Below, piece after piece: positions 1-64,000 of a DNA stretch of 64,000 bases; the first letter of the stretch is position 1, and every line of letters begins with the position of its first letter. A program made the translations under genes and the position numbers. The notes under the pieces are model-generated. The model ran no database searches. It was given only the letters and a program-made list of their open reading frames with translations, and had not been told where the DNA came from. Source of the DNA: Paraneptunicella aestuarii (lineage in GTDB: Bacteria; Pseudomonadota; Gammaproteobacteria; Enterobacterales; Alteromonadaceae); assembly GCF_019900845.1 (NCBI RefSeq), contig NZ_CP074570.1, forward strand, positions 744,001-808,000, given 5' to 3'.

Positions 1-566
1 GCTTGAGCATCGGCATGGCTGCCTTGAGCTAACGGAAAGGTTTCATCCAGCCAGTTACGAGCATATTCGATAACCTGTTTGCCACGAGCAGGATCGTAGC
101 CGGGCTTAAGGTTAGCCAGAGGCGGCAATACGTCGGTGCCATATAGCGCATCGTATAAACTGCCCCAGCGAGCATTCGCCGCATTCAGTGCGTAACGCGC
201 ATTGTTAATGGGCACAACTAATTGAGGCCCGGCCATTGTGGCTAATTCGGCATCAACATTTTGTGTGCCGACATTAAACGGTTGTGGGCGAGGTTCGATA
301 TAACCGATATCAGTCAGGAATGATTTGTAATGCGCAGGATCCGGTTGCCCCGGATTAGCTTTAGCATAGCCATCCAACTGTGTTTGAATTCCATCACGCT
401 TGGCAAGTAATGCCTTGTTTATTGGGGCAAGCTCACTTAATAACTGTTCAAAACCTTGCCAAAATTTACCTTGTTCGACACCTGTACCGGGAATAACGTC
501 TTCGTTGACAAAGCGGTAAAGGGAAGGGTGGATCGTTAATCGTCCACTCTGAATGAAGTTTGGCAT
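1..566 (-). CDS. glcB: malate synthase G, N-terminal part (cut by window edge)
   Basis: Reading the minus strand from the ATG at 566-564 gives about 188 residues beginning MPNFIQSGRLTIH and running off the left edge without a stop. The stretch EQGKFWQGFEQLLSELAPINK, followed by PINNARYALNAANARWGSLYDALYGTD, is typical of the N-terminal domain of malate synthase G. That enzyme condenses glyoxylate with acetyl-CoA to malate in the cytosol. A GGAGCAAGTG ribosome binding site sits just before the ATG. The gene lies beside a LysR regulator and isocitrate lyase, so both glyoxylate-shunt enzymes are encoded together. The catalytic domain lies outside the window, so activity cannot be judged. Family assignment is from recognition of the N-terminal sequence. 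Confidence 0.88.
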   Translation of the reverse strand, partial: MPNFIQSGRLTIHPSLYRFVNEDVIPGTGVEQGKFWQGFEQLLSELAPINKALLAKRDGIQTQLDGYAKANPGQPDPAHYKSFLTDIGYIEPRPQPFNVGTQNVDAELATMAGPQLVVPINNARYALNAANARWGSLYDALYGTDVLPPLANLKPGYDPARGKQVIEYARNWLDETFPLAQGSHADAQ

Positions 567-697
567 CACTTGCTCCACTAAAAAAACGGTTTATAGGTAT
601 CGTCAGGATTATCTATAAACGAATAACGAATAAAATCTGTCTTCGCCAGTGTAGGTGTTAGGAGCAAGTTTTGTTGAATTTATGATTTTTATTATTG

Positions 698-1651
698 TTA
701 TAACTTTTGTGAATGTTTTTGCTCTGAGGCAACTTCAGAGATTAAACGTCTTAGCCAAATATGGCCGGCATCCTGATGTAATAACGAGCTCCAGGCCATT
801 TTCAACCCAATGGGCGGGATATCAAATGGAGGTTCCAATACACAGATAGTAGGATCATCGGCATACATATTGGCAATTTTACTGGGTAGCGTGGCAACCA
901 GGTTTTGTGTTTTCGCAAGTTGCATCGCTACGTGATAGTGGCGGGTAAACACCCTGATATCTCGCTTTTTGCCTATTTTGGTTAACTCAGCGTCTACCCA
1001 ACCCAGCTTTTGCACTTCTTTTGGGTCGATACCGACACCAACACCAAATCCGGTTTTACTTACCCACACATGCTGACTTTGAGTATAGGTCTCAAGGTTA
1101 AAGTGATTAATCAGGGGATTATCTTTGTTGATTACACAGGTAAAGGCGTCGTACCAGATGACTTTTTGATGGAAAGAAAGTGGAAGTTCGTCAAAACGGT
1201 TTATCGCCATGTCGACCTTGCCATGTTCTACATCGTGGAACGTGACGTCGCTGGGGGTGATTACATCCAATACTATGTTGGGTGCTTTTTCTCGCAGTGC
1301 TTTGAGTAACAGCAGCAGTAAGGTTGATTCAGCATAGTCACTGGCCATAATTCGGAATGTACGGTGGCTTTCTTTCGGATCGAACTCCTGTTCTGGCTGG
1401 ATCGCATTTTCCAGTTTTCCTAATACGTCCCTAATAACAGGCTGCAATTCCAATGCTCGTTTGGTTGGTGTCATACCTTCACTGGTACGTACCAGAATAG
1501 GATCATTGAATAAGTCACGCAGTCGTCTCAGGCCATTACTCATTGCAGGTTGGGTAATGCTTAATCTGTTTGCCGCTTTTGTAACGCTTCCTTCTCGTAA
1601 TAGTACGTCCAGGTAAACCAGTAGATTCAAGTCGATTTTATTGATATTCAT
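698..1651 (-). CDS. LysR-family transcriptional regulator of the glyoxylate-shunt locus
   Basis: The 317-residue protein has a standard LysR layout. The N-terminal winged helix (residues 1-65) contains the helix-turn-helix GSVTKAANRLSITQPAMSNGLRRL. The C-terminal effector-binding domain (about 90-305) has the usual alternating alpha/beta pattern. It is transcribed away from isocitrate lyase and sits between that gene and glcB. LysR proteins usually regulate the divergent neighbour, so control of isocitrate lyase, and perhaps glcB, by a small metabolite is the natural inference. The effector cannot be read from sequence. The start is the ATG at 1651-1649. Nothing unusual is seen in length or domain order. 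Confidence 0.85.
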   Translation of the reverse strand: MNINKIDLNLLVYLDVLLREGSVTKAANRLSITQPAMSNGLRRLRDLFNDPILVRTSEGMTPTKRALELQPVIRDVLGKLENAIQPEQEFDPKESHRTFRIMASDYAESTLLLLLLKALREKAPNIVLDVITPSDVTFHDVEHGKVDMAINRFDELPLSFHQKVIWYDAFTCVINKDNPLINHFNLETYTQSQHVWVSKTGFGVGVGIDPKEVQKLGWVDAELTKIGKKRDIRVFTRHYHVAMQLAKTQNLVATLPSKIANMYADDPTICVLEPPFDIPPIGLKMAWSSLLHQDAGHIWLRRLISEVASEQKHSQKL

Positions 1652-1783
1652 AATCGTGATGTCGGCAATTAGATTTATAAATTTATTGAATTGTAACTTG
1701 TCGAACTAGACTTGTCATCGACGGGGTCACCCATTTTTAGAATTTTATTAACTGATGTATAAAACAGTTTGAGGAAGTAAGCT
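1652..1783. promoter_or_regulatory. divergent LysR / isocitrate lyase control region
   Basis: This AT-rich 132 bp spacer separates the two divergent genes. It holds two direct ACTTGTC copies (1696-1702 and 1710-1716), 14 bp apart start to start, which could be regulator contacts. A GAGGAAG ribosome binding site precedes isocitrate lyase. The binding role is inference. Confidence 0.4.
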
Positions 1784-3103
1784 ATGTCTAGCGGATATAT
1801 CGATGAACAACAAGAGATCGCCAAATTAGAACGTGACTGGGCGGAAAATCCCCGCTGGAAAAATATCACGCGTACTTATTCGGCGGCAGACGTAATTAGA
1901 CTTCGTGGTTCTATTAATCAGGAAAATACTTTAGCGACACGCGGTGCTGAGAAGTTGTGGGCATTGGTAAATGGTGAAGCTAAAAAAGGTTATGTGAACT
2001 GCCTGGGTTCATTAACTGGTGGTCAAGCTGTACAACAAGTTAAAGCAGGTATTGAAGCTATCTATCTTTCCGGTTGGCAGGTTGCTGCTGACAACAACAG
2101 TGCAATGAGCATGTATCCAGATCAGTCTCTATATCCAGTAGATTCTGTTCCTAAAGTTGTAGAGCGTATCAACAACTCTTTTACTCGCGCTGACCAAATT
2201 CAATGGTCTAAAGGTACTCGTCCAGGCGATGACAAATTCATTGACTATTTTGCCCCAATCGTTGCTGACGCAGAAGCGGGCTTCGGTGGCGTGTTGAATG
2301 CTTATGAATTGATGAAAGCCATGATTAAAGCAGGGGCTTCAGGTGTTCACTTTGAAGACCAATTGGCTTCTGTTAAGAAGTGTGGCCACATGGGCGGTAA
2401 GGTGCTTGTTCCTACCCAGGAAGCGGTACAGAAATTGATTTCTGCTCGTTTGGCTGCCGACGTTGCGGGCGTTCCTACTGTATTGTTGGCACGTACTGAC
2501 GCAAATGCTGCTGACTTGCTAACGTCTGATGTTGACCCGTATGATCAACCATTCGTAGTGGGCGAGCGCACCAGTGAAGGTTTCTATCGTGTTAAAGCTG
2601 GCATCGATCAAGCGATTGCTCGTGGTTTAGCTTATGCTCCTTACGCTGATTTGTTGTGGTGTGAAACTGCAACGCCTGATTTGGACGAGGCTAAGAAATT
2701 TGCCGATGCGATTCACGCTAAATTCCCAGGAAAATTATTAGCTTACAACTGTTCGCCATCTTTTAACTGGAAAAAGAATCTTGACGATGCGACTATAGCC
2801 AAGTTCCAGCAAGAACTGTCGAACATGGGTTATAAGTACCAATTCATTACATTGGCCGGTATCCATAATATGTGGTACAACATGTTCGAATTAGCTCATG
2901 CTTATGCAGGTGGTGAAGGCATGAAGCACTACGTTGAAATGGTTCAAGAGCCAGAATTCAAAGCAGCAAGCAAAGGTTATACCTTTGTTGCTCACCAGCA
3001 AGAAGTTGGAACAGGTTACTTCGATGATTTGACTAATGTAATACAAGGCGGCGCGTCGTCTGTTACTGCATTAACGGGTTCCACAGAAGAAGAACAGTTC
3101 TAA
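1784..3103 (+). CDS. aceA: isocitrate lyase
   Basis: The 439-residue protein cleaves isocitrate to succinate and glyoxylate, the first step of the glyoxylate bypass. The family signature [13 protein letters not shown] is present, with the catalytic cysteine at residue 200 and its neighbouring K198, K199 and H202. Further conserved pieces are ADAEAGFGG (around 161-169), which binds the metal and substrate, and [10 protein letters not shown]. Length matches proteobacterial AceA (about 430-440). A GAGGAAG ribosome binding site precedes the ATG. The gene stands alone, is followed by a terminator, and is divergent from a LysR gene. No AceK is visible nearby, so control here may be mainly transcriptional (inference). 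Confidence 0.96.
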
Positions 3104-3125
3104 ACGTGTTAATTGCTAGATTCAG

Positions 3126-3151
3126 AGGGGGCTTCGGCTCCCTATTTTTTT
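3126..3151 (+). terminator. rho-independent terminator after isocitrate lyase
   Basis: A seven-base-pair stem, AGGGGGC/GCTCCCT with one G-T wobble, closes a TTCG tetraloop. It is followed by a run of T residues 23 bp after the isocitrate lyase stop. Confidence 0.85.
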
Positions 3152-3308
3152 ATCTGCTTCTTATATTTTTCCCCTATTATTATTAATAAAACAAATTTCT
3201 GACTTAATATTATTAACACGCCCTAATGAATGTGATAAATGTTCGCTAAAATACAGGGCTGCCTTGACCATACGATTGGCATAAATATTCTGGAGTTTGA
3301 AGAGTTGT

Positions 3309-4256
3309 ATGTCTGAATTGCTTGCTTCAATTGATCAGCGCACCAAGCTGGTGGGTGAAAACCGTCTTGAGTTATTGCTGTTTCAATTAAATAGTCAGCA
3401 GATATTTGCCATGAATGTGTTCAAGGTTCGTGAAGTGATTGCTGTGCCGCGTATGATCAAAATGCCGGGTTCTCACGAGAATTTGTGTGGTGTTGCGAGC
3501 TTGCGAGGAATGTCAGTACCCATTGTGGATCTGTGCAAGGCCATTCGAATGCCCAAGCGTCCCTTGGGTGAAAATCAGAATGTTATTATTACAGAGTACA
3601 ACCGCTCTGTGCAGGGCTTCTTGATTGGCCCTGTATTGAATATTACTAATTTGTCCTGGTCTGACATTTTGCCGCCACCGAAAAGTGCAGGAAAGAATAA
3701 TTATCTGACAGCATTTACTCATATTGAAAACAAGGGTAAGAAGCAAATCGTTGAAATTATTGATGTGGAAAAAGTGTTGGCTGAAATCGTCGCTTATGAC
3801 ACTCAGGTTTCAGAAAAAGTATTGGATGATGATGTGAATACACATCTGCGTGGTCGTAAGGTGCTGATTGTGGATGATTCAGCTACTGCCAGAGCACAGA
3901 TTGTAGATACTTTAAATCAGGTTGGTATTCAGGTCATTGAATGCAATGATGGTTTACAGGCGCTTAAGCTGCTGCGTTCGTGGGCTAATCAGGGCAAGAA
4001 AGTCACAGACGAAATTTTAATGATGTTTACCGATGCTGAAATGCCTGAAATGGATGGCTACATGCTTACTGCTGAAGTGCGGGGTGATCCACGTATGAGT
4101 GATTTGTACATTACGTTGAATACCTCTTTAAGTGGCAGTTTTAATGAAGCCATGGTGGAAAAAGTGGGCTGTGATAATTTCATTTCCAAGTTTCAGCCCG
4201 ATTTACTTGTGACGGCTGCACAAACCAGAATGAAACAACTCCTCAATAAAAAATAG
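3309..4256 (+). CDS. cheV: CheV-type chemotaxis coupling protein (CheW domain + receiver)
   Basis: The protein joins an N-terminal CheW-like coupling domain (about residues 15-165, with the typical VFKVREVI and LRGMSVPIVDL segments) to a C-terminal receiver domain (about 185-310). The receiver shows the acidic pair in KVLIVDDS, the phospho-accepting aspartate in MFTDAEMPEMDGY and the lysine in FISKF. CheV proteins link chemoreceptors to CheA and tune the response by phosphorylation. I chose the ATG at 3309, with GAAGAG upstream; the longer frame from 3297 opens with TTG and adds MKSC. No cheA or cheY is adjacent, so the gene is an orphan member of the chemotaxis system. Confidence 0.92.
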   Translation: MSELLASIDQRTKLVGENRLELLLFQLNSQQIFAMNVFKVREVIAVPRMIKMPGSHENLCGVASLRGMSVPIVDLCKAIRMPKRPLGENQNVIITEYNRSVQGFLIGPVLNITNLSWSDILPPPKSAGKNNYLTAFTHIENKGKKQIVEIIDVEKVLAEIVAYDTQVSEKVLDDDVNTHLRGRKVLIVDDSATARAQIVDTLNQVGIQVIECNDGLQALKLLRSWANQGKKVTDEILMMFTDAEMPEMDGYMLTAEVRGDPRMSDLYITLNTSLSGSFNEAMVEKVGCDNFISKFQPDLLVTAAQTRMKQLLNKK

Positions 4257-4379
4257 CCTATAGGCAAGGCATTATGGTCTTGCTCCATTCATCTCATTTG
4301 TAAGTGTTCCGTTTGCTTTACCTGCAAACCTTTCTTTGGGAATCATTGTGAATTTCTTGATGTTTGAGAGTGTCGAATC

Positions 4380-5309
4380 ATGTTAGCGATTCTTCGGCAG
4401 TTTAAAGAGAGGCGCTCTCCTGCGTCCCTAGGCGTTATACTGGCCTTTTTCGGAACCTTATTATTTTCGTTTAAGTCCATTGTCGTAAAACTGGCATATC
4501 AGTGGGACATTGGTAGTGAGCAGCTTATCGCTCTGCGCATGATGATATCGGCTCCCATATATTTATTGTTACTGGTGTGGCATTACCAGAAACAACCGTT
4601 TTCATCTCAGGTTGTATTGCGCTATTTCTGGCTGTTGGTATTTGCTGGAACAAGTGGTTATTACCTTGCCAGCTTTCTCGATTTATGGGGATTAGAGATG
4701 ATATCGGCGCAACTTGAGCGTTTGATATTGTTCACTTATCCGGGATTTGTCATGTTGCTTTCTTTGATCTTTTGGAAGAAAGTGCCGAATAAAATAACAG
4801 TTTTGGCTTTAGTAATTACTTACATCGGGATTGCTGTTGTTGTCGGTGTGGAAGCTCAGCACCAGGCGCAAACTGTACTGATGGGGGGCGCTTTGGTGTT
4901 ATTGAGTGCGCTTTTGTTTGCTGCTTACTTGGTGCTCAGTAAAACCGGAATTCAAGCTTTAGGAAGTCAGGTTTTTACCTGTTTTGCCATGTTAGCTGCT
5001 TCTCTGGCGGTGGCAATTCATATGATGGTGCTTGGCGACGTACAAGTTTGGGCATTACCTCTTCCGGTTTATCTATGGGCAGCAGTGATGTCTATATTCT
5101 GTACCGTGATTCCCTCACTATTAATCGCAGCGGCAATTGCCCGACTAGGCCCGCAGTTGGTAAGTATTTTGGGAGGGTTGGGGCCTGTGATGACCGCATT
5201 TATGGCTGTTGCAATATTGGGTGAGCCTTTTGGTTGGTCTCATTTTATCGGCACCGTACTGGTTGTAACCGGTGCCTGGCTGGTGGTATTTGAAGCTAAA
5301 TCAAATTGA
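4380..5309 (+). CDS. DMT-family (EamA) membrane transporter
   Basis: The 309-residue protein is almost entirely hydrophobic, with about ten predicted membrane segments in two similar halves. This is the pattern of two EamA domains in the drug/metabolite transporter superfamily. The first half begins LGVILAFFGTLLFSFKSIVVKLAY; the second begins LVLLSALLFAAYLVLSKTGIQAL. The C-terminal PVMTAFMAVAILGEPFGWSHFIGTVLVVTGAWLVV is the classical EamA ending. Substrates in the family range from amino acids to drugs and cannot be predicted here. The gene is monocistronic and ends 7 bp from the stop of the convergent membrane protein gene. Confidence 0.88.
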   Translation: MLAILRQFKERRSPASLGVILAFFGTLLFSFKSIVVKLAYQWDIGSEQLIALRMMISAPIYLLLLVWHYQKQPFSSQVVLRYFWLLVFAGTSGYYLASFLDLWGLEMISAQLERLILFTYPGFVMLLSLIFWKKVPNKITVLALVITYIGIAVVVGVEAQHQAQTVLMGGALVLLSALLFAAYLVLSKTGIQALGSQVFTCFAMLAASLAVAIHMMVLGDVQVWALPLPVYLWAAVMSIFCTVIPSLLIAAAIARLGPQLVSILGGLGPVMTAFMAVAILGEPFGWSHFIGTVLVVTGAWLVVFEAKSN

Positions 5310-5316
5310 TTTCACA

Positions 5317-6090
5317 TCAATTAGTGGAAGGATCGTTCAAAAAGCTTTCGATGTCTTGACCGGTCAATTTCTTCATTTGAACAAACAAGTACCAAATCGC
5401 ACCTATCAATAACACCATAGATGGAATAACGATGACCGGATAACTTAAGGCAGTCATTTTGCCCAGTTCTTCATTGTAAGCTGTTGTTCCTGGAGGGCTA
5501 ACCAATATCCATTTTGCTAATAAATAGTTCAAGGCTGAAGACAAGAAGAACGAAGACGCAACAATAAGAGAGCTAAAGTTAACTTTGCGCTCAAATTCTT
5601 GTTGCTTATTGTGTTTTTCCAATGCTTGATTAAGCGCTGGCATATTGATGATTTGATCGTTCAGTATGAAGGTTTTCACTAATGGATATGAAGTTTTCTG
5701 AGATATCAGTACAGCAATGCCAATTAGTCCCGGAATGGCAGCTTCTTTTATTGCGATGTATTTGGGATCAAGCTCTAACAAGCTGATGCCGCCAGTGAGA
5801 AATACACTCACAATACCCAAAATTGACAGCGCGTTAACTTTGCCTGATTGTTTTAAATCCCAAAGGCCATAACCGATAGGAAAGGCTAGTGCGACGACGA
5901 TACCTAACTCAGGCCCTAACATATCATCGGTACTAAGTTTGCTCAGGATCAGCGTGGGCAGAATAATATTGAAAATAAGGTTAGGCAAAAAACCGCTTTG
6001 TTGTTTCTTCGGAGCAGGTGAGGTTGCCACTGTGTTGTGCTTTTCAGACCGTGTTTCGGTTTGTAGCTGGGATTCGTTTGATTCACTCAT
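5317..6090 (-). CDS. VC0807-type membrane protein of unknown function
   Basis: This 257-residue protein starts with a hydrophilic, Ser/Thr/Gln-rich cytoplasmic tail (residues 1-33). About six membrane segments follow (near 35-50, 60-80, 88-108, 118-135, 172-195 and 215-240), and it ends with a short polar tail. The arrangement and the segments FPIGYGLWDL and LLELDPKYIAIKEAAIPGLIGI resemble the family annotated as VC0807. No biochemical role is known to me for that family. It is the last gene of a leftward run after the rhomboid gene but is separated from it by 116 bp, so co-transcription is uncertain. Confidence 0.7.
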   Translation of the reverse strand: MSESNESQLQTETRSEKHNTVATSPAPKKQQSGFLPNLIFNIILPTLILSKLSTDDMLGPELGIVVALAFPIGYGLWDLKQSGKVNALSILGIVSVFLTGGISLLELDPKYIAIKEAAIPGLIGIAVLISQKTSYPLVKTFILNDQIINMPALNQALEKHNKQQEFERKVNFSSLIVASSFFLSSALNYLLAKWILVSPPGTTAYNEELGKMTALSYPVIVIPSMVLLIGAIWYLFVQMKKLTGQDIESFLNDPSTN

Positions 6091-6206
6091 ATCGGTTTAA
6101 TGGGTATCAACCTGTTTTTTCTCAAGGGGCTATTATAGACCAAGGGGGGCATAGAGGCATTAATAAATAGAAATCTGCATTAATTAAAAGGCTTCTACTT
6201 AAGTCA

Positions 6207-6785
6207 TCAAGCAAACTTTTGCTTTGCTTGTGTGCTATCTCTAGCCCATAGCTTTGCGGCAAGCAATCCTGATATGAGTCCAAATAAATGTGATTCCCAG
6301 GATATAAAGGATTGTAATGGCAACACGCCAAAGATCAGTCCACCGTAAAAGAATGCTACCAACAGTGAGATACCAATGAGTTTGGGTTTTTTACTGAGAA
6401 AACCCGCCAGTACCAGAAAACCAAAGTATCCATATACTAACCCGCTTGCTCCCAGGTGAAAGGCTGAACGGCCAAATAACCAGACTAAAACGCCGGTTAG
6501 CGAGATAATCAAGAGTGTAACTATCCAGAATCGACCATGTCCGTATTGCAACAACAAAAAGCTAAATAAGCATAGTGGAACGATGTTCGACAGGTAATGC
6601 CAGAAACTGCCATGAATAAAGGGGCTAACAATAATGCCTGCAAGTCCTTGTGTTTCCCGTGGGAATAGGGCGAATTGATTTAGCATTCGTCCAGTTAACA
6701 GGTTAATCACTTCCAATCCTGTTATCAGGAAGAATAATCCCAACACAATTCTGAATGAACTTGATGAGGTGAGACGGTGTTGCAT
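6207..6785 (-). CDS. rhomboid-family intramembrane serine protease
   Basis: The 192-residue polytopic protein carries the rhomboid signature. FIHGSFWHYLSNIVPL gives the N-terminal His/Asn region, GASGLVYG holds the catalytic serine, and SWESHLFGLISG supplies the catalytic histidine. Six membrane segments fit the minimal bacterial rhomboid fold. These enzymes cut substrates within the membrane; the substrate here is unknown. It follows the yjfC-like gene by 84 bp on the same strand, so it may be the last member of that envelope operon. Confidence 0.9.
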   Translation of the reverse strand: MQHRLTSSSSFRIVLGLFFLITGLEVINLLTGRMLNQFALFPRETQGLAGIIVSPFIHGSFWHYLSNIVPLCLFSFLLLQYGHGRFWIVTLLIISLTGVLVWLFGRSAFHLGASGLVYGYFGFLVLAGFLSKKPKLIGISLLVAFFYGGLIFGVLPLQSFISWESHLFGLISGLLAAKLWARDSTQAKQKFA

Positions 6786-6869
6786 AATCCATATTCCTTT
6801 AATTCGGTCAGACTATATTAGAAGTTGTACGCTTGAGTGCCTATGGTTGATTTGTTACAGGATGATTTA

Positions 6870-8033
6870 TTACAAGATGATATGAGGTAAATATCTCGAC
6901 ATATCCTGTGTAATGGCATTGCTGTCTTCGCGAATAGAGATCCCCGCTGCTTCGTCGCCAATTAACCATGAACCGATCAGTGTGTGATTACCGTTGAACT
7001 GAGGCAGTGGATACCATTCTTGATAGATATAACCTTCTTCACCATAAGGCCCTGGAGTTGATGTAATTACTTGCTTTCCTTGTATGATTTCAATGTTCGA
7101 ACCTTCTCGTGAGAAAAGGGGCTTTTTCACCAGCTTGCCAGCGTTAGCTTTTGCCAGATCTTCTTCAAACCATGCGGGTAAGAGGTTAGGGTGATTAGGA
7201 AAACATTTCCACAACATAGGCAAAAGCGCCTTATTGGACAAGATGCTCTTCCACATGGGTTCCAACCAATAGATTTGAGCGTCTTCAATATATTGTCCGA
7301 ATTCTTCTCGAAACATAAACTCCCATGGGTAGAGTTTGAACATGGCGCGGATAGGATGGTTGTGAAAGTCGGTGAAAAAGCCTTCTTCCGACAAACCGAT
7401 ATCTTCAATGAACACAAATGGCGTGTCGAACCCTGCTTCTGATGCGCAGTCTTGCAGGTATTGCACTGTACCTCTGTCTTCTTGCGTGTCTTTGCAGCAA
7501 GCGAAGTGCATTTCTTCAATTTGATAGTGCCGGGAAATCGCGGCAAAACGGGCAACCAGCTTTTCCTGTACCGAATTGAACTGGTCAGATCCTCTGCTCA
7601 GCAGCCCATTATCGACCTGATTTTCCAGCCATAACCATTGCCAGAATCCCGACTCATAGAGGCTTGTCGGAGTATCGGCATTGTTTTCGTATAATTTCGC
7701 AGGGCCTTTACCGTGATAAGCCAAATCAAGGCGTGAATACAGGCTGGGATCCTGAGCTTGCCAGGAATCAGCTATTGCTTGCCAGTAAGCTTCAGGAATT
7801 GCGAACTTCTGCAAAAGTTGCTCATTGCCGACTACGCGATCAACAATTTCCAAACACATCTGATGCAGTTCTTCTGTTGGTGCTTCAATATCATCTTCGA
7901 TTTGTTCCAGTGTGAACTGGTAATAGGCTGATTCGTCCCAGTAGGGTTCGCCATGCATGGTGTGGAAATGAAAGCCAAACTCGTTGGCTTTTTGTTTCCA
8001 ATTTGGTCGTTCTGCAATAGGCAGTCGTATCAT
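6870..8033 (-). CDS. yjfC: glutathionylspermidine synthase-like ATP-grasp protein (YjfC/YgiC family)
   Basis: The 387-residue protein matches the C-terminal synthetase half of glutathionylspermidine synthase, as in E. coli YjfC and YgiC. Typical segments are DLAYHGKGPAKLYENNADTPT, ESGFWQWLW, the DIGL/PIRAMFKLYPWEFM stretch and PLFSREGSNIEI, which corresponds to the ATP-grasp nucleotide site. Members are thought to form an amide between a peptide and a polyamine, but YjfC and YgiC have no settled substrate. It closes the operon that begins with the DUF2170 gene. The DUF1190 lipoprotein gene directly upstream is its usual partner (ygiB-ygiC, yjfM-yjfC). Confidence 0.9.
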   Translation of the reverse strand: MIRLPIAERPNWKQKANEFGFHFHTMHGEPYWDESAYYQFTLEQIEDDIEAPTEELHQMCLEIVDRVVGNEQLLQKFAIPEAYWQAIADSWQAQDPSLYSRLDLAYHGKGPAKLYENNADTPTSLYESGFWQWLWLENQVDNGLLSRGSDQFNSVQEKLVARFAAISRHYQIEEMHFACCKDTQEDRGTVQYLQDCASEAGFDTPFVFIEDIGLSEEGFFTDFHNHPIRAMFKLYPWEFMFREEFGQYIEDAQIYWLEPMWKSILSNKALLPMLWKCFPNHPNLLPAWFEEDLAKANAGKLVKKPLFSREGSNIEIIQGKQVITSTPGPYGEEGYIYQEWYPLPQFNGNHTLIGSWLIGDEAAGISIREDSNAITQDMSRYLPHIIL

Positions 8034-8074
8034 AAACTCAATGTATCCCTATTCTTGTTCCCTATTTCTCTTAG

Positions 8075-8752
8075 CTAGCCGCCCCAACCACCTTTAGAGC
8101 TGCCTTTGGAGCTACTCCAGGATGATTTAGCTCGCACTGATGAGCCGAAACCGCCTCGGCTTATCGTACGAGTTACCGTTGGTTTTGGGGTAAACGCTTT
8201 GGGGCTTACCTTTTTCTTACGCATACGGTAATCACCGTAATCGTAGCCATCGGCACTAACCCAGCGATAACGATAAGGCGAACCATAGGAGTATGAAGTA
8301 AACAGTGGGGAAGAATAATGGCGGTTTGAGAATAAACCGCTGACCATGTAACCCGCCATAAAGGGCATAAACCAGGATTGACCGTTGTCGGAACGATAAA
8401 CAACACATTGATTATCGCCAAAGTCTGTTTCACAGTCTTTTTGGTTTTGGAATTTTGGCGCAGTTCTGGAAGCCTCTGCTACCGCTTGTTGGTACGCCGC
8501 ATCGCACGACGCTGAGTATTCCGGGTGTTGACTCTTACATTCATCCAGAGAAGCGAAAAACATGGCTTCTTGTTTGTCATCAGAACAAGCGGCAAGCATG
8601 ATTGATGACACACCCAATGCCAGAGGTTTGGCTGTAAATGCCTTGCGCATTTTGGTCAGATTTATTGTATTACTGCGTTTTGACGATTTGGTGTCTGATT
8701 CAGGATGATTATCTTGTATTAACGTCCGTTGTTTAGAATTGCACTTATTCAT
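8075..8752 (-). CDS. yjfM: DUF1190 lipoprotein (YjfM/YgiB family)
   Basis: This protein of about 225 residues has a long polar N-terminus, then KPLALGVSSIMLAAC, a lipobox with a lipidation cysteine. Next come a DUF1190 core (DDKQEAMFFASLDECKSQHPEYSASC) and a Ser/Gly/Lys-rich tail ending GSSKGGWGG. FWMPLMAGYM in YgiB corresponds to SWFMPFMAGYMVSG here. I chose the ATG at 8752 because AGGAG lies 8 bp before it; an upstream GTG would overlap that site. The lipid anchor after a long leader is typical of the family. Function is unknown, but the gene travels with the ATP-grasp gene that follows. Confidence 0.87.
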   Translation of the reverse strand: MNKCNSKQRTLIQDNHPESDTKSSKRSNTINLTKMRKAFTAKPLALGVSSIMLAACSDDKQEAMFFASLDECKSQHPEYSASCDAAYQQAVAEASRTAPKFQNQKDCETDFGDNQCVVYRSDNGQSWFMPFMAGYMVSGLFSNRHYSSPLFTSYSYGSPYRYRWVSADGYDYGDYRMRKKKVSPKAFTPKPTVTRTISRGGFGSSVRAKSSWSSSKGSSKGGWGG

Positions 8753-8770
8753 CAACTTCACTCCTTTTGC

Positions 8771-9190
8771 CTAGTAGGTCATACACGCTGCGTTGAGCAA
8801 ACCTACTGCAATGGATACTGAAGCTAAAATAATTCCAGCGGATGTTTCGTTGTTATCAATGCGCTCAACAATTTTGGGCATGAAAGTAAAACGCAGCAGG
8901 GCAAAAGCAAAGCACTGCGCAATAATGGCAACGACACCCCAGACACCAAAATCAACCAGATTATGAGAATTGGAAACCGCACCGGAAAGAGCAACAGCGA
9001 AACCGATTACCGCACCACCAAAGCCAATGGCTGCTGCATTGTTCTTATCTTCTTTAACCAGCTTCCACTCGTCATGGGGAGTAACAAATGTGTACGCTAT
9101 TTTGAATACAAATAGCAATGCGATTGAAATTAAAAAGTACAGGGCGAAATTCCCTAGTCCTGCGACTGAATCAAAAACTAAATCCATCAT
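8771..9190 (-). CDS. yjfL: DUF350 membrane protein (YjfL family)
   Basis: The 139-residue protein has four hydrophobic helices (about residues 10-32, 48-70, 75-97 and 115-137), as in DUF350. The second repeats the pattern of the fourth (AAAIGFGGAVIGFAVALSG against AGIILASVSIAVGLLNAA). The family occurs in yjf-type operons beside PspA-like and ATP-grasp proteins. Its role is unknown, though a membrane partner for those proteins is plausible. It lies 10 bp after the preceding gene and 18 bp before the lipoprotein gene. Confidence 0.88.
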   Translation of the reverse strand: MMDLVFDSVAGLGNFALYFLISIALLFVFKIAYTFVTPHDEWKLVKEDKNNAAAIGFGGAVIGFAVALSGAVSNSHNLVDFGVWGVVAIIAQCFAFALLRFTFMPKIVERIDNNETSAGIILASVSIAVGLLNAACMTY

Positions 9191-9202
9191 GTTATTACCT
9201 GT

Positions 9203-9850
9203 TTAACCGTTAATTTGTATATCACTGGGTTGAATGTTAAACCCGGTACTCAGTACCAGACAACGATCCAGATTCTGTTTGATGACTTTTTCTTCACCAA
9301 CCACCATCAGAGTTTCGATGTTATTGGCATCCAATTCGCGCTCGTAGAGCATTACGAATTGGTCTGTTTCACTGATATCACCATCTTCTTCGTAAGTTTT
9401 CTCGGTCATGGCTACGGGAGGAGAGCTTTCGCCTACCGCGTTCCAAACTCGATGAAACTGATGACCTTCAAGTTCATATTGCGGCTGTGATATCTGGGTT
9501 TTAATCAGTTGCTGCCATTGGCTGTCTGAACCGACGGTTGTGGTTTCGTAAAAATACCAAAGTTTCACATCGGTAATATGATTCTCGGTGTCTCCACCAT
9601 CCAGGACGACTTGCAGAAATGCGTCATCATCGGTGTAGTAACGCAGAATTTTGCCACCAGTATCAAGGTTAACCTCACCGACAGCCTGGATAAGATGGTG
9701 ACTGGCTGCGCCATCAATAATGAGTTGAGGTTCCAGAATTTTCAGTTTTAGTGGATCAATCTGAAATGAACCACCCAGATATAACCCCATTATTTCAGGT
9801 GCTTGTGGCTTTTTAGGCTGTTCTTTTTTACCAAATAATTTGCTAAACAT
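9203..9850 (-). CDS. yjfK: DUF2491 protein (YjfK family)
   Basis: The 215-residue soluble protein begins MFSKLFGKKEQPKK, a short basic amphipathic N-terminus. An acidic beta-rich body follows, with the family-like segments DDDAFLQVVLDGG and KLWYFYETTTV and a YERELD motif near residue 170. The ATG overlaps the stop of the ion-channel gene by 8 bp (ATGTTTAG), which implies translational coupling. No enzymatic motif is visible. Assignment to DUF2491 rests on sequence character plus position in a yjf-type operon. Confidence 0.82.
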   Translation of the reverse strand: MFSKLFGKKEQPKKPQAPEIMGLYLGGSFQIDPLKLKILEPQLIIDGAASHHLIQAVGEVNLDTGGKILRYYTDDDAFLQVVLDGGDTENHITDVKLWYFYETTTVGSDSQWQQLIKTQISQPQYELEGHQFHRVWNAVGESSPPVAMTEKTYEEDGDISETDQFVMLYERELDANNIETLMVVGEEKVIKQNLDRCLVLSTGFNIQPSDIQING

Positions 9851-10895
9851 TGAAGTTCGTCCATTGAATGTTTTTAATGCGTTCTGGTGCTATGTAATAC
9901 ACTTTGTCACCTGGTTTAACGATAAGTTCCAAAGGAGGATTGAGCGTTACTTTCTGGCGCAGACCTCCTTCTGCTAATCCAATTAATGTTGCACCATATT
10001 GTTTCTTTAATTGTGTGAATAGGGTTTCTACACTTAAATTCGGCGCTTCTTCCGGAATGTTGGCCGAGAATTGCGCTTGTCCTTCATCGTCGACATTTAA
10101 CAGATCGTGGTGTAATACACTGGAGCCGGGGTCAAAAGCGGATTTAGACAACATTTCAACCGCGACACTCGGCATACACTCAACATTGGGACAATGCTGT
10201 GTAAGCAACCTTACCAGACTTTCATCGTTGAAATACGCTAATATGTGTGCGTTAGGATTTCGGTGGCTAACATACAAAGAGCTGGTCATCGTAAGGTCGT
10301 CATCGGGGTTATCAATAATAATGACCTTCGCTTTGGCAATGCTTGCTCTGTCCATGTCTTCGTCGTTATTGAAGGATTCAACTTTGACGAATTTGATTTT
10401 ATCCGGCATGGGATTTTCAATATCTGCTCTGACGCACAGTACAATATGCATTTGATCATCAACAGCTTCGCGCTCACGAAGCAGTAAACGTAATAACTGG
10501 ATTGTACGTGGCCCATTCCAGCCAATAATGAGCATATGATTTTCAATGTCTAGATGTTTCAAGCCTTTAACTCCTTTTCTCCATTGTTCAGCAAACCAGG
10601 AAGCGATTCGACCAATAATGAGGGCAAAAATACTCAGGCCAAAGGGGATTACGTATAGCGCAACGACCAGTTTCCCGGCGTTTGTTTCGGGGGATTGATC
10701 ACCGTAGCCGACGGTGGAACTTGTGACGATGAGCCAATAGATAAAATCGCTACTTTTCAGTAGCGATTCTTCACCAGCAATGCTGAGTAATAACCATGAA
10801 ATGAGACAGTAAGCCAGGAGCACGGTGACAATCGTACTCCAGCGCATCTCGGTAAAATGTCGGAGAATTAGTTCCTTTAATTTTCTAATCAACAA
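9843..10895 (-). CDS. potassium channel with C-terminal RCK/TrkA-N domain
   Basis: The 350-residue protein has two membrane helices (about residues 20-42 and 80-104) around a pore loop with the selectivity filter TVGYGDQSP. A Rossmann-like regulator of K+ conductance domain (about 120-245) begins HMLIIGWNGPRTIQLLRLL, and a C-terminal TrkA-C-like domain ends at 350. This is the two-helix RCK channel architecture. It sits inside the yjf operon between the PspA-like and DUF2491 genes; the E. coli yjf operon has no channel there. Overlap with the following gene indicates they are made together, so K+ flux may belong to the same envelope response (inference). Confidence 0.92.
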   Translation of the reverse strand: MLIRKLKELILRHFTEMRWSTIVTVLLAYCLISWLLLSIAGEESLLKSSDFIYWLIVTSSTVGYGDQSPETNAGKLVVALYVIPFGLSIFALIIGRIASWFAEQWRKGVKGLKHLDIENHMLIIGWNGPRTIQLLRLLLREREAVDDQMHIVLCVRADIENPMPDKIKFVKVESFNNDEDMDRASIAKAKVIIIDNPDDDLTMTSSLYVSHRNPNAHILAYFNDESLVRLLTQHCPNVECMPSVAVEMLSKSAFDPGSSVLHHDLLNVDDEGQAQFSANIPEEAPNLSVETLFTQLKKQYGATLIGLAEGGLRQKVTLNPPLELIVKPGDKVYYIAPERIKNIQWTNFNV

Positions 10896-10924
10896 AACTT
10901 ACTGTCCTCGTTGTTGATGGCCTG

Positions 10925-11605
10925 TTACTTGCCCAGAATACGACTTAGTTCGTCCTCCGCTGAGCTTTTACCGCCTTTAATACCTGCTTGTGCTAAACGT
11001 TTTTCCAGGTCATCGGTTGATTCATCGGCAGCCAGTTCTTCAGCGGCTTGTAGTTCAGCATCGCGTAATTTTTGTTTTTCCTGAATGCGTTGCAATGACT
11101 CGGTAGCCGTTTTCATTTTGCTGTTTGCACCCATGTGTCGGGATGATACGGCAACCTGAGCTTTTTGAACAGATTCAGTTGCTTTGACCATATCTACTTG
11201 TTGTTCTAAACGACGCAAGTTGGATTTCGCTTGCGTGATGTTCTGAGCAAGTTGCTTTTCAGATTGTTGGAATTGAGCAAGATATTGAGCTTCAGCTTCG
11301 CGCTGTTCTTTCAGCTCAGATACCTTTTGTGCGCAATCTAATGCCAATTGACGGTCAGTGTCGATTGCTTTACGTACATGCTCTTCGTACTCAGCGATAG
11401 AAGCGTCTAATGCATCGACTTTTTGCTGTGCCAATTTGCATTTGGCTAGAATTTGTGTGCGAGCGTGATCGGACTTACGTAGTTCTTCTTTCGCGTCGCG
11501 GATTTCCTGTTCCAGAATTCGAATAGCCTGATTATCAGCTACCGCTTCTGCTGCTTCTGTCACGCCACCTTTAATCGCAGTGACAAGTTTACTCCATACT
11601 GACAT
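10925..11605 (-). CDS. yjfJ: PspA/IM30-family protein (YjfJ type)
   Basis: The 226-residue protein is predominantly coiled coil, from about residue 25 to 190, with an N-terminal amphipathic start MSVWSKLVTAIKGG. This is the PspA/IM30 (ESCRT-III-like) design that binds stressed membranes. The tail DESTDDLEKRLAQAGIKGGKSSAEDELSRILGK is acidic. A strong GGAGA site precedes the ATG. It is the second gene of the operon, 15 bp after the DUF2170 gene. No PspF or PspBC is visible, so it is the YjfJ-type rather than the classical phage-shock operon. Confidence 0.88.
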   Translation of the reverse strand: MSVWSKLVTAIKGGVTEAAEAVADNQAIRILEQEIRDAKEELRKSDHARTQILAKCKLAQQKVDALDASIAEYEEHVRKAIDTDRQLALDCAQKVSELKEQREAEAQYLAQFQQSEKQLAQNITQAKSNLRRLEQQVDMVKATESVQKAQVAVSSRHMGANSKMKTATESLQRIQEKQKLRDAELQAAEELAADESTDDLEKRLAQAGIKGGKSSAEDELSRILGK

Positions 11606-11620
11606 CGCAATTCTCCTGCT

Positions 11621-12010
11621 TTACTTAATAAATTCTTGATAAGCGTCTAAAAATGATTCGACGTTTTGGAACAAGGTGTCTACTTCAATAAGAATGCTCG
11701 ACTCCTTGGATTGAGAGCTAAGAGAGCCAAATGCTGTGTAGTATTGCTCTCCATTGATATCTGAAATACCGACTGTTGTCAGTGGGAATAGCATGTGCGT
11801 TTTCAGTATTAGCTCGTTTAATGCGTTTGTGTCTGAAACTTCAGATTTGGCGAATAAAATTGATTCCACCAGAATCTGTTCACCACTAATTGCCATCCAT
11901 GCATCAAGGCCATCGGCATTTGCAATTAGCAAGCAATCATTTTCTTTCGTAACGACTAAATCGGCCTGTTTACTGATCAGTGCTTCAAGTTGATCAAGAT
12001 CCCAACTCAT
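11621..12010 (-). CDS. yjfI: DUF2170 protein (YjfI family), first gene of the yjf-type operon
   Basis: The 129-residue acidic soluble protein has a mixed alpha/beta pattern, including MLFPLTTVGISDINGEQYYTAFGSLS in the middle. Length and pattern agree with the DUF2170 family, which heads yjf operons. AGGAG is well spaced before the ATG. Function is unknown. Seven genes follow on the same strand with small gaps or overlaps down to the ATP-grasp gene, so transcription probably starts upstream of this one. Confidence 0.85.
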   Translation of the reverse strand: MSWDLDQLEALISKQADLVVTKENDCLLIANADGLDAWMAISGEQILVESILFAKSEVSDTNALNELILKTHMLFPLTTVGISDINGEQYYTAFGSLSSQSKESSILIEVDTLFQNVESFLDAYQEFIK

Positions 12011-12157
12011 GAATTTTCTCCTTTCCGTTTTGGGTCATGGGAACGCTATCAATCATAGCCATGTGAAAATTATGTTGTCAAATTTTATTTTTTCAATTGC
12101 ATAATAAAAATTTCAAATGTAAATTATGATTCACATTTTTGATGGATGGAGCTCATC
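12011..12157. promoter_or_regulatory. divergent control region, yjf-type operon / DUF6471 gene
   Basis: A very AT-rich 147 bp spacer lies between divergent starts. The arms ATGTGAA (12061-12067) and TTCACAT (12130-12136) form an inverted repeat around a run of short A/T words. It is a plausible binding site for the small DUF6471 protein encoded to its right (inference). Confidence 0.4.
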
Positions 12158-12448
12158 ATGTCAACCGTGAACCACCAAGCTGATTGGCGACAAATGCTAC
12201 AGCGCTTGCTTAAAACTGAAATGTCCCGACGTGGGATCAAGTATCAGGAATTAAGCGAACGTTTAGCTGTTATCGGTGTACAGCAAAGCGCAGATAATCT
12301 GCGAAATAAAGTGAACAAGGGCATAATGGGGGCAGATTTACTGTTACAAATCATGTTTGTCCTTAATATTCAAAAAATTGCTCGGGAAGATATTTTGATC
12401 GTATTTGAAGCGATGGGCGTTGAGCCTTATTCGGGAGATATGGGGTAG
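12158..12448 (+). CDS. small DUF6471-type protein, possible DNA-binding regulator
   Basis: The 96-residue helical protein begins MSTVNHQADWRQMLQRLLKTEM and has a helix-turn-helix-like core, RRGIKYQELSERLAVIGVQQSADNLRNKVNKG. This is the character of DUF6471 proteins. I prefer the ATG at 12158, 6 bp after GGAG, over the ATG at 12146, which precedes that site. It is divergent from the yjf-type operon and has its own terminator. Control of that operon is suggested only by position and fold. Confidence 0.8.
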   Translation: MSTVNHQADWRQMLQRLLKTEMSRRGIKYQELSERLAVIGVQQSADNLRNKVNKGIMGADLLLQIMFVLNIQKIAREDILIVFEAMGVEPYSGDMG

Positions 12449-12462
12449 AACTAAATGAACCA

Positions 12463-12492
12463 GCGGCTGATTTTATAATCAGCCGCTTTTTT
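12463..12492 (+). terminator. rho-independent terminator after the DUF6471 gene
   Basis: The perfect 9 bp stem GCGGCTGAT/ATCAGCCGC has a 6 nt loop and is followed by six T residues. Confidence 0.93.
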
Positions 12493-12530
12493 AGGTTACT
12501 TGTTTGTCTTTGTTTAGTGTGATTTCTTGC

Positions 12531-14177
12531 TTAAAGAGCCGGGCTCTTCTGGCCTTTAAGGTGAGCGATCTGTCCTGCGAGTAAGGCTTCCATTTTCACC
12601 AGCGTTTCATTGTCTTCCTGGCAACTCTCGGCGTGAACCTGATTTACTTTCGCTATTTCTTTCAAATCGCGCAGATTGTTATTAATGGTTTGAGCCACAT
12701 TGGATTGCTCTTGAATCGAGTCAGCAATTTGGTTGTTCAAGGTGCTGATCTGACCAATTGCGCTGGTGATCGATTTTAAATTCCTATCAGCATCATAGAC
12801 CTTTTTAACACTCAGTTGAGCGTTCATTTCACCTTGTTCTATAGCTTTAACTGCATTTTGCGCACCGGTTTGTACATTTGCGATAATTTGCTGGATCTCT
12901 TCCGTAGATTGCTGCGTTCGAGCCGCTAATGTCCTTACTTCATCGGCAACGACTGCGAACCCTCTTCCCTGTTCCCCCGCTCTGGCTGCCTCAATAGCAG
13001 CGTTTAAAGCCAACAGGTTGGTTTGCTCTGCGATACTTTTAATTACGTCCAGAACCGTACCGACATTTTTTGCATCATCATCCAGCTTGGAGATGACCGT
13101 GGCGGTGTCTTTTATCTGGGTTGAAGAGTGGGTAATGGTATCGATGGTTTCCTGCATGAAGGCGATACTTTTATTCGCCGAGTTTTCTGCTTCAGATGCA
13201 GCTGAAGCAGCATTGCTGGCACTTTGCGAGATATGTTTTCCCATATCGACCATGCTTTCCATTGAGCGAGATACCATGTCTGTGCCTTTGTTTTGCTCAG
13301 ATACACCATGGCTAATGGCGTTAGCACTCTCATTCAGGCTGAAACAAACCTGTTTTAAGCCTTCATTAGCGCCTGTCATTTCGGAGCAGATACCCATCAA
13401 TTTTTGACGTAAAACTTCGATCGCTTTAGACATGGAACCAATTTCATCGCTGCGATAGAAGGACAGTTCCGTGGCAAAATCTCCCTTACTCACGTTGCGC
13501 AAGTGGTCAATCAATTGAATGATGGGGTATACCACTTTAGTGTTCATAAAAATGGTGGTCAAAATGGAGCTGGCAACAATGGCAAAAATGATCGCGACAG
13601 TGCCATAGGTGACTGACTGTGAAGCGCTTTCACGATTTTCAGCACTATGTTGCAATATGGAATCATTCAGTCGGTTAGTGACAGACTCAACCAGTTTGGT
13701 GGGATCGCGATCAATACCTCGAACGGCTTTGTCTGCTAATTGATGAGAGAAATTGTTATCCAGAAAAATCTGATAGCCTTCGTTGTATTTTGGCAGCAGG
13801 TTGCGATGCATTTCTTTGAAATGACGGATATCTGACAATGACTTATCAGACACGTCAAGACGTAAGAACTCGTCAACCTGGCTTTGAATTTGCTCTTGAT
13901 ACTCGTTAAAGCGAGTCCAGTATTTTTCTCTATCTTTGGCTACATGGCCTCGCAACAGGACGTTTTTCCACTCTTGCACCTGGCGTTTGAAATTCAGGTT
14001 GATGTTATTTGCTATGTTTGCGGCATTAACTTCATTTGCCATCATCTTGTCGTACAAATCAACATTGCCTGACAAGGTGGTGAAACTGAAAATGGCGATT
14101 AGACCAACCGACAATATCCCTAAACCCAGTAATCCTAAAACTTTGTGACGTAACTTTCGATATTGTGCAGGAATCAT
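12531..14177 (-). CDS. methyl-accepting chemotaxis protein
   Basis: The 548-residue receptor has an N-terminal membrane helix (about 14-34), a helical periplasmic domain (about 35-190) and a second membrane helix (about 192-212). A HAMP domain (about 213-268) and a long cytoplasmic methyl-accepting domain follow. The invariant hairpin tip contains [20 protein letters not shown]. The periplasmic region is all helical, like four-helix-bundle ligand domains; the ligand is unknown. The gene is single, convergent with the DUF6471 gene. No pentapeptide for CheR binding is seen at the C-terminus. Confidence 0.95.
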
Positions 14178-14631
14178 GTTTTAAACCAACTAAATACTAC
14201 ATATAGGCTAAAATCGCCCCCAGAGTCGCACAAAATTAGAGAGATTTTATTGCAGATTTATGAATGTGTAGAAAAGGGGACTGAGAACTGTGTAAATCCT
14301 GAAGAGGAAAGTTGGGTCCGGTATGGCCAACCGGACCCGAAACAAAATTGGGAGAAACAAGGGAACTACCAAATCCTTAAGCAACACTATACATTTTGGA
14401 GGAAAAAATTCCGCAACTTTATGTTATTAAAAAGGTTTTTAAGGTATGTTATTTAATACAATATGAGGGTCGGAATATGTATTAAATCAGGAAATAAGCT
14501 TACAAGACAATAAGTTGAGGGATACTTGCTTCGGTATTTATCAATCATAGAAAGAATTAATCAAGCTTTTCTGTGACGATAAATTTATAATGCCGCCCCC
14601 AAGAATATCTAAAGTGAATTGAGAAACAGGA
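14178..14631. other. 454 bp gap with an orphan hairpin, no convincing gene
   Basis: The gap is AT-rich except near the hairpin at 14314-14338. A 97-codon frame crosses it, but it has no ribosome binding site and an unconvincing composition. The queA promoter probably lies in the last 150 bp. Confidence 0.5.
14314..14338. repeat. perfect 9 bp stem hairpin without T tract
   Basis: GGGTCCGGT (14314-14322) and ACCGGACCC (14330-14338) enclose a 7 nt loop. Neither strand has a T run after the stem, so it does not look like a terminator. It could be a dispersed palindromic element or a protein site. Confidence 0.6.
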
Positions 14632-15684
14632 ATGAAACTAAGTGATTTTAGCTATGAGCTACCTGATGAATTGATTGCTCGATACCCGATGGAAGATCGG
14701 TCGGCGAGTCGTCTGATGATGTTAGAGGGTAATTCCGGTGCTATTCATCATGGAAACTTTACCGATTTGCTCGATACATTGAATGAACATGATTTGTTGG
14801 TGTTTAACAACACTCGCGTTATTCCTGCTCGGCTATTGGGGGTAAAAGAGTCTGGCGGCAAGGTTGAAGTGCTGGTGGAGAGAGTATTGGATGAGCATAG
14901 AGTGCTATGCCATGTGCGCAGTAATAAGTCTCCGAAGCCTGGCAACATACTGATTTTAGAAGAGCACTTAAAAGCCGAAATGGAAAGCCGTGACGATAGT
15001 ATGTTTGTACTTCGTTTTCTAAATCCAGAGCCTGTCATTAGCTTGCTGGAACAGTATGGTCATATGCCATTACCACCCTATATTGATCGTTCCGATGAGC
15101 TCAGTGATAGAGAGCGTTATCAAACGGTATACGCTGAAAAACTTGGCGCTGTTGCTGCACCTACAGCTGGACTTCACTTTGACGAATCGCTTATGCAAAA
15201 GCTAAAGGAAAAGGGGGTTCAATTTGCATTTGTTACTTTGCATGTTGGTGCGGGGACTTTTCAACCTGTGCGAGTTGACAACATTCTTGAGCATAAGATG
15301 CATTCCGAATATGCCGAAGTGCCGCAAGAAGTGATTGAGGCAATACAGAACACCAGGCAAAAAGGTGGACGAGTTGTCGCTGTTGGGACGACATCGGTGC
15401 GTTCTCTGGAATCTGCCGCACAAGATGCCATTAAACAAGGACATGAGTTTTCAGCTTATGCCGGTGATACCGATATTTTCATCTATCCGGGCTATGAGTT
15501 TCAGGTTGTTGATGCCATGGTAACCAACTTCCATTTACCTGAATCGACCTTGATTATGCTGGTTAGCGCCTTTGCGGGTAAAGAACATGTGTTAAGGGCG
15601 TATCATGAAGCTGTAGATAACAAATATCGCTTTTTCAGTTACGGCGACGCCATGTTTATTACCAAAATGGATGCCGCTCGCTAG
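14632..15684 (+). CDS. queA: S-adenosylmethionine:tRNA ribosyltransferase-isomerase
   Basis: The 350-residue enzyme moves the ribosyl part of SAM onto preQ1 in tRNA, the penultimate step of queuosine synthesis. Sequence hallmarks are [20 protein letters not shown] at the start, [11 protein letters not shown], and [11 protein letters not shown]. Others are [26 protein letters not shown] and [18 protein letters not shown]. Length is close to E. coli QueA (356). In many gammaproteobacteria tgt follows queA directly; here the next gene is a convergent DUF2726 gene, so tgt must be elsewhere. No queuosine riboswitch was noticed upstream. Confidence 0.97.
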
Positions 15685-15707
15685 CTTTACTCGGGTTGCA
15701 TTGAGAA

Positions 15708-15740
15708 ATGGCCTTAATCAGTCAGTAAGATTAAGGCCAT
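15708..15740. terminator. palindrome between convergent queA and DUF2726 genes
   Basis: The perfect 12 bp arms ATGGCCTTAATC and GATTAAGGCCAT are separated by 9 nt. They sit between two convergent genes, so they may act as a bidirectional terminator although there is no clear T tract. Confidence 0.6.
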
Positions 15741-15789
15741 TGATTGGAGTAAGTGATCGAGTGCTTTTATCGTAGCTTCTATTCGATGT

Positions 15790-16359
15790 TTAAGCTGCGA
15801 TAGGGCGAGTTAGCGTAGGTTTCTTATTGGGATTGTTAGTCCCTTCAATGATTGGCTTCTTCGGCTCTTTAAATCTCACCGGAGCCAGTTTTGCTTCGAT
15901 GCAGGCACGAATGTCTTGAGGTTTATAGCCAGCCTTCACTTTTATGCGTAGATGAGGAATACGCGCGGCGTCCAGAGCGCCTGCAACGAACCAGTCTCGC
16001 TGCGTTTTGTATCCATCCCCTCTGTCGTGAACAAGGTCTACAGCGACAACGGGAGTCAGGTCTTGCTTGTCACACAATACAAAATCCAGATGACGTCCAC
16101 TCGCACGTTGCATGGCAGTACGTAAAGTGCGCTTGGCTGTGTTCTTTCTTACATCAAGGATATCGGTTAAGCGTACTCGGCAGATGATGCGGTATTGGTG
16201 TCCAACTGCTGTCTCAAGCAAATCCAGAAAATTGCGCTCAACCGGAGTGAACAGATTGCTACGTTTCTTAAAAGGAAAGGCTAGCCCACCGTCATTGAGT
16301 TTAAGCGCCATGACTGACACAGCAATTAGCAATATTAGTAAAACGATGACAAGTTCCAT
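15790..16359 (-). CDS. membrane-anchored DUF2726 protein
   Basis: The 189-residue protein has one N-terminal membrane helix (about 2-20). A cytoplasmic DUF2726 domain (about 38-165) follows, with LFTPVERNFLDLLETAV, YRIICRVRLTDIL and HLDFVLCDKQDLTPVVAVDLVHD. That domain resembles the restriction-endonuclease-like nuclease fold. The acidic D and the D-L-V-H-D stretch could be part of an active site, but I cannot confirm catalysis. The C-terminal tail is basic and proline/asparagine-rich. No partner gene is adjacent. Confidence 0.85.
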   Translation of the reverse strand: MELVIVLLILLIAVSVMALKLNDGGLAFPFKKRSNLFTPVERNFLDLLETAVGHQYRIICRVRLTDILDVRKNTAKRTLRTAMQRASGRHLDFVLCDKQDLTPVVAVDLVHDRGDGYKTQRDWFVAGALDAARIPHLRIKVKAGYKPQDIRACIEAKLAPVRFKEPKKPIIEGTNNPNKKPTLTRPIAA

Positions 16360-16459
16360 ATTTACTCCACTTTTTTATACAGCTTTTTGACACGTTAATA
16401 GAGGTTGTCTCTAATTTGTGTTTAGCAAAGCAAATTGGATGCCAAGAGTTTTCGGAGTA

Positions 16460-16783
16460 TTAATTTTTTAACGCTAGTAAATCGACCTGGGAACCCGCTT
16501 CGTCTTCAGAAATGATAATGCGCAGCTGTTTGTCGTTGGCATGTATAACATATCGCCCTAAATGTTTACTTGTTTCAGTAATGGCAATCTGGGTGTTTTG
16601 ATAAAATTCTCTAACCTGTTCAGGTGATTGCGGCACATAAAATGACAGTGCAGCCGGAAGTTGTTCCATAAAAGAATGGCAGGTTGTTGCTTTTTCAGGC
16701 ACGGGTAAGTCAAAAAATTGTTGTGGGCAGGTTTCTGCATTAGTGGTTTGGCTTAATAACAGTAGGCTGGACGCGAGTGTCAT
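16460..16783 (-). CDS. small secreted protein, start uncertain
   Basis: From the ATG at 16783 the frame encodes about 107 residues beginning with a signal-peptide-like MTLASSLLLLSQTTNA before ETCPQQ. The rest is soluble with no motif I recognise. The frame stays open back to 16948 (GTG) and includes an ATG at 16912. That extension contains a short tandem repeat (TIIPNSIIIPNS) and would bury the signal peptide at residue 41 or later. None of the candidate starts has a strong ribosome binding site. I favour the short form, at moderate certainty. Two cysteines early in the mature part may form a disulphide. Confidence 0.55.
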   Translation of the reverse strand: MTLASSLLLLSQTTNAETCPQQFFDLPVPEKATTCHSFMEQLPAALSFYVPQSPEQVREFYQNTQIAITETSKHLGRYVIHANDKQLRIIISEDEAGSQVDLLALKN

Positions 16784-17015
16784 TTTGATGACGCGGCTTT
16801 TGATGGTGCTGTTTGGGATGATTATGCTATTTGGGATGATAGTGCTTTTGATGGTAGCACTACAGCAACGATACATGCTGTGAATTGAATGATAGAAACG
16901 CGATTTAGCCATAAAAAAATAAAACCCCAACAAAACTGACAGCTTCACTATAGCTTTGTTGGGGGCAATCCGCTATTCATGACAGGTATAGCGCTCACCT
17001 GCCATGTATAAAGTT

Positions 17016-18632
17016 TTATTTGGCGACTTCTTCCAGAACGCTACCTGTCGCTCTATCCGGATAACCGATATTCATCACTGCTGACAGCGTAACCGCGATA
17101 TCTTCTGGCGACGTTAAGCGTGTTATACGTTGAGGTTTCAAATTCCAACCTGCAAAGTACATAGGTACATGAGTATCGTAGAGATACGGTGAACCATGTG
17201 TTGCTGCTGAATAGTTGGCAACCATGGTTGAGGTGTTTTGCACGATAGTAATGTCACCTGAGCGTGAATCCACAAAGTTATTGATGACTTTGCTGATGAC
17301 AGGATCCTGACTGGCTTTAATGGCGCTGATTTCTGTTCTTGTTAACGCTTTAGCCACGCCGGGAACTTTCATCAGCTCAGCAGAAAATGCTTTTCTAATA
17401 GTTTCCACATCAAGTTTAGCCGCTTTGATAACTTCATGGTTGAGATAAACATTCGGCAATTCGATAGCCCTGACAAGAGAGGATTCTGTTTTGTATTGCT
17501 CTTTTAATTGCGCATCAATTTTTTGAACCGCATCTGGAATTGCACCGCGGAAGCCTGCAAAACCAATAGACTTTTTGTATTCAGGAATGGCATCTACGCC
17601 GTGGTCAGCAGAAATCACTAAAAGCACGTTATCCAGGCCGATACGCTTATCTAAATAATAGAAAAACTCAGCCAGTAATGAATCTAATTTAATCAGGTTG
17701 TCTTCGGCTTCAAGACTGTTTGGGCCAAAGGTATGCCCAATATAGTCATTCACTGAAAAACTAATAGAAAGATAATCTGTGACATTGTCTTCACCTAGCT
17801 GGTGGAGCTCAATCAGTTTCTTGGCGAACTCCATTGTCATCTCGTCGCCAAATGGCGTGAAAGACAACATATTGTAGTAATCTTTGCTTGTTAACTTTGC
17901 GATTGAATGAGGGAAGCCTTTTTGAAATCCTCTAGGCGGGATCTGGAATATACGGTTTTTTGTACCGTTGTGGTATTGCCCTTCGTCTTTTGACAGTTTC
18001 CATTCTTTGCCCAGATAAGAGTCTTTCAAACCGGATTCATTGAATTCGGTGACCCACTCTGGCAATTCCTTATAGTAATAATCGCTTGTGACAAAGTTAC
18101 CTGTAGATTTGTTATACCAGAATGACTTACCAAAACGCCCACCAGTTAACACCGCGCCACGATCTTTGATAGACACTGAGTAAATCTTCGCTTTACCGTT
18201 GGTGCCAAGATGAAGTTGATCAGAAAAAGTAGAAGCCATTAAGTTGACGGGTGAAGCGGATTTGCCTTCGTCACCTAACAATGTGGAGTTGGCATCGGCG
18301 ACGCAGTACATATGTTGGTTATTAGATACATCGTACCAATCGTTAGCAATAATACCGTGTTGTGAAGGAACCGCCCCTGTCGCTAACGTAGCGTGACCAA
18401 CCGCTGTTAAGGTAGAAGCATGGCGGTAATGAGTGTTGTCGTAAGTAACACCTTGTTCCAAAAAGCGGTTAAAGCCTTTGCGATTACGTTGGTTAACAAA
18501 GTGATCTTGATAGCGGTGCAATAGATCACCACGCAATTGGTCAACAGTCAGTTGGACGATGAGTTTCGGCTGCTCGGCATAAACGAGTTGAGAACTCAAA
18601 ATAAGAGAAAGGGTGGCTAATAATTTTTTCAT
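17016..18632 (-). CDS. secreted alkaline phosphatase / phosphodiesterase (PafA-like)
   Basis: The 538-residue protein has a signal peptide (MKKLLATLSLILSSQLVYA) and an alkaline-phosphatase superfamily fold. Metal and catalytic positions are visible. TVDQLRGDLL supplies the first metal aspartate, ASTLTAVGHATLATG the nucleophilic threonine, SVNDYIGHTFGP the D and H ligands, ISADHGVD the DH pair and THGSPYLYDTHVP a final histidine. The SIKDRGAVLTGG stretch is typical of PafA-type enzymes with broad phosphomonoesterase activity. It would act in the periplasm to release phosphate. The gene is single with a plain intergenic region upstream; no Pho box was identified by eye. Confidence 0.9.
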   Translation of the reverse strand: MKKLLATLSLILSSQLVYAEQPKLIVQLTVDQLRGDLLHRYQDHFVNQRNRKGFNRFLEQGVTYDNTHYRHASTLTAVGHATLATGAVPSQHGIIANDWYDVSNNQHMYCVADANSTLLGDEGKSASPVNLMASTFSDQLHLGTNGKAKIYSVSIKDRGAVLTGGRFGKSFWYNKSTGNFVTSDYYYKELPEWVTEFNESGLKDSYLGKEWKLSKDEGQYHNGTKNRIFQIPPRGFQKGFPHSIAKLTSKDYYNMLSFTPFGDEMTMEFAKKLIELHQLGEDNVTDYLSISFSVNDYIGHTFGPNSLEAEDNLIKLDSLLAEFFYYLDKRIGLDNVLLVISADHGVDAIPEYKKSIGFAGFRGAIPDAVQKIDAQLKEQYKTESSLVRAIELPNVYLNHEVIKAAKLDVETIRKAFSAELMKVPGVAKALTRTEISAIKASQDPVISKVINNFVDSRSGDITIVQNTSTMVANYSAATHGSPYLYDTHVPMYFAGWNLKPQRITRLTSPEDIAVTLSAVMNIGYPDRATGSVLEEVAK

Positions 18633-18983
18633 CTGTCGGTCATTAATGCAAAAAGTGGCACAAGGTTAGCGTAAATGCTGTTGCTTCGTCACGGATTTTA
18701 GTCAATTACTCAAGTGATTAAGCGTATCACTGGCAATAACTGAATTGAATAAGCGGGTAATAAGATTACTTTATCAGTAGTTCATAAACGCTATATGACA
18801 ATGGTGTGGAAGAATAAAAGTAATGTATTCAGAATATCAGGAAGTGGCGTTTCTATTTAAACGGATGGTTTTTAATACTGATGGTGGCGGAATATTGATA
18901 GCGGCAGAGTGAATTAATATTTGTTTTGAGGGAGATAAGCAAGGCTGCCTTTGCTATGAAAAACAGCCTTCAGAAATTAAAAA
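18633..18983. other. 351 bp gap, no gene seen
   Basis: This AT-rich spacer lies between the phosphatase start and the oxygenase stop. AAGGCTG and CAGCCTT near 18942-18970 could form a hairpin downstream of the oxygenase gene, but no T tract follows. Nothing else is evident. Confidence 0.4.
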
Positions 18984-19823
18984 TTACACAACGCCTAGTT
19001 CTTTCAAACGCTCTTTCAGGTAGCTGTCGGCAGTGTATCTTTCAGACAACTTAACATCTGGACGAGGATGCAAGAACAGAGGAAGTGAAATTCTGGATCT
19101 GGATTGATCTTGTCCTTCCGGGTTAATTACCTGATGCGTAGTGGAAGGGAAGTAGTGACCAGAGGCTTCTTGCAACATATCACCAATGTTGACGATCAGG
19201 TTACCAAAGTCACAAGGTACGTCGATCCAGTTGCCGTCTTTACCTTTTACCTGTAATCCCGGCTCATTTGCTGCTGGTAATACGGTCAGCAGGTTAATAT
19301 CTTCATGAGCCGCGGCACGAATGGCGTCGGGTTCTTCGTTACCTTGAAGTGGTGGATAATGTAGCACGCGCAACAGGGTTTGCTGACTGTCTTCAATCAT
19401 GCTGGAAAGCGGCATGGAATAGTTCTTGGAAATCTCATCAGGGCTGTACTTTTCTACCCAGCCCAGTAGTTCTTTTGCCAGAGAAAGTGCTTCACTGTAA
19501 TAAGTGGAGATCTCTTCTTTTAACTGCTCAGGGCACTTACCCCAAGGATAGTAGTGATAGTATTCCTTGATATCTTTTACTTTGAAGCCTTTTGCAACTT
19601 CAGAGACATTAGGCGGAAAGTAACCGTCCTGAGTATCTTTGTTGTACTCAAAATCCCATTTCTGTTCGCTATCGAAAAACTCTTGCCAATGCTTATAGAT
19701 ATTGGAAACTAACTCTTGTCTGATAGGATGATTTTTAAGTACACCGAATCCGGTTTCTTTGAGTGACTCGACAAACAGCTGTTGGGCATTCTCTGCTTGA
19801 TAGTCAACGGCAACAAGTTTCAT
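18984..19823 (-). CDS. 2-oxoglutarate/Fe(II)-dependent oxygenase, isopenicillin N synthase family
   Basis: The 279-residue protein has the double-stranded beta-helix iron triad H173-x-D175 (AAHEDINLLT) and H230 (STTHQVINP). The R244-x-S246 pair (SRSRISLP) anchors 2-oxoglutarate or the substrate carboxylate. The N-terminal domain AENAQQLFVESLKETGFGVLKNH is typical of the 2OG family seen in many bacteria. Substrate is unknown. The gene is transcribed leftward between the phosphatase and the nucleoside transporter without an obvious operon partner. Confidence 0.9.
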   Translation of the reverse strand: MKLVAVDYQAENAQQLFVESLKETGFGVLKNHPIRQELVSNIYKHWQEFFDSEQKWDFEYNKDTQDGYFPPNVSEVAKGFKVKDIKEYYHYYPWGKCPEQLKEEISTYYSEALSLAKELLGWVEKYSPDEISKNYSMPLSSMIEDSQQTLLRVLHYPPLQGNEEPDAIRAAAHEDINLLTVLPAANEPGLQVKGKDGNWIDVPCDFGNLIVNIGDMLQEASGHYFPSTTHQVINPEGQDQSRSRISLPLFLHPRPDVKLSERYTADSYLKERLKELGVV

Positions 19824-19940
19824 GTTAAACCTCTTGTCAAAAAATAGAAAAATGAAATGGTAGCAGCATTTTGAGCTACCATTTTGATCTCGGTCAGATT
19901 TATTTACTAACTCTACTACAGCCTGAAGAAAATGGCTTTA

Positions 19941-21152
19941 TCACAGACTGATAAAAAAGCCTGCTAAAGCAGCGCTCATCAGGTTAGCAAAACTGGCCGC
20001 TATTACTGCGCGTAAGCCTAATTTGGCAATATCGCTTCTGCGATTGGGGGCCATTGCGCCAATCCCGCCCATCAATATTGCAATTGAGGAGAAGTTGGCA
20101 AATCCACATAATGCGAAAGTAACGATGGCTTGGCTGACACCACTCATACTGTCCTTATGACCAACAAAATCAAGGTATGCGACAAACTCGTTCACAACCA
20201 GTTTCTGACCAATAAAACTTCCGGCTAAATTGGCTTCTGCCCATGGAACACCCAGCAACCAGGCTAAAGGCTGAAACAAATAACCTAATATGAGTTGGAA
20301 AGTCAGATCTTCATGACCGAACAGGGAACCAATGCCGCCGATTAGGCCATTCAGTAGGGCGATAAGCGCAATAAATGCCATCAGCATTGCGCCCACATTG
20401 GCCGCGATTTTCATGCCGGAAGCTGCGCCTTCTGCTGCCGCTTCGAATACGTTGGCACTGGCTTCTACTTCACTGCTATCCAGTTCATCAACATCGTTTT
20501 TGGCTCTTTCAGTTTCTGGCAAAACAATTTTGGCCATCAACAATCCACCTGGAGCTGCCATAAATGAAGCGGCAACCAGATATTTGATATCAACCCCCAA
20601 GCCTGCATAACCCGCCATTACGGAACCCGCAATAGACGCCATACCGCCAACCATTAGGGCGAACAATTCTGAACGAGTCATTGACGAAATGAAGGGTTTA
20701 ACTACCAGTGGGGCTTCGGTTTGGCCAACAAAAATATTGGCTGCGGCATTCATGGATTCAGGGCGGCTTGTTTGCAGGATTCGTTGTAAGAAACCGCCAA
20801 TGCCGCGAATAATCCACGACATAATGCCAATGTGATAAAGCACACTGATCAATGACGAAAAGAAAATGATGACTGGCAGGACTTTAAAGGCAAAGATGAA
20901 ACCTAATGAGGTGCCACCCAATTGCCCGAACATGAAGTCGATACCTTCCTGACTGTAGGTAATGACTTTTTGTACCCCTTGAGCTACGACCAGTAGAAAC
21001 TGTTTTCCTGGGGGAAAGTACAATACCAGTAACCCCACAGCAGCTTGAATGAAAAGAGCACCAAAAACAGTGCGCCAGTTGATCGCTTTTCGATTGAACG
21101 ATAATGCGTAGGCAGCAATAAGTAGAGCTACTACGCCGAGTAAGCTGACCAT
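19941..21152 (-). CDS. nupC: concentrative nucleoside transporter (NupC/CNT family)
   Basis: The 403-residue membrane protein carries CNT motifs. [13 protein letters not shown] lies in the central part, NEFVAYLDF after helix 7, and [21 protein letters not shown] near the C-terminus. These positions bind the nucleoside and Na+ or H+. A regulatory loop rich in acidic residues ([17 protein letters not shown]) lies mid-protein. It directly follows uridine kinase (12 bp), so imported uridine or cytidine is trapped by phosphorylation. Adenosine deaminase is encoded 37 kb away in the same window and fits the same salvage route. Confidence 0.93.
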
Positions 21153-21164
21153 AATTGTCCCTTG

Positions 21165-21788
21165 TTAATTCAGTATTTGTTTAATATGTGATTTGATGAC
21201 ATCAAGTGCGATTCGGTTTTTACCACCTTGTGTTACTACAACATCTGCGATGAATCGACTTGGCTCGATGAACCTGTGATACATAGGTTTCACAGTTTCC
21301 TGGTATTGGACAATAACTGAATCAAGGTCGCGATTACGTTCTTGAATATCGCGTTTTATTCTTCTCAACAGGCAAATATCCAGCGGCGTATCAATAAATA
21401 CCTTCACATCGAAAACAGGTAATAATTCACTGACAGCCAAGAGCAAAATGCCTTCCACGATAATTACGGGAGCGGGATCAATCTTGATTGTTTCATCCAG
21501 GCGAGTGTGTTTTGCATGAGAGTATTGAGGGTATTCAATACTGTTCCCCTTTTTCAGTTGCAGCAGATGTTCAACTAAAAGAGAATGTTCAAATGCATTC
21601 GGGTGATCGTAATTAGTACGAATTCTTTCTTCCATTGTCATGTGTGATTGATCGCGATAGTAGTGATCTTCACATAGAACAATGATATCTGCCCCTGATT
21701 GGGAGATTTCTTCTTTAATTGTCTTTGTAAATAACGACTTACCGGAGCCCGAACCTCCAGCAATGGCGATAATTCGCGTTTCAAACAT
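21165..21788 (-). CDS. udk: uridine kinase
   Basis: The P-loop kinase of about 207 residues begins MFETRIIAIAGGSGSGKS, has the Udk segments DHYYRDQSHMTMEERIRTNYDHP and VIIVEGILLL, and a lid region LLRRIKRDIQERNRDLDSV. It phosphorylates uridine and cytidine. I chose the internal ATG at 21788 because E. coli Udk (213 residues) starts just before the P-loop. The longer frame to 21857 adds 23 residues of hydrophobic sequence. It forms an operon with the nucleoside transporter. Confidence 0.93.
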   Translation of the reverse strand: MFETRIIAIAGGSGSGKSLFTKTIKEEISQSGADIIVLCEDHYYRDQSHMTMEERIRTNYDHPNAFEHSLLVEHLLQLKKGNSIEYPQYSHAKHTRLDETIKIDPAPVIIVEGILLLAVSELLPVFDVKVFIDTPLDICLLRRIKRDIQERNRDLDSVIVQYQETVKPMYHRFIEPSRFIADVVVTQGGKNRIALDVIKSHIKQILN

Positions 21789-21964
21789 TCGTACAACACA
21801 GTTATAATTTTTATTGCGACAAAGACTACCAGCGAACGCAAAAAAAGCCAGTAACACTTATCGTAGATACGAAGAAAATGACATTTTTGTTAATTTTTTT
21901 GAAATCGATCAAGTAAATTATCTTACCTAAGTAATTTCATCGGATTATTTGTCTCGACGAAAGA

Positions 21965-22912
21965 TTATTTTCCTAACAGCTCATAATCATTTTCATGTAG
22001 TCCACTAAGTGCAAAATTGTTCAGTTTTGAGCGAGAGCCTTCGCCTTGTGCTTTCTTTGGAAAGAACTTGCCTTTAATCTCGTTTTCATTTGCTAGCACT
22101 TCGTCTAATGCATTCCTGATTTCACTCAACATTTTGTCTATATTGGCTGAGAAATCGGGGCGTTTACGTTTTGTATGTCCAAGATCCATCAAGCGCATGA
22201 AGTATTTGTCTGACAAGGCCAAAAACTCATCGGGAAGTTCTTTGTTGTGATAGAGGGCGGGATCCTTGTCAGTGGAACAGTATTCCAACATGGCCAGATA
22301 AAAACAGAAAGGCTTGTTTGCCATGGGTACTTTTAAATCTGGCGTAGTGTTTAAATACAATGTTCGACTTGTCAGATCTAAAATCAGCTTAACAGGGATG
22401 TCTTCTTCATCTTCCAAAGGTTGATTGGAGGCAAATGATTTGGGGAACAGGTGCGGAATTGCCAAATAGGTCAGTATCAAGCTAATGGCAAAAGGGAGCC
22501 AATACAGACCGTAATTTATATCATCGCGACTCACTGCAAATTGCACAGAGATGGTTTCCCGTGGAAAGAGCAGTTTTTTGGATATTTGGATATCCTGTTC
22601 AAACTCCAGCGATAACTCAGTGTCTTGAATGGCTTTAACTCGAATAGGAAATTCACTGTTTTGTAGATAATCATTCAGAGAGTTCATATATCGAGCGACT
22701 TTGGCGCTATTAGTAGCCTGATTAAATCGATTATCTGCCAATTTTAGCTCTGGTATATCCAGTGCTATACGATTTAGTGTGGCATCAACTAATTGCTTCA
22801 CAGAAATCTGCCTAAAGCTTTCGGCAGTGTTGTAATAAACCAGATGCAGTATGCTCCACAGTAAAAAGAATGCTACCGCGATTCTAAACCAGGTTTTGGT
22901 TTTGCTTCCCAT
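21965..22912 (-). CDS. two-helix membrane protein with cytoplasmic helical domain, unknown
   Basis: The protein has one membrane helix near its N-terminus (FRIAVAFFLLWSILHLVYY) and a periplasmic region of about 100 residues. A second helix follows (LYWLPFAISLILTYLAIPHLF), then a cytoplasmic domain of about 160 residues with DLTSRTLYLNTT and a Lys/Arg-rich helical end. That domain has the feel of a signalling or DNA-binding module, but I recognise no family. I place the start at the ATG at 22912, just past the stop of the upstream gene; an ATG at 22939 would overlap it by 22 bp. It is co-transcribed with the periplasmic binding-protein-like gene upstream. Confidence 0.65.
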   Translation of the reverse strand: MGSKTKTWFRIAVAFFLLWSILHLVYYNTAESFRQISVKQLVDATLNRIALDIPELKLADNRFNQATNSAKVARYMNSLNDYLQNSEFPIRVKAIQDTELSLEFEQDIQISKKLLFPRETISVQFAVSRDDINYGLYWLPFAISLILTYLAIPHLFPKSFASNQPLEDEEDIPVKLILDLTSRTLYLNTTPDLKVPMANKPFCFYLAMLEYCSTDKDPALYHNKELPDEFLALSDKYFMRLMDLGHTKRKRPDFSANIDKMLSEIRNALDEVLANENEIKGKFFPKKAQGEGSRSKLNNFALSGLHENDYELLGK

Positions 22913-22917
22913 TTTGC

Positions 22918-23784
22918 TCACTGTGACATCTCTTGGCATGGGTTAACGATAGTAATGTTGTGATAGTAACGGGGATGTTCTGTTTTTTCTGCTAACTCAG
23001 CTAGAACTGCCTGTACTTCACAACGCAGGTCAGTGTTTTTTTCCAACATTTTGAGATACCACTTACTTCCGCTAATTTTCTCTTTCAATGAAGTTGTGTA
23101 ATTTCTGGAAAAATCGAGATCATCTTCTTCTTGCCAAAAAGTAGAAATTAAATCTACCTTTCCACTTACCAATAAATTCCTAAGTTCTTGATGAGATTTA
23201 GCGTAGACAATCTCCACTTGCTGTGGCGATAAATCAAGATCTTTTAATAGTCGCATGGGGGCTATGTAGCCAGAACGGCTGGTTGGATAATCAATTAAAC
23301 CAATGCGCTTGCCCAGCATATATTCCTTATTTAACAAGGGCTTTTCTCTGACCGACATTAAGTAAGCATCGTAGTCTGCATAGGACGCAACCATATCGTA
23401 GCTATAGGTTGTGTCGGTACCAAATGCTTGAATAAAATTTTCCTTAATGAGCATAATATCGACAACACCTTTACCAATTAATTGCAAAATATCTCGCTCT
23501 TCTGTCTGCCAATATGCGACAATCTCGCCAAATTGTTTACTCACTAATTTGTTTTTACAGAGTGAGTGCATAATTTGCTTCGCCATATAAGGGTTTGGAG
23601 CAAACAGAACTAAAGAGTGTGGATTATTCTGGTTTGATGTTTGGCAAGTATCCTCAAACTGGAGAATGCGTGGCAATGAGGTATCGACCATTTTTACCTG
23701 GCTATGTGCAACATACCAAACGAGGTAAGTCGCAGTGATAAAACATAGGTACCAGTAGGGTTTTGGCAATCTTATTAGCAACAC
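22918..23784 (-). CDS. periplasmic substrate-binding-like protein (PhnD/SBP type)
   Basis: The 288-residue protein has a single N-terminal membrane helix (YWYLCFITATYLVWYVAHSQV). The remainder resembles a type-2 periplasmic binding fold. Segments include LVLFAPNPYMAKQIMHSL, GKGVVDIMLIKENFIQAFG, LLNKEYMLGKRIGLIDYPTSRSG and LRNLLVSGKVDLISTFW. Such lobes often bind small anions or amino acids in uptake or in sensing. No ABC transporter genes are adjacent. The partner downstream is an inner-membrane protein with a cytoplasmic domain, which suggests ligand sensing rather than uptake (inference). It has four cysteines in its mature part. Confidence 0.6.
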   Translation of the reverse strand: MLLIRLPKPYWYLCFITATYLVWYVAHSQVKMVDTSLPRILQFEDTCQTSNQNNPHSLVLFAPNPYMAKQIMHSLCKNKLVSKQFGEIVAYWQTEERDILQLIGKGVVDIMLIKENFIQAFGTDTTYSYDMVASYADYDAYLMSVREKPLLNKEYMLGKRIGLIDYPTSRSGYIAPMRLLKDLDLSPQQVEIVYAKSHQELRNLLVSGKVDLISTFWQEEDDLDFSRNYTTSLKEKISGSKWYLKMLEKNTDLRCEVQAVLAELAEKTEHPRYYHNITIVNPCQEMSQ

Positions 23785-24194
23785 ATTGATAGCCGGTTTG
23801 AGTTTATGATTGGGGTATTTTCACCAATTAACCTTACTCATTGCAATAAGTAAAATTACTGGATTGATGTAAGTTACTGAAAAATAGAGAATATTGATAA
23901 TATATTATGAATCTTGTTAAATACTACCAATTTTCTCTCTATGAACGAGAATGCGCACTCTAATTAGCCATTTCTGGTTGAAGAATAACCAGATTTGCCA
24001 GGGACATGCAATGAGAAAATTAATTCACTGCATTGACTGATAACGCAAGAGGGAACTTGGTAAAGAATTTTTAGAGTCGGGGGGCTCTGAGGGATAATAT
24101 TGCAAGTTCATGTTTTTGCAACAATCTCTTTTTATCCTCTCGCTCAAAGCGATTTTAAGAAATCATTTACACTCAATAACATTAGGAAAACACA
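23785..24194. promoter_or_regulatory. 410 bp upstream region of the TonB receptor gene
   Basis: The region is AT-rich and holds a small hairpin, TCTGGTT/AACCAGA (about 23971-23991). The start codon at 24195 is preceded by AGGAAAACACA. No gene is seen. A promoter for the highly expressed-looking receptor gene is expected here but cannot be fixed by eye. Confidence 0.4.
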
Positions 24195-27100
24195 ATGAAA
24201 CAGTCCAATCTCAGCCGCATTGCTCTCGCAGTTGCGTTGTCTGTTGGCGTGGGAAGCACTGCGATTGCACAGGAAACTTCTTCCAGCATTCGTGGTAGCG
24301 TAGTTGGCCCTCAAGGCGCCCCTGCTTCTTATACTTCAGTGACAATTACTCACGTACCTTCTGGTAGTGTGAAAAGAGTTGAGACCAACGCATCAGGTCA
24401 GTTCAGCGCAAAAGGTTTGCGTGTTGGTGGTCCATACAGCGTATTGGTTGATTCTGAGCAATTCGAAGATACTTTGGTTAACGACGTTTACTTAACGTTG
24501 GGCGAACCATACGTATTGAACCTGGCTTTGGAAGCTGAACAACAAATCGAAAGCATCGTTGTGACTGGTTCTCAAGTGAGCAGCATCGCTTTTGGCGAAA
24601 AAGGTCCTTCTGCTAACTTCAGCCTGGAAGACATTGAGCGTGCTCCTGCTATTAACCGTGATATTAAAGACCTGGTTCGTATCGATCCTCGTGTTTATGT
24701 TGATGAAACCTATGATGATGCTATCCAGTGTGCTGGTGCAAGCCCTCGTTTCAACAGCTTGACGCTTGACGGCGTGCGCATGAACGATAACTTTGGTTTG
24801 AACAGCAATGGTTATCCTACTGAGCGTATTCCTTTCTCTTATGACTCTATTGACCAGGTTGCTGTTGAATTAGCTCCTTTTGATGTTCAATACGGTGGTT
24901 TCACTGCGTGTAACATCAACGCGGTAACCAAGTCTGGTACAAATGAAATTCACGGTGGTGTTTTCTACGATTACACCAGTGATTCTATGCGTGGTACTGA
25001 TATCGAAGGGACTAACATTTATGAATCTACAGACCGTGATGAACCTAATTTCTCTGAAAAACGTTATGGTTTCCACGTTGGCTTGCCTATTCTGGAAGAT
25101 AAATTGTTCCTATTCACTTCTTACGAGAAGCTGGAAGGTGCTGAAATCTTCGAATACCCAGGAAGAAGCCGTGTAACTAGCGAAGAAATTGCTCGTATTA
25201 CACAAATTTCTAAAGAAATTTACGGCTATGACCCAGGTGGTTTCGCTTCTTCCATGCCGGTTGAAGATGAAAAGATTCTGGTTAAATTAGACTGGAACAT
25301 CAACGATGATCACCGTGCATCTTTAGTATACAACTATAATGACGGTTTCAAACTGGCTCAATCTGACACTTTCTCCTCAGCGTTGACTTACGATGGTCAC
25401 TTCTATGAGCGTGGTGCAGAATTAAAGTCTTTGGTAGCGTCGGTATACTCAAGTTGGACAGACAGTTTCTCAACTGAGTTACGTATTGCTAAATCTGAGT
25501 TGGATAATCGCCAAATTTCTTTGGATGCTGACACTGGTTTTTCTGAAGTTCAAATCCGTACTTCAGGCGGTGCTACAGTATTCCTTGGTCCAGATGACTC
25601 TCGTCAATCTAACGATTTGAACTGGGATAACTTCACATTCAAATTGGCGGGTACTTACTATACTGGCGACCACACCATTACTGGTGGTATCGAATATGAA
25701 GACTTGAGCGTATTTAACCTGTTCATGCAGCACACAGTGGGCGAGTATCGTTTTAACAGCATCGATGCTTTTGAAGCGGGCACGCCTTCTCGCATTTACT
25801 ACAACAACTCTGCGGGTACTAATAACCCGGATGATGTTGCAGCTAATTTCTCTTTCCAGCAAAACACTCTGTACATTCAGGACGAGTGGGCTGTTAATGA
25901 AGACTTAACTGTTTTGTTTGGTTTGCGTTACGACAGATACACATCTGACGATAAGCCTCGTCATAACCAGACTTTTGAAAACAAATACGGTTTCACGAAC
26001 GACTCCAACCTTGATGGGATCGACTTGTTGCAACCTCGCTTTGGTTTTAACTACGTAGTATCTGATTCAATTGAAGTTCGCGGTGGTATTGGCTTGTATT
26101 CAGGCGGTAACCCGAACGTTTGGGTGTCTAACTCCTATTCCAATGATGGCGTAGTTCAAACTGCGGTTCGTGAGCGTGTAATCGCTAACTTCACTAACCT
26201 GTTTGAAACTGACTTGATTGGTCAGGGTCGTCCTCTTTACGACATTCCTCAAGATATGTTTGATGCAGTTGCTGCGGCAGATCCAAATGGCCCAGGTGGC
26301 GGTGGCGTAAACGCTATCGATCCTGACTTTGATCTTCCGTCTGAGTGGAAATACTCTTTGGGTGCAACCTATGTCACTGAAGATGAGTACGTCTTCACTG
26401 CGGATATTTTGTATTCAGACAAGCAAGATGCGGCTATCGTAAAAGATATCGGTATTATCCCCGCAACAGATGATGAAGGTACGCCAATCTTTGCTCCAGA
26501 TGGTCGTCCTATCTACACTGGCACTACATCAGAATACCTGTTGACTAACGTTGACGGTGACAGCGGTGAGTCTGTAACGGTGTCTTTTGCAATGAGCAAA
26601 GAGTATGACAATGGTCTTAACCTGTCTGCTTCTTATGCATTCTCAGAAGCCAACGACGTTAACCCAATGACAAGCTCTGTTGCTGGTTCTAACTACGGTA
26701 ATATCGCAGTTTCTGATCCAAACAACCCTGGCGTGTCTACTTCTGACTATGAAATCAGACATCGTTTTACTTTGAATTTGGGCTACACTCACGAGTTCTT
26801 CAGTGGTTATGAAACCAAGTTCTCAGTATTTGGTTCTGCTAACGAAGGTCGTCCATACAGCTACAGCTTCTCTGATGATGGTATCTTTGGTGACAGCAGC
26901 TTCTTCAGCAATGGTCGTCAATTGTTGTACATTCCTACAGCGGATGATGCGAATGTTGTTTATGGTGATAACTTTAACGTAACCGCGTTTAATCAGTGGA
27001 TCCAACAAGAAGCGCTTGAGCAATACCGTGGACAAATCCTGGATCGTAATGCGTTACGTGCAGATTGGTGGATCAAGTTCGACGTAAGAATCGAGCAAGA

Positions 27101-27347
27101 ATTCCCTGGCTTTATGGAAGGTCATAAAGGTTCAGCATTCCTGGTTATCGAAAACTTCGGTAACTTGTTGAATGATGACTGGGGTGTATTGCGTCAAGGT
27201 TCATTCGTCAGTGAAGCGGTTGTTGACGCGAGTATCGGAGACGATGGTAAATATCACTACAATGAATTCATCGCACCTTCAGTACAAACCGTGTATGAAG
27301 ATGCTTCCTTGTGGGAAGTTCGTGTAGGTGTTAACTACAAATTCTAA
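24195..27347 (+). CDS. Oar-type TonB-dependent receptor with carboxypeptidase-regulatory-like domain
   Basis: The 1050-residue outer-membrane protein has a signal peptide (residues 1-26, ending SVGVGSTAIAQ). An immunoglobulin-like carboxypeptidase regulatory domain (about 30-118) with SSIRGSVVGPQGAPASYTSV is followed by a plug domain (about 120-260) and a large beta-barrel. The chain ends VGVNYKF, with the terminal phenylalanine expected of barrel proteins. The layout matches Oar and SusC-like receptors used for protein, peptide or polysaccharide uptake. Codon choice favours abundant tRNAs, suggesting high expression. The downstream secreted nuclease/phosphatase-like gene may work on the same substrate (inference). 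Confidence 0.93.
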   Translation: MKQSNLSRIALAVALSVGVGSTAIAQETSSSIRGSVVGPQGAPASYTSVTITHVPSGSVKRVETNASGQFSAKGLRVGGPYSVLVDSEQFEDTLVNDVYLTLGEPYVLNLALEAEQQIESIVVTGSQVSSIAFGEKGPSANFSLEDIERAPAINRDIKDLVRIDPRVYVDETYDDAIQCAGASPRFNSLTLDGVRMNDNFGLNSNGYPTERIPFSYDSIDQVAVELAPFDVQYGGFTACNINAVTKSGTNEIHGGVFYDYTSDSMRGTDIEGTNIYESTDRDEPNFSEKRYGFHVGLPILEDKLFLFTSYEKLEGAEIFEYPGRSRVTSEEIARITQISKEIYGYDPGGFASSMPVEDEKILVKLDWNINDDHRASLVYNYNDGFKLAQSDTFSSALTYDGHFYERGAELKSLVASVYSSWTDSFSTELRIAKSELDNRQISLDADTGFSEVQIRTSGGATVFLGPDDSRQSNDLNWDNFTFKLAGTYYTGDHTITGGIEYEDLSVFNLFMQHTVGEYRFNSIDAFEAGTPSRIYYNNSAGTNNPDDVAANFSFQQNTLYIQDEWAVNEDLTVLFGLRYDRYTSDDKPRHNQTFENKYGFTNDSNLDGIDLLQPRFGFNYVVSDSIEVRGGIGLYSGGNPNVWVSNSYSNDGVVQTAVRERVIANFTNLFETDLIGQGRPLYDIPQDMFDAVAAADPNGPGGGGVNAIDPDFDLPSEWKYSLGATYVTEDEYVFTADILYSDKQDAAIVKDIGIIPATDDEGTPIFAPDGRPIYTGTTSEYLLTNVDGDSGESVTVSFAMSKEYDNGLNLSASYAFSEANDVNPMTSSVAGSNYGNIAVSDPNNPGVSTSDYEIRHRFTLNLGYTHEFFSGYETKFSVFGSANEGRPYSYSFSDDGIFGDSSFFSNGRQLLYIPTADDANVVYGDNFNVTAFNQWIQQEALEQYRGQILDRNALRADWWIKFDVRIEQEFPGFMEGHKGSAFLVIENFGNLLNDDWGVLRQGSFVSEAVVDASIGDDGKYHYNEFIAPSVQTVYEDASLWEVRVGVNYKF

Positions 27348-27374
27348 TTTCTCTTAAAAAGAAATTGATATTAA

Positions 27375-27407
27375 AAACCGGCCTTAGACTCTAAGGTCGG
27401 TTTTTTT
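27375..27407 (+). terminator. rho-independent terminator after the TonB receptor
   Basis: A stem of about 11 bp with one wobble (ACCGGCCTTAG/CTAAGGTCGGT) and a 3 nt loop is followed by seven T residues. Confidence 0.93.
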
Positions 27408-27469
27408 ATGTCTATGGTATTCTTGCAAGATTGTTTTTCAGGGGGCTGAAAGTTTGTGAGGAGTTGGAT

Positions 27470-28648
27470 ATGAGAATCTGGTTTTGTCTTATTATTCTGT
27501 GGAGTGTGGCAAATTTGGTGCAAGCAAAAACGATCCGGATTGCGACCTTTAACGCAAGCATGGATGGCAGCAACTATGTTGCTCGTGGTGAGCGTCCGAA
27601 AGGAAATGAACTAGCCACACGTCTGGTTAGTGGAAAAGAACCTCAGATTCAAAACATTGCCGAGATTATTCAAATAGTCCGCCCGGATATCTTACTGATT
27701 AATGAATTCGACTATATTCCTGACGAAACTAAAGGCGTACAGGCTTTTCTTAAGCACTACTTATCAGTTTCGCAGCAAGGAAAAGCACCCATCAACTATC
27801 CCTATTATTTTACTGCCCCCGTTAATACTGGCGTTGGAACTGGTTTGGATCTGGATAAGGATGGAACGGCTTCTGATGTTGGAGCGGATGCCTTTGGGTT
27901 CGGCTTTTATCCCGGGCAATATGGCATGGTTGTACTGAGCCAGTTTCCAATCAATAAAGAGATGGTCAGGACGTTCCAACATTTCCTATGGAAAGATATG
28001 CCTGGCTCTCTGCTGACCGATATTAAAGATGATGAAGGGAAAGAGTGGTACAACAAAGAAGCTCAAGCCATTCTTAGACTGTCATCAAAATCCCATTGGG
28101 ATATCCCGATCAGCGTTGATGGTAATGAATTGCATGTCTTGGTCAGCCATCCCACACCGCCTGTCTTTGATGGTAAAGAAAACCGTAATGGCAAGCGCAA
28201 TCATGATGAAGTTCGCTTTTGGAATGACTACCTTGGTGATAAAGAGCAAGGCGGTTATCTGTACGATGATCAAGGTGGAAAGGGAGGCTTTACAGGGGGA
28301 CGCTTTGTTCTTTTGGGGGATTTGAATTCTAACCCTGATGAAGGGGATTCTTACGGACATGCCATTGCAGACTTGCTTAATCATAAAAAAGTGAATGCGT
28401 CATTAAAGCCTGAAAGCCAGGGAGGTGCTAAGCATCAACCAAATAATCCATTTGCGAAACACCATACGGCAGGGTGGGGAATGCGAGCAGACTACGTGTT
28501 ACCTTCTCAGGAAGGAATAGAAGTGATATCTGGAGGCGTTTTTTGGCCAACGCCAGAAGAACCATTGTATCGCTTGGTTGTGGATCGCAATGCTTCTTCT
28601 GATCATCGGCTGGTTTGGTTAGATGTGACTCTACAAACCCAGAAATAG
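27470..28648 (+). CDS. secreted endonuclease/exonuclease/phosphatase-family protein
   Basis: The 392-residue protein has a signal peptide (MRIWFCLIILWSVANLVQA) and an EEP fold. The metal-binding set is visible: ATFNAS at the first strand, NEFDYI with the key glutamate, LGDLNSNP with the DLN motif, and SDHRLVWLDV at the end. The family includes phosphodiesterases, sphingomyelinases and nucleases, so the exact substrate is open. I chose the ATG at 27470 because GAGGAG sits 6 bp before it and the signal peptide then starts properly. A longer frame from 27431 lacks this. It follows the TonB receptor terminator by 60 bp. Confidence 0.88.
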   Translation: MRIWFCLIILWSVANLVQAKTIRIATFNASMDGSNYVARGERPKGNELATRLVSGKEPQIQNIAEIIQIVRPDILLINEFDYIPDETKGVQAFLKHYLSVSQQGKAPINYPYYFTAPVNTGVGTGLDLDKDGTASDVGADAFGFGFYPGQYGMVVLSQFPINKEMVRTFQHFLWKDMPGSLLTDIKDDEGKEWYNKEAQAILRLSSKSHWDIPISVDGNELHVLVSHPTPPVFDGKENRNGKRNHDEVRFWNDYLGDKEQGGYLYDDQGGKGGFTGGRFVLLGDLNSNPDEGDSYGHAIADLLNHKKVNASLKPESQGGAKHQPNNPFAKHHTAGWGMRADYVLPSQEGIEVISGGVFWPTPEEPLYRLVVDRNASSDHRLVWLDVTLQTQK

Positions 28649-28652
28649 CTCG

Positions 28653-29114
28653 TTAAACCGTCTCAAACAGGTTTTCTACACGTTGTCGGATATTCTCGAT
28701 TTGAGAGGTATCTGCAGGGGCGATGAATATAGTATCGTCGCCAGCAATCGTACCCAGTACGCCATCGGAACGTCCCAGTGAGTCAAGCAAGCGAGCTATA
28801 AGCTGTGCCGCTCCGGGAGTGGTGCGAATGACGATCATGACGTTATTGTGCATTACGTCTAACACCAGTTGCTTTAAAGGGCTCTTGGCTGTAGGCATGC
28901 CTAGTTCTGGAGGCAGGCAATAGACCATGTCACCTTTTGCATTGCGCGCTCTTACTGCCCCGAATTTACTTAGCATACGCGATACTTTCGATTGGCTAAT
29001 ATGCGCAAAGCCCATTTCTTTCAGCGCTTCGACAATTTCGCCCTGAGAGCCATAACATTCATCTTTCAGAATTTCTTTAAAGGCTCTGATTTCATCATCT
29101 TGTTTTGTGGACAC
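28653..29114 (-). CDS. argR: arginine repressor
   Basis: The 153-residue protein has an N-terminal winged helix (about 1-70, with the [35 protein letters not shown] region). The C-terminal hexamerisation and arginine-binding domain shows APADTS in the final third and GDDTIFIA. It controls arginine metabolism genes. It is divergent from mdh, the same arrangement as in enteric bacteria and vibrios. The spacer may contain an ARG box for autoregulation. Confidence 0.95.
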
Positions 29115-29492
29115 AGTATTACCTCTCAGTATTCAGGCCAGATATTGTCCATATCAATGATCAAAATGCAATGAATTCGAACTGATAGAGATTGAAATTC
29201 AATATTCTATAACTTGTTGGAATGACATAAGGGACAATCACTATAAATGGATGTAACAATTTGTATTTAAAGAATTTATTGGTATTTTCCGAGCCCTGCT
29301 ATGGTGTTCCAAATGAAACATAATCTGCCATAGTTGTTAAGTTAGTGTAAAAGGACTGTAAAGAATGGCGCAATAAGGTTTTCATTACTACATTGTAAGT
29401 TACCCTGAAAGCTTACATGTGTACTTGTACCAAGGTGAAAAGAGCAGTATCTTTACGCCCTCATTTTATATGTGCACCCTTAGGAGAAAGAA
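29115..29492. promoter_or_regulatory. argR/mdh divergent control region with possible ARG box
   Basis: The 378 bp spacer holds a palindromic ATTGAAATTCAAT at 29191-29203, similar to half of the E. coli ARG box pattern. A second weaker match, ATGAATTCGAACTGAT, lies 20 bp to the left. Two tandem sites near the argR start would fit autoregulation. An AGGAG site precedes mdh. Assignment is by eye. Confidence 0.45.
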
Positions 29493-30428
29493 ATGAAAGT
29501 AGCAGTCTTAGGCGCTGCCGGTGGTATCGGTCAGGCTTTGTCTCTGTTGTTGAAAACCAGTTTGCCTGCCGGATCTGAGTTGTCCTTGTACGACGTTGCT
29601 CCCGTAGTTCCGGGTGTTGCTGTTGATTTGAGCCACATCCCTACCGACGTAAAAGTTAAAGGTTTCGGTAAAGATGACTTGGCTGCTGCATTAACAGGTT
29701 GCGATATCGTTTTGATTCCTGCGGGTGTTCCTCGTAAACCGGGTATGGATCGTTCAGATCTGTTCAATATCAATGCGGGTATCGTTAAAGCATTGATCGA
29801 AGGTGTTGCTGACAACTGTCCTAATGCGTGTATCGGTATTATCACTAACCCGGTAAACACAACAGTAGCGATTGCTGCAGAAACCTTGAAAGCAAAAGGT
29901 GTTTACGACAAGAACAAATTGTTCGGCGTGACGACACTAGACGTTATTCGTGCAGAAACGTTTGTTGCTGAATTGAAAGGCAAAAACCCGGCAGATGTTC
30001 ATGTTCCTGTTATCGGTGGTCACTCAGGTACAACTATTCTGCCTCTGTTGTCTCAAGTTGAAGGCGTAGAATTCTCTGATGAAGAAGTGGCAAGCCTGAC
30101 TCACCGTATTCAAAACGCAGGTACTGAAGTTGTTGAAGCGAAAGCTGGCGGCGGCTCTGCAACCTTGTCTATGGGTCAAGCAGCAGCTCGTTTCTGCTTG
30201 TCTTTGGTTAAAGCGATGCAAGGTGGCGACGTAGTTGAATACACTTACGTTGAAACTAACAGCGACGACGCAGAGTTCTTTGCTCACCCAGTGCGTTTGG
30301 GCAAAAACGGCGTTGAAGAAATTCTGCCTTACGGCGAACTAAGCGCATTCGAGCAGAAAGCAAAAGACGATATGCTTGACGGTTTGCGTGGCGACATCAA
30401 AATTGGTGTTGAGTTCGTAAACGGCTAA
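29493..30428 (+). CDS. mdh: malate dehydrogenase
   Basis: The 311-residue enzyme oxidises malate to oxaloacetate with NAD. It shows the Rossmann start [21 protein letters not shown] and substrate-binding [11 protein letters not shown]. It also has [12 protein letters not shown], the catalytic histidine in [13 protein letters not shown], and [13 protein letters not shown]. Length equals E. coli Mdh within one residue. AGGAGA precedes the ATG and a terminator follows. Codon use suggests high expression, as expected for a TCA-cycle enzyme. Confidence 0.97.
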
Positions 30429-30454
30429 TCACGCTGATTAAAGTGAATATGCTG

Positions 30455-30482
30455 AAAAGGGTTTCGAGAGAAGCCCTTTTTT
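30455..30482 (+). terminator. rho-independent terminator after mdh
   Basis: An 11 bp stem with one wobble (AAAAGGGTTTC/GAAGCCCTTTT) closes a short loop, with the T run forming its 3' end. It lies in the space before the convergent YigZ gene. Confidence 0.9.
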
Positions 30483-30500
30483 GTGTCTGGATAAAAGCAC

Positions 30501-31118
30501 TCAATCCGGCAAAATACATTCAACTGTACCTGAGCTGCGATTGGTTAATAATTGCTGAAACTCATTAGCTTGTCGGCTGTCGAGCGACACGCTAATTTCA
30601 ATATGATCTGTATATTGTCGATCTAAAATATCTGCTGAAAACTCCTGACACAGATGTTCAACCAACGAAACGTGATCATAATCGCACCTAATGAGCATTT
30701 CCTGTTGTGGGATTTTCTCTGTGGTTTGCAGCAGTTCAAGTGCCTGTTTGACCCCGCCACCATAGGCTTTAACTAATCCGCCAGTGCCCAGTTTTACACC
30801 GCCAAAATAGCGAGTAACCACAGCACTGATTTCGCCAATACCACTACCGGATAGCTGTGCCAGCATCGGACGCCCCGCTGTACCCGAAGGTTCACCATCA
30901 TCGCTGCAACCCCAAAAGGTGGAGTCATTCGGTTTTGCAGCAACGTAAGCCCAGCAATTGTGTCGGGCGTCTTTATGTTTTTCTTTCATCTCTTCAATGA
31001 ATTGCTTTGCAGCATCCACGCCCGGAGTATGCGCCAGATAAGTGATAAAGCGACTCTTCTTGATTTCTTCTTCAAAAATCAGTGATTCGGCGGGTATGAG
31101 GTACGGGGAATCTGACAT
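30501..31118 (-). CDS. yigZ: IMPACT/YigZ-family protein
   Basis: The 205-residue protein has the IMPACT signature region ESLIFEEEIKKSRFITYL, DARHNCWAYV, DDGEPSGTAGRPML and VVTRYFGGVKLGTGGLVKAYG, plus a C-terminal ferredoxin-like domain (about 140-205). YigZ-type proteins are linked to translation or stress, but the bacterial role is not settled. It is convergent with mdh and its start is 92 bp from the divergent tRNA-Leu promoter. Confidence 0.93.
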   Translation of the reverse strand: MSDSPYLIPAESLIFEEEIKKSRFITYLAHTPGVDAAKQFIEEMKEKHKDARHNCWAYVAAKPNDSTFWGCSDDGEPSGTAGRPMLAQLSGSGIGEISAVVTRYFGGVKLGTGGLVKAYGGGVKQALELLQTTEKIPQQEMLIRCDYDHVSLVEHLCQEFSADILDRQYTDHIEISVSLDSRQANEFQQLLTNRSSGTVECILPD

Positions 31119-31209
31119 GGAAAAGAAAATGAACCTTCACGAAAATATGCCTGCATTATACAAACTTGTGCCAGCAAACAACAATTACCCTTGACCATGA
31201 AATAATAGA

Positions 31210-31236
31210 TTGACAAAAAGCCCTCGCCGCTATAAA
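31210..31236 (+). promoter_or_regulatory. sigma-70-like promoter for tRNA-Leu
   Basis: A perfect TTGACA (31210-31215) is followed 15-16 bp later by TATAAA/ATAAAT (about 31231-31237), ending about 14 bp upstream of the tRNA. A stable RNA promoter is expected here. Confidence 0.65.
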
Positions 31237-31250
31237 TTTTGCGCCCACTT

Positions 31251-31337
31251 GCCCAGGTGGTGAAATTGGTAGACACGCTAGCTTCAGGTGCTAGTGGCCT
31301 CACGGCCGTGGCGGTTCAAGTCCGCCCCTGGGCACCA
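31251..31337 (+). tRNA. leuV-like: tRNA-Leu (anticodon CAG)
   Basis: The 87 nt gene folds into a class II cloverleaf. The acceptor stem is GCCCAGG with CCTGGGC, the anticodon stem is CTAGC/GCTAG around the 7 nt loop TTCAGGT, giving CAG. There is a variable arm (GGCCTCACGGCC), the T loop GTTCAAGTC, and an encoded CCA. It lies to the left of the polymerase/tail region; no duplicate of its 3' end was noticed at the right side of that region. Confidence 0.96.
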
Positions 31338-31407
31338 TTCTGTTCCCCTTTCCCTTACATTCCCGCTAATATTGGCGAAACGATAAATATTTCCAAACAA
31401 TAGGTAC

Positions 31408-31749
31408 ATGATGAGCAATAATCAGTCAGATCCTCTACATGGAATAACCCTTAAGATGATGTTAACTGAGCTGCAAGCCGAACTTGGTTGGCAAGGACTG
31501 GCAGATAGAATCAATATCAATTGTTTTAGTAATAATCCCAGCCTTAAATCCAGTTTAACCTTTCTGCGTAAAACGCCTTGGGCGAGACAAAAAGTGGAAC
31601 AACTGTATGTCAAAACCAAGGGATTAAGCGTTAAAAACACCCCGACAGCCAATATCGATACTCATTCAGACTCAAGCGAGAATAAGCCAGTTATGGAAAA
31701 TCCTTGGCAACATTGGGCTCTACCCAATAAGCGGGGATCTACCCAATAA
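31408..31749 (+). CDS. VF530-type (DUF2132) DNA-binding-like protein
   Basis: The 113-residue protein contains the DUF2132 core: DPLHGITLKMMLTELQAELGWQGLADRININCF, then NNPSLKSSLTFLRKTPWARQKVEQLY. The C-terminal 40 residues are polar and probably disordered. A structure of the Vibrio fischeri member VF530 suggested a DNA-binding fold. The ATGs at 31408 and 31411 are equivalent choices. It sits between tRNA-Leu and the phage-type RNA polymerase. I treat it as a host gene because the family is a common chromosomal one. Confidence 0.85.
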   Translation: MMSNNQSDPLHGITLKMMLTELQAELGWQGLADRININCFSNNPSLKSSLTFLRKTPWARQKVEQLYVKTKGLSVKNTPTANIDTHSDSSENKPVMENPWQHWALPNKRGSTQ

Positions 31750-31960
31750 GGCTTTACCCAATAACCGCACAATAGAATCTGACCGTTAATGATAATGAGT
31801 CAGAAAACGCCTTTCTCCGAATCTCATTCTCTCCCTTAAACATCTATTCCCTCTTTGTAATGTGATGGAAAAACCACCGCGATAAGTGAACTGTTTCACC
31901 CTCAGTTTGTGCTTTGTTGTCCGTAAATTTGCCCCATTATTTCGATGGTTAGGTAAGTGT

Positions 31961-34393
31961 ATGGTGCAGATATCCGAGCTGGAACGTATTCAGGTTGAGC
32001 TTGAACGAAGAGGGCGTCACTTGGGGGCTTTCAGATACGACAATAGAACGGATGTTGCATTAAAAGGAAATCGGGCGAACGATACCAGTTTTGGCGTTGT
32101 TTTGATCGGCAAGTATGTGGGTGAGTTTACCGATGTTTTAAACGAGGTTTCGACTAAACGTAAAGGGTATCGAGTCCCTGCGGTTTTAGGGCTTATCGAA
32201 GAAGTTGAGCTTCCCATTGTTGCTATGGTGACCTTGTCATCCATTATGGGTTTTCTTACAACCTCAATTTCCTCAACCAGAATGGCTAACCATATTGCTG
32301 ATAACCTGTTTCATGAGGTGCAAAAAGCGAAATTGGGCAAGGCGGCAAAAAATCATTATGGTCATTTGGCAAAAAATGACAGAGCTGCCGGGAAAGAAGC
32401 GGTTAATGCCCTGGAGTATGTTGCTTCTCTGAGTGGCGACTTAATCCAGCCGTGGAGCGAGAAAGACAAAACCACATTGGGGCGTTTATTGATTGAATTA
32501 GTGCGCCAAAAGTTGCACTGGATCGATATTCAACAAGGCGAACTTAAAACCAAATCTAAAACCAGACAAAACGCGCCAGAAATTGTCGTTGCCAAGCCAG
32601 AAATTAACGAATGGATTACCCAACATCGTGAAGAGGTGCGCTTATTGTCACCCGTCTATCTGCCAATGGTTGTACCACCCCGGGATTGGTCGTTAGAGAC
32701 TATGTATAACGGGTGCTATTTAACCGATGAGCAAGCGCCGGTATCTTTTATTAAGCGCAAGAATCGGGTTCAAATGGCTCGGCTGAAGCAGGAAAATCCG
32801 GTTGATGTATTCAAGGCCGTTAACGCCATTCAATCTACGGCGTGGCGCATTCGGCGTCCGGTGCTAAACCTGTTAAAGCGTATTCAGGATGAAAAGCTGG
32901 AGCTGAATTTACCTATTTCTTCCATGCCACCGCAGCAGGATATTCTTATCCCCGATGAGGCTCCATATCATGTGCGAAAAGCCTACCTTAATCAAAACCG
33001 TGAACTCGCCAACTTACGTGCGGTTGTCGGGGTGAATATTGCTAACGCTGAAGAGTTTGCTGAATTTGAACGTTTTTATATTCCTCATCACCTTGATACG
33101 CGAGGTCGGGCTTATCCCATTCCTGCATTAAACCCTCAAGGTGCGGATTATATTAAAGGCTTGCTGGAATTTGCTGATGGCAAGAGAGTCGGAGATGCAG
33201 GTATTTTCTGGTTGAAAGTTCACGCTGCTAATTTATTTGGTGTTGATAAGGTTTCTTTTGAACAGCGTGTGCAGTGGGTGGATGAACACTGGCGGAGTCT
33301 ACTTGAATCGGCCTTGTTTCCGCTGGAGTGTTTGTTTTGGACACAGGCGGAAAAGCCCATTCAGGCGTTTGCGGTTTGCCTGGAATTATTAGGTGTTGCC
33401 ATGGAAGGGGCTGATTATGTTTCCAGAATGCCTGTGGCGTTGGATGGTTCATGCAGTGGTTTGCAACATTTGGGGGCGGCATTTCGTTGCGATGTTACAG
33501 GCAAGGCTGTGAATCTGGTTGATTCGGAGTGCCCTAACGATATTTACCAGGATGTTGCCGATAAGGTGCAAGAGCTGCTGACTAAAGAACTATCGTCCGA
33601 CAATAAAGCTTTGGCTTCCCAATGGTTAGCATTTTGTGGCGGTAAAATTGAGCGCAAGATCACCAAGCGACCCGTGATGACTTATCCTTATGGCTCAAAA
33701 GTGCCGGGATTTACGCAGCAACTGTTGGATGATGTGATTAAACCCGCTATGCAAAACGATCCCGATTCAGTGCCCTTTGACAACCTTCGCTTGTCTGCGC
33801 AGTATTTGGCAAAACTTATCGAACAAGCGGTTTCAGCGACAGTATTAAAAGCGTCTGAAGCGATGGAATGGATGCAGAAAATGGCCGCAGCCATTGCTGC
33901 GGGGAACAAGACGATTCATTGGACGACACCCTTGGGTTTTCCCGTGGTTCAGGACTATCGCAAGCTACGTAGTCGGCAAATCAACTCAGTGGTGTTTGGA
34001 ACCCGATTGCAATGTCGTGTGGCAGAGGTTGAAGATGCTATCGACACCCGAAAAATGGTGAATGCCATTAGCCCTAATGTGGTTCATTCACTGGATGCAA
34101 CGCATCTGTTGTTAACTGTGTTAAAAGCCGAGCGTGAGGGGATCAACCAATTTGCCTTGGTTCATGATTCTTTCGCTACCTATGCGGCTGATACCGAGCG
34201 CTTTTTTGTCATTATTCGGGAAGCCTTTGCTGAGCTATACAAAAACGATGTATTTGCAGCATTGGAAGCCGAGTTTAAAGCGCAAGCAGTGACAAACTTG
34301 AAAAGTAAAACGCAGCATACCTTACCGAAGTTGCCTGCAAAAGGTCATTACCAGTTAGAGTCGATAATTCATTCATCCTTTGCCTTTGCGTGA
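31961..34393 (+). CDS. single-subunit (T7-type) DNA-directed RNA polymerase
   Basis: The protein of about 810 residues is a phage/mitochondrial-type RNA polymerase. Motif A is LDGSCSGLQHLGAAF, with the metal aspartate near residue 495. Motif B is KITKRPVMTYPYGSK, with the equivalents of T7 K631 and Y639. Motif C is FALVHDSFATY, with the HD pair near 735. PNVVHSLDATHLLLT precedes motif C as in T7. All catalytic residues are kept, so it should be active. I chose the ATG at 31961, after AGGTAAG; the frame opens at 31886 with 25 less convincing residues. The T7 enzyme has 883 residues. It heads the tail-gene region and would need its own promoters, most likely in the structured segment downstream. 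Confidence 0.95.
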   Translation: MVQISELERIQVELERRGRHLGAFRYDNRTDVALKGNRANDTSFGVVLIGKYVGEFTDVLNEVSTKRKGYRVPAVLGLIEEVELPIVAMVTLSSIMGFLTTSISSTRMANHIADNLFHEVQKAKLGKAAKNHYGHLAKNDRAAGKEAVNALEYVASLSGDLIQPWSEKDKTTLGRLLIELVRQKLHWIDIQQGELKTKSKTRQNAPEIVVAKPEINEWITQHREEVRLLSPVYLPMVVPPRDWSLETMYNGCYLTDEQAPVSFIKRKNRVQMARLKQENPVDVFKAVNAIQSTAWRIRRPVLNLLKRIQDEKLELNLPISSMPPQQDILIPDEAPYHVRKAYLNQNRELANLRAVVGVNIANAEEFAEFERFYIPHHLDTRGRAYPIPALNPQGADYIKGLLEFADGKRVGDAGIFWLKVHAANLFGVDKVSFEQRVQWVDEHWRSLLESALFPLECLFWTQAEKPIQAFAVCLELLGVAMEGADYVSRMPVALDGSCSGLQHLGAAFRCDVTGKAVNLVDSECPNDIYQDVADKVQELLTKELSSDNKALASQWLAFCGGKIERKITKRPVMTYPYGSKVPGFTQQLLDDVIKPAMQNDPDSVPFDNLRLSAQYLAKLIEQAVSATVLKASEAMEWMQKMAAAIAAGNKTIHWTTPLGFPVVQDYRKLRSRQINSVVFGTRLQCRVAEVEDAIDTRKMVNAISPNVVHSLDATHLLLTVLKAEREGINQFALVHDSFATYAADTERFFVIIREAFAELYKNDVFAALEAEFKAQAVTNLKSKTQHTLPKLPAKGHYQLESIIHSSFAFA

Positions 34394-34401
34394 TTTTGCT
34401 T

Positions 34402-34432
34402 ACCCCATTCGTTTTGCAAACATGAATGGGGT
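34402..34432 (+). terminator. hairpin after the RNA polymerase gene
   Basis: A perfect 9 bp stem ACCCCATTC/GAATGGGGT has a 13 nt loop and is followed by a T-rich but broken tract, 9 bp past the stop codon. It is a weak or partial terminator. Confidence 0.6.
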
Positions 34433-34546
34433 TACAAGCTTCTGATTTTTCTGCTTTTCCATTTTATTTCCTTCGAGTTTCATTGCTTTATTTTTTTAAC
34501 TGTCGCTTCACTTAGGAAAACCTTCGCTCACTCTAAAATTCAGTGT

Positions 34547-34665
34547 GAATTGTTAAGGCCAGCCATGAACAACCTTGTCCATTTTTTCCGGCAGCGGCAA
34601 CTGACCACTTGTCTCCACTCTCCCCGGTTGTGCGTTGTCTCGTTTGTGACTGGCCTTAACAATTC
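34547..34665. repeat. 16 bp perfect inverted repeat enclosing 87 bp
   Basis: GAATTGTTAAGGCCAG (34547-34562) is exactly complementary to CTGGCCTTAACAATTC (34650-34665). No target duplication flanks it, so a MITE is not supported. The long perfect arms suggest a folded RNA or a protein-binding cruciform. Confidence 0.75.
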
Positions 34666-34736
34666 GTATTGAGTTCTTGTGAGAAAGGCTTAATACGAAG
34701 ATGTGTGTCAAAAATGAATGTGTTGATGCATCTTTT

Positions 34737-34759
34737 GAGACCTTCGGGTCTCCTTTTTT
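34737..34759 (+). terminator. strong terminator inside the control region
   Basis: The stem GAGACC/GGTCTC has a TTCG tetraloop and is followed by CTTTTTTC. It is not downstream of any recognised coding gene on this strand, so it probably ends a non-coding transcript. Confidence 0.85.
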
Positions 34760-35009
34760 CAAGCGAAACCTCACAGTAGAAACGATAAATAAACGACATT
34801 CATGCGCTTGCCATGCTCTTTTTATGAGTCCGATTGGCAATCTTAAGTGTGAACGGCTTTTACAACGCGATTCGCTTTCATCGCTCAGTCCTCCGTGATT
34901 GAGATTACACCAACCTTCTCCAATGGCTTTTGCCCCGGTTTTTGGAGGCATTTAACTCGGGATTTGTTGTCTCGAATTAAGTTTAATTTCCGCACATAAA
35001 GGTTCTTAA

Positions 35010-35951
35010 ATGAAATTTAAATCAAAAACTTTGCTCGCCAAATTAGAAGCGAGCTATGGCGTAGATCCGTTACCGATTGGTACGGATGGTATTCAAACCA
35101 AAAACTTGCAGGTAAGCCCTTATATCGGCGATACCATTTCTCGTGATCTGGACAGAGAAACTTTGGGTGCTCAGGAACAGATCAACATCAATCCACATGT
35201 CGAAGTGACGTTTGAAGTGGAACTGGCTGGCTCGGGTACGGCTGGTAATGCACCGGCTTATAGCTCTTTGCTTAAAGCTTGTGGCTTTGAAGAAACAGTC
35301 AATGCCGGTGTTGATGTTTCTTATCAGCCAGTAAGCACTAACTTCCCATCAGTAACTTTGTATTACTTGCACAGAAATGATGCGGGTGGTTTCCAGCAGC
35401 AAACCATTACCGGTTGTCGCGGTTCGGTGTCTATTACCGTTGATCTTGCTGGTATTCCTGTACTGCAGTTCCGCTTCCTGGGCTTTTATCAGGCTCCATC
35501 TGATGTAGCTGATATTACGGTTGATAACTCTGATTTTGTTGATCCGGTTTATGTGTCTTACGACAACACCAGCCTGACTATCGGAGCTTACACCGCTAAA
35601 GCGTCGGCTTTCTCTATCGACATGGCTAATGAGCTAAGCATGAGAAATGTTACAGGTGCGCGTTATGTTAACTTGTTCGATCGTGCGCCTTCAGGTCAAA
35701 CAACCGTTGATGCACCCGCTTTGTCAGCAAAAGACTTCTATAGTCTGGTTGAGTCTCACAATGGTGTCAGCAAGGAATCTGTGGTGTTAACGCACGGTAC
35801 CTTGGCTGGCAACATTGTTGAAATCTCTGCTCCGCAAGTTCAATTCAACAGCATCACTCATGCAGACAGCAGCGGTGAGCTGGCTTACCAATTGGGTATG
35901 TTGTTCTTACCTGCTAATGGTAACGACGAAATCGTATTGACCTTTAAGTAG
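35010..35951 (+). CDS. phage-type tail tube protein
   Basis: The 313-residue protein is beta-rich, begins MKFKSKTLLAKLEASYGVDP, and reads like siphophage tail tube proteins. It has a double-domain pattern: first domain about 1-170, and a second with VDAPALSAKDFYSLVESHNG and the final LAYQLGMLFLPANGNDEIVLTFK. It comes first in the tail module, immediately before the chaperone pair, which is the canonical position of the tube gene. No head-tail connector precedes it. A hairpin downstream could reduce read-through and keep this abundant protein in excess. Confidence 0.8.
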   Translation: MKFKSKTLLAKLEASYGVDPLPIGTDGIQTKNLQVSPYIGDTISRDLDRETLGAQEQININPHVEVTFEVELAGSGTAGNAPAYSSLLKACGFEETVNAGVDVSYQPVSTNFPSVTLYYLHRNDAGGFQQQTITGCRGSVSITVDLAGIPVLQFRFLGFYQAPSDVADITVDNSDFVDPVYVSYDNTSLTIGAYTAKASAFSIDMANELSMRNVTGARYVNLFDRAPSGQTTVDAPALSAKDFYSLVESHNGVSKESVVLTHGTLAGNIVEISAPQVQFNSITHADSSGELAYQLGMLFLPANGNDEIVLTFK

Positions 35952-35995
35952 TCGTCAGCGCGATTTATTCAAGCAAGTTAAAAATTTCAAAATTC

Positions 35996-36014
35996 AGGGG
36001 CGAATTGAGCCCCT
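35996..36014 (+). terminator. attenuator-like hairpin after the tail tube gene
   Basis: A 6 bp stem AGGGGC/GCCCCT with a GAATTGA loop lies between the tube and chaperone genes. A short T-poor tail suggests partial termination or mRNA stability control. Confidence 0.4.
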
Positions 36015-36050
36015 TCATACCATTCCATAATTCATTGAGGAGTTAGCTAA

Positions 36051-36413
36051 ATGACTTTCAAATTTGTTCCTGTCGATACGCTGAAAAAAGTCATCAAAAT
36101 TGAAATCCCGGGCGATTTCGGAAAAGTCACCAAAGCCGATTTCGAGGCGACGTTTAAGCGTTTACCTGTGAGTCAGGCCAGAGATTTGATCAAACAAATT
36201 CAGGATAAAACGGCTGACGAAGACAAAGTGCTTCGTGAAAGTGTTGTCGACATTGATGGCGTGACCGATGGTGAAGGCAATAAAGTTGAATTCTCCTCAG
36301 AGTTACTCAGCCAGTTGTTAGAGGAATCCTATATTCGAGGCCCTCTTTTGGCTGGATTTATGGATGTTAACTACAGCCTTGACAAGTTACGACAAAAAAA
36401 CTCCAAAGGGTAG
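36051..36413 (+). CDS. tail assembly chaperone, short form (gpG-like)
   Basis: The 120-residue acidic helical protein sits between the tail tube and tape measure genes, the place of lambda gene G. A GAGGAG site precedes the ATG. The last codons CAA AAA AAC contain the slippery heptamer, and the normal frame stops 12 nt after it, at 36411-36413. In lambda-like phages a minority of ribosomes shift frame to make the G-T fusion that loads tape measure protein. I recognise no close family by sequence alone; the assignment rests on position and the frameshift architecture. Confidence 0.8.
   Translation: MTFKFVPVDTLKKVIKIEIPGDFGKVTKADFEATFKRLPVSQARDLIKQIQDKTADEDKVLRESVVDIDGVTDGEGNKVEFSSELLSQLLEESYIRGPLLAGFMDVNYSLDKLRQKNSKG
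36395..36401 (+). other. programmed -1 ribosomal frameshift site (A AAA AAC)
   Basis: The heptamer is in the correct zero-frame phase (xxA AAA AAC). Slipping back one base gives AAA AAA then CTC CAA AGG. That frame is open for 110 codons to the stop at 36731-36733, joining the two chaperone frames into a protein of about 227 residues. Confidence 0.88.
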
Positions 36414-36733
36414 GGAAAGCCTTCGCTAATCCGTCAGGTGGACGCAGTGCCACAGACGCTGACGAGATGGCTTTATTAAAGGGCTTGTCTCCAAAATTTG
36501 CGCAAGAGCGAGAACAAAATTTGGAGATTTGGCCTGAAACCCTACCCGCTATCCGGCTATTTGCTAAGTCCATGACCCAGTGGAGAGCTGGCCCCACCGG
36601 TATCATTGGTCTGGACTACAACGCAATTAACCTGCTGATGGACTACGACGCAATCCCAATGGCAGAGCGTGGGGAGTTAATGTCTGACATTGCTCAATTA
36701 GAGATAGGCTACCTCCAAGCTATGAGGCGTTAG
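36401..36733 (+). CDS. tail assembly chaperone, T extension made by -1 frameshift
   Basis: This frame has an internal ATG at 36467 (88 residues), but no good ribosome binding site precedes it. The -1 frame is open without interruption from the slippery site. I therefore read it as the C-terminal part of a GT-type fusion starting at 36051. The segment LLKGLSPKFAQEREQNLEIWPETLPAIRLFAKSMTQWR is followed by GIIGLDYNAINLLMDY. This is the style of short siphophage chaperone proteins. The stop is directly followed by the tape measure ATG at 36735, the usual arrangement. Confidence 0.8.
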   Translation, partial: LQRVGKAFANPSGGRSATDADEMALLKGLSPKFAQEREQNLEIWPETLPAIRLFAKSMTQWRAGPTGIIGLDYNAINLLMDYDAIPMAERGELMSDIAQLEIGYLQAMRR

Positions 36734-36734
36734 A

Positions 36735-39700
36735 ATGTCGAATCAATACCAACATGGCCTCGCTATAGAGGACATGCAAACAACACAAATTTCACAGGAG
36801 TCAGATAATATTGACTCCACATTTTCCAAACTAGCAGGCAAAGTCAATCTGATTGGCGCGACATTTTCGACTGCTATTGACGTAATGCAAGCTTTTGGTT
36901 CCGTGATGCAAACGGAAGTCATTGAGCAACTAAATGTGCTTTCCGACACTGTTGGATTGTCGATGGATTCCATGAGCACATGGTCTTATGCCGCCAGTAC
37001 ATTGGGTGTATCGTCCTCTGATCTCGGCGCTATTTTTCAAGACATGAACTCTAAAATGGGCGAGTTGTCAGCCACTGGTGGTGGTAAGGCTAAAGCTTTA
37101 TTTAATGAGCTGAATCTGTCTATTGATGAGTTTAAAAAACTGGCACCGGAACAGCAGATGTTGGCATTTGCCGACAGCGTGGAACAGTTGGGTTCGCACG
37201 GTGAGAAAGTCCATTTTATGGAGTCTTTTGCTCAAGGCTCTTCCAAGCTATTGCCTCTTCTTGAAAGCGGGGCTGAAGGCTTAAATAAAATGGCCAGAGA
37301 ATCCAAACTACTTGGATTTTCTCTTAACGACATAGACGCTGAAAAAGTTGAAGGAGCCGCGGAATCATTCCGCATTTTGGGAGGTGTAACCGACGGCTTC
37401 ACACAACAATTTACTGCTAAATTTTCTACTGTATTCCATGGCATGGGTGAGCAGTTACTTGGCTTTTTAGAGCAATTTGGCGGCATGGAATCTATCGCGA
37501 GCTCAGTGTCTAACTTTGTTGTTCAGGCGATTGGTTTTGTCATCGATGCGTTTCATCAACTCAGCATTGTTGCCAAATTTATCGAAATCGGCTGGTTGAG
37601 TCTCGGTGATATTGCTGCCCGAGTGATTGCTGACCAGGCAGATCTGATTTCTCAACTGATCGAAGGCCCTCTGGATCATCTCACTGATTTTATTGGCTTT
37701 ATCATGGATGGCTGGGGTCAGTTATTTGAAGCAATTGGAGACTTTCTTGGTGCATCGGGAGAAAGATTTAGTAATTTCGGTGCCAAGCTTAGGGAAACCA
37801 GCTATGAAGTCGCTAACTTCAATATCAGTTCCGAGGATATCGTCGCAGGGCAGCAAGCTGTTGCTGACAAGCTGGCGAAAAGCACGGAAGAGCTTCAGGC
37901 TATGCGTAAAAGCGCACCGGGCAAAGAATTTGTGGAACGCGTTGAAGCCGCAAATTCTGCTTTGGAGGCTCAGTCTGACACAACTGAAAAGTTAGCTGAG
38001 GCTAACGATAAAGCGCAAAAGAATATCAATAAGGCTGCTGAAACGACGGATGCGCTAACTCAATCGAATAAAGACCTTAAAACTCATCTTGAAAGCACGA
38101 CTGCTGCGACTGAAGAGCAAGCCAAGCAAGCCGACAAGTACACTGAAGCCTGGGAAGGGGCTGTTGCCAGTATTTCTACAGCCTTCTCTGAAGGTTGGCT
38201 GGATATTATCGAAGGCAATGCCAGCGATGTATTTGGCAATATTGCTGACAGCTTCAAAAATATGTTCAAGGAGATGTTGAACTCCAATATTTCTTCTTCC
38301 ATTAAAGGTTTTTTCCAAAATGCATTTGGTGATTTAGGTTCCATTTTTAGTGGAGGCAGTGGTGGTGGTTTTAACCTTGGTTCTCTCTTGGGAAGCTTTG
38401 GTGGTGGCAGTGGCGGCGGTTTTGATATTGGCTCCCTTTTTTCTATGGGCGATATGCTGTTTGGCAGTGGTATTGGCGGTTCCATCATGGGGATCGGGAA
38501 TACTATCGCTGGATTTGGTTCTTCGCTTGGATTGAGTTCATTAGGCGCTTTTGGCAGCGGGATTGGTTCTACCGGTGCAATACTGGGTACACAGGGAGTG
38601 TTTGGTGGCTTTGGTACCGCTCTCGGTAATGTCGGATCAATATTTGGCTCTGGTTCCATCATGGGTGGAATTGGTGCCGCGTTGCCTATTGTTGGCCTTG
38701 TCGCTGGTGCGGCACAACTCGTTGATTCTATTTCTGGCGGTAAGTTGTTTGGCACCAGTTGGAAATACGATGATCACGGAATTAATCTTGATTACTCCAA
38801 TGGTGAATTTTCAGGAAATAACTACTCAACCCAAGTAAAACAACGTTCTCTGTTTAGAGGGCGCAAGTGGCGCACCGAAGAAACGCCTTTGGATGCGGCT
38901 GTTGCCGACCAGATGAACAATTATTTCTCTGGCATTGAAAACCTTATCACCGGTGCTGCAAGCCAGTTGGGTATTACGGAAGTTACCAAAACGGTTTCCA
39001 GTGGATTCTCTAATGAGGATTATGATCGCGGTGGCAATCGATTTGGAAACCGCTTTAAGGAATGGTTCAGCAATCTACCCGATTCTCATACGACGACAGA
39101 AAGTCTGGAAGACTATCTGGCAAACTTCTCTTCCAGCTTTGATCTGAGCCTTAAGGACAAAAGCGATGAAGAAGCACAGCAAGCGATTCAGGCCTGGGCA
39201 GACAAAGCGACTACTGAACTGATTGACGGCGTATTCGGCGACATGCTGGATGGCATGTCGCTTGAAGGTGAGAAGCTGGCCGATACCTTGGGTCGAGTCA
39301 TGGCACAGTTGTCATTGGTGGATCAAGGTTTTAACTCTATTAACTTGAGCCTGGAGCAATTAGCTGCCAGTGCCGGAGTGTCTGAGTTAGCGTATTCCAA
39401 CGATGTGGCGCAAGCTGCGGGTGGCGCTGACCGTCTGGCTGCGTTGTTGCAAGGTTACCAGGCTAATTTCTTCTCGGAAGAAGAATTGTTGAGTCGTACT
39501 TTGGAAAGTATGGCGGATCAGGTGAAAACTGCGCTGGATTCTATTGGATTTACTTATGGTAATGATTTTAGAGCGGAGTTTGAGGCTGCATCGACAACCG
39601 GGTTAGGTGCAGAAGATGTCGTTGCCTGGCTGGAAGCTGGAAACCTGATTGGGCAGTTTGAAGAGATCGCTCAGCAACTGGCTGATATTACAGGTGTTGC

Positions 39701-40121
39701 TTTATCTGAAGTGACTTCTGATCTCATCAATAACGCTGATGTCATTACCGCTGAGGCAACACAGGAAGAACAAGCTGCTGCGGTGTCTGATCCTATTGTG
39801 GCAGAGGTGTCTGGTTTGGCTGAAACCATCAATATGCAAGTGGGTAGTTCTAACGAGCATTTGGTATCTATCGATACTCGTCTTGGCGAGGTTAATACTT
39901 CAATTAACAGCACTTTGGTGGCTTTTTCTGATGAAGTAAAAGGCATCAAGTTGAACCTTGAAGGAGCGATTGCCGAAACTCAACGTCAGGTACAACTCTT
40001 TGCTAATAAGGCGGCGGCAGAAGCTTCCCGGACTACAGCATTGGTTTCTGATGTTGCCAGATTGGTTGCTGAACGCGCCACCTATTACCGACCTGTGATT
40101 GACGACAGAGCATTACTGTAA
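36735..40121 (+). CDS. tail tape measure protein
   Basis: The 1128-residue protein is the longest in the module and sets tail length in phages. The N-terminal half is helical, with hydrophobic stretches near residues 245-330 (FGGMESIASSVSNFVVQAIGFVIDAFHQL). A coiled coil spans about 375-470. A long glycine/serine/phenylalanine-rich segment (about 535-665) with GGSGGG and GIGGSIMGIGNTIAGFG-like repeats could cross a membrane. The C-terminal 450 residues are helical. All these features are typical of tape measures. By the usual rule of about 1.5 Angstrom per residue the tail would be near 150-170 nm (inference). Confidence 0.9.
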   Translation: MSNQYQHGLAIEDMQTTQISQESDNIDSTFSKLAGKVNLIGATFSTAIDVMQAFGSVMQTEVIEQLNVLSDTVGLSMDSMSTWSYAASTLGVSSSDLGAIFQDMNSKMGELSATGGGKAKALFNELNLSIDEFKKLAPEQQMLAFADSVEQLGSHGEKVHFMESFAQGSSKLLPLLESGAEGLNKMARESKLLGFSLNDIDAEKVEGAAESFRILGGVTDGFTQQFTAKFSTVFHGMGEQLLGFLEQFGGMESIASSVSNFVVQAIGFVIDAFHQLSIVAKFIEIGWLSLGDIAARVIADQADLISQLIEGPLDHLTDFIGFIMDGWGQLFEAIGDFLGASGERFSNFGAKLRETSYEVANFNISSEDIVAGQQAVADKLAKSTEELQAMRKSAPGKEFVERVEAANSALEAQSDTTEKLAEANDKAQKNINKAAETTDALTQSNKDLKTHLESTTAATEEQAKQADKYTEAWEGAVASISTAFSEGWLDIIEGNASDVFGNIADSFKNMFKEMLNSNISSSIKGFFQNAFGDLGSIFSGGSGGGFNLGSLLGSFGGGSGGGFDIGSLFSMGDMLFGSGIGGSIMGIGNTIAGFGSSLGLSSLGAFGSGIGSTGAILGTQGVFGGFGTALGNVGSIFGSGSIMGGIGAALPIVGLVAGAAQLVDSISGGKLFGTSWKYDDHGINLDYSNGEFSGNNYSTQVKQRSLFRGRKWRTEETPLDAAVADQMNNYFSGIENLITGAASQLGITEVTKTVSSGFSNEDYDRGGNRFGNRFKEWFSNLPDSHTTTESLEDYLANFSSSFDLSLKDKSDEEAQQAIQAWADKATTELIDGVFGDMLDGMSLEGEKLADTLGRVMAQLSLVDQGFNSINLSLEQLAASAGVSELAYSNDVAQAAGGADRLAALLQGYQANFFSEEELLSRTLESMADQVKTALDSIGFTYGNDFRAEFEAASTTGLGAEDVVAWLEAGNLIGQFEEIAQQLADITGVALSEVTSDLINNADVITAEATQEEQAAAVSDPIVAEVSGLAETINMQVGSSNEHLVSIDTRLGEVNTSINSTLVAFSDEVKGIKLNLEGAIAETQRQVQLFANKAAAEASRTTALVSDVARLVAERATYYRPVIDDRALL

Positions 40122-40132
40122 GGAGCTAACAA

Positions 40133-41527
40133 ATGTCAGATTTTATTAACTGGCTGGAAAGCTTGGATCAGCGACGCACTGTATTGGTGGAAGTGGATTA
40201 TCTCAATGAGGGTGTCTCTGGCACTCTCTATTTAGCCAATCGGCCTTTTGTTTCCCGAGCATCAGACGTTCAACGCTCAATTCCTTATGATGATGTCATT
40301 CTCGGGGGATTAACCTATGGGCGTCGAATGGGCGGACAAGTTTCTGGCTCATTGGGGCTTTCCGTTGGCTCGATCGATTTAGCCGCTTCTAGCGAAATCG
40401 TTATCGCTTCGGGTTATGAGTTTGCAGGTCAGGAAGTACGAGTTTATCTGGGCGATCAACGTTGGGCGCGAAATGACTTTCAACTGGTGGCCGTGCTCAC
40501 TTGTGAGTCCTTGGTTCCCACTGGGCGTACTCAGTATTCATTGAAGTTCCGAACTGAAAGACTGGATTTAAATGAACCATTAAATAGCTCGGTTTTTACC
40601 ACTGGGCCTAATGTGGACGCATTGAAGCCAGTTTGTTTTGGTGATTGTTACAACATTCGCCCGGTTCAGGTAGATGATGCCGGATTAGTTTGGGCTGTGC
40701 ATGATGGCACGGTCGCCTATATTGGCGATGTCCGAGTTGATGGAACCGTTGTTTCAGCCACTAAAGACACTGCCGCAGGTACTATTACTTTGTCGTCCAA
40801 ACCTACGGGTACGTTAACGGCGGACGTGATTGGGGCTGGCGGTATTGATGCTAAAACGATTCTTACTGAAATTCTTCAGCGATTAGGGGGCATTAGTATT
40901 GATACGGTCAGTTTAGATGCGTTGCCTACCGATTCTTTGGGCTTATATAGCCGCTCCGGATTGTCATATCGACAGGCATTTGATGCATTGCTCAAGAACT
41001 TTGGTGGGTTTTGGGGCTTTACCCGATTAAACGTGTTTAAAGTGGGTCGGATCGTTCGTCCTCAAGGGGGTTCATCAGAGTTACTGACTCCGGACGATAT
41101 TATCTTGGATGGTGTTGCTTTCGATCGCCGTATTCGCCCAGCTTCGGTAATCGATCTCAAATACCGGAAAAACTACACCCCCCAAAACGTCAATGGTTAT
41201 GAAGAAGGGTTTTCAACGGTTCGTAAAGAAAACACGGATATCACGTATGTTTATCCGGATGCTGAACTGAAAGAAGCGGAAACCTTACTTTGTTTGAGTT
41301 CTGCCGCTGATTTGGAAGCTGAACGACGCAGAATCTTTTATTCCACGCCATTGAAAGTATTCACTGTGAATGCCTTTGCTTTGCCTTTTGCTTATGAGAT
41401 TGGGCAGGAGATCCGCCTGATTTATCCTTATTTTGAGATGGAAAATGGGGTGGATGCGATTGTGTTGTCTATCACGGATGACCCATTGCAAGGCGTCACA
41501 CAACTAAAGGTGTTAATTGATGGCTAA
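40133..41527 (+). CDS. tail hub / distal tail-like protein
   Basis: The 464-residue protein has a beta-rich N-terminal part with MSDFINWLESLDQRRTVLVEVDYLNEGVSG and LGGLTYGRRMGGQVSGSLGLSVGS. A middle domain has ILTEILQRLGGISID and YRQAFDALLKNFGGFWGFTRLNVFKVGR, which resembles hub proteins. The C-terminus (GQEIRLIYPYFEMENGVDAIVLSITDDPLQGVTQLKVLIDG) resembles late hub segments. The location right after the tape measure fits a distal tail or hub protein. AAGGAGC precedes the ATG at 40133. I cannot name a closer family. Confidence 0.65.
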   Translation: MSDFINWLESLDQRRTVLVEVDYLNEGVSGTLYLANRPFVSRASDVQRSIPYDDVILGGLTYGRRMGGQVSGSLGLSVGSIDLAASSEIVIASGYEFAGQEVRVYLGDQRWARNDFQLVAVLTCESLVPTGRTQYSLKFRTERLDLNEPLNSSVFTTGPNVDALKPVCFGDCYNIRPVQVDDAGLVWAVHDGTVAYIGDVRVDGTVVSATKDTAAGTITLSSKPTGTLTADVIGAGGIDAKTILTEILQRLGGISIDTVSLDALPTDSLGLYSRSGLSYRQAFDALLKNFGGFWGFTRLNVFKVGRIVRPQGGSSELLTPDDIILDGVAFDRRIRPASVIDLKYRKNYTPQNVNGYEEGFSTVRKENTDITYVYPDAELKEAETLLCLSSAADLEAERRRIFYSTPLKVFTVNAFALPFAYEIGQEIRLIYPYFEMENGVDAIVLSITDDPLQGVTQLKVLIDG

Positions 41528-42359
41528 TTCCCGCTTAATATTTAACAATGTCTGGGATGCCGCGACCCTAACCCAAAGCGCGGGCACTTTCGAAACTCAC
41601 CTCCCCATCAGCAATACCCAAAAATACAACAATTCCAGAGTCTTTCGCACATCTGACACCCAGGATGTGGAAATCTTGTTTGATTGGGATGAGCCTGTGT
41701 TTATCGAGGCATTGGCTTTGTGGCGTCATAACCTGACCAGCTCGGCTCAAATTCAGTTGCAGTTCTACAACGGAGTGAATCAAACCGGTGATGTCATTTA
41801 CGACTCTGGCATTTTACTGGGTGATGTTCCCAAGAATTTGGGGGATTTGGTGTGGGGTAAAGATCCATTGGGGGTTTCAACCTATACCGGCTGGGAAACG
41901 GCAACACGTTCATTCTGGTTTGATGATACTCATGTTGTTTCATCGGCTCGTTTAACCATTAGCAACCCCGACAACCCTGACGGATATCTCGAAATTGGTC
42001 GAATCTACGCGGGGGAGGCTTTCTCGCCCACTTTCAACGTAGATTTGGGCCATATCTTCAAATGGGAAACGGATGTGAAAAGCAACCCGACTGCGGGGGG
42101 CACAGTGCATACGCTTGATGCTGCGACTTATCGGAAACTCAGTTTTAATTTGTCGCATTTGAGTCCCTCTGACCGAACCAGCTTTGCGGATCTCACCCGA
42201 ATACTCTCTATCCATAAAGATTTCTTTATCTCCTTGCGCCCCAATGTTGGGGGCGCGATTGAGAGAGATTATTCCTTTGCCGCCAAGTTCGAAGAAATTC
42301 CCAGTTTAAAAGCAGAAGCGTCGCGCTATGAGACGCAATGTAAAATCAGAGAGGTTTAG
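41520..42359 (+). CDS. distal tail protein, unknown family
   Basis: The protein of about 279 residues is beta-rich, with a jelly-roll-like N-terminal half: DVEILFDWDEPVFIEALALWRHNL, IQLQFYNGVNQTGDVIYDSG and SARLTISNPDNPDGYLEIGRIYAG. The second half has LDAATYRKLSFNLSHLSPSDRTSFADLTRIL. The first half has the feel of a discoidin-like sugar-binding domain, and similar proteins occur in siphophage tails. The ATG at 41520 overlaps the stop of the previous gene by 8 bp, so translation is coupled. It may be an adhesin or distal tail protein (inference). Confidence 0.55.
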   Translation: MANSRLIFNNVWDAATLTQSAGTFETHLPISNTQKYNNSRVFRTSDTQDVEILFDWDEPVFIEALALWRHNLTSSAQIQLQFYNGVNQTGDVIYDSGILLGDVPKNLGDLVWGKDPLGVSTYTGWETATRSFWFDDTHVVSSARLTISNPDNPDGYLEIGRIYAGEAFSPTFNVDLGHIFKWETDVKSNPTAGGTVHTLDAATYRKLSFNLSHLSPSDRTSFADLTRILSIHKDFFISLRPNVGGAIERDYSFAAKFEEIPSLKAEASRYETQCKIREV

Positions 42360-42365
42360 CAAATT

Positions 42366-42884
42366 ATGTCGCTACTTCAATTCGCCGCAGGCGACAAAGA
42401 TTATATCGACAAGCTCAATCAAATGAGCCAGAACGCCGGAGATACGGCGCAACTTAAAGCTGACACACAGCAAATCAAAGCTGAAACCCAGCAAATCAAA
42501 ACTGACACGCAAGCCATTCAAGACGCCACTCAGCAATTAAAAACCGATGTGGAAGGCATCAAGGCGGCTACTCAGGCTATTGCTGCCGCTGATTTGCTCT
42601 GGCAGGAAATCAGTGTGACTACTCAGGTTAACCACGGTGATTTACTGCTGGCGACCAGCGCTGGTGTTGAGGTAATGCTTGATGACTTGAAAACCAACTT
42701 GGCAGTAGGCCATTGGTTTTCTGTATCCAATGAGTCTGACGGCCTGATTTATGTGAATTCGCGTGCGGATTTGGCCTTGGTCGGCCGCAAGCTGACCGTT
42801 ACTAATGATGATCGCATGGCGATTTCCCCAGGGCATACCTTTACCTTCCGAGCGAAAAGTTTAACTGAATTGAGGATTAATTAA
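42366..42884 (+). CDS. coiled-coil tail protein
   Basis: The 172-residue protein has a short head, then seven-residue repeats from about 32 to 75 (QLKADTQ, QIKAETQ, QIKTDTQ, AIQDATQ, QLKTDVE, GIKAATQ). This predicts a trimeric coiled coil. A beta-rich C-terminal domain follows (about 78-172). The design suits a linker that attaches a fibre to the distal tail. Its stop TAA shares one base with the ATG of the next gene, so the two are coupled. Confidence 0.65.
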   Translation: MSLLQFAAGDKDYIDKLNQMSQNAGDTAQLKADTQQIKAETQQIKTDTQAIQDATQQLKTDVEGIKAATQAIAAADLLWQEISVTTQVNHGDLLLATSAGVEVMLDDLKTNLAVGHWFSVSNESDGLIYVNSRADLALVGRKLTVTNDDRMAISPGHTFTFRAKSLTELRIN

Positions 42885-44773
42885 TGGCTGACTATTTAGA
42901 TAAAAAAGTAATGGGAGGCTTAGGTGCCGAAGCCGTTAAAGTCATTGCACCAAACGTATTCCCCGACATGACAGTAAAAAAGGGAACAGAAGTGGTGTTG
43001 GAGCCTGTTACGGGCAACTACTTCCCGCGCACCTTGGCGGCTTCTGCTATTGGGGGAAGCAATGTACATCAGTCAACCTATTGTTCGGATAATCAAGCTA
43101 ACCGTGCCATTTTAACCAGTGATGGTACCTTGATTGGTATAGGCGCTGGTGAAAATGTAGGAGCTGCTACAAATGCTTGGCGATTAACTCGCTGGCATCT
43201 TTATGCTGACAGCTCCGAAGTTGAGTATGTGGGGTTCTCGAACGTCACTTTAACGGCCAGTTTCTATTACTCTCAGGCGCGATTAAGTGAGTTTGTTGAG
43301 GTGGAACCTGATGTTTTCGTTGCCTTGTTTTTCTCATCGGATATTAAGACGTATCAGGTTGTTAAAGTGAATTATGATAAGTCCACTAAAACAAGTTCCC
43401 TGTCGATTAGCTCAGTTTCTGGGCACACCACGACTTCCAATAATTATCATAGTTATTCTGATATTGTTGCCAATAACGATGGTACATTTTTCGTATTCGG
43501 CATTAACGGGATTTGTGACTTATGGCAGACAATCGACTTGACCCGATTGAACTATCAGTTAAGTACAGGGGCGACTATTTCTAACAGCTCCAACTATAAG
43601 AACATTGATAGCCATAACAATTTCACCAGTGTGTTGCCATTAAGTGATGGTCGTTTTGTTTTTACTAATGGTGGTAACTTATTACTAAGAGAGTGGACTG
43701 GTTCAGCATTTAATGAGTTTGGAACCAATTCTGCGACAGGCGTATACAGCAGTGCGCCTCTGGTAAAAATTGCCACAGATGTGTTTGCCATGTCTTATGC
43801 AAATAACGCGGGTTCCATTAATTGGAAAGTTGTTCAGTACGATGTGGTAACGCAGACGTTGAGTGATGTTGCGGATCAAGTCTTTACTCTGATTAGCCAG
43901 ACTTTAACCAGTACCATACAGGGACAAGGTCGTTATGGAGTTGCTGGTTCTACTTTTATTGGTTGGAATACGGATGAGCTTTACGCTATTCACTTTGACC
44001 CTGAAACCTATAGCATTGCAGATGAATCACAAATTTATATTTCTGGGTATTTGGGAAATCGAGGAAATTTAACTTCATTTGTTATTCGACCTAATGGTCT
44101 CTGTACAAGCTTTATGCTTGGTGGTCATCAGGTTCGTAGTAGTGGTGATGCGGTTTATATGACCTTTAATCGCTTTACTATTGGTAACCTGTTACCCAAT
44201 ATGGCTCCCATTCCTTGCGGTATAGCTTATGCTGATACGACACCAACAGAACTATCAATTTGGGTTGCATCAGTTACCATTCCGGGAGAAAATTTGCAGC
44301 CATTGAGTCTTTATGGCGATAACATTGCTATTACCGCTGATCATGCCATAGCGCTAAGAAATACCCTTTCGATTATTGAGCGATATAGTTATAACTCAGG
44401 TGACTACTCAAAAGCTGGTGTGGCATGCATACCGTCTGAAGAAAGAGCGGCTAATTTCTATGGCGGTTATGCACACAAAAGCACACTTAACAAATTCCGG
44501 GGAGTTCGAGAAAAGGTCAAGGCCGGGGCTTCTTTGACGGCGTATTTCTCGCTTTCTGGAGATGACGGAAATGACTACTCCGCTGCTACTTGGGGGGTTT
44601 GCATGGATGGCTACCAATTATTTTCTCCAATACATTTTTCTGGTAAAAGTGTGAATACATCCACGCCAACTGTATTTGCGCAAGGTGGGTTGGACATTGG
44701 TTGCTTTATTATTTCCAGAAGCTCGGCATACAGAGACACCTATCTGTTTAACAAATTTGAAGTACATCGTTAA
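42884..44773 (+). CDS. tail fibre / receptor-binding-like protein
   Basis: The 629-residue protein begins MADYLDKKVMGGLGAEAVKVIAPNVFPDMTVKKGTEVVLEP, a short leader typical of tail-associated adhesins. A long beta-rich region (about 60-460) follows, with repeated short strands and many Ser/Thr/Asn. A propeller-like series of SDGT, SDGRFVF and NNDGTFFVFG turns is visible. The C-terminus is beta-rich with aromatic residues. It is the last gene of the module before a strong terminator, the usual position of the host-range protein. No enzymatic motif is seen. Confidence 0.65.
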   Translation: MADYLDKKVMGGLGAEAVKVIAPNVFPDMTVKKGTEVVLEPVTGNYFPRTLAASAIGGSNVHQSTYCSDNQANRAILTSDGTLIGIGAGENVGAATNAWRLTRWHLYADSSEVEYVGFSNVTLTASFYYSQARLSEFVEVEPDVFVALFFSSDIKTYQVVKVNYDKSTKTSSLSISSVSGHTTTSNNYHSYSDIVANNDGTFFVFGINGICDLWQTIDLTRLNYQLSTGATISNSSNYKNIDSHNNFTSVLPLSDGRFVFTNGGNLLLREWTGSAFNEFGTNSATGVYSSAPLVKIATDVFAMSYANNAGSINWKVVQYDVVTQTLSDVADQVFTLISQTLTSTIQGQGRYGVAGSTFIGWNTDELYAIHFDPETYSIADESQIYISGYLGNRGNLTSFVIRPNGLCTSFMLGGHQVRSSGDAVYMTFNRFTIGNLLPNMAPIPCGIAYADTTPTELSIWVASVTIPGENLQPLSLYGDNIAITADHAIALRNTLSIIERYSYNSGDYSKAGVACIPSEERAANFYGGYAHKSTLNKFRGVREKVKAGASLTAYFSLSGDDGNDYSAATWGVCMDGYQLFSPIHFSGKSVNTSTPTVFAQGGLDIGCFIISRSSAYRDTYLFNKFEVHR

Positions 44774-44800
44774 GATTCTGCTTCTCCATCTTAAGTTATT

Positions 44801-44826
44801 AAGGGAACCTTCGGGTTCCCTTTTTT
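44801..44826. terminator. terminator closing the tail module
   Basis: AAGGGAACC/GGTTCCCTT with a TTCG tetraloop is followed by six T residues on the plus strand. It lies between the tail fibre gene and the convergent aminotransferase gene and can serve both. Confidence 0.92.
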
Positions 44827-44854
44827 AATGCAGTTGATATTGCGATTCTCAGTT

Positions 44855-46075
44855 TTATGCTTGCGATTTCAGTCCTTTCACCAGCCTTGTTATCCCGGTT
44901 TTCACCTGCTCTCTATCCAGAGTATATGTGATACGGAACCAGCCCGGCTGTGGGCAGTGAAATAGTGCTCCGGGTGACAGGTTGATTTTGCAGTCGTTAA
45001 ATATTTTATTGCTGAGCGCTTTTTCTGCTTCAAAGCTGTCGTTGTCCAGGTATTCGCTCAGGTTCACAAAAACAAATACGCCGCCTTTGGCTTCCATGTA
45101 AGGAATGTTGGCTTCTTGTAAGTCGTTGGTAATGGCGTTGTAGGCATCAGTCAGGCGTGATTTGGCTTGTTGGAAGAACTGTTCCAGCCATTTTTCATCG
45201 CTTAGAACATGCTCGACCAAACTTTGAGTATGGTTCGATACCCGACTAAAGTGTGCCAGTTCTTGTGCCGCTTCCAACAGCTCTTTATTTTTGGAATGCA
45301 GTACGCCTACGGCGAGTCCTGATAAGGCAAAGTCTTTGGCGAAACCGTACACGGTATGAACATGGTTGGCTTCGGTGCTCATGGCGCTGAAAAAGGGCTC
45401 GTCGGAGGTTCGTGTGTCGGCAAAGATTTCATCAATGATCAGCTCTAGTCCTTCTGCTTCACAGAACTGTACCAATTCTTGTAAATCATTTTTGCTTAAG
45501 GTGTCTCCAATGGGGTTGCGCGGTGAACTGGTTAACATGGCGCGTACATTAATACCTTGCTGTCTGGCTTCATCCAATGCGGCTTTAATGCTTTCAATTG
45601 AAACCGAAAACTGGTTGGAAACGTCGCAAGGAACGGGAAGCAGTTTGGCTCCAGCTCGCATATTAAAAGCGTAATCGAAGCCTGAATAATAAGGCGTGGG
45701 AACCAGTATGGCATCGTCTGGGTCGCATAAGCAGTAGGCCAGAATTTCTAAAATTGCAGTAGTTCCCGCTGCGGTGACAATGTCGTCTTCTGATATGTTT
45801 ACGCCAGAGCGAGTGCTAAATAGCCTGGCAATCTGCTGGCGAAAGCTGCGTTTTCCGTGCAGTTCAGCGTAGTGGGAATCGGCTTCTGTCAGTCCGCCAA
45901 CTTCCTGTGTTTTTTCTGCAATCAAATCCCAAAGCAGATAATTTTCTGCCGTGCCGAAATTGATGTAGCCATCGGGGTTATGCTCGGCATGATAGGGGGA
46001 TTGCTTGCACTGAAAATAGCGTGCGACCAGTTCTTTGTCGGCAGACAGGATAGGCGAGACTCGTTTAGATACCAC
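44855..46075 (-). CDS. PLP-dependent aminotransferase, ACC-synthase-like
   Basis: The 406-residue fold-type I PLP enzyme has an early aromatic region (INFGTAENYLLWDL), AAGTTAILEILAYCLCDP, PTPYYSGFDYAF and SSPRNPIGDTLSK. The Asp that contacts PLP nitrogen is in ELIIDEIFADT, and the Schiff-base lysine is in YGFAKDFALSGLAVG. RITYT supplies the carboxylate-binding arginine. The overall pattern is close to 1-aminocyclopropane-1-carboxylate synthases and their aminotransferase relatives. As the last gene of the kynurenine-type operon, transamination of a kynurenine is a plausible role (inference). Confidence 0.85.
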   Translation of the reverse strand: MVSKRVSPILSADKELVARYFQCKQSPYHAEHNPDGYINFGTAENYLLWDLIAEKTQEVGGLTEADSHYAELHGKRSFRQQIARLFSTRSGVNISEDDIVTAAGTTAILEILAYCLCDPDDAILVPTPYYSGFDYAFNMRAGAKLLPVPCDVSNQFSVSIESIKAALDEARQQGINVRAMLTSSPRNPIGDTLSKNDLQELVQFCEAEGLELIIDEIFADTRTSDEPFFSAMSTEANHVHTVYGFAKDFALSGLAVGVLHSKNKELLEAAQELAHFSRVSNHTQSLVEHVLSDEKWLEQFFQQAKSRLTDAYNAITNDLQEANIPYMEAKGGVFVFVNLSEYLDNDSFEAEKALSNKIFNDCKINLSPGALFHCPQPGWFRITYTLDREQVKTGITRLVKGLKSQA

Positions 46076-46108
46076 GTTGTAATTCCTTTCGTTCCAGTTA
46101 GGTTTAGG

Positions 46109-46912
46109 CTATGACAAATCAATAATTGAACCGGGGTAAGCGCCCAAGCCAAGCGATGCGTCGATGACGGTTCCTCGAAGCACCTGGCTAAACGGTTCGC
46201 ACAAGTTAAAGCACAGTCGAGCAATTTCGATCGGTTCTATCATGCGTCTGCCTGGTAATCTGCGCAAAAACGCGGCTTTTTCTTCAGGGGTAAGTTTATT
46301 GGTGGTGCTGGCCTGAAACATGGGCGTGTCGGTTGCGCCCGGACATACGGTGAACACATCCACAGGGCTGTAACTCAGTTCCACCGCCATTTGACGGCCT
46401 AAATGTGCCACCGCCGCTTTGCTCATTTCGTCGGAAAGTCGAAAGCCGGGAACTTGTGTAATACCGCCGCCCACTGAGCTAAAAAACACGATTTTGCCAT
46501 AACCATTTTCTTCCATTTTGGGTAATAGCGCTTCGGTTAACCACAGTGGCCCGAGGGCGTTAACGCGTAGCATGATTTCGTCTTGTTCTTCCTGAATAGA
46601 ACTCATTTTCTCAACGGTTTTGGTGCCGAGCGCAGCGTTATTGATTAGGACATCAATTTGAGGTAGCTGCGACAATAGATCGCGGTGACTACTGAGATTA
46701 CCCAGTTCAAACAAATGATACTCAACTTGATAATCCTTAAGTTCTTCTGCCAGTTCCTGTGCTCGTTCTTCCCCGCTGAAATAGGTGAAAATAACGCGAT
46801 CGCCTGCTTGTGCGAATTGGCGTACCAATTCTGTACCAATGCCACTGGAACCGCCGGTAATCAATACGTTTCGTTTATGTGAGTTCTGTTGTTGTCTGTC
46901 TTGTGTTTGCAT
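46109..46912 (-). CDS. short-chain dehydrogenase/reductase
   Basis: The 267-residue SDR enzyme has the NAD(P) motif TGGSSGIGTELVRQFA. LINNAALG is the NNAG equivalent. The catalytic serine and the tyrosine-lysine region are less clear: VFFSSVGGGITQVPGFRLSDEMSKAAVAHLG has DEMSKAA where YxxxK is expected. The usual Tyr is absent there, so activity may be altered. The C-terminus has PGATDTP. It sits between the cyclase and aminotransferase genes in a compact operon. Confidence 0.8.
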   Translation of the reverse strand: MQTQDRQQQNSHKRNVLITGGSSGIGTELVRQFAQAGDRVIFTYFSGEERAQELAEELKDYQVEYHLFELGNLSSHRDLLSQLPQIDVLINNAALGTKTVEKMSSIQEEQDEIMLRVNALGPLWLTEALLPKMEENGYGKIVFFSSVGGGITQVPGFRLSDEMSKAAVAHLGRQMAVELSYSPVDVFTVCPGATDTPMFQASTTNKLTPEEKAAFLRRLPGRRMIEPIEIARLCFNLCEPFSQVLRGTVIDASLGLGAYPGSIIDLS

Positions 46913-46924
46913 ATTGAATACCTG

Positions 46925-47773
46925 CTAATTGGCTTCGGAAACAGGAAATAAAATGGGGCGAGAAGGCGCCGCATCGGTAACAAAGGCTGGAATTTGCAAG
47001 TTGAGCAAATACACGCCGTCTTGCACTTGTGAAGGCACATAAATAAATTCGGTGATGGTTTTGGTTAAATTCGGGTTCTGCTCTGGATCGGAAATGTGTT
47101 TTTCCTGCGCTGGCAGCGCCCAATAAGTCCGGTGAGCTTTTAATTCTCCACCATCGCTCATGCGATCAACGGAAGGAATGTCCACAAGCAGATGCCTTAC
47201 GCCGATGGAGTTAATGTATTCCATGGCATCTTTCGACAAATAAGGCGGAATGAAATCTGAATACTGTTGCTGTTGTTTGTCGCTATTATTGGGCAATGTG
47301 CGAATAACCAACGCCGAATTGAAGTGAACAGCGTTTGATAATTTCGCCAATTGTTTCGCCAATTTTTCTGCAATGCATCGTTGGGTAATCACATAATCGC
47401 TGTTGTCCGCCAAATGGGTCGCTTCGTCTGTTGCTGTGGCGAATGATTCCGGCTCTACACTGATTAACGTCGCTGGAAGCAGTGCGTCTTCAAGGGCTCT
47501 GTGAACCGTGATGGGATTATTCACAATATGACCCACGCATTCCGTGTGAGTGCCATTGCAATGGGGCGTAAAACGATATTCCGTCACGTTGCAGCTACCG
47601 CCTTCGCGCGTGTCGGCGATAAAGTCACCGGCTGCGAAGGTTTGGGCGGTTGCAGGGGCGCTATCCCAGCCATTGGGCTGCTCGCCGTTAAAGTCCAGCG
47701 CAATGGAAATGTGGTGGCCTTTGTCTAAATGCACTTGCCACTGTGTGTTTGATATCTCAATGTAGAGTTTCAA
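46925..47773 (-). CDS. cyclase-family protein, kynurenine-formamidase-like
   Basis: The 282-residue protein has the cyclase/formamidase metal motif in the form HCNGTHTECVGH (family pattern HxGTHxDxPxH). Later come RTLPNN, GVRHLLVDIPSVDRMSDGGELKAHRTYW and a C-terminal beta stretch. Bacterial kynurenine formamidases (KynB) belong to this family and hydrolyse N-formylkynurenine. The adjacent kynurenine 3-monooxygenase gene (17 bp upstream) supports that role. The Asp to Glu change in the motif and the longer length (KynB is about 210) leave room for a different substrate. Confidence 0.75.
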   Translation of the reverse strand: MKLYIEISNTQWQVHLDKGHHISIALDFNGEQPNGWDSAPATAQTFAAGDFIADTREGGSCNVTEYRFTPHCNGTHTECVGHIVNNPITVHRALEDALLPATLISVEPESFATATDEATHLADNSDYVITQRCIAEKLAKQLAKLSNAVHFNSALVIRTLPNNSDKQQQQYSDFIPPYLSKDAMEYINSIGVRHLLVDIPSVDRMSDGGELKAHRTYWALPAQEKHISDPEQNPNLTKTITEFIYVPSQVQDGVYLLNLQIPAFVTDAAPSRPILFPVSEAN

Positions 47774-47790
47774 GCGACTCTCCCCTGTGT

Positions 47791-49173
47791 TTAGTCGTGA
47801 GCGGGAGAACGCACTTCATCTCCATTCCAATGATTATTCATAGCGTCACGAATCACCGTTTCCCCTTGTTCTGTGTCGATGATTTGGGCGATGTTTTGCA
47901 CCTTGATGATGTCATCGATGACAGCTTGATAAGCTTTGTCATACTGCAATGCTTGTTCGTAAGGAGTACGAGTGAAGGCGATGTTGTAGTACAACGATGC
48001 TGAAACTCGATCTGGATATAGATCCTGGATCTTTCTTTCAATTAATTTGCGCAATTGGAAATTAGGATCGCCTACCGCATCTTGCAGGATCAGGTAGTTT
48101 TGGTAAGAAAGGTTGGCAATGGTGTCGGTGTTGGGTTTACGAGCCTGTTCAAAGTGATTGAAGATAGCGCGCCAGTCATCGCCATGTTCACGAATGTGCT
48201 CCAACAATACCATGACATCTTCAAAGCCCGCGTTTGCTCCCTGTCCAAGGAAAGGCAATATACCGTGCGCCGCATCACCAATCAGTAACACCTTGTCTTC
48301 ATGAGACCAAGGGAAACATTTAATGGTTAACATGCTGCCTTCGCGTCTATCCAAAAAGTCCATTAAGCTGTCGCCCGCCAGCGGTATTACATCGGCAAAA
48401 TGAGTCTGGAAAAAGGCTTTCAGGCTGCTTTCTGTAGTAAGTGTGTCGAAGGTGTTTTCCCCTTCTCTGGGAAGCTGTAAAGATAAGGAAAAACTGCCAT
48501 CAGCTTTGGGAAAGGCTGAAAGCATGAAAGTACCACGAGGCCAAACATGGAAGGTTTCATTGGACAGGCTTTGGCCTGCACTCGCATCGGGCTTAATAAC
48601 AATTTCTTTATAGGAACGCGGAAGATACTTCTGCGAAAAATCGAAAAACCGCGTTTTCTGCATAGCTTGGCGAACGCGAGAGTAGGCGCCGTCAGCGGCA
48701 ATAACTCGCGAATGGTATACTTCTTTTTGATTGCCATCTGCGTCTTGAAAAGCCAATTTGGGCGTAGACAAATCTACATCGAGGCATTCGTGTTCAAAAT
48801 GAAAGGTAATGTTCTGATGCTTCGCCGCTTCTATTATCAGGGTTTCATTGAGTTCGTTTCTGTCTACTGCTTGTAATGCTTCGCGATTGTTGCCGTATGG
48901 TTGGAACGCTAATTCGCCATCGGGAGCATGAATGGTTCTACCGTAAATCGGCAGAGCGACATTTCTAACGGCATCGCCAACTCCGGCTGCATCCAGAGCA
49001 TGTAAGCCTCTGGCGCTCAATACGATCATAAGTGAACGGTCGGAGCGCCCCATTTTGACTTTGCGGGGATCGGGGCAGCGATCATACACTGTTACATTGA
49101 AGTCTTGTTTGGCGAGGTGGATGGCTAATACCGTACCGACTAAACCGGCACCTACAATTGCGATATCGTTCAT
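47791..49173 (-). CDS. kmo: FAD-dependent monooxygenase, kynurenine 3-monooxygenase-like
   Basis: The 460-residue flavoprotein has the dinucleotide motif DIAIVGAGLVGTVLAIHLAKQ, the DG motif region ADGAYSRVRQAM, and the FAD-binding GDAAHGILPFLGQGANAGFEDV. YNNREALQAVDRNELNETL and FLDRREGSMLTIKCFPWSH further resemble Kmo. The enzyme would convert kynurenine to 3-hydroxykynurenine. It is the first gene of a leftward operon with a cyclase, an SDR and an aminotransferase. No kynureninase or tryptophan dioxygenase is in the window, so the pathway probably continues to a product other than anthranilate (inference). Confidence 0.87.
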   Translation of the reverse strand: MNDIAIVGAGLVGTVLAIHLAKQDFNVTVYDRCPDPRKVKMGRSDRSLMIVLSARGLHALDAAGVGDAVRNVALPIYGRTIHAPDGELAFQPYGNNREALQAVDRNELNETLIIEAAKHQNITFHFEHECLDVDLSTPKLAFQDADGNQKEVYHSRVIAADGAYSRVRQAMQKTRFFDFSQKYLPRSYKEIVIKPDASAGQSLSNETFHVWPRGTFMLSAFPKADGSFSLSLQLPREGENTFDTLTTESSLKAFFQTHFADVIPLAGDSLMDFLDRREGSMLTIKCFPWSHEDKVLLIGDAAHGILPFLGQGANAGFEDVMVLLEHIREHGDDWRAIFNHFEQARKPNTDTIANLSYQNYLILQDAVGDPNFQLRKLIERKIQDLYPDRVSASLYYNIAFTRTPYEQALQYDKAYQAVIDDIIKVQNIAQIIDTEQGETVIRDAMNNHWNGDEVRSPAHD

Positions 49174-49411
49174 AGACAGCCTTTGTAAAGAGAATAAAGG
49201 TTAACGCGATTTATCCTGAAAATAGGCAGTATGCATAGATCAGGTTACTTAATTAAAAAATTATCCATATTGTTATGGTTGCGCATTTAACCTTGCTGTG
49301 AGCGAGCAAGTCAATAAATCGGAAACTTGTATAGACAATTGCTTGAACGTTACCTGTATAGAATGATTTCCTGATGCTGGAATGAGGTGACTTACAGTTG
49401 TGCACACTTAT

Positions 49412-50089
49412 TTAGCGTCGGAAACTCTGATCCTTTTTGACGTAAGTCAGCACATGGTCTCGCTTGGCAACGGGAACATGAGAGTCTGAATCATCCCCTT
49501 GTTTGAGTGCATAAGGTGAAAGAAAGAAGCGGAAATTTGCTGCATGTTCTCTCGATTCAACGCCTTGAGGATTGACGTTGTCGAAAGAGATTTGCTTCTT
49601 ATTACCTACTTGTACTTTGGTAAAGAAGTGGGTGTCATGCCCAATATGCGCTCCACTGTATTCGATGCGAGCGCCTGTTGCGATGGCGCTCGGTTGTTTC
49701 TCCGGGCGAACTGCATATTTTACGGCGGTAAACGGGAGTCTGTCATGTGACAATGCTTGTTGGAAATCGGCAGCCCAACGGTCACAATCGAATGCTTCCC
49801 GACTGGGTGGAGCAACGCGGCTGGCAACTTGCTTGAACTTCTCTTCCTTCGCCTTCATGCGACCCAAATGCCCACGCATTAACGATTGGATTTTGGTAGC
49901 GGCGGCATTGCGTGTAGCTTCGGTATGAGCTGGTGCGGGAGCTGGACGTGGTGCTGCAGCGGCAGCAACAGGCGACGGTGGTGGTGACGGCATCATTCTT
50001 CCGCTGGGCGAAGCTGGAGCAGAAGGTGTTGCGCTTTGTCTCTGTGCAACAACTTCCGCAGCACTGGGAGGCTTGCGTGGTGGATTCAT
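49412..50089 (-). CDS. IQ-motif protein with proline-rich linker and possible papain-like domain
   Basis: The protein of about 225 residues starts at the ATG at 50089, 7 bp after AGAGGA. Residues 1-75 are rich in Pro, Ala and Ser. Residues near 82-100 read AAATKIQSLMRGHLGRMKAK, which matches the eukaryotic calmodulin-binding IQ pattern IQxxxRGxxxR. The C-terminal part has DCDRWAADFQ with a cysteine, and later GHDTHFFTKV and ISFDNVNPQG. The spacing of Cys, His and Asp/Asn resembles papain-like Tox-PL toxin domains. That last point is inference from a short motif. The gene stands alone next to the repeat block; it has no signal peptide. It could be an effector aimed at eukaryotic hosts or predators. 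Confidence 0.6.
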   Translation of the reverse strand: MNPPRKPPSAAEVVAQRQSATPSAPASPSGRMMPSPPPSPVAAAAAPRPAPAPAHTEATRNAAATKIQSLMRGHLGRMKAKEEKFKQVASRVAPPSREAFDCDRWAADFQQALSHDRLPFTAVKYAVRPEKQPSAIATGARIEYSGAHIGHDTHFFTKVQVGNKKQISFDNVNPQGVESREHAANFRFFLSPYALKQGDDSDSHVPVAKRDHVLTYVKKDQSFRR

Positions 50090-50221
50090 TTTAATCTTCC
50101 TCTGGCTCTTTCGCTTCTTTAAGCTCTTTATGTTTTTCGTCAGCCACAAAACTGTACGTGGAATAATCAATACTATAGGTGAAGTAAAAACTTAGCCATT
50201 AATTATTTAAGCGAAAGATTT

Positions 50222-51806
50222 GTCACGGGCACTTCGCCCTGATCAGTCCGTCGTCATTCCGGCCTCCGAGCCCGATGCAAGAGAATAAAAAAACAGAGAA
50301 TCAACAACGGTTGTACCTATTTGAACCGCACCACATTCAACCATGTTTATTCGTCTCATCCATGGGTATAACTTTCATTGAAGCGACAACGAGTTTACGG
50401 TTGTTTAACCCATCCATGGTGCTTGGTTCCAGCCGCGACTTCCTGTCGCGTCGTTCGTTCCTTTTGGCGTAATTACCTATTACGCCAAATCTGCTTCGCA
50501 GACCGGAGCCTCACCCCCATCGGGGCCATGCTGAAGCATGTTCACCAAGATTTGTTGGAACAAATCAGAACAGCGTTAGCTGGCTTGCGAAGCAAGTGGA
50601 GCACATGGAAGTGCGACATAAATCCATTCCCGATGGATTTGTCACGGGCACTGCGCCTAATCAATCCGTCGTCATTCCGGCCTCCGAGCCCGATGCAAGA
50701 GAATAAAAAACCAGAGAATCAACAACGGTTGTACCTATCTGAACCGCACCACATTCAACCATGTTTATTCGTCTTATCCATGGGTATAACTTTCATTGAA
50801 GCGACAACGAGTTTACGGTTGTTTAACCCATCCATGGTGCTTGGTTCCAGCCGCGACTTCCTGTCGCGTCGTTCGTTCCTTTTGGCGTAATTACCTATTA
50901 CGCCAAATCTGCTGACGCAGACCGGAGCCTCACCCCCATCGGGGCCATGCTAAAGCATGTTCACCAAGATTTGTTGGAACAAATCAGAACAGCGTTAGCT
51001 GGCTTGCGAAGCAAGTGGAGCACATGGAAGTGCGACATAAAAACGCTCCCGGCAATTTTGTCACGGGCACTTCGCCCAATCAATCCGTCGTCATTCCGGT
51101 CTCCGAGCCCGATGCAAGAGAATAAAAAACCAGAGAATCAACAACAGTTGTGTCTGTTACAACCTTGCTAACTCCAACCACGTTTATTCGCGCTTTCCCT
51201 GCGCTCACCCCTTCGGGGCCATGCTGAAGCATGTTCAAAATTGCTCCCGGCAATTTTGTCACGGGCACTGCGCCCTATCAGTCCGTCGTCATAGCGGCCT
51301 CCGAGCCGCTATCCAGAGAATCAACAACGGTTGTACCTATTTGAACCGCACCATATTCAACCACGTTTATTCGTCTCATCCCTGAGACTCACCCCTTCGG
51401 GGCTAGCCTTCGGCTATTCAAAAATGTTCCCGACATTTTTGTCACGGGCACTTCGCCCAATCAATCCGTCGTCATTCCGGCCTACGAGCCGGAATCCAGA
51501 GAATCAACAACAGTTGTGTCTGTTACAACCTTGCTAACTCCAACCACGTTTATTCGCGCTTTCCCTGCGCTCACTCCTTCGGAGCCATGCTAAAGCATGT
51601 TCAAAATTGCTCCCGGCAATTTTGTCACGGGCACTTCGCCCAATCAATCCGTCGTCATTCCGGCCTCCGAGCCGGAATCCAGAGAATCAACAACGGTTGT
51701 ACCTATTTGAACCGCACCATATTCAACCACGTTTATTCGTCTCATCCCTGAGACTCACCCCTTCGGGGCTAGCCTTCGGCTATTCAAAAATGTTCCCGAC
51801 ATTTTT
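50222..51806 (-). repeat. tandem block of six hairpin-rich elements abutting CRISPR array 1
   Basis: Six units each open on the plus strand with GTCACGGGCACTTCGCCC or a close variant, at 50222, 50641, 51060, 51258, 51441 and 51624. Unit lengths are 419, 419, 198, 183, 183 and 183 bp. Units 1 and 2 are full-length and nearly identical. Units 3/5 and 4/6 are two alternating short subtypes lacking the central part. The opening 18 bp equal the core of the neighbouring CRISPR repeat. Most of each unit folds into short perfect hairpins. Short frames that cross the units are by-products of the repetition and not genes. Confidence 0.9.
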
Positions 51807-52831
51807 GTCACGGGCACTTCGCCCTGAGGTTTGGTTGCAACTCTCAAAAACAAACTTCCGCGTTCTTCGTTTCTGGTTTCACGGGCACTTCGCCCTGAGG
51901 TTTGGTTGCAACGAAGCTCTAAACAAGCACCGTCCAGACCTGCTTGTTTCACGGGCACTTCGCCCTGAGGTTTGGTTGCAACTCCGGCTTTCCTAAGTCC
52001 CTGGACGTAGCGAAGGTTTCACGGGCACTTCGCCCTGAGGTTTGGTTGCAACGAGGGTTGTGTAATGGATAAAAACTACATCAAAAAGTTTCACGGGCAC
52101 TTCGCCCTGAGGTTTGGTTGCAACGAGGGTTGTGTAATGGATAAAAACTACATCAAAAAGTTTCACGGGCACTTCGCCCTGAGGTTTGGTTGCAACCCAC
52201 TAAAAAGACACTCCGTACTCGAGGCGGAGGTTTCACGGGCACTTCGCCCTGAGGTTTGGTTGCAACTTTCGATGGCGGATCCAAATCTAAGCCCAGAATG
52301 TTTCACGGGCACTGCGCCCTGAGGTTTGGTTGCAACTGGAAGCTTGCGGCTATGTGGGGTTGGGGGGCGAAGTTTCACGGGCACTGCGCCCTGAGGTTTG
52401 GTTGCAACACATGCGCATCTGGCAACGGTAAAGGAATATTAGTTTCACGGGCACTGCGCCCTGAGGTTTGGTTGCAACCAAAAAGGTTGTAGTCAAAATA
52501 TCAGATCATGAAGTTTCACGGGCACTGCGCCCTGAGGTTTGGTTGCAACATGGGATCCATACTAAACACGACCTTATATGGGGTTTCACGGGCACTGCGC
52601 CCTGAGGTTTGGTTGCAACGATTTATCCAGGAAAGAGAAGGTATAGAGCTGGTTTCACGGGCACTGCGCCCTGAGGTTTGGTTGCAACGAAATAAGAAAA
52701 GCACCTCTTGATGACGACTTCTGGTTTCACGGGCACTGCGCCCTGAGGTTTGGTTGCAACGTGGGTAATATCTACAATATCCTTACACTATAGGGTTTCA
52801 CGGGCACTGCGCCCTGAGGTTTGGTTGCAAC
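51805..52831 (-). CRISPR. CRISPR array 1: 15 repeats of 37 nt, 14 spacers
   Basis: On the plus strand each repeat begins GTTTCACGGGCACT, has a GGGC/GCCC hairpin, then GAGGTTTGG and TTGCAAC. Starts: 51805, 51876, 51946, 52016, 52088, 52160, 52230, 52300, 52372, 52442, 52513, 52583, 52652, 52724, 52795. Spacers are 32-35 nt. The leftmost repeat is degenerate at its outer end, and the minus-strand repeat ends GTGAAAC, so transcription is probably leftward with the leader to the right of 52831. Seven left repeats have loop ACTTC and eight right repeats ACTGC. The spacers at 52053-52087 and 52125-52159 are identical. No cas gene is in the window. Confidence 0.96.
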
Positions 52832-53243
52832 TCCCTCTGTTGTTGGCCTTATTCCTCGTGGCCTGGTTTGGTGTTTTCCGCTAACCTCTTTATTTAGCCT
52901 TGATATTGAGGTTTTTGGTGCAATGTCCATTTGCGTTTGTGTTGCTAACTGGTTGATTGTTAAAGAGCTTTTGTTTTCCGCTAATCGTTTTTCTTATGTC
53001 TGGCTGAAAAAGTGTTTTATTTCAGTAGGTTAAGCTGGTTTTTTGATAAACCTTGCAATGAGCACTTTAGGTTAGCGGATGTCGGGTGGTATTAAACCCT
53101 GAGGTTGGCATTGTAAGGCAATGGGATGTTGTGAGCTAAGGTTTTTTATTTCGGCTATTTCGACTATTCCATTTCACCAATAAAGGAGGCCATTAACATA
53201 AGCCTCCCGAAACGGCCTGCCATGAATTTGCTACATGAATTTT
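52832..53243 (-). promoter_or_regulatory. probable leader of CRISPR array 1
   Basis: This 412 bp is T-rich and has no convincing gene. CCGCTAACCT (52878-52887) and AGGTTAGCGG (53069-53078) are exact inverted copies, and CCGCTAA recurs at about 52977. CCCTGAGGTTGG at about 53098 resembles the middle of the CRISPR repeat. Position next to the intact end of the array suggests a leader. Confidence 0.45.
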
Positions 53244-53591
53244 CTACATGAGCACTGGCGTTGACCTGGTGATTTGCATGAGCAAACCCTCGATGGCATG
53301 GGAAAAGTCCTGCTTTAACTCGTCTTGCCGGAACTGTAATTCCGCAATGCCCGCCAATTGCCCACATAACTGAGGTTGAGTCGTAATTAACACATACCCG
53401 GGAAGTACCAATAACGATGCCTGAGCCTGCGAATGAGAAGAGCCGGATACAGGCTTGCCCGTGTGGTTCTGGCTGCCTGAATTCGCATGAAAAAGCGACA
53501 ACCAACGCTGTTTTAACACCAAATTCCCCTGTTCAAGCGGAAACTCTTTGACAAAACATCCCCCAAAGCCCTTAAAATCATAATTAGCCAT
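53244..53591 (-). CDS. unrecognised 115-residue protein between two CRISPR arrays
   Basis: The protein begins MANYDFKGFGGCFVKEFPLEQGNLVLKQRWLSLF and has a Ser/Gln/His-rich middle. A hydrophobic LLVLPGYVLITTQPQLCGQLAG follows, then a helical end. GGAG stands 7 bp before the ATG. I recognise no Cas, anti-CRISPR or toxin family. It lies between the divergent arrays and is read in the same direction as array 1. Whether it is linked to CRISPR function is unknown. Two overlapping frames on this strand compete, but this one has the better start and the longer reading. Confidence 0.5.
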   Translation of the reverse strand: MANYDFKGFGGCFVKEFPLEQGNLVLKQRWLSLFHANSGSQNHTGKPVSGSSHSQAQASLLVLPGYVLITTQPQLCGQLAGIAELQFRQDELKQDFSHAIEGLLMQITRSTPVLM

Positions 53592-54416
53592 TGTAAACTC
53601 CGATTTAGTTTGTGATGGTTAGCTGCTTTTGGGTGTTGCAAGCACCTAAAAGCGGCGACTATAAAACTCATAATTATTCAGCTTGTTGCCCTATCGTCCG
53701 ATTTCTTCGTTAGAAGTGCTCAAGTAGTAATCATACGTTCCGCGCTTCTGCCTCGAACTCGAACGATATGGCTTAAATCTGAACAATTACAGAATTAAGC
53801 TGAAATAATTACTCATTTTGTATTTATCCTCATTCTCTTTGATTCTTCTTATCTCCTATTTTTTTCTTTTCCTTTTCCTTTTAGCTTTTTTCTTTCTTGA
53901 TTTCAGTTTCCAATTTCTTTTAAAGACAGCAATGTTAACAATTACTGGAAACAGCCAAAAATATATCAAAAATAGAAAATATAGAGAAAGAATAAAAAGG
54001 AATGCAAGGCAGAAAATAAGCACAAAAAGTGATAGTAAAAAACCAGTAATCAATTGACTTTATTGAAATAAATTGCTTTTATTTGACGCGTTGCAAAGGA
54101 ATGAGAAAACACCAAAAAGAGACAATGGGATAAAAGCATAGAATGCTGAAAAAAGGACTGATAAATGTTAATTTTTGAGTTGTTTACTATATTTCAAAAA
54201 GGAATTAATACTAAAAAATCACCATGAAACTGACATAAGTAACAAGTTGTTTCGGCTTTTTAAAATAACTCAATTAAAACAATGGGTTATAAATTTAATT
54301 GCTTGCTTTTTCAAAAAATACATGGTGACACCCCTTTAATAACGGGAAGACAAGCAACAAATGAAACTTGCAAAAACAGTTATGGAAAGCCATTATTTTT
54401 ACCAATAAAAAAGTGG
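53592..54416 (+). other. 825 bp AT-rich gap, possible distal part of the array 2 leader
   Basis: The region is strongly AT-rich with long runs of A and T. It carries two overlapping opposite-strand frames (53818-54057 and 53856-54053) made of low-complexity Lys/Phe-rich sequence that I do not accept as genes. It separates the 115-residue gene from a diverged hairpin element and array 2. An AT-rich leader for array 2 is possible in its right half. Confidence 0.4.
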
Positions 54417-54531
54417 TGGGTGAGAGCCGCCCGGAAATTGCGAGAGCGCGCAGCAATTTCAGGCTCGAACGCGAGGCATGGATGCCGAGCTGGAAGCCCT
54501 CACCATGGAAGGGTTCAACAACCGAAAACAC
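54417..54531 (+). repeat. diverged copy of the central part of the hairpin element
   Basis: It shares the order of anchors with the elements inserted in array 2: GGTGAG, CCGG, GAACG, a GGA-loop hairpin, GCTGGAA, CACCATGGA, GGGTT and AACAACCG. The stems between the anchors are different in sequence but still pair. Examples are GAAATTGC (54434-54441) with GCAATTTC (54453-54460), and GGCA/TGCC around TGGA at 54475-54486. It is therefore a structural relative, not a recent copy. Confidence 0.7.
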
Positions 54532-54633
54532 GTTCTTTAATAAATGATGGTAGTAAAGCCCTTCTGTAGCCCTTTAAAATCAAGGCCTCCAGAAGCCCGC
54601 TGTTGCAGAGCTCTTAGGGCAGAGTGCCCGTGA

Positions 54634-54782
54634 CAAAATTGCCGGGAGCAATTTTGAATAGCCGAAGGCTAGCCCCGAAGGGGTGAGCGCAGGGAAAGCG
54701 CGAATAAACGTGGTTGAATGTGATGGTGACTTTCAGACAAACACCTGTTGAATCTGGTGCGTTGCTGATAAGTGCGATGAAC
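54634..54782 (+). repeat. short-form hairpin element inside the first repeat of array 2
   Basis: It follows GTGCCCGTGA and starts CAAAATTGCCGGGAGC, a hairpin with loop CGGGA. It contains GCCGAAGGC, GCCCCGAAGGGG and GCGCAGGGAAAGCGC, and ends before AGGGCAGAGTGCCCGTG. It resembles, in reverse orientation on the chromosome, the short units beside array 1. Confidence 0.8.
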
Positions 54783-54855
54783 AGGGCAGAGTGCCCGTGA
54801 AACAAAGGTTCCGCTACCCGACTCGACATTTTACTAAGGTTGCAGAGCTCTTAGG

Positions 54856-54997
54856 GGTGAGGCTCCGGTCTGCGAAGCAGATTTGGCGTAATAGGTAATT
54901 ACGCCAAAAGGAACGAACGACGCGACAGGACGTCGCGGCTGGAACCCAGCACCATGGATGGGTTAAACAACCGTAAACTCGATGGTGATTAGTGGAC
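54856..54997 (+). repeat. central-form hairpin element inside the second repeat of array 2
   Basis: It begins GGTGAGGCTCCGG and contains hairpins with loops AGGTA and AGGAC. It ends GATTAGTGGAC before the resumed repeat. It is nearly identical to the insert at 55070-55212, but with a different sequence in the AGGAC/AGGAA loop. Confidence 0.8.
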
Positions 54998-55069
54998 AGG
55001 GTTTAGTGCCCGTGAAACGTAATACGAATATAGTATTACGAGTACAGCACCTGTTGCAGAGCTCTTAGG

Positions 55070-55212
55070 GGTGAGGCTCCGGTCTGCGTCAGCAGATTTG
55101 GCGTAATAGGTAATTACGCCAAAAGGAACGAACGACGCGACAGGAAGTCGCGGCTGGAACCCAGCACCATGGATGGGTTAAGCAACCGCAAACTCGGTGG
55201 TGATTAGTGGAC
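55070..55212 (+). repeat. central-form hairpin element inside the third repeat of array 2
   Basis: Same structure as the insert at 54856-54997. The CGCGAC/GTCGCG hairpin here has loop AGGAA. Both inserts enter the CRISPR repeat at the same base, just after the 5' arm of its hairpin. Confidence 0.8.
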
Positions 55213-55438
55213 AGGGTTTAGTGCCCGTGAAACAGGCAGGCCTCTTGGTATTTGGCTAAAGCAAGTTGTTGCAGAGCTCTTAGGGCAGAGTGCCCGTGAA
55301 ACTCCTTTTTTCTTAAGGGAAGAAATAACATCTTTTGTTGCAGAGCTCTTAGTGCAGAGTGCCCGTGAAACAAAGGTTCCGCTACCCGACTCGACATTTT
55401 ACTAAGGTTGCAGAGCTCTTAGGGCAGAGAGCCCGTGA

Positions 55439-55823
55439 CAAAATTGCCGGGAGCGTTTTTATGTCGCACATCCATGTGCTCCACTTACTTCGCAAGCCAG
55501 CTATCGCTGTTCTGATTTGTTCCAACAAATCTTGGTGAATAGCCGAAGGCTAGCCCCGATGGGGGTGAGGCTCCGGTCTGCGTAAGCAGATTTGGCGTAA
55601 TAGGTAATTACGCCAAAAGGAACGAACGACGCGACAGGAAGTCGCGGCTGGAACCAAGCACCACGGATGGGTTAAGCAACCGTAAACTTGTTGTCGCTTC
55701 AATGAAAGTTGTATCCAGGGAAAGCGCGAATAAACATGGTTGGAGTTAGCAAGGTTGTAACAGGCACAACTGTTGTTGATTCTCTGGATTCCGGCTCGGA
55801 GGCCGGAATGACGACGGACTGAT
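55439..55823 (+). repeat. full-length hairpin element inside the sixth repeat of array 2
   Basis: This copy of about 385 bp corresponds to the 419 bp units beside array 1, in the same orientation relative to the CRISPR repeat. It is flanked on both sides by AGGGCAGAG(T/A)GCCCGTGA, 18 bp of repeat sequence, so the repeat core is duplicated around it. It contains GGCGTAAT/ATTACGCC, CGCGAC/GTCGCG and ATTCCGGC/GCCGGAAT hairpins. Confidence 0.85.
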
Positions 55824-56080
55824 AGGGCAGAGTGCCCGTGAAACTGCATCAGATGAATGATGCTGCGTCGATCGCCGCTGGTTGCAGAGCTCTTAGGGCA
55901 GAGTGCCCGTGCAATCAGCGATATATAGCTTTGAACGCTTTTCTATAAAAATAAATTCAATGCAAATTCGGGTAAGTTTGTTAACCTGTTTGCAGGTGAT
56001 GTTTGTCTGCTTGTAATAGAGCCCCATGCTTTAAATCGATAAATATCAATCTTTGAAAAATCACACTGGAAAAGAAAATA

Positions 56081-58015
56081 ATGTCTAAGAATATAGCGTT
56101 GAAAGCTTTATCTCTTGCGGTATGCGTTGGCCTTTCGTCGAATGCATTCGCAGAGGGAAATACTCTTGTGTTGGAAGATCTGGCTAAAGAAAAGCTAGCG
56201 CAGCAGTCTCAGGTTGATCAGCAAGCTCAGATTATTCAGGAGACAAATGCCAAATTAGAGAAGCAAAGAGCGCAGTTTCAAAAATTGTTTGCCAAGGCAT
56301 ATACCACCTATAGCAATATTCCTGAGGGTATGTTGGAGAGTTTGGCGTTTGTTGCCACTCGTTGGGAGCATCGTATGCCCGACGGTGAAGAAAACCATTT
56401 AGGTATGCCTCAAACTTATGGCTTATTTGGTTTGTATGATAGTGAAGCGAATGGCTTTACGAATACTTTGGGCATGATCGCCAATGCTTATGGCGTAGAT
56501 CAACAAGCCATGATCGATGATCTTGAAACTTACGTTATGGCAACCGCTGCCTTTATTGAGCGTGAAGTGGTTGATAATGCGCTTCAGGGTAAATCTATCG
56601 AATCTTATCGTCCGGTATTGGCCAAGTTGTCGGGTATTCCTACCGATAACAGCATCAATCAGTACGCTACTAACAGCTTTGTTTTTGACGCCTTCAATGT
56701 GTTGGAGCGCGGCTATGATGACCATGGCATTAATATCAAGAATCGCCCTGTTCAGTGGCAAAAAGCCTTTACCAAAGACGAGTTGAAACTGTTGCGAGCA
56801 AAAGGCTTGTTTATCAACGCGGATACGGGTGAAATCTCTCTTAAAGGTGAAGATGTTGAGCCTAAGGCTTCTGCCACAAAGAAAGACAGTGAGCAAGGCG
56901 AGAGCTTAAAAGCGGATGATGGAAGTGAAAGCAACTACACCATTAGCAGCACTGATTACCCGCCTGCTTTGTGGGTAACGTCGCCTAACTACAGTGCGCG
57001 TAACGACACCATTTCTCACGTTGCGATTCATACCATGCAAGGGTCTTATTCAGGCTCGATTAGCTGGTTCCAGAATCCAAGTTCCAGTGCCTCTGCTCAC
57101 TATATGGTGCGTAGCTCTGATGGCCAGGTAACGCAAATGGTGCGTGAAAGCAATAAGGCGTGGCACGCCCGTACTGCTAACCCTTACACCATTGGTATCG
57201 AGCATGAAGGTTATGTGAGTAACCCTGCCTGGTATACCGATGCTATGTATAACTCATCAGCGGATATCACTTCTCACATCTGTAGTAAGTACAGTGTGAA
57301 TTGTGGCAATGCTTATTCCGGTTCGGCGCACTCTGGTGTTGTGACCTTGTCGCAAACCTATACGGTAAAAGGCCACCAGCATTATCCTGACCAAACCCAT
57401 ACCGACCCGGGCATTAACTGGAATTGGTCAAAATATGCCAATTTGGTGAATGGTGGTTCTGGTGGCGGTACGCCTAGCACGACGATTCTGGATAGCTTTG
57501 AATCATCGGAAGGGCATTTCAATCTTGCTCCTGCCTATTCTGGAAGCACTGTAGGTATTTCGACATCGTCAACGGCGGTAAGAACCACGTCTATTGCTAA
57601 AAATGGCACCGGTTCTGAGCAAATTTTATTGGTTGATGATGCTGCAAGCAGTGCTAACTGGTCTGTGAGATTCTTGTCTGGTAGCGGTAGTCCTTCGAAC
57701 AATACCAGCATGACGGTTGCGAACGGAAGAGTTGGCTTCTGGGTTTATTCTGGTGGTACTGGCTTGACGGCGGCTGTGGCTGTGGATGATGGTTCTGGCA
57801 CTGAAAGATCTATCTCTCGTACTATTCCGGCTTCAACATGGACATTCCTTCAATGGAACCTGGATGATGCTTCTCAATGGAATGCCTGGTACGGTTCAGC
57901 CAATGGGCAGTTGGATTCCAGCACGGTTACGCTAGATGCTATCTGGTTCTATCGTGCGCAAACCAGCTATAACGTGTACGTGTATATTGATGATGTTCAA
58001 CATAGTGTGAACTAA
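56081..58015 (+). CDS. secreted N-acetylmuramoyl-L-alanine amidase with C-terminal accessory domain
   Basis: The 644-residue protein has a signal peptide (ending SNAFAEG) and a helical N-terminal region of about 260 residues without a recognised family. A zinc amidase_2 domain (about 295-465) follows: VAIHTMQGSYSGSISWFQNP, SAHYMVRSSDGQVTQMV, NPYTIGIEHEG and GHQHYPDQTHTDPGINW supply the zinc histidines and catalytic residues. A Gly/Ser linker leads to a beta-sandwich C-terminal domain (about 475-644) that resembles carbohydrate-binding modules. It would cut the bond between MurNAc and the stem peptide. It has its own terminator and no visible link to the tail genes or CRISPR arrays. Confidence 0.9.
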   Translation: MSKNIALKALSLAVCVGLSSNAFAEGNTLVLEDLAKEKLAQQSQVDQQAQIIQETNAKLEKQRAQFQKLFAKAYTTYSNIPEGMLESLAFVATRWEHRMPDGEENHLGMPQTYGLFGLYDSEANGFTNTLGMIANAYGVDQQAMIDDLETYVMATAAFIEREVVDNALQGKSIESYRPVLAKLSGIPTDNSINQYATNSFVFDAFNVLERGYDDHGINIKNRPVQWQKAFTKDELKLLRAKGLFINADTGEISLKGEDVEPKASATKKDSEQGESLKADDGSESNYTISSTDYPPALWVTSPNYSARNDTISHVAIHTMQGSYSGSISWFQNPSSSASAHYMVRSSDGQVTQMVRESNKAWHARTANPYTIGIEHEGYVSNPAWYTDAMYNSSADITSHICSKYSVNCGNAYSGSAHSGVVTLSQTYTVKGHQHYPDQTHTDPGINWNWSKYANLVNGGSGGGTPSTTILDSFESSEGHFNLAPAYSGSTVGISTSSTAVRTTSIAKNGTGSEQILLVDDAASSANWSVRFLSGSGSPSNNTSMTVANGRVGFWVYSGGTGLTAAVAVDDGSGTERSISRTIPASTWTFLQWNLDDASQWNAWYGSANGQLDSSTVTLDAIWFYRAQTSYNVYVYIDDVQHSVN

Positions 58016-58030
58016 TTAGTTGTGATCTTG

Positions 58031-58067
58031 AGACTCCTGCCCGAAAGAGCAGGAGTCTTTGTTTTTA
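58031..58067 (+). terminator. terminator after the amidase gene
   Basis: A perfect 10 bp stem AGACTCCTGC/GCAGGAGTCT with an 8 nt loop is followed by a T-rich run. It overlaps the stop of the convergent adenosine deaminase gene. Confidence 0.93.
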
Positions 58068-59060
58068 CATCTGCTCTATTTGTTGGATCCACTTATCTTT
58101 AGATGCCTGATCCAGAAAACTGCCTTTAAAACTGTTAATGCAGAGTTGTTTTAACTCTTGCTCCGACATACCCAAATGTTCGTTCATTGAGCGGAAATTG
58201 TCATTTATGTAGCCGCCAAAATAACTTGGGTCATCTGAGTTCACCGTGACCAATAACCCTCTGCCTAACAACTCAAGAATGTTGTGATCACGCATGTGAT
58301 CAAATACACAAAGCTTAATATTGGATAGCGGACACACAGTTAAAGGGATGTGCTTTTGTATCAGTTCCTGCATGAGTTTTTCGTCTTCGATACAGCGTAC
58401 ACCGTGGTCGATGCGTTGTACGTCGAGGCTGTTGAGTGCACCCCAAATATATTCAGGCGGGCCTTCTTCACCTGCATGTGCAACACGCAATAACCCCAGC
58501 TCTTTGGCTTTGGCGAAGGCTTTGGTGAAGTTTTCTGGTGGATTGCCGACTTCTGAGCTGTCGAGGCCAACCGCTGTGATCATATCCAGATAAGGCGTTG
58601 CGGCTTCGAGTGTTTCCAGTGCGCTTTGTTCTGGCAAATGGCGTAAGAAACACATAATGAGCCTGTGGGTAATGCCCCATTTCTGCTTGGCTTTATCAAG
58701 CGCCCGCTTAAAACCTGGCATAAATACGTCGAAGCCAATTCCTCTGTCGGTATGGGTTTGCGGGTCGAACATAATTTCGGCGTGGACGATATTGTCTTCC
58801 TTGCAGTGGCAAAGGTATTGCCACATTAACTGGTAAAAATCGTCTTCGTCGCGCAGTACGGAAGCGCCCAGATAATACAAATCCAGAAAGCTTTGCAGGT
58901 TTTCAAAGTTATAGGCCTGTTCGACTTCTTCGATGCTGTTATAGGGGAGTGAAACACTGTGTTTGTGTGCCAGTTGCATCATGAGTTCAGGTTCCAGCGA
59001 ACCTTCAATATGCAAATGTAATTCGGCTTTGGGAATTTGGTCGATAAGTTCATCCATCAT
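58065..59060 (-). CDS. add: adenosine deaminase
   Basis: The 331-residue enzyme deaminates adenosine to inosine. It shows the zinc-binding KAELHLHIEGSLEPELM start, the HAGE motif (RVAHAGEEGPPEY), and VDIHGV-like DHGVRC. It also has PLTVCPLSNIKL and VNSDDPSYFGGY with the second metal/catalytic aspartates. The length is right for the family. It completes nucleoside salvage with the nupC-udk pair elsewhere in the window. The gene stands alone. Confidence 0.95.
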   Translation of the reverse strand: MMDELIDQIPKAELHLHIEGSLEPELMMQLAHKHSVSLPYNSIEEVEQAYNFENLQSFLDLYYLGASVLRDEDDFYQLMWQYLCHCKEDNIVHAEIMFDPQTHTDRGIGFDVFMPGFKRALDKAKQKWGITHRLIMCFLRHLPEQSALETLEAATPYLDMITAVGLDSSEVGNPPENFTKAFAKAKELGLLRVAHAGEEGPPEYIWGALNSLDVQRIDHGVRCIEDEKLMQELIQKHIPLTVCPLSNIKLCVFDHMRDHNILELLGRGLLVTVNSDDPSYFGGYINDNFRSMNEHLGMSEQELKQLCINSFKGSFLDQASKDKWIQQIEQM

Positions 59061-59140
59061 AATAGCGCGCCTGCCTTATGGGTTTAAATGAGTATAGCTA
59101 ACTGCCATTAATCTACATCAATAAAACAGGTGCGGGTAGT

Positions 59141-59986
59141 TTATTTCTTTTTACTACTCACCATGAGGGCAAGAACAATAAATATTCCACCAATACCCAG
59201 GCGAACCCAATCGGCACTGCCATTCCAAATGAGCACGTTAACCAATATGCCTGCCGGGATGAGCATGTTGTTCATTACCGCTAGTTGCTGCGCAGATACC
59301 TGTGTGGAACCGTAACTCCAGCCCAAATATCCCAAGCCAGAAGCGACCACACCTAACCAGAGCAATACGCCGTATTGTACTTCGTTGGAAGGGATTTTGT
59401 TCCAGTCAGCCCAACTGAACATGGCAATACTGGTAATGATTAACGCGCCTAAAAAGAACTAGGCAAATCGGGTTTTGTGCGGCACGTTTGTGCTTTGACT
59501 GTGATGCCGATACCAGACTTGCCCAAAGGCAAAACAGGCATTGGCTGCCTGAATGAGCAGAAAGCCTTGCCAATAGTCGCCACTTAACTCTGTCCAGCGA
59601 ATGACGGCTGCTCCGGCAACGGCTAACACCGCTGGCAGCCAAAGGCTTTTGGCAATGGATGAGAGTAAACGTTTGGCAAACAGGTCGGCGAACAAGCTGA
59701 CATAAAGCGGCGTAAATATGGTGAAAAGTAACAGTTCAGGCACGCTCAGATATTGATAAGACTTATAAAGAAACAGGTACATGATGCCAATTTCAATAGC
59801 TCCAATGGTCATCAGCGTGAGCGCTTGTTTCCAGTCTACTTTACGCAAGAAGGGCAAGAATATGATTAAGGCCAGTGCCATTCTGGAAGTCACGGCGATA
59901 TAGGCATCAACCTGACCTGCCAAGTACACGCCAATCAGGGAAAAGGAAAACGCCCATAACGCAGTGATTAACCACAACAATGCCAT
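59141..59986 (-). pseudogene. EamA-type transporter interrupted by one in-frame TAG
   Basis: The minus-strand frame from the ATG at 59986 encodes about 175 residues with five or six membrane helices. It reaches TAG at 59461-59459 after KTRFA. The same frame then continues without a gap, through FFLGALIITSIAMFSWADW, to the stop at 59141, adding about 105 residues and four helices. Together they make a normal DMT/EamA protein of about 281 residues. One base change (for example TGG or CAG to TAG) explains it. It is either a recent pseudogene, a sequencing error, or needs amber suppression. Confidence 0.85.
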
Positions 59987-59995
59987 TAATTCGCC

Positions 59996-60109
59996 TCAAT
60001 CATTTTGTTTGCATGTTTTGCTGGCGCAATATTGCAGTGAGTCGCCATCCCTTGCAAGTTGTTGAAGCTGCGATTTTTCTTTGGCACTGAACTTGCTCTT
60101 TTTTGTCAT
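59996..60109 (-). CDS. possible 37-residue small protein upstream of the EamA gene
   Basis: The frame reads MTKKSKFSAKEKSQLQQLAR, then DGDSLQYCASKTCKQND, and stops 9 bp before the EamA start codon. It is hydrophilic, with a C-x4-C pair near the end. The next gene's ribosome binding site overlaps its stop region. It is too short for certainty but its composition and tight coupling look genuine. Confidence 0.45.
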   Translation of the reverse strand: MTKKSKFSAKEKSQLQQLARDGDSLQYCASKTCKQND

Positions 60110-60141
60110 CTTTCATAACGATAATGAGCAGGAATAATCGC

Positions 60142-60639
60142 ATGATTGTAACTCAATCGGACTACATGTCTTGGCAGCAAATGTATGGACAGGCTGCTGC
60201 TGGAAAATCTGGTACTTCAACTGATACGAAAACAGACGCAATTGGTGGGCAAGCTCTTGCCACAAGCGCAGAACAAAGCGGCAACGATGTTGTCGATATT
60301 CAGTCGGAGAAAGATTTCCTGCAAGTCGCTTTTGAGAAAACCCTGAATCATCGTTTAGGTATTGATCAGGAAAAAATGGAAGAGATCAAAGAGGAAATTG
60401 AGAAAACCGAGCAAGCTATTGAAGCGCTAAATAAAACCAAGCCACTAAGTGAAACACAAAAGAAGGAACTTAACCTGTTGGAAGAGCGTTTAGAAAAATT
60501 GCAGCAAGCTTTGGAAGAGTTGGTGAAACAGGCGGCGGAACGCTCTAATGGCTCAGAAAATAAAAATTCTCAGGCAAACCTGAATTCTCAATCAAATAAA
60601 CAGCTTGCTCAATATCAGTCGGTGTTTGCACTTTTGTAG
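60142..60639 (+). CDS. unrecognised coiled-coil protein
   Basis: The protein of about 165 residues starts at the ATG at 60142 (MIVTQSDYMSWQQMYGQ), 8 bp after AGGA; upstream ATG and TTG starts lack such a site. The centre (about 65-145) is a charged, regular coiled coil: EKMEEIKEEIEKTEQAIEALNKTK and ETQKKELNLLEERLEKLQQALEELVKQ. The ends are rich in Ser, Gln and Asn. There is no signal peptide or membrane helix. I recognise no family. It is followed by 177 bp before the lipoprotein gene. Confidence 0.65.
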   Translation: MIVTQSDYMSWQQMYGQAAAGKSGTSTDTKTDAIGGQALATSAEQSGNDVVDIQSEKDFLQVAFEKTLNHRLGIDQEKMEEIKEEIEKTEQAIEALNKTKPLSETQKKELNLLEERLEKLQQALEELVKQAAERSNGSENKNSQANLNSQSNKQLAQYQSVFALL

Positions 60640-60816
60640 CATTAATGAGCAAGGTATTGGATCGCATACCATGAATCTGAACCGTATAAACACAGAGAAA
60701 TTTCGAGGCTAAAATAGCACTCTAGGTCCAGTCTGAATAAGTGCGAGTGGAACAATAATCATATTGTTCACAGGAGGATTTCGCTACGCTTGTTCGTTAA
60801 TACAGTGGTTAATAAA

Positions 60817-61125
60817 ATGCGCTCCGTTAAGTTACTCTCTTGTGCTGTTTTATCTGTGTTTTTGTTAAATGCTTGTGGCGATAAGAATACGTGGCAAGAA
60901 AAAGTCTGTATCAATGCTATTAAAAAAGTCGCTCGTTATGGTTATGAAATCCATTCCTTATATAGCCAACCTAATAAGCTGATTTCCGGACGTACCGATG
61001 TAATGGGGATCGCGACTATCGACGACGGGTTTGGTGCTGGAAAAAGAGAATCATTCCGTTGTTCAGTGGATGATGATATTCATGAAACTCCCAAAGAAGA
61101 AGATGTGAGAGTTTGGATTTACTAA
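60817..61125 (+). CDS. small lipoprotein of unknown function
   Basis: The protein of about 102 residues begins MRSVKLLSCAVLSVFLLNAC, a lipobox with lipidation cysteine. A short mature part has two further cysteines (VCINAIKK and FRCSVDDD) that may pair. I chose the ATG at 60817 because the lipobox then sits at residues 17-20; the frame opens at a TTG at 60790. The stop overlaps the end of the convergent GGDEF-EAL gene by 4 bp. No family is recognised. Confidence 0.7.
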   Translation: MRSVKLLSCAVLSVFLLNACGDKNTWQEKVCINAIKKVARYGYEIHSLYSQPNKLISGRTDVMGIATIDDGFGAGKRESFRCSVDDDIHETPKEEDVRVWIY

Positions 61126-62876
61126 TCCTGGCAAGTCTCTTTGGGCTGTGTTAATGAGTCTAAAGGCTCTGGACGAGCAAAGTAAAAACCCTGGAATAAG
61201 TCACAGCCGAGTTGTTGCATAACATGGTATTCGGGTTCTGACTCTATTCCTTCAGCGGAAACTTTCATATTGAGCCTGTGTGCCATTTCGATTATGCCTG
61301 CAATGAGTGCTTGATGAGGTGTGTTTTGGTCGATATCACGTATCAGGATGCGATCGATTTTGAGGTAGTCGATAGGCAAGTTGATAATGTTGGTCAGAGA
61401 CGAATACCCGGTTCCGAAATCATCAAGTGCAATAGCAATTCCATGTTGTTTCAGCATTAAAATATGATTGAGACAACGATCTGCATTTTTAACCAGTTCT
61501 CTTTCTGTTAATTCTATACACAGGTTGGTTTTAGGGATGTTTAGTTTGTTCAGGCTTCGCAGGAGAAAGTTGTAAAAGTCGGGGCTACTCAATTGTGCTG
61601 CGCTGATGTTGATTTTAATCGTGACGTTGCTATTTGCCAGATTGCTCATAAGCTGTGCCGACTTTTCCAATGCCAGCATAGTTAAGGAGTCTGCCATTGG
61701 GCCATTTTCCAAAACCGGTATGAACTCTGATGGTGGAATATTGCCGAGCAAATGAGAGTTCCATCTGAGTAAGGCTTCGTAAATTAAATTGTGTTCATTG
61801 TAGGGGTCTATCACTTTTTGAAAGTGAACATCAAACTCGTTGTTCTGTACGGCAGCATATAATTCATTTTGAATTTGTAAGGTGCGGGAAAATTGCAGAC
61901 GCATTTTTTTCGTATAAAAACAAACTGGCACATTGCGCTTTTCTTTCGCTTCGTACATGGCATAGTCGGCCTGTTTTACCAATATTTCCGGTGTCGGCCC
62001 TTCTGGATAGAAAGCCACGCCAATGGATGGTTGGCAGGTTAGAGCTTGTTGCTCAGTAATAAATTCCTGTTCAAAACTTTTTAGTATTCGATTCACCAAG
62101 CTAAATACTTCGGAGCGGTAATCCAGTAAGTCGGTTAGCACAACAAATTCGTCGCCGCCGAGGCGAGCAACAAAATCACTGCTTCTGACCATGTCATTGA
62201 GCCTTTGCGCGACCTGTTTTAGTAGTTCGTCGCCCACTTCATGCCCCAATGTGTCATTAATGGTTTTGAAGCCGTTCAGGTCAAGGTAGAGCAATGCTAC
62301 CGCTTTGCCGCTGAGCATGGCGTTATGGAGGTTTCGGTGCAGGACTGATTCAAAGTAGGAGCGATTGGGTAATTGCGTGAGGAAGTCGTGCTTGGCAATT
62401 TTTTCCAGTTGTTCATATCTGCTATGCGATTCTTCCAGTGCTTTTTTCAGTAGGTGCTCAGAGTTTTTTCGTTCAATAGAGTAACGAATGCTGCGAGCCA
62501 GTATGTCGGAATTGATTTGATCTTTGGTGAGGTAGTCCTGAGCTCCCATTTTCAATGCTTCAAGGGCGGTTTTGAGATCATCTATTCCGGTTAGTACCAC
62601 GATGGGCAGTTCGGGAAAACGGGCATTAATTACCGACACGTTTTCCAGCCCGGAACTGTCTGGCAGGTTCAAGTCCAGTAAGATGATGTCATAGTTACCT
62701 TTATCCAGTTCCTTCAATGCATCAGAAAAATACTTTACGTTTTTAAAATTACTCGTACTCAGAGACGATTGAATTATCAATTGGTTGATAATTTCAATGT
62801 CGGAGTAATTATCCTCAAGCAATAAGATGTTCTTGGGATCGTAGTAACAACACACATCAAGGTAACGTTGAACCAT
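61122..62876 (-). CDS. response regulator with GGDEF and EAL domains
   Basis: The 584-residue protein has an N-terminal receiver (about 15-135) with the phosphoacceptor in IILLDLNLPDSSG and the conserved lysine in YLTKDQ. A GGDEF domain (about 165-320) carries intact LGGDEFVV, and an EAL domain (about 340-570) carries YEALLRWNS, ELTERELV and LDDFGTGYSSL. Both catalytic signatures look complete, so it could make and degrade cyclic di-GMP. It is encoded 8 bp downstream of a soluble histidine kinase, its likely partner. Confidence 0.93.
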   Translation of the reverse strand: MVQRYLDVCCYYDPKNILLLEDNYSDIEIINQLIIQSSLSTSNFKNVKYFSDALKELDKGNYDIILLDLNLPDSSGLENVSVINARFPELPIVVLTGIDDLKTALEALKMGAQDYLTKDQINSDILARSIRYSIERKNSEHLLKKALEESHSRYEQLEKIAKHDFLTQLPNRSYFESVLHRNLHNAMLSGKAVALLYLDLNGFKTINDTLGHEVGDELLKQVAQRLNDMVRSSDFVARLGGDEFVVLTDLLDYRSEVFSLVNRILKSFEQEFITEQQALTCQPSIGVAFYPEGPTPEILVKQADYAMYEAKEKRNVPVCFYTKKMRLQFSRTLQIQNELYAAVQNNEFDVHFQKVIDPYNEHNLIYEALLRWNSHLLGNIPPSEFIPVLENGPMADSLTMLALEKSAQLMSNLANSNVTIKINISAAQLSSPDFYNFLLRSLNKLNIPKTNLCIELTERELVKNADRCLNHILMLKQHGIAIALDDFGTGYSSLTNIINLPIDYLKIDRILIRDIDQNTPHQALIAGIIEMAHRLNMKVSAEGIESEPEYHVMQQLGCDLFQGFYFARPEPLDSLTQPKETCQD

Positions 62877-62884
62877 GTCGCCAC

Positions 62885-63634
62885 CTAATTTACCGGTTGT
62901 AGAAATTCAAAACTGGCGCTAAAGCCTTTGTTTACATCTGAGTGTAGTTTTAGCTTGGCTTTATGTTGCATTGCCACTAAAGCGCAATAGCTCAATCCCA
63001 TTCCCAAACCCGGATAATCCCTTTCGTCAACACCTCGGGTAAATGGACGCGTTAGTAAGGGGAGCTGCTTGGCGTGAACACCAATGCCGTTATCACTGGT
63101 TGTTAACACGTATCCGCTGGTAATGGCGTTGCAATCAATCGTAATGCGTGGGGTATGGGATTTCTTTTGAGGCTGGTATTTAAGCGCATTGTCGAGCAGG
63201 CTGCTGATCAGAATTGACATCTGATTTTTTCTGGCACTAATGGTTTTGGGTAAATCCTTAATCGTAATATCCGGAATATTGTGATTACTACGAGCTCCCG
63301 ATTCGTGTTTCAGTATTTGTTGATGAACGATTGTGTCGACCAGATCTGAAAAGTTGAATTCTGTTACAGGCTCTGATTCGTGTTGCAGGCGTAAGTAATG
63401 GACAAGAGCTTTAATCATGCTATCCATTTTTTCACTGTTTTCCTGGATCAGGTTAAACCAGATCTGTTCATCTTCAGAAATGTTGTTTCCGTGGTGTTTC
63501 TTTATGAGTTCTGCGAAACATCGAACGGCTCGTAAGCATGCGCCAAAATCATGAGATAAACCATGTGCAATCTCTTGCAGAAGCCCTTGCGAATTGACTT
63601 CATGTGAACCTGAAAATTGTATGTTATTCAACAC
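62885..63634 (-). CDS. soluble sensor-less histidine kinase
   Basis: The protein of about 249 residues has a dimerisation/phosphoacceptor helix with LLQEIAHGLSHDFGACLRAV (histidine in SHD). An HATPase domain follows: the N-box SSLLDNALKYQP, the G1 box TSDNGIGVH and the G2 box GLGMGLSYCALV. No sensor or membrane domain is present. I chose the GTG at 63634, 6 bp after CAGGAG, over the GTG at 63658. It heads an operon with the REC-GGDEF-EAL gene and so may feed cyclic di-GMP control. Confidence 0.87.
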   Translation of the reverse strand: MLNNIQFSGSHEVNSQGLLQEIAHGLSHDFGACLRAVRCFAELIKKHHGNNISEDEQIWFNLIQENSEKMDSMIKALVHYLRLQHESEPVTEFNFSDLVDTIVHQQILKHESGARSNHNIPDITIKDLPKTISARKNQMSILISSLLDNALKYQPQKKSHTPRITIDCNAITSGYVLTTSDNGIGVHAKQLPLLTRPFTRGVDERDYPGLGMGLSYCALVAMQHKAKLKLHSDVNKGFSASFEFLQPVN

Positions 63635-64000
63635 TCGACTCTCCTGAACTGATAACACTGTTAATGCCTGAGCTTGTTATTATTTTTTAGCGATAAATTT
63701 TATTTAAGCCTCATTGGGTTTTTAATAGGATTATGTTTTGCTCTTTCTCCTTGTTGGAGAATGCTGGTACTTAAAATCAATTAACTGATGCCTGCTAACC
63801 ATCTGGCACATTAATGATTGGAATGAGTGATTTATTTGATCTGGATGGGTGTGGGATGCTTCTGAACGTAGCTTTGCCACACCTGCTTTGAACAGGTTTG
63901 ATGTTGAATATGTGGTCGCTATATTTGTCCAAATACTCATATTCATCCCTAATGACCGTTACTCTCCGATCTGATGTGCAATGACATGGAATTGACACCA
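63635..64000. other. 366 bp upstream region, no gene seen
   Basis: Two short overlapping minus-strand frames here have no ribosome binding site and are not accepted. The kinase operon promoter is expected in this region. The window ends before another gene is reached. Confidence 0.4.

Follow-up and report, generated by a model that had tools for sequence, protein, structure and literature searches.

A T7-type RNA polymerase gene next to a headless siphophage tail operon in Paraneptunicella aestuarii, a probable remnant of a temperate phage

Introduction

The chromosome of Paraneptunicella aestuarii (NCBI RefSeq GCF_019900845.1, NZ_CP074570.1), a single contig of 4.91 Mb, carries a gene for a T7-type single-subunit RNA polymerase (RNAP) in front of a siphophage tail operon. 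Genes for a head, for packaging, for an integrase or for lysis are not seen in this block. This raises the question of whether the locus is a tail particle that was domesticated together with a polymerase of its own, or what is left of a phage. A sequence-only reading of the locus favoured the former. T7-type polymerases normally belong to podophages, and their mixture with a siphophage-like tail, together with the clean ends of the block, was taken to suggest an F-type tailocin-like particle or injection device; relatives of the block inside a full prophage were said to speak against it. The stretch of DNA analyzed here (the window) comprises 64,000 bases (positions 744,001 to 808,000 of the chromosome), and positions below are those of the window unless another sequence is named.

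Results

An intact polymerase gene and an intact tail operon

On the forward strand, the block comprises the RNAP gene followed by eight ORFs for tail proteins, and it lies between a tRNA-Leu (CAG) and a VF530 family gene on the left and a gene read as an aminotransferase gene on the right. Its features are the following, with identities given to the counterparts in the prophage G059, which is described below:

31251..31337, + strand: tRNA-Leu (CAG), from a tRNA scan
31408..31749, + strand: VF530 family gene (Pfam VF530, 7e-33)
31961..34393, + strand: T7-type single-subunit RNA polymerase, 810 aa (Pfam, PHROG and PDB matches), 59%
34394..35009, + strand: spacer of 616 bp, apparently non-coding; contains a long hairpin and, at 34737-34752, a stem resembling a terminator
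35010..35951, + strand: tail tube protein (Phage_tube_2), 74%
36051..36413, + strand: gpG-like tail assembly chaperone (PHROG match), 66%
36395..36401, + strand: slippery heptamer A_AAA_AAC for a -1 frameshift from G to GT, the same in G059 and in L053
36467..36733, + strand: DUF1799/gpT part of the frameshifted chaperone, 59% over residues 1-73
36735..40121, + strand: tape measure protein, 1128 aa, 37-39%
40133..41527, + strand: tail hub, 464 aa, with a T5 tail-tip-hub-like fold, 70%
41520..42359, + strand: distal tail or hub-adjacent protein (PHROG 8610, which carries no functional annotation), 76%
42366..42884, + strand: probable coiled-coil linker with three 21-bp repeats, 58%
42884..44773, + strand: putative receptor-binding tail fibre or tip protein, 29-30%
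44801..44822, + strand: hairpin resembling a terminator, closing the block on the right

Judged by its sequence, the polymerase is an intact, full-length T7-type single-subunit enzyme and apparently active. It matches Pfam RNA_pol (E 5e-106) and PHROG 414 (E 4.7e-214), T7 RNAP chains in the PDB align to its residues 7-810, and it contains the motifs DGSCSGLQH (495), KRPVMTYPYGS (569) and HDSF (735), which we take to be the counterparts of the catalytic motifs A, B and C of T7 RNAP. In an alignment with 12 other sequences it exhibits one private change in 178 columns that are invariant in the others (0 to 24 for those 12). For the hub, of which 19 of 22 matches were aligned, no private change was found in 87 invariant columns (0 to 12 for the other 18 sequences), so that neither protein shows relaxed constraint at conserved positions.

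The tail operon (35010-44773), which lies 3′ of the RNAP gene, is likewise intact. Of the nine ORFs of the block, RNAP included, eight were compared with G059; all eight have open reading frames and lengths similar to those of their counterparts, and the ninth, the GT part of the chaperone, is open too. The stretch in the -1 frame between the two chaperone ORFs is conserved in G059, and by this comparison the frameshift is real. The hub gave a model with a mean pLDDT of 86.6, whose best solved structures are T5 tail-tip hubs (TM-score of 0.63-0.67 on the query); a search of solved structures with the sequence profile of the hub found none. Minimal siphophage hubs are treated in PMC13243795. 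The labels "coiled-coil linker" and "fibre" are putative and follow from position and sequence, as neither protein has a family match above the cut-off and the fold model of the fibre was too poor to be used (pLDDT 37). Both a complete polymerase with its catalytic motifs and the succession of tail tube, frameshifted chaperones, tape measure, hub and distal proteins, linker and fibre had been recognized in the sequence-only reading, and all of them were recovered here as ORFs.

Flanks of the block

The tRNA-Leu is the probable side of phage integration, and the RNAP gene also lies behind a tRNA-Leu in G059 and L002. No second copy of the 3′ end of this tRNA was found within the window, nor any repeat longer than 10 bp between the block flanks that were compared; the absence of an att repeat is to be expected if the ends of the block were lost. 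The VF530 gene has relatives in eight of ten related genomes and no match in G059, which suggests that it is probably a host and not a phage gene. The end of this gene is spanned by a 15-19 bp unit, ACCCAATAA, in three imperfect copies arranged in tandem (31715-31765). The clean ends that had been described earlier, with tRNA-Leu and VF530 gene on the left and a terminator-like hairpin on the right, hold up: both fall outside genes, although the lost segment in G059 is only 15% non-coding according to our gene list. The scan for terminator-like hairpins yielded 11 sites, against a mean of 14 in shuffled sequences.

A search for an empty site in the same genus did not reveal the exact one. One genome (G001) retains argR-mdh-yigZ, and in the 17 kb examined there tRNA-Leu is absent and the only aminotransferase is 20% identical; in a second (G034) yigZ adjoins tRNA-Leu (CAG), and in a third (G019) yigZ is present without it. 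A search of ten genomes for the aminotransferase flank, run without a control, gave no match at E 1e-30.

A collinear, complete prophage

A profile of 13 polymerases, taken from 689 matches, led to a prophage of 42,140 bases in IMG/VR, IMGVR_UViG_2888218590_000001 (2888218590_000001; here G059). Its host can be taken to be Pseudoalteromonas sp. THAF3, because its hub is identical to the protein P0126, named FIU82_06120 of that strain. The left end of G059 consists of a pgsA-like gene, tRNA-Gly, tRNA-Cys and tRNA-Leu followed by the RNAP gene, and its right part carries the same eight tail genes in the same order as the window, followed by an integrase. Between RNAP and tail lie 24.6 kb with replication, lysis-like, packaging, head and tail-terminator genes. 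Pfam searches with ten G059 proteins identified SSB_T7, a T7-type primase-helicase, PolA, a GpA terminase, a lambda-type portal, a protease-capsid protein, a tail terminator and an integrase, with a weak head-tail match between protease-capsid and tail terminator, and other ORFs were read as RusA, thymidylate synthase, ribonucleotide reductase, lysozyme and holin.

G059 thus resembles the window in the position of its RNAP gene near a tRNA-Leu, in the eight collinear tail genes and in the slippery site, whereas it differs in being complete, with the 24.6-kb middle, the integrase behind the tail and operator-like palindromes before the RNAP gene. Identities between the two are highest for the distal protein and drop to 37% for the tape measure and 29% for the fibre, which is the most divergent gene of the block. 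GC3 of the RNAP, tube, tape measure and hub genes is 0.59-0.69 in G059 compared to 0.42-0.45 in the window, where the distal and linker genes reach 0.51-0.52 and the fibre gene 0.37.

As the polymerase and the siphophage tail occur together in G059, their combination reflects the make-up of a phage lineage and does not point to domestication, and the argument built on this mixture is not supported. A relative of the block does sit inside a full prophage, which counts against the earlier proposal in the way that had been anticipated there. A chimera of podophage and siphophage parts that was assembled in the host was rejected, as the combination exists in an intact prophage; the structural genes that accompany the RNAP are not those of Autographiviridae (podophages), the window having a siphophage tail and G059 a lambda-type head.

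Genes missing from the block

Compared with this complete and collinear prophage, the block has lost genes required for phage production. A search of the 64-kb window with 31 ORFs of G059, which included two of probable host origin and, from the tail, the tube alone, with a few small ORFs omitted, found counterparts of RNAP and tail tube only. For the remaining 29 the best value was E = 0.008, for a match away from the block. The remaining tail genes were compared in the reverse direction, window against G059. The tail terminator of G059 and its holin-like and lysozyme-like ORFs, the latter two identified by reading, have no match in the window, and the earlier statement that the block lacks capsid, portal, terminase, integrase and lysis genes agrees with these results.

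A tail terminator gene lies just before the tail tube gene in all six viral contigs with a tube relative, G059 included, and portal and capsid genes are present in five of them; the sixth contig starts about 200 bases before the terminator. As terminator, portal and capsid are the usual neighbours of such a tube, the headlessness of the window is an exception, which indicates that it lost the middle of a normal phage. The missing head and packaging genes could alternatively lie elsewhere in the genome and act in trans, as in a satellite or a multi-part phage. The intact tail and polymerase genes would fit such a split element, but searches of the whole 4.91-Mb chromosome with capsid and terminase queries of the G059 type, made without a positive control, gave no match for the capsid and only a chance-level best match for the terminase (E = 0.03), so that this explanation appears highly improbable.

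Control elements and the spacer

Six operator-like palindromes, TCCCAC..GTGGGA, were found in G059. Four of them precede the RNAP gene (positions 1064-1305 of locus L008), and those at contig positions 40054 and 40973 lie in and just 3′ of the integrase gene, respectively. Inverted repeats comparable to these palindromes also precede the RNAP gene of L002, and judged from sequence it appears possible that the palindromes of G059 form a lysogeny switch for a phage RNAP. No palindromes of this type precede the RNAP gene of the window; the operator-like sequence CCCANNNNTGGG occurs once between 30001 and 46500, at 42240 inside the distal gene, and not before the RNAP gene.

G059 further contains a 47-bp motif at three near-identical places (3825-3871 and 4003-4049 of L008, and contig position 18028), with a 33-bp core found at all three (3825, 4003, 18028). 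Two copies lie directly behind the RNAP gene and the third before the late region, which makes the motif a candidate promoter of the phage polymerase. In the window it gives weak partial matches only, and a promoter of this type before the tail genes was rejected. Its local alignment beats shuffled sequences in 92% of cases before the window RNAP gene and in 96% in the spacer, and no ungapped match of the core over 18 of 33 positions exists in the window.

The spacer, which sits where G059 has its 24.6 kb, is present in one copy in the genome, and its reading frames gave no family above the cut-off in Pfam (three frames) or NCBIfam (one frame). It contains a long inverted repeat with 43-nt arms (34528-34684), and a spacer region of 387 nt folds far better than its shuffles (z -6.2). 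One guess would be that the inverted repeat serves RNase III processing as in T7. An integron attC site was considered by comparison with the arm layout of such sites and was rejected, as the order of the two arms of the inverted repeat does not fit and the spacer is single-copy.

Distribution of the polymerase and the hub

In the genome draws, close relatives of RNAP and hub were confined to the own genome. The draws comprised 59 related genomes (searched with the polymerase), 395 genomes of the family (hub), 369 of the class (polymerase profile), and 2 of the genus plus 394 of the order (hub profile), the family, class and order sets being even draws from larger groups. In the family draw (cut-off 1e-10), hub relatives of about 30% identity were also found in 12 genomes, one of which appeared in the order draw (1e-80) as well. 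The profile scans of genome and viral collections used two short peptide patterns each; those of the polymerase profile yielded six confirmed loci among 84,980 species genomes, including Pleionea sp. CnH1-48 (L003), and a scan of the viral collection with the single window polymerase gave no match.

The RNAP relatives of Pleionea sp. CnH1-48 (41-42%) lie at 10001-12400 of L003 and 10001-12406 of L004. The polymerase gene of L003 adjoins an amidase-like gene. In the flanks, about 10 kb to either side, none of the other G059 or window genes used as queries has a relative in L003, and in L004 only an exonuclease was found. A gammaproteobacterial MAG (L002) has an RNAP gene (5787-8765; 55%) behind a tRNA-Leu and genes read as leu-operon-like, and this contig ends soon after.

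Among plasmids the hub was not found, and among 50,697 phage records neither the hub nor the distal protein of the window had a tblastn relative. Tail tube relatives (tblastn) occur in 23 of these records, with at most 39% identity in the 15 listed, and RNAP relatives in 2710, with at most 35% in the 30 listed. Across seven phages or contigs the identities of RNAP and hub are correlated (Mantel rho 0.76, p 0.033), which shows that the pair travels together in the lineage, though not that it does so without heads.

Six contigs, the own genome included, occur in both the RNAP and the hub lists. Comparing the best 120 of 689 RNAP matches with the best 120 of 4533 terminase matches, a terminase of the G059 type was found for contigs 38764 and 31974, and none among these best 120 for the own genome and contigs 826043, 38347 and 19988. 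The contig of 826,043 bases combines RNAP (73%) and hub (87%) relatives. The intact THAF3 prophage served as a control: its own contig (3231996) is listed for the hub P0126 only. Its other two proteins are represented at best by cluster representatives from other contigs, the RNAP by P0009 of contig 10527 (99.4% identical) and the terminase by P0143 of contig 38764 (90.5%). Since contig listing misses this intact prophage, the missing terminase on contig 826043 is weak evidence.

It has been considered that the deletion which joined the RNAP gene to the tail operon created a self-contained switch that selection then maintained, perhaps not in a single lineage but both in the own genome and on the 826,043-base contig. 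If this were true, a small amount of RNAP would drive massive tail synthesis at a locus for tail-like particles. This idea appears rather doubtful and is offered as speculation.

Discussion

The block is best explained as a cryptic, headless prophage remnant of a temperate siphophage with a T7-type RNAP, a reading to which we assign a probability of roughly 0.78. The sequence of events that we infer would have started with a temperate siphophage-like virus that had the RNAP as its first gene and integrated beside tRNA-Leu. Gene order and operator-like repeats in G059 suggest that in the intact phage a repressor would hold the promoter of the RNAP gene, and that upon induction the RNAP would be made and would transcribe the replication, lysis, head and tail genes. 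The lineage of the window would then have lost a middle segment that began just 3′ of the RNAP gene and ended just 5′ of the tail tube gene, the right end beyond the fibre gene, integrase included, and the control region 5′ of the RNAP gene. What remains encodes RNAP and the tail proteins, beginning with the tube and ending with the fibre. Because tail terminator, head, packaging and lysis functions are absent, the block should not make phage and probably releases no tail particles by itself.

Against a remnant speak the lack of any broken gene, the position of the ends outside genes, the constraint, which is not relaxed, and the lack of an att repeat. Intact genes, the kept frameshift site, ends at gene boundaries and conserved sites fit selection, but they also fit a recent deletion. 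Alternatively, the block could encode an F-type tailocin-like particle that was domesticated and relies on its own single-subunit RNAP for transcription of the tail genes, with release through lysis genes elsewhere in the genome and capping by another protein. The phage origin, the headlessness and the intact genes on which this proposal was built have been confirmed, and the same intact reading frames, frameshift site, conserved positions and boundaries can be cited in its favour, as can, weakly in view of the failed control, the 826,043-base contig with RNAP and hub and no terminase among the best 120 of 4533. Of the gene set of F-type tailocins, tube to fibre are present, but the tail terminator is absent, and functional siphophage tails are described as arising after capping by a terminator protein (PMC11784142). 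The holin-like and lysozyme-like genes of G059 are missing from the window as well, and no convincing phage promoter or operator was found there. Among the 395 family and 394 order genomes drawn, a close hub relative exists only in the own genome, contigs 38347 and 19988 equally lack the terminase among the best 120, which weakens its absence from contig 826043 as evidence, and comparative genomics, which had been proposed as a check, revealed no second headless RNAP-tail locus as DNA. The tailocin proposal is therefore considered unlikely, and the remnant reading is preferred.

A precedent for a headless locus of this kind is rhizoviticin of Allorhizobium vitis, which PMC10811719 describes as a headless F-type tailocin that derives from a chimeric prophage and retained early genes. 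Like the block, it is a prophage-derived locus for a non-contractile tail beside a tRNA with early phage genes kept. Yet it has lysis genes, a DUF3168 gene and a LexA-type repressor, none of which was seen in the window block, and active particles have been demonstrated for it (PMC10811719). The precedent speaks for the tailocin proposal.

The combination of polymerase and tail is also found among known siphophages, of which Xp10, Xop411 and OP1 are virulent. These three are named in PMC8541194, where RNAP genes in siphophages are described as very rare, and like the block they have a single-subunit RNAP, as does Shewanella phage KASIA (PMC8541194). KASIA is virulent according to the title of that article, unlike the temperate lineage to which the block belongs. 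Among the papers listed by full-text literature searches, judged by titles and abstract openings, no polymerase-driven tailocin was found.

A T7-type polymerase together with a siphophage tail thus characterizes a lineage of temperate phages that has been little described, in which the RNAP, as the first gene behind operator-like repeats in G059, may be part of a lysogeny switch. If the headless block of P. aestuarii were active, it would be a polymerase-driven tailocin.
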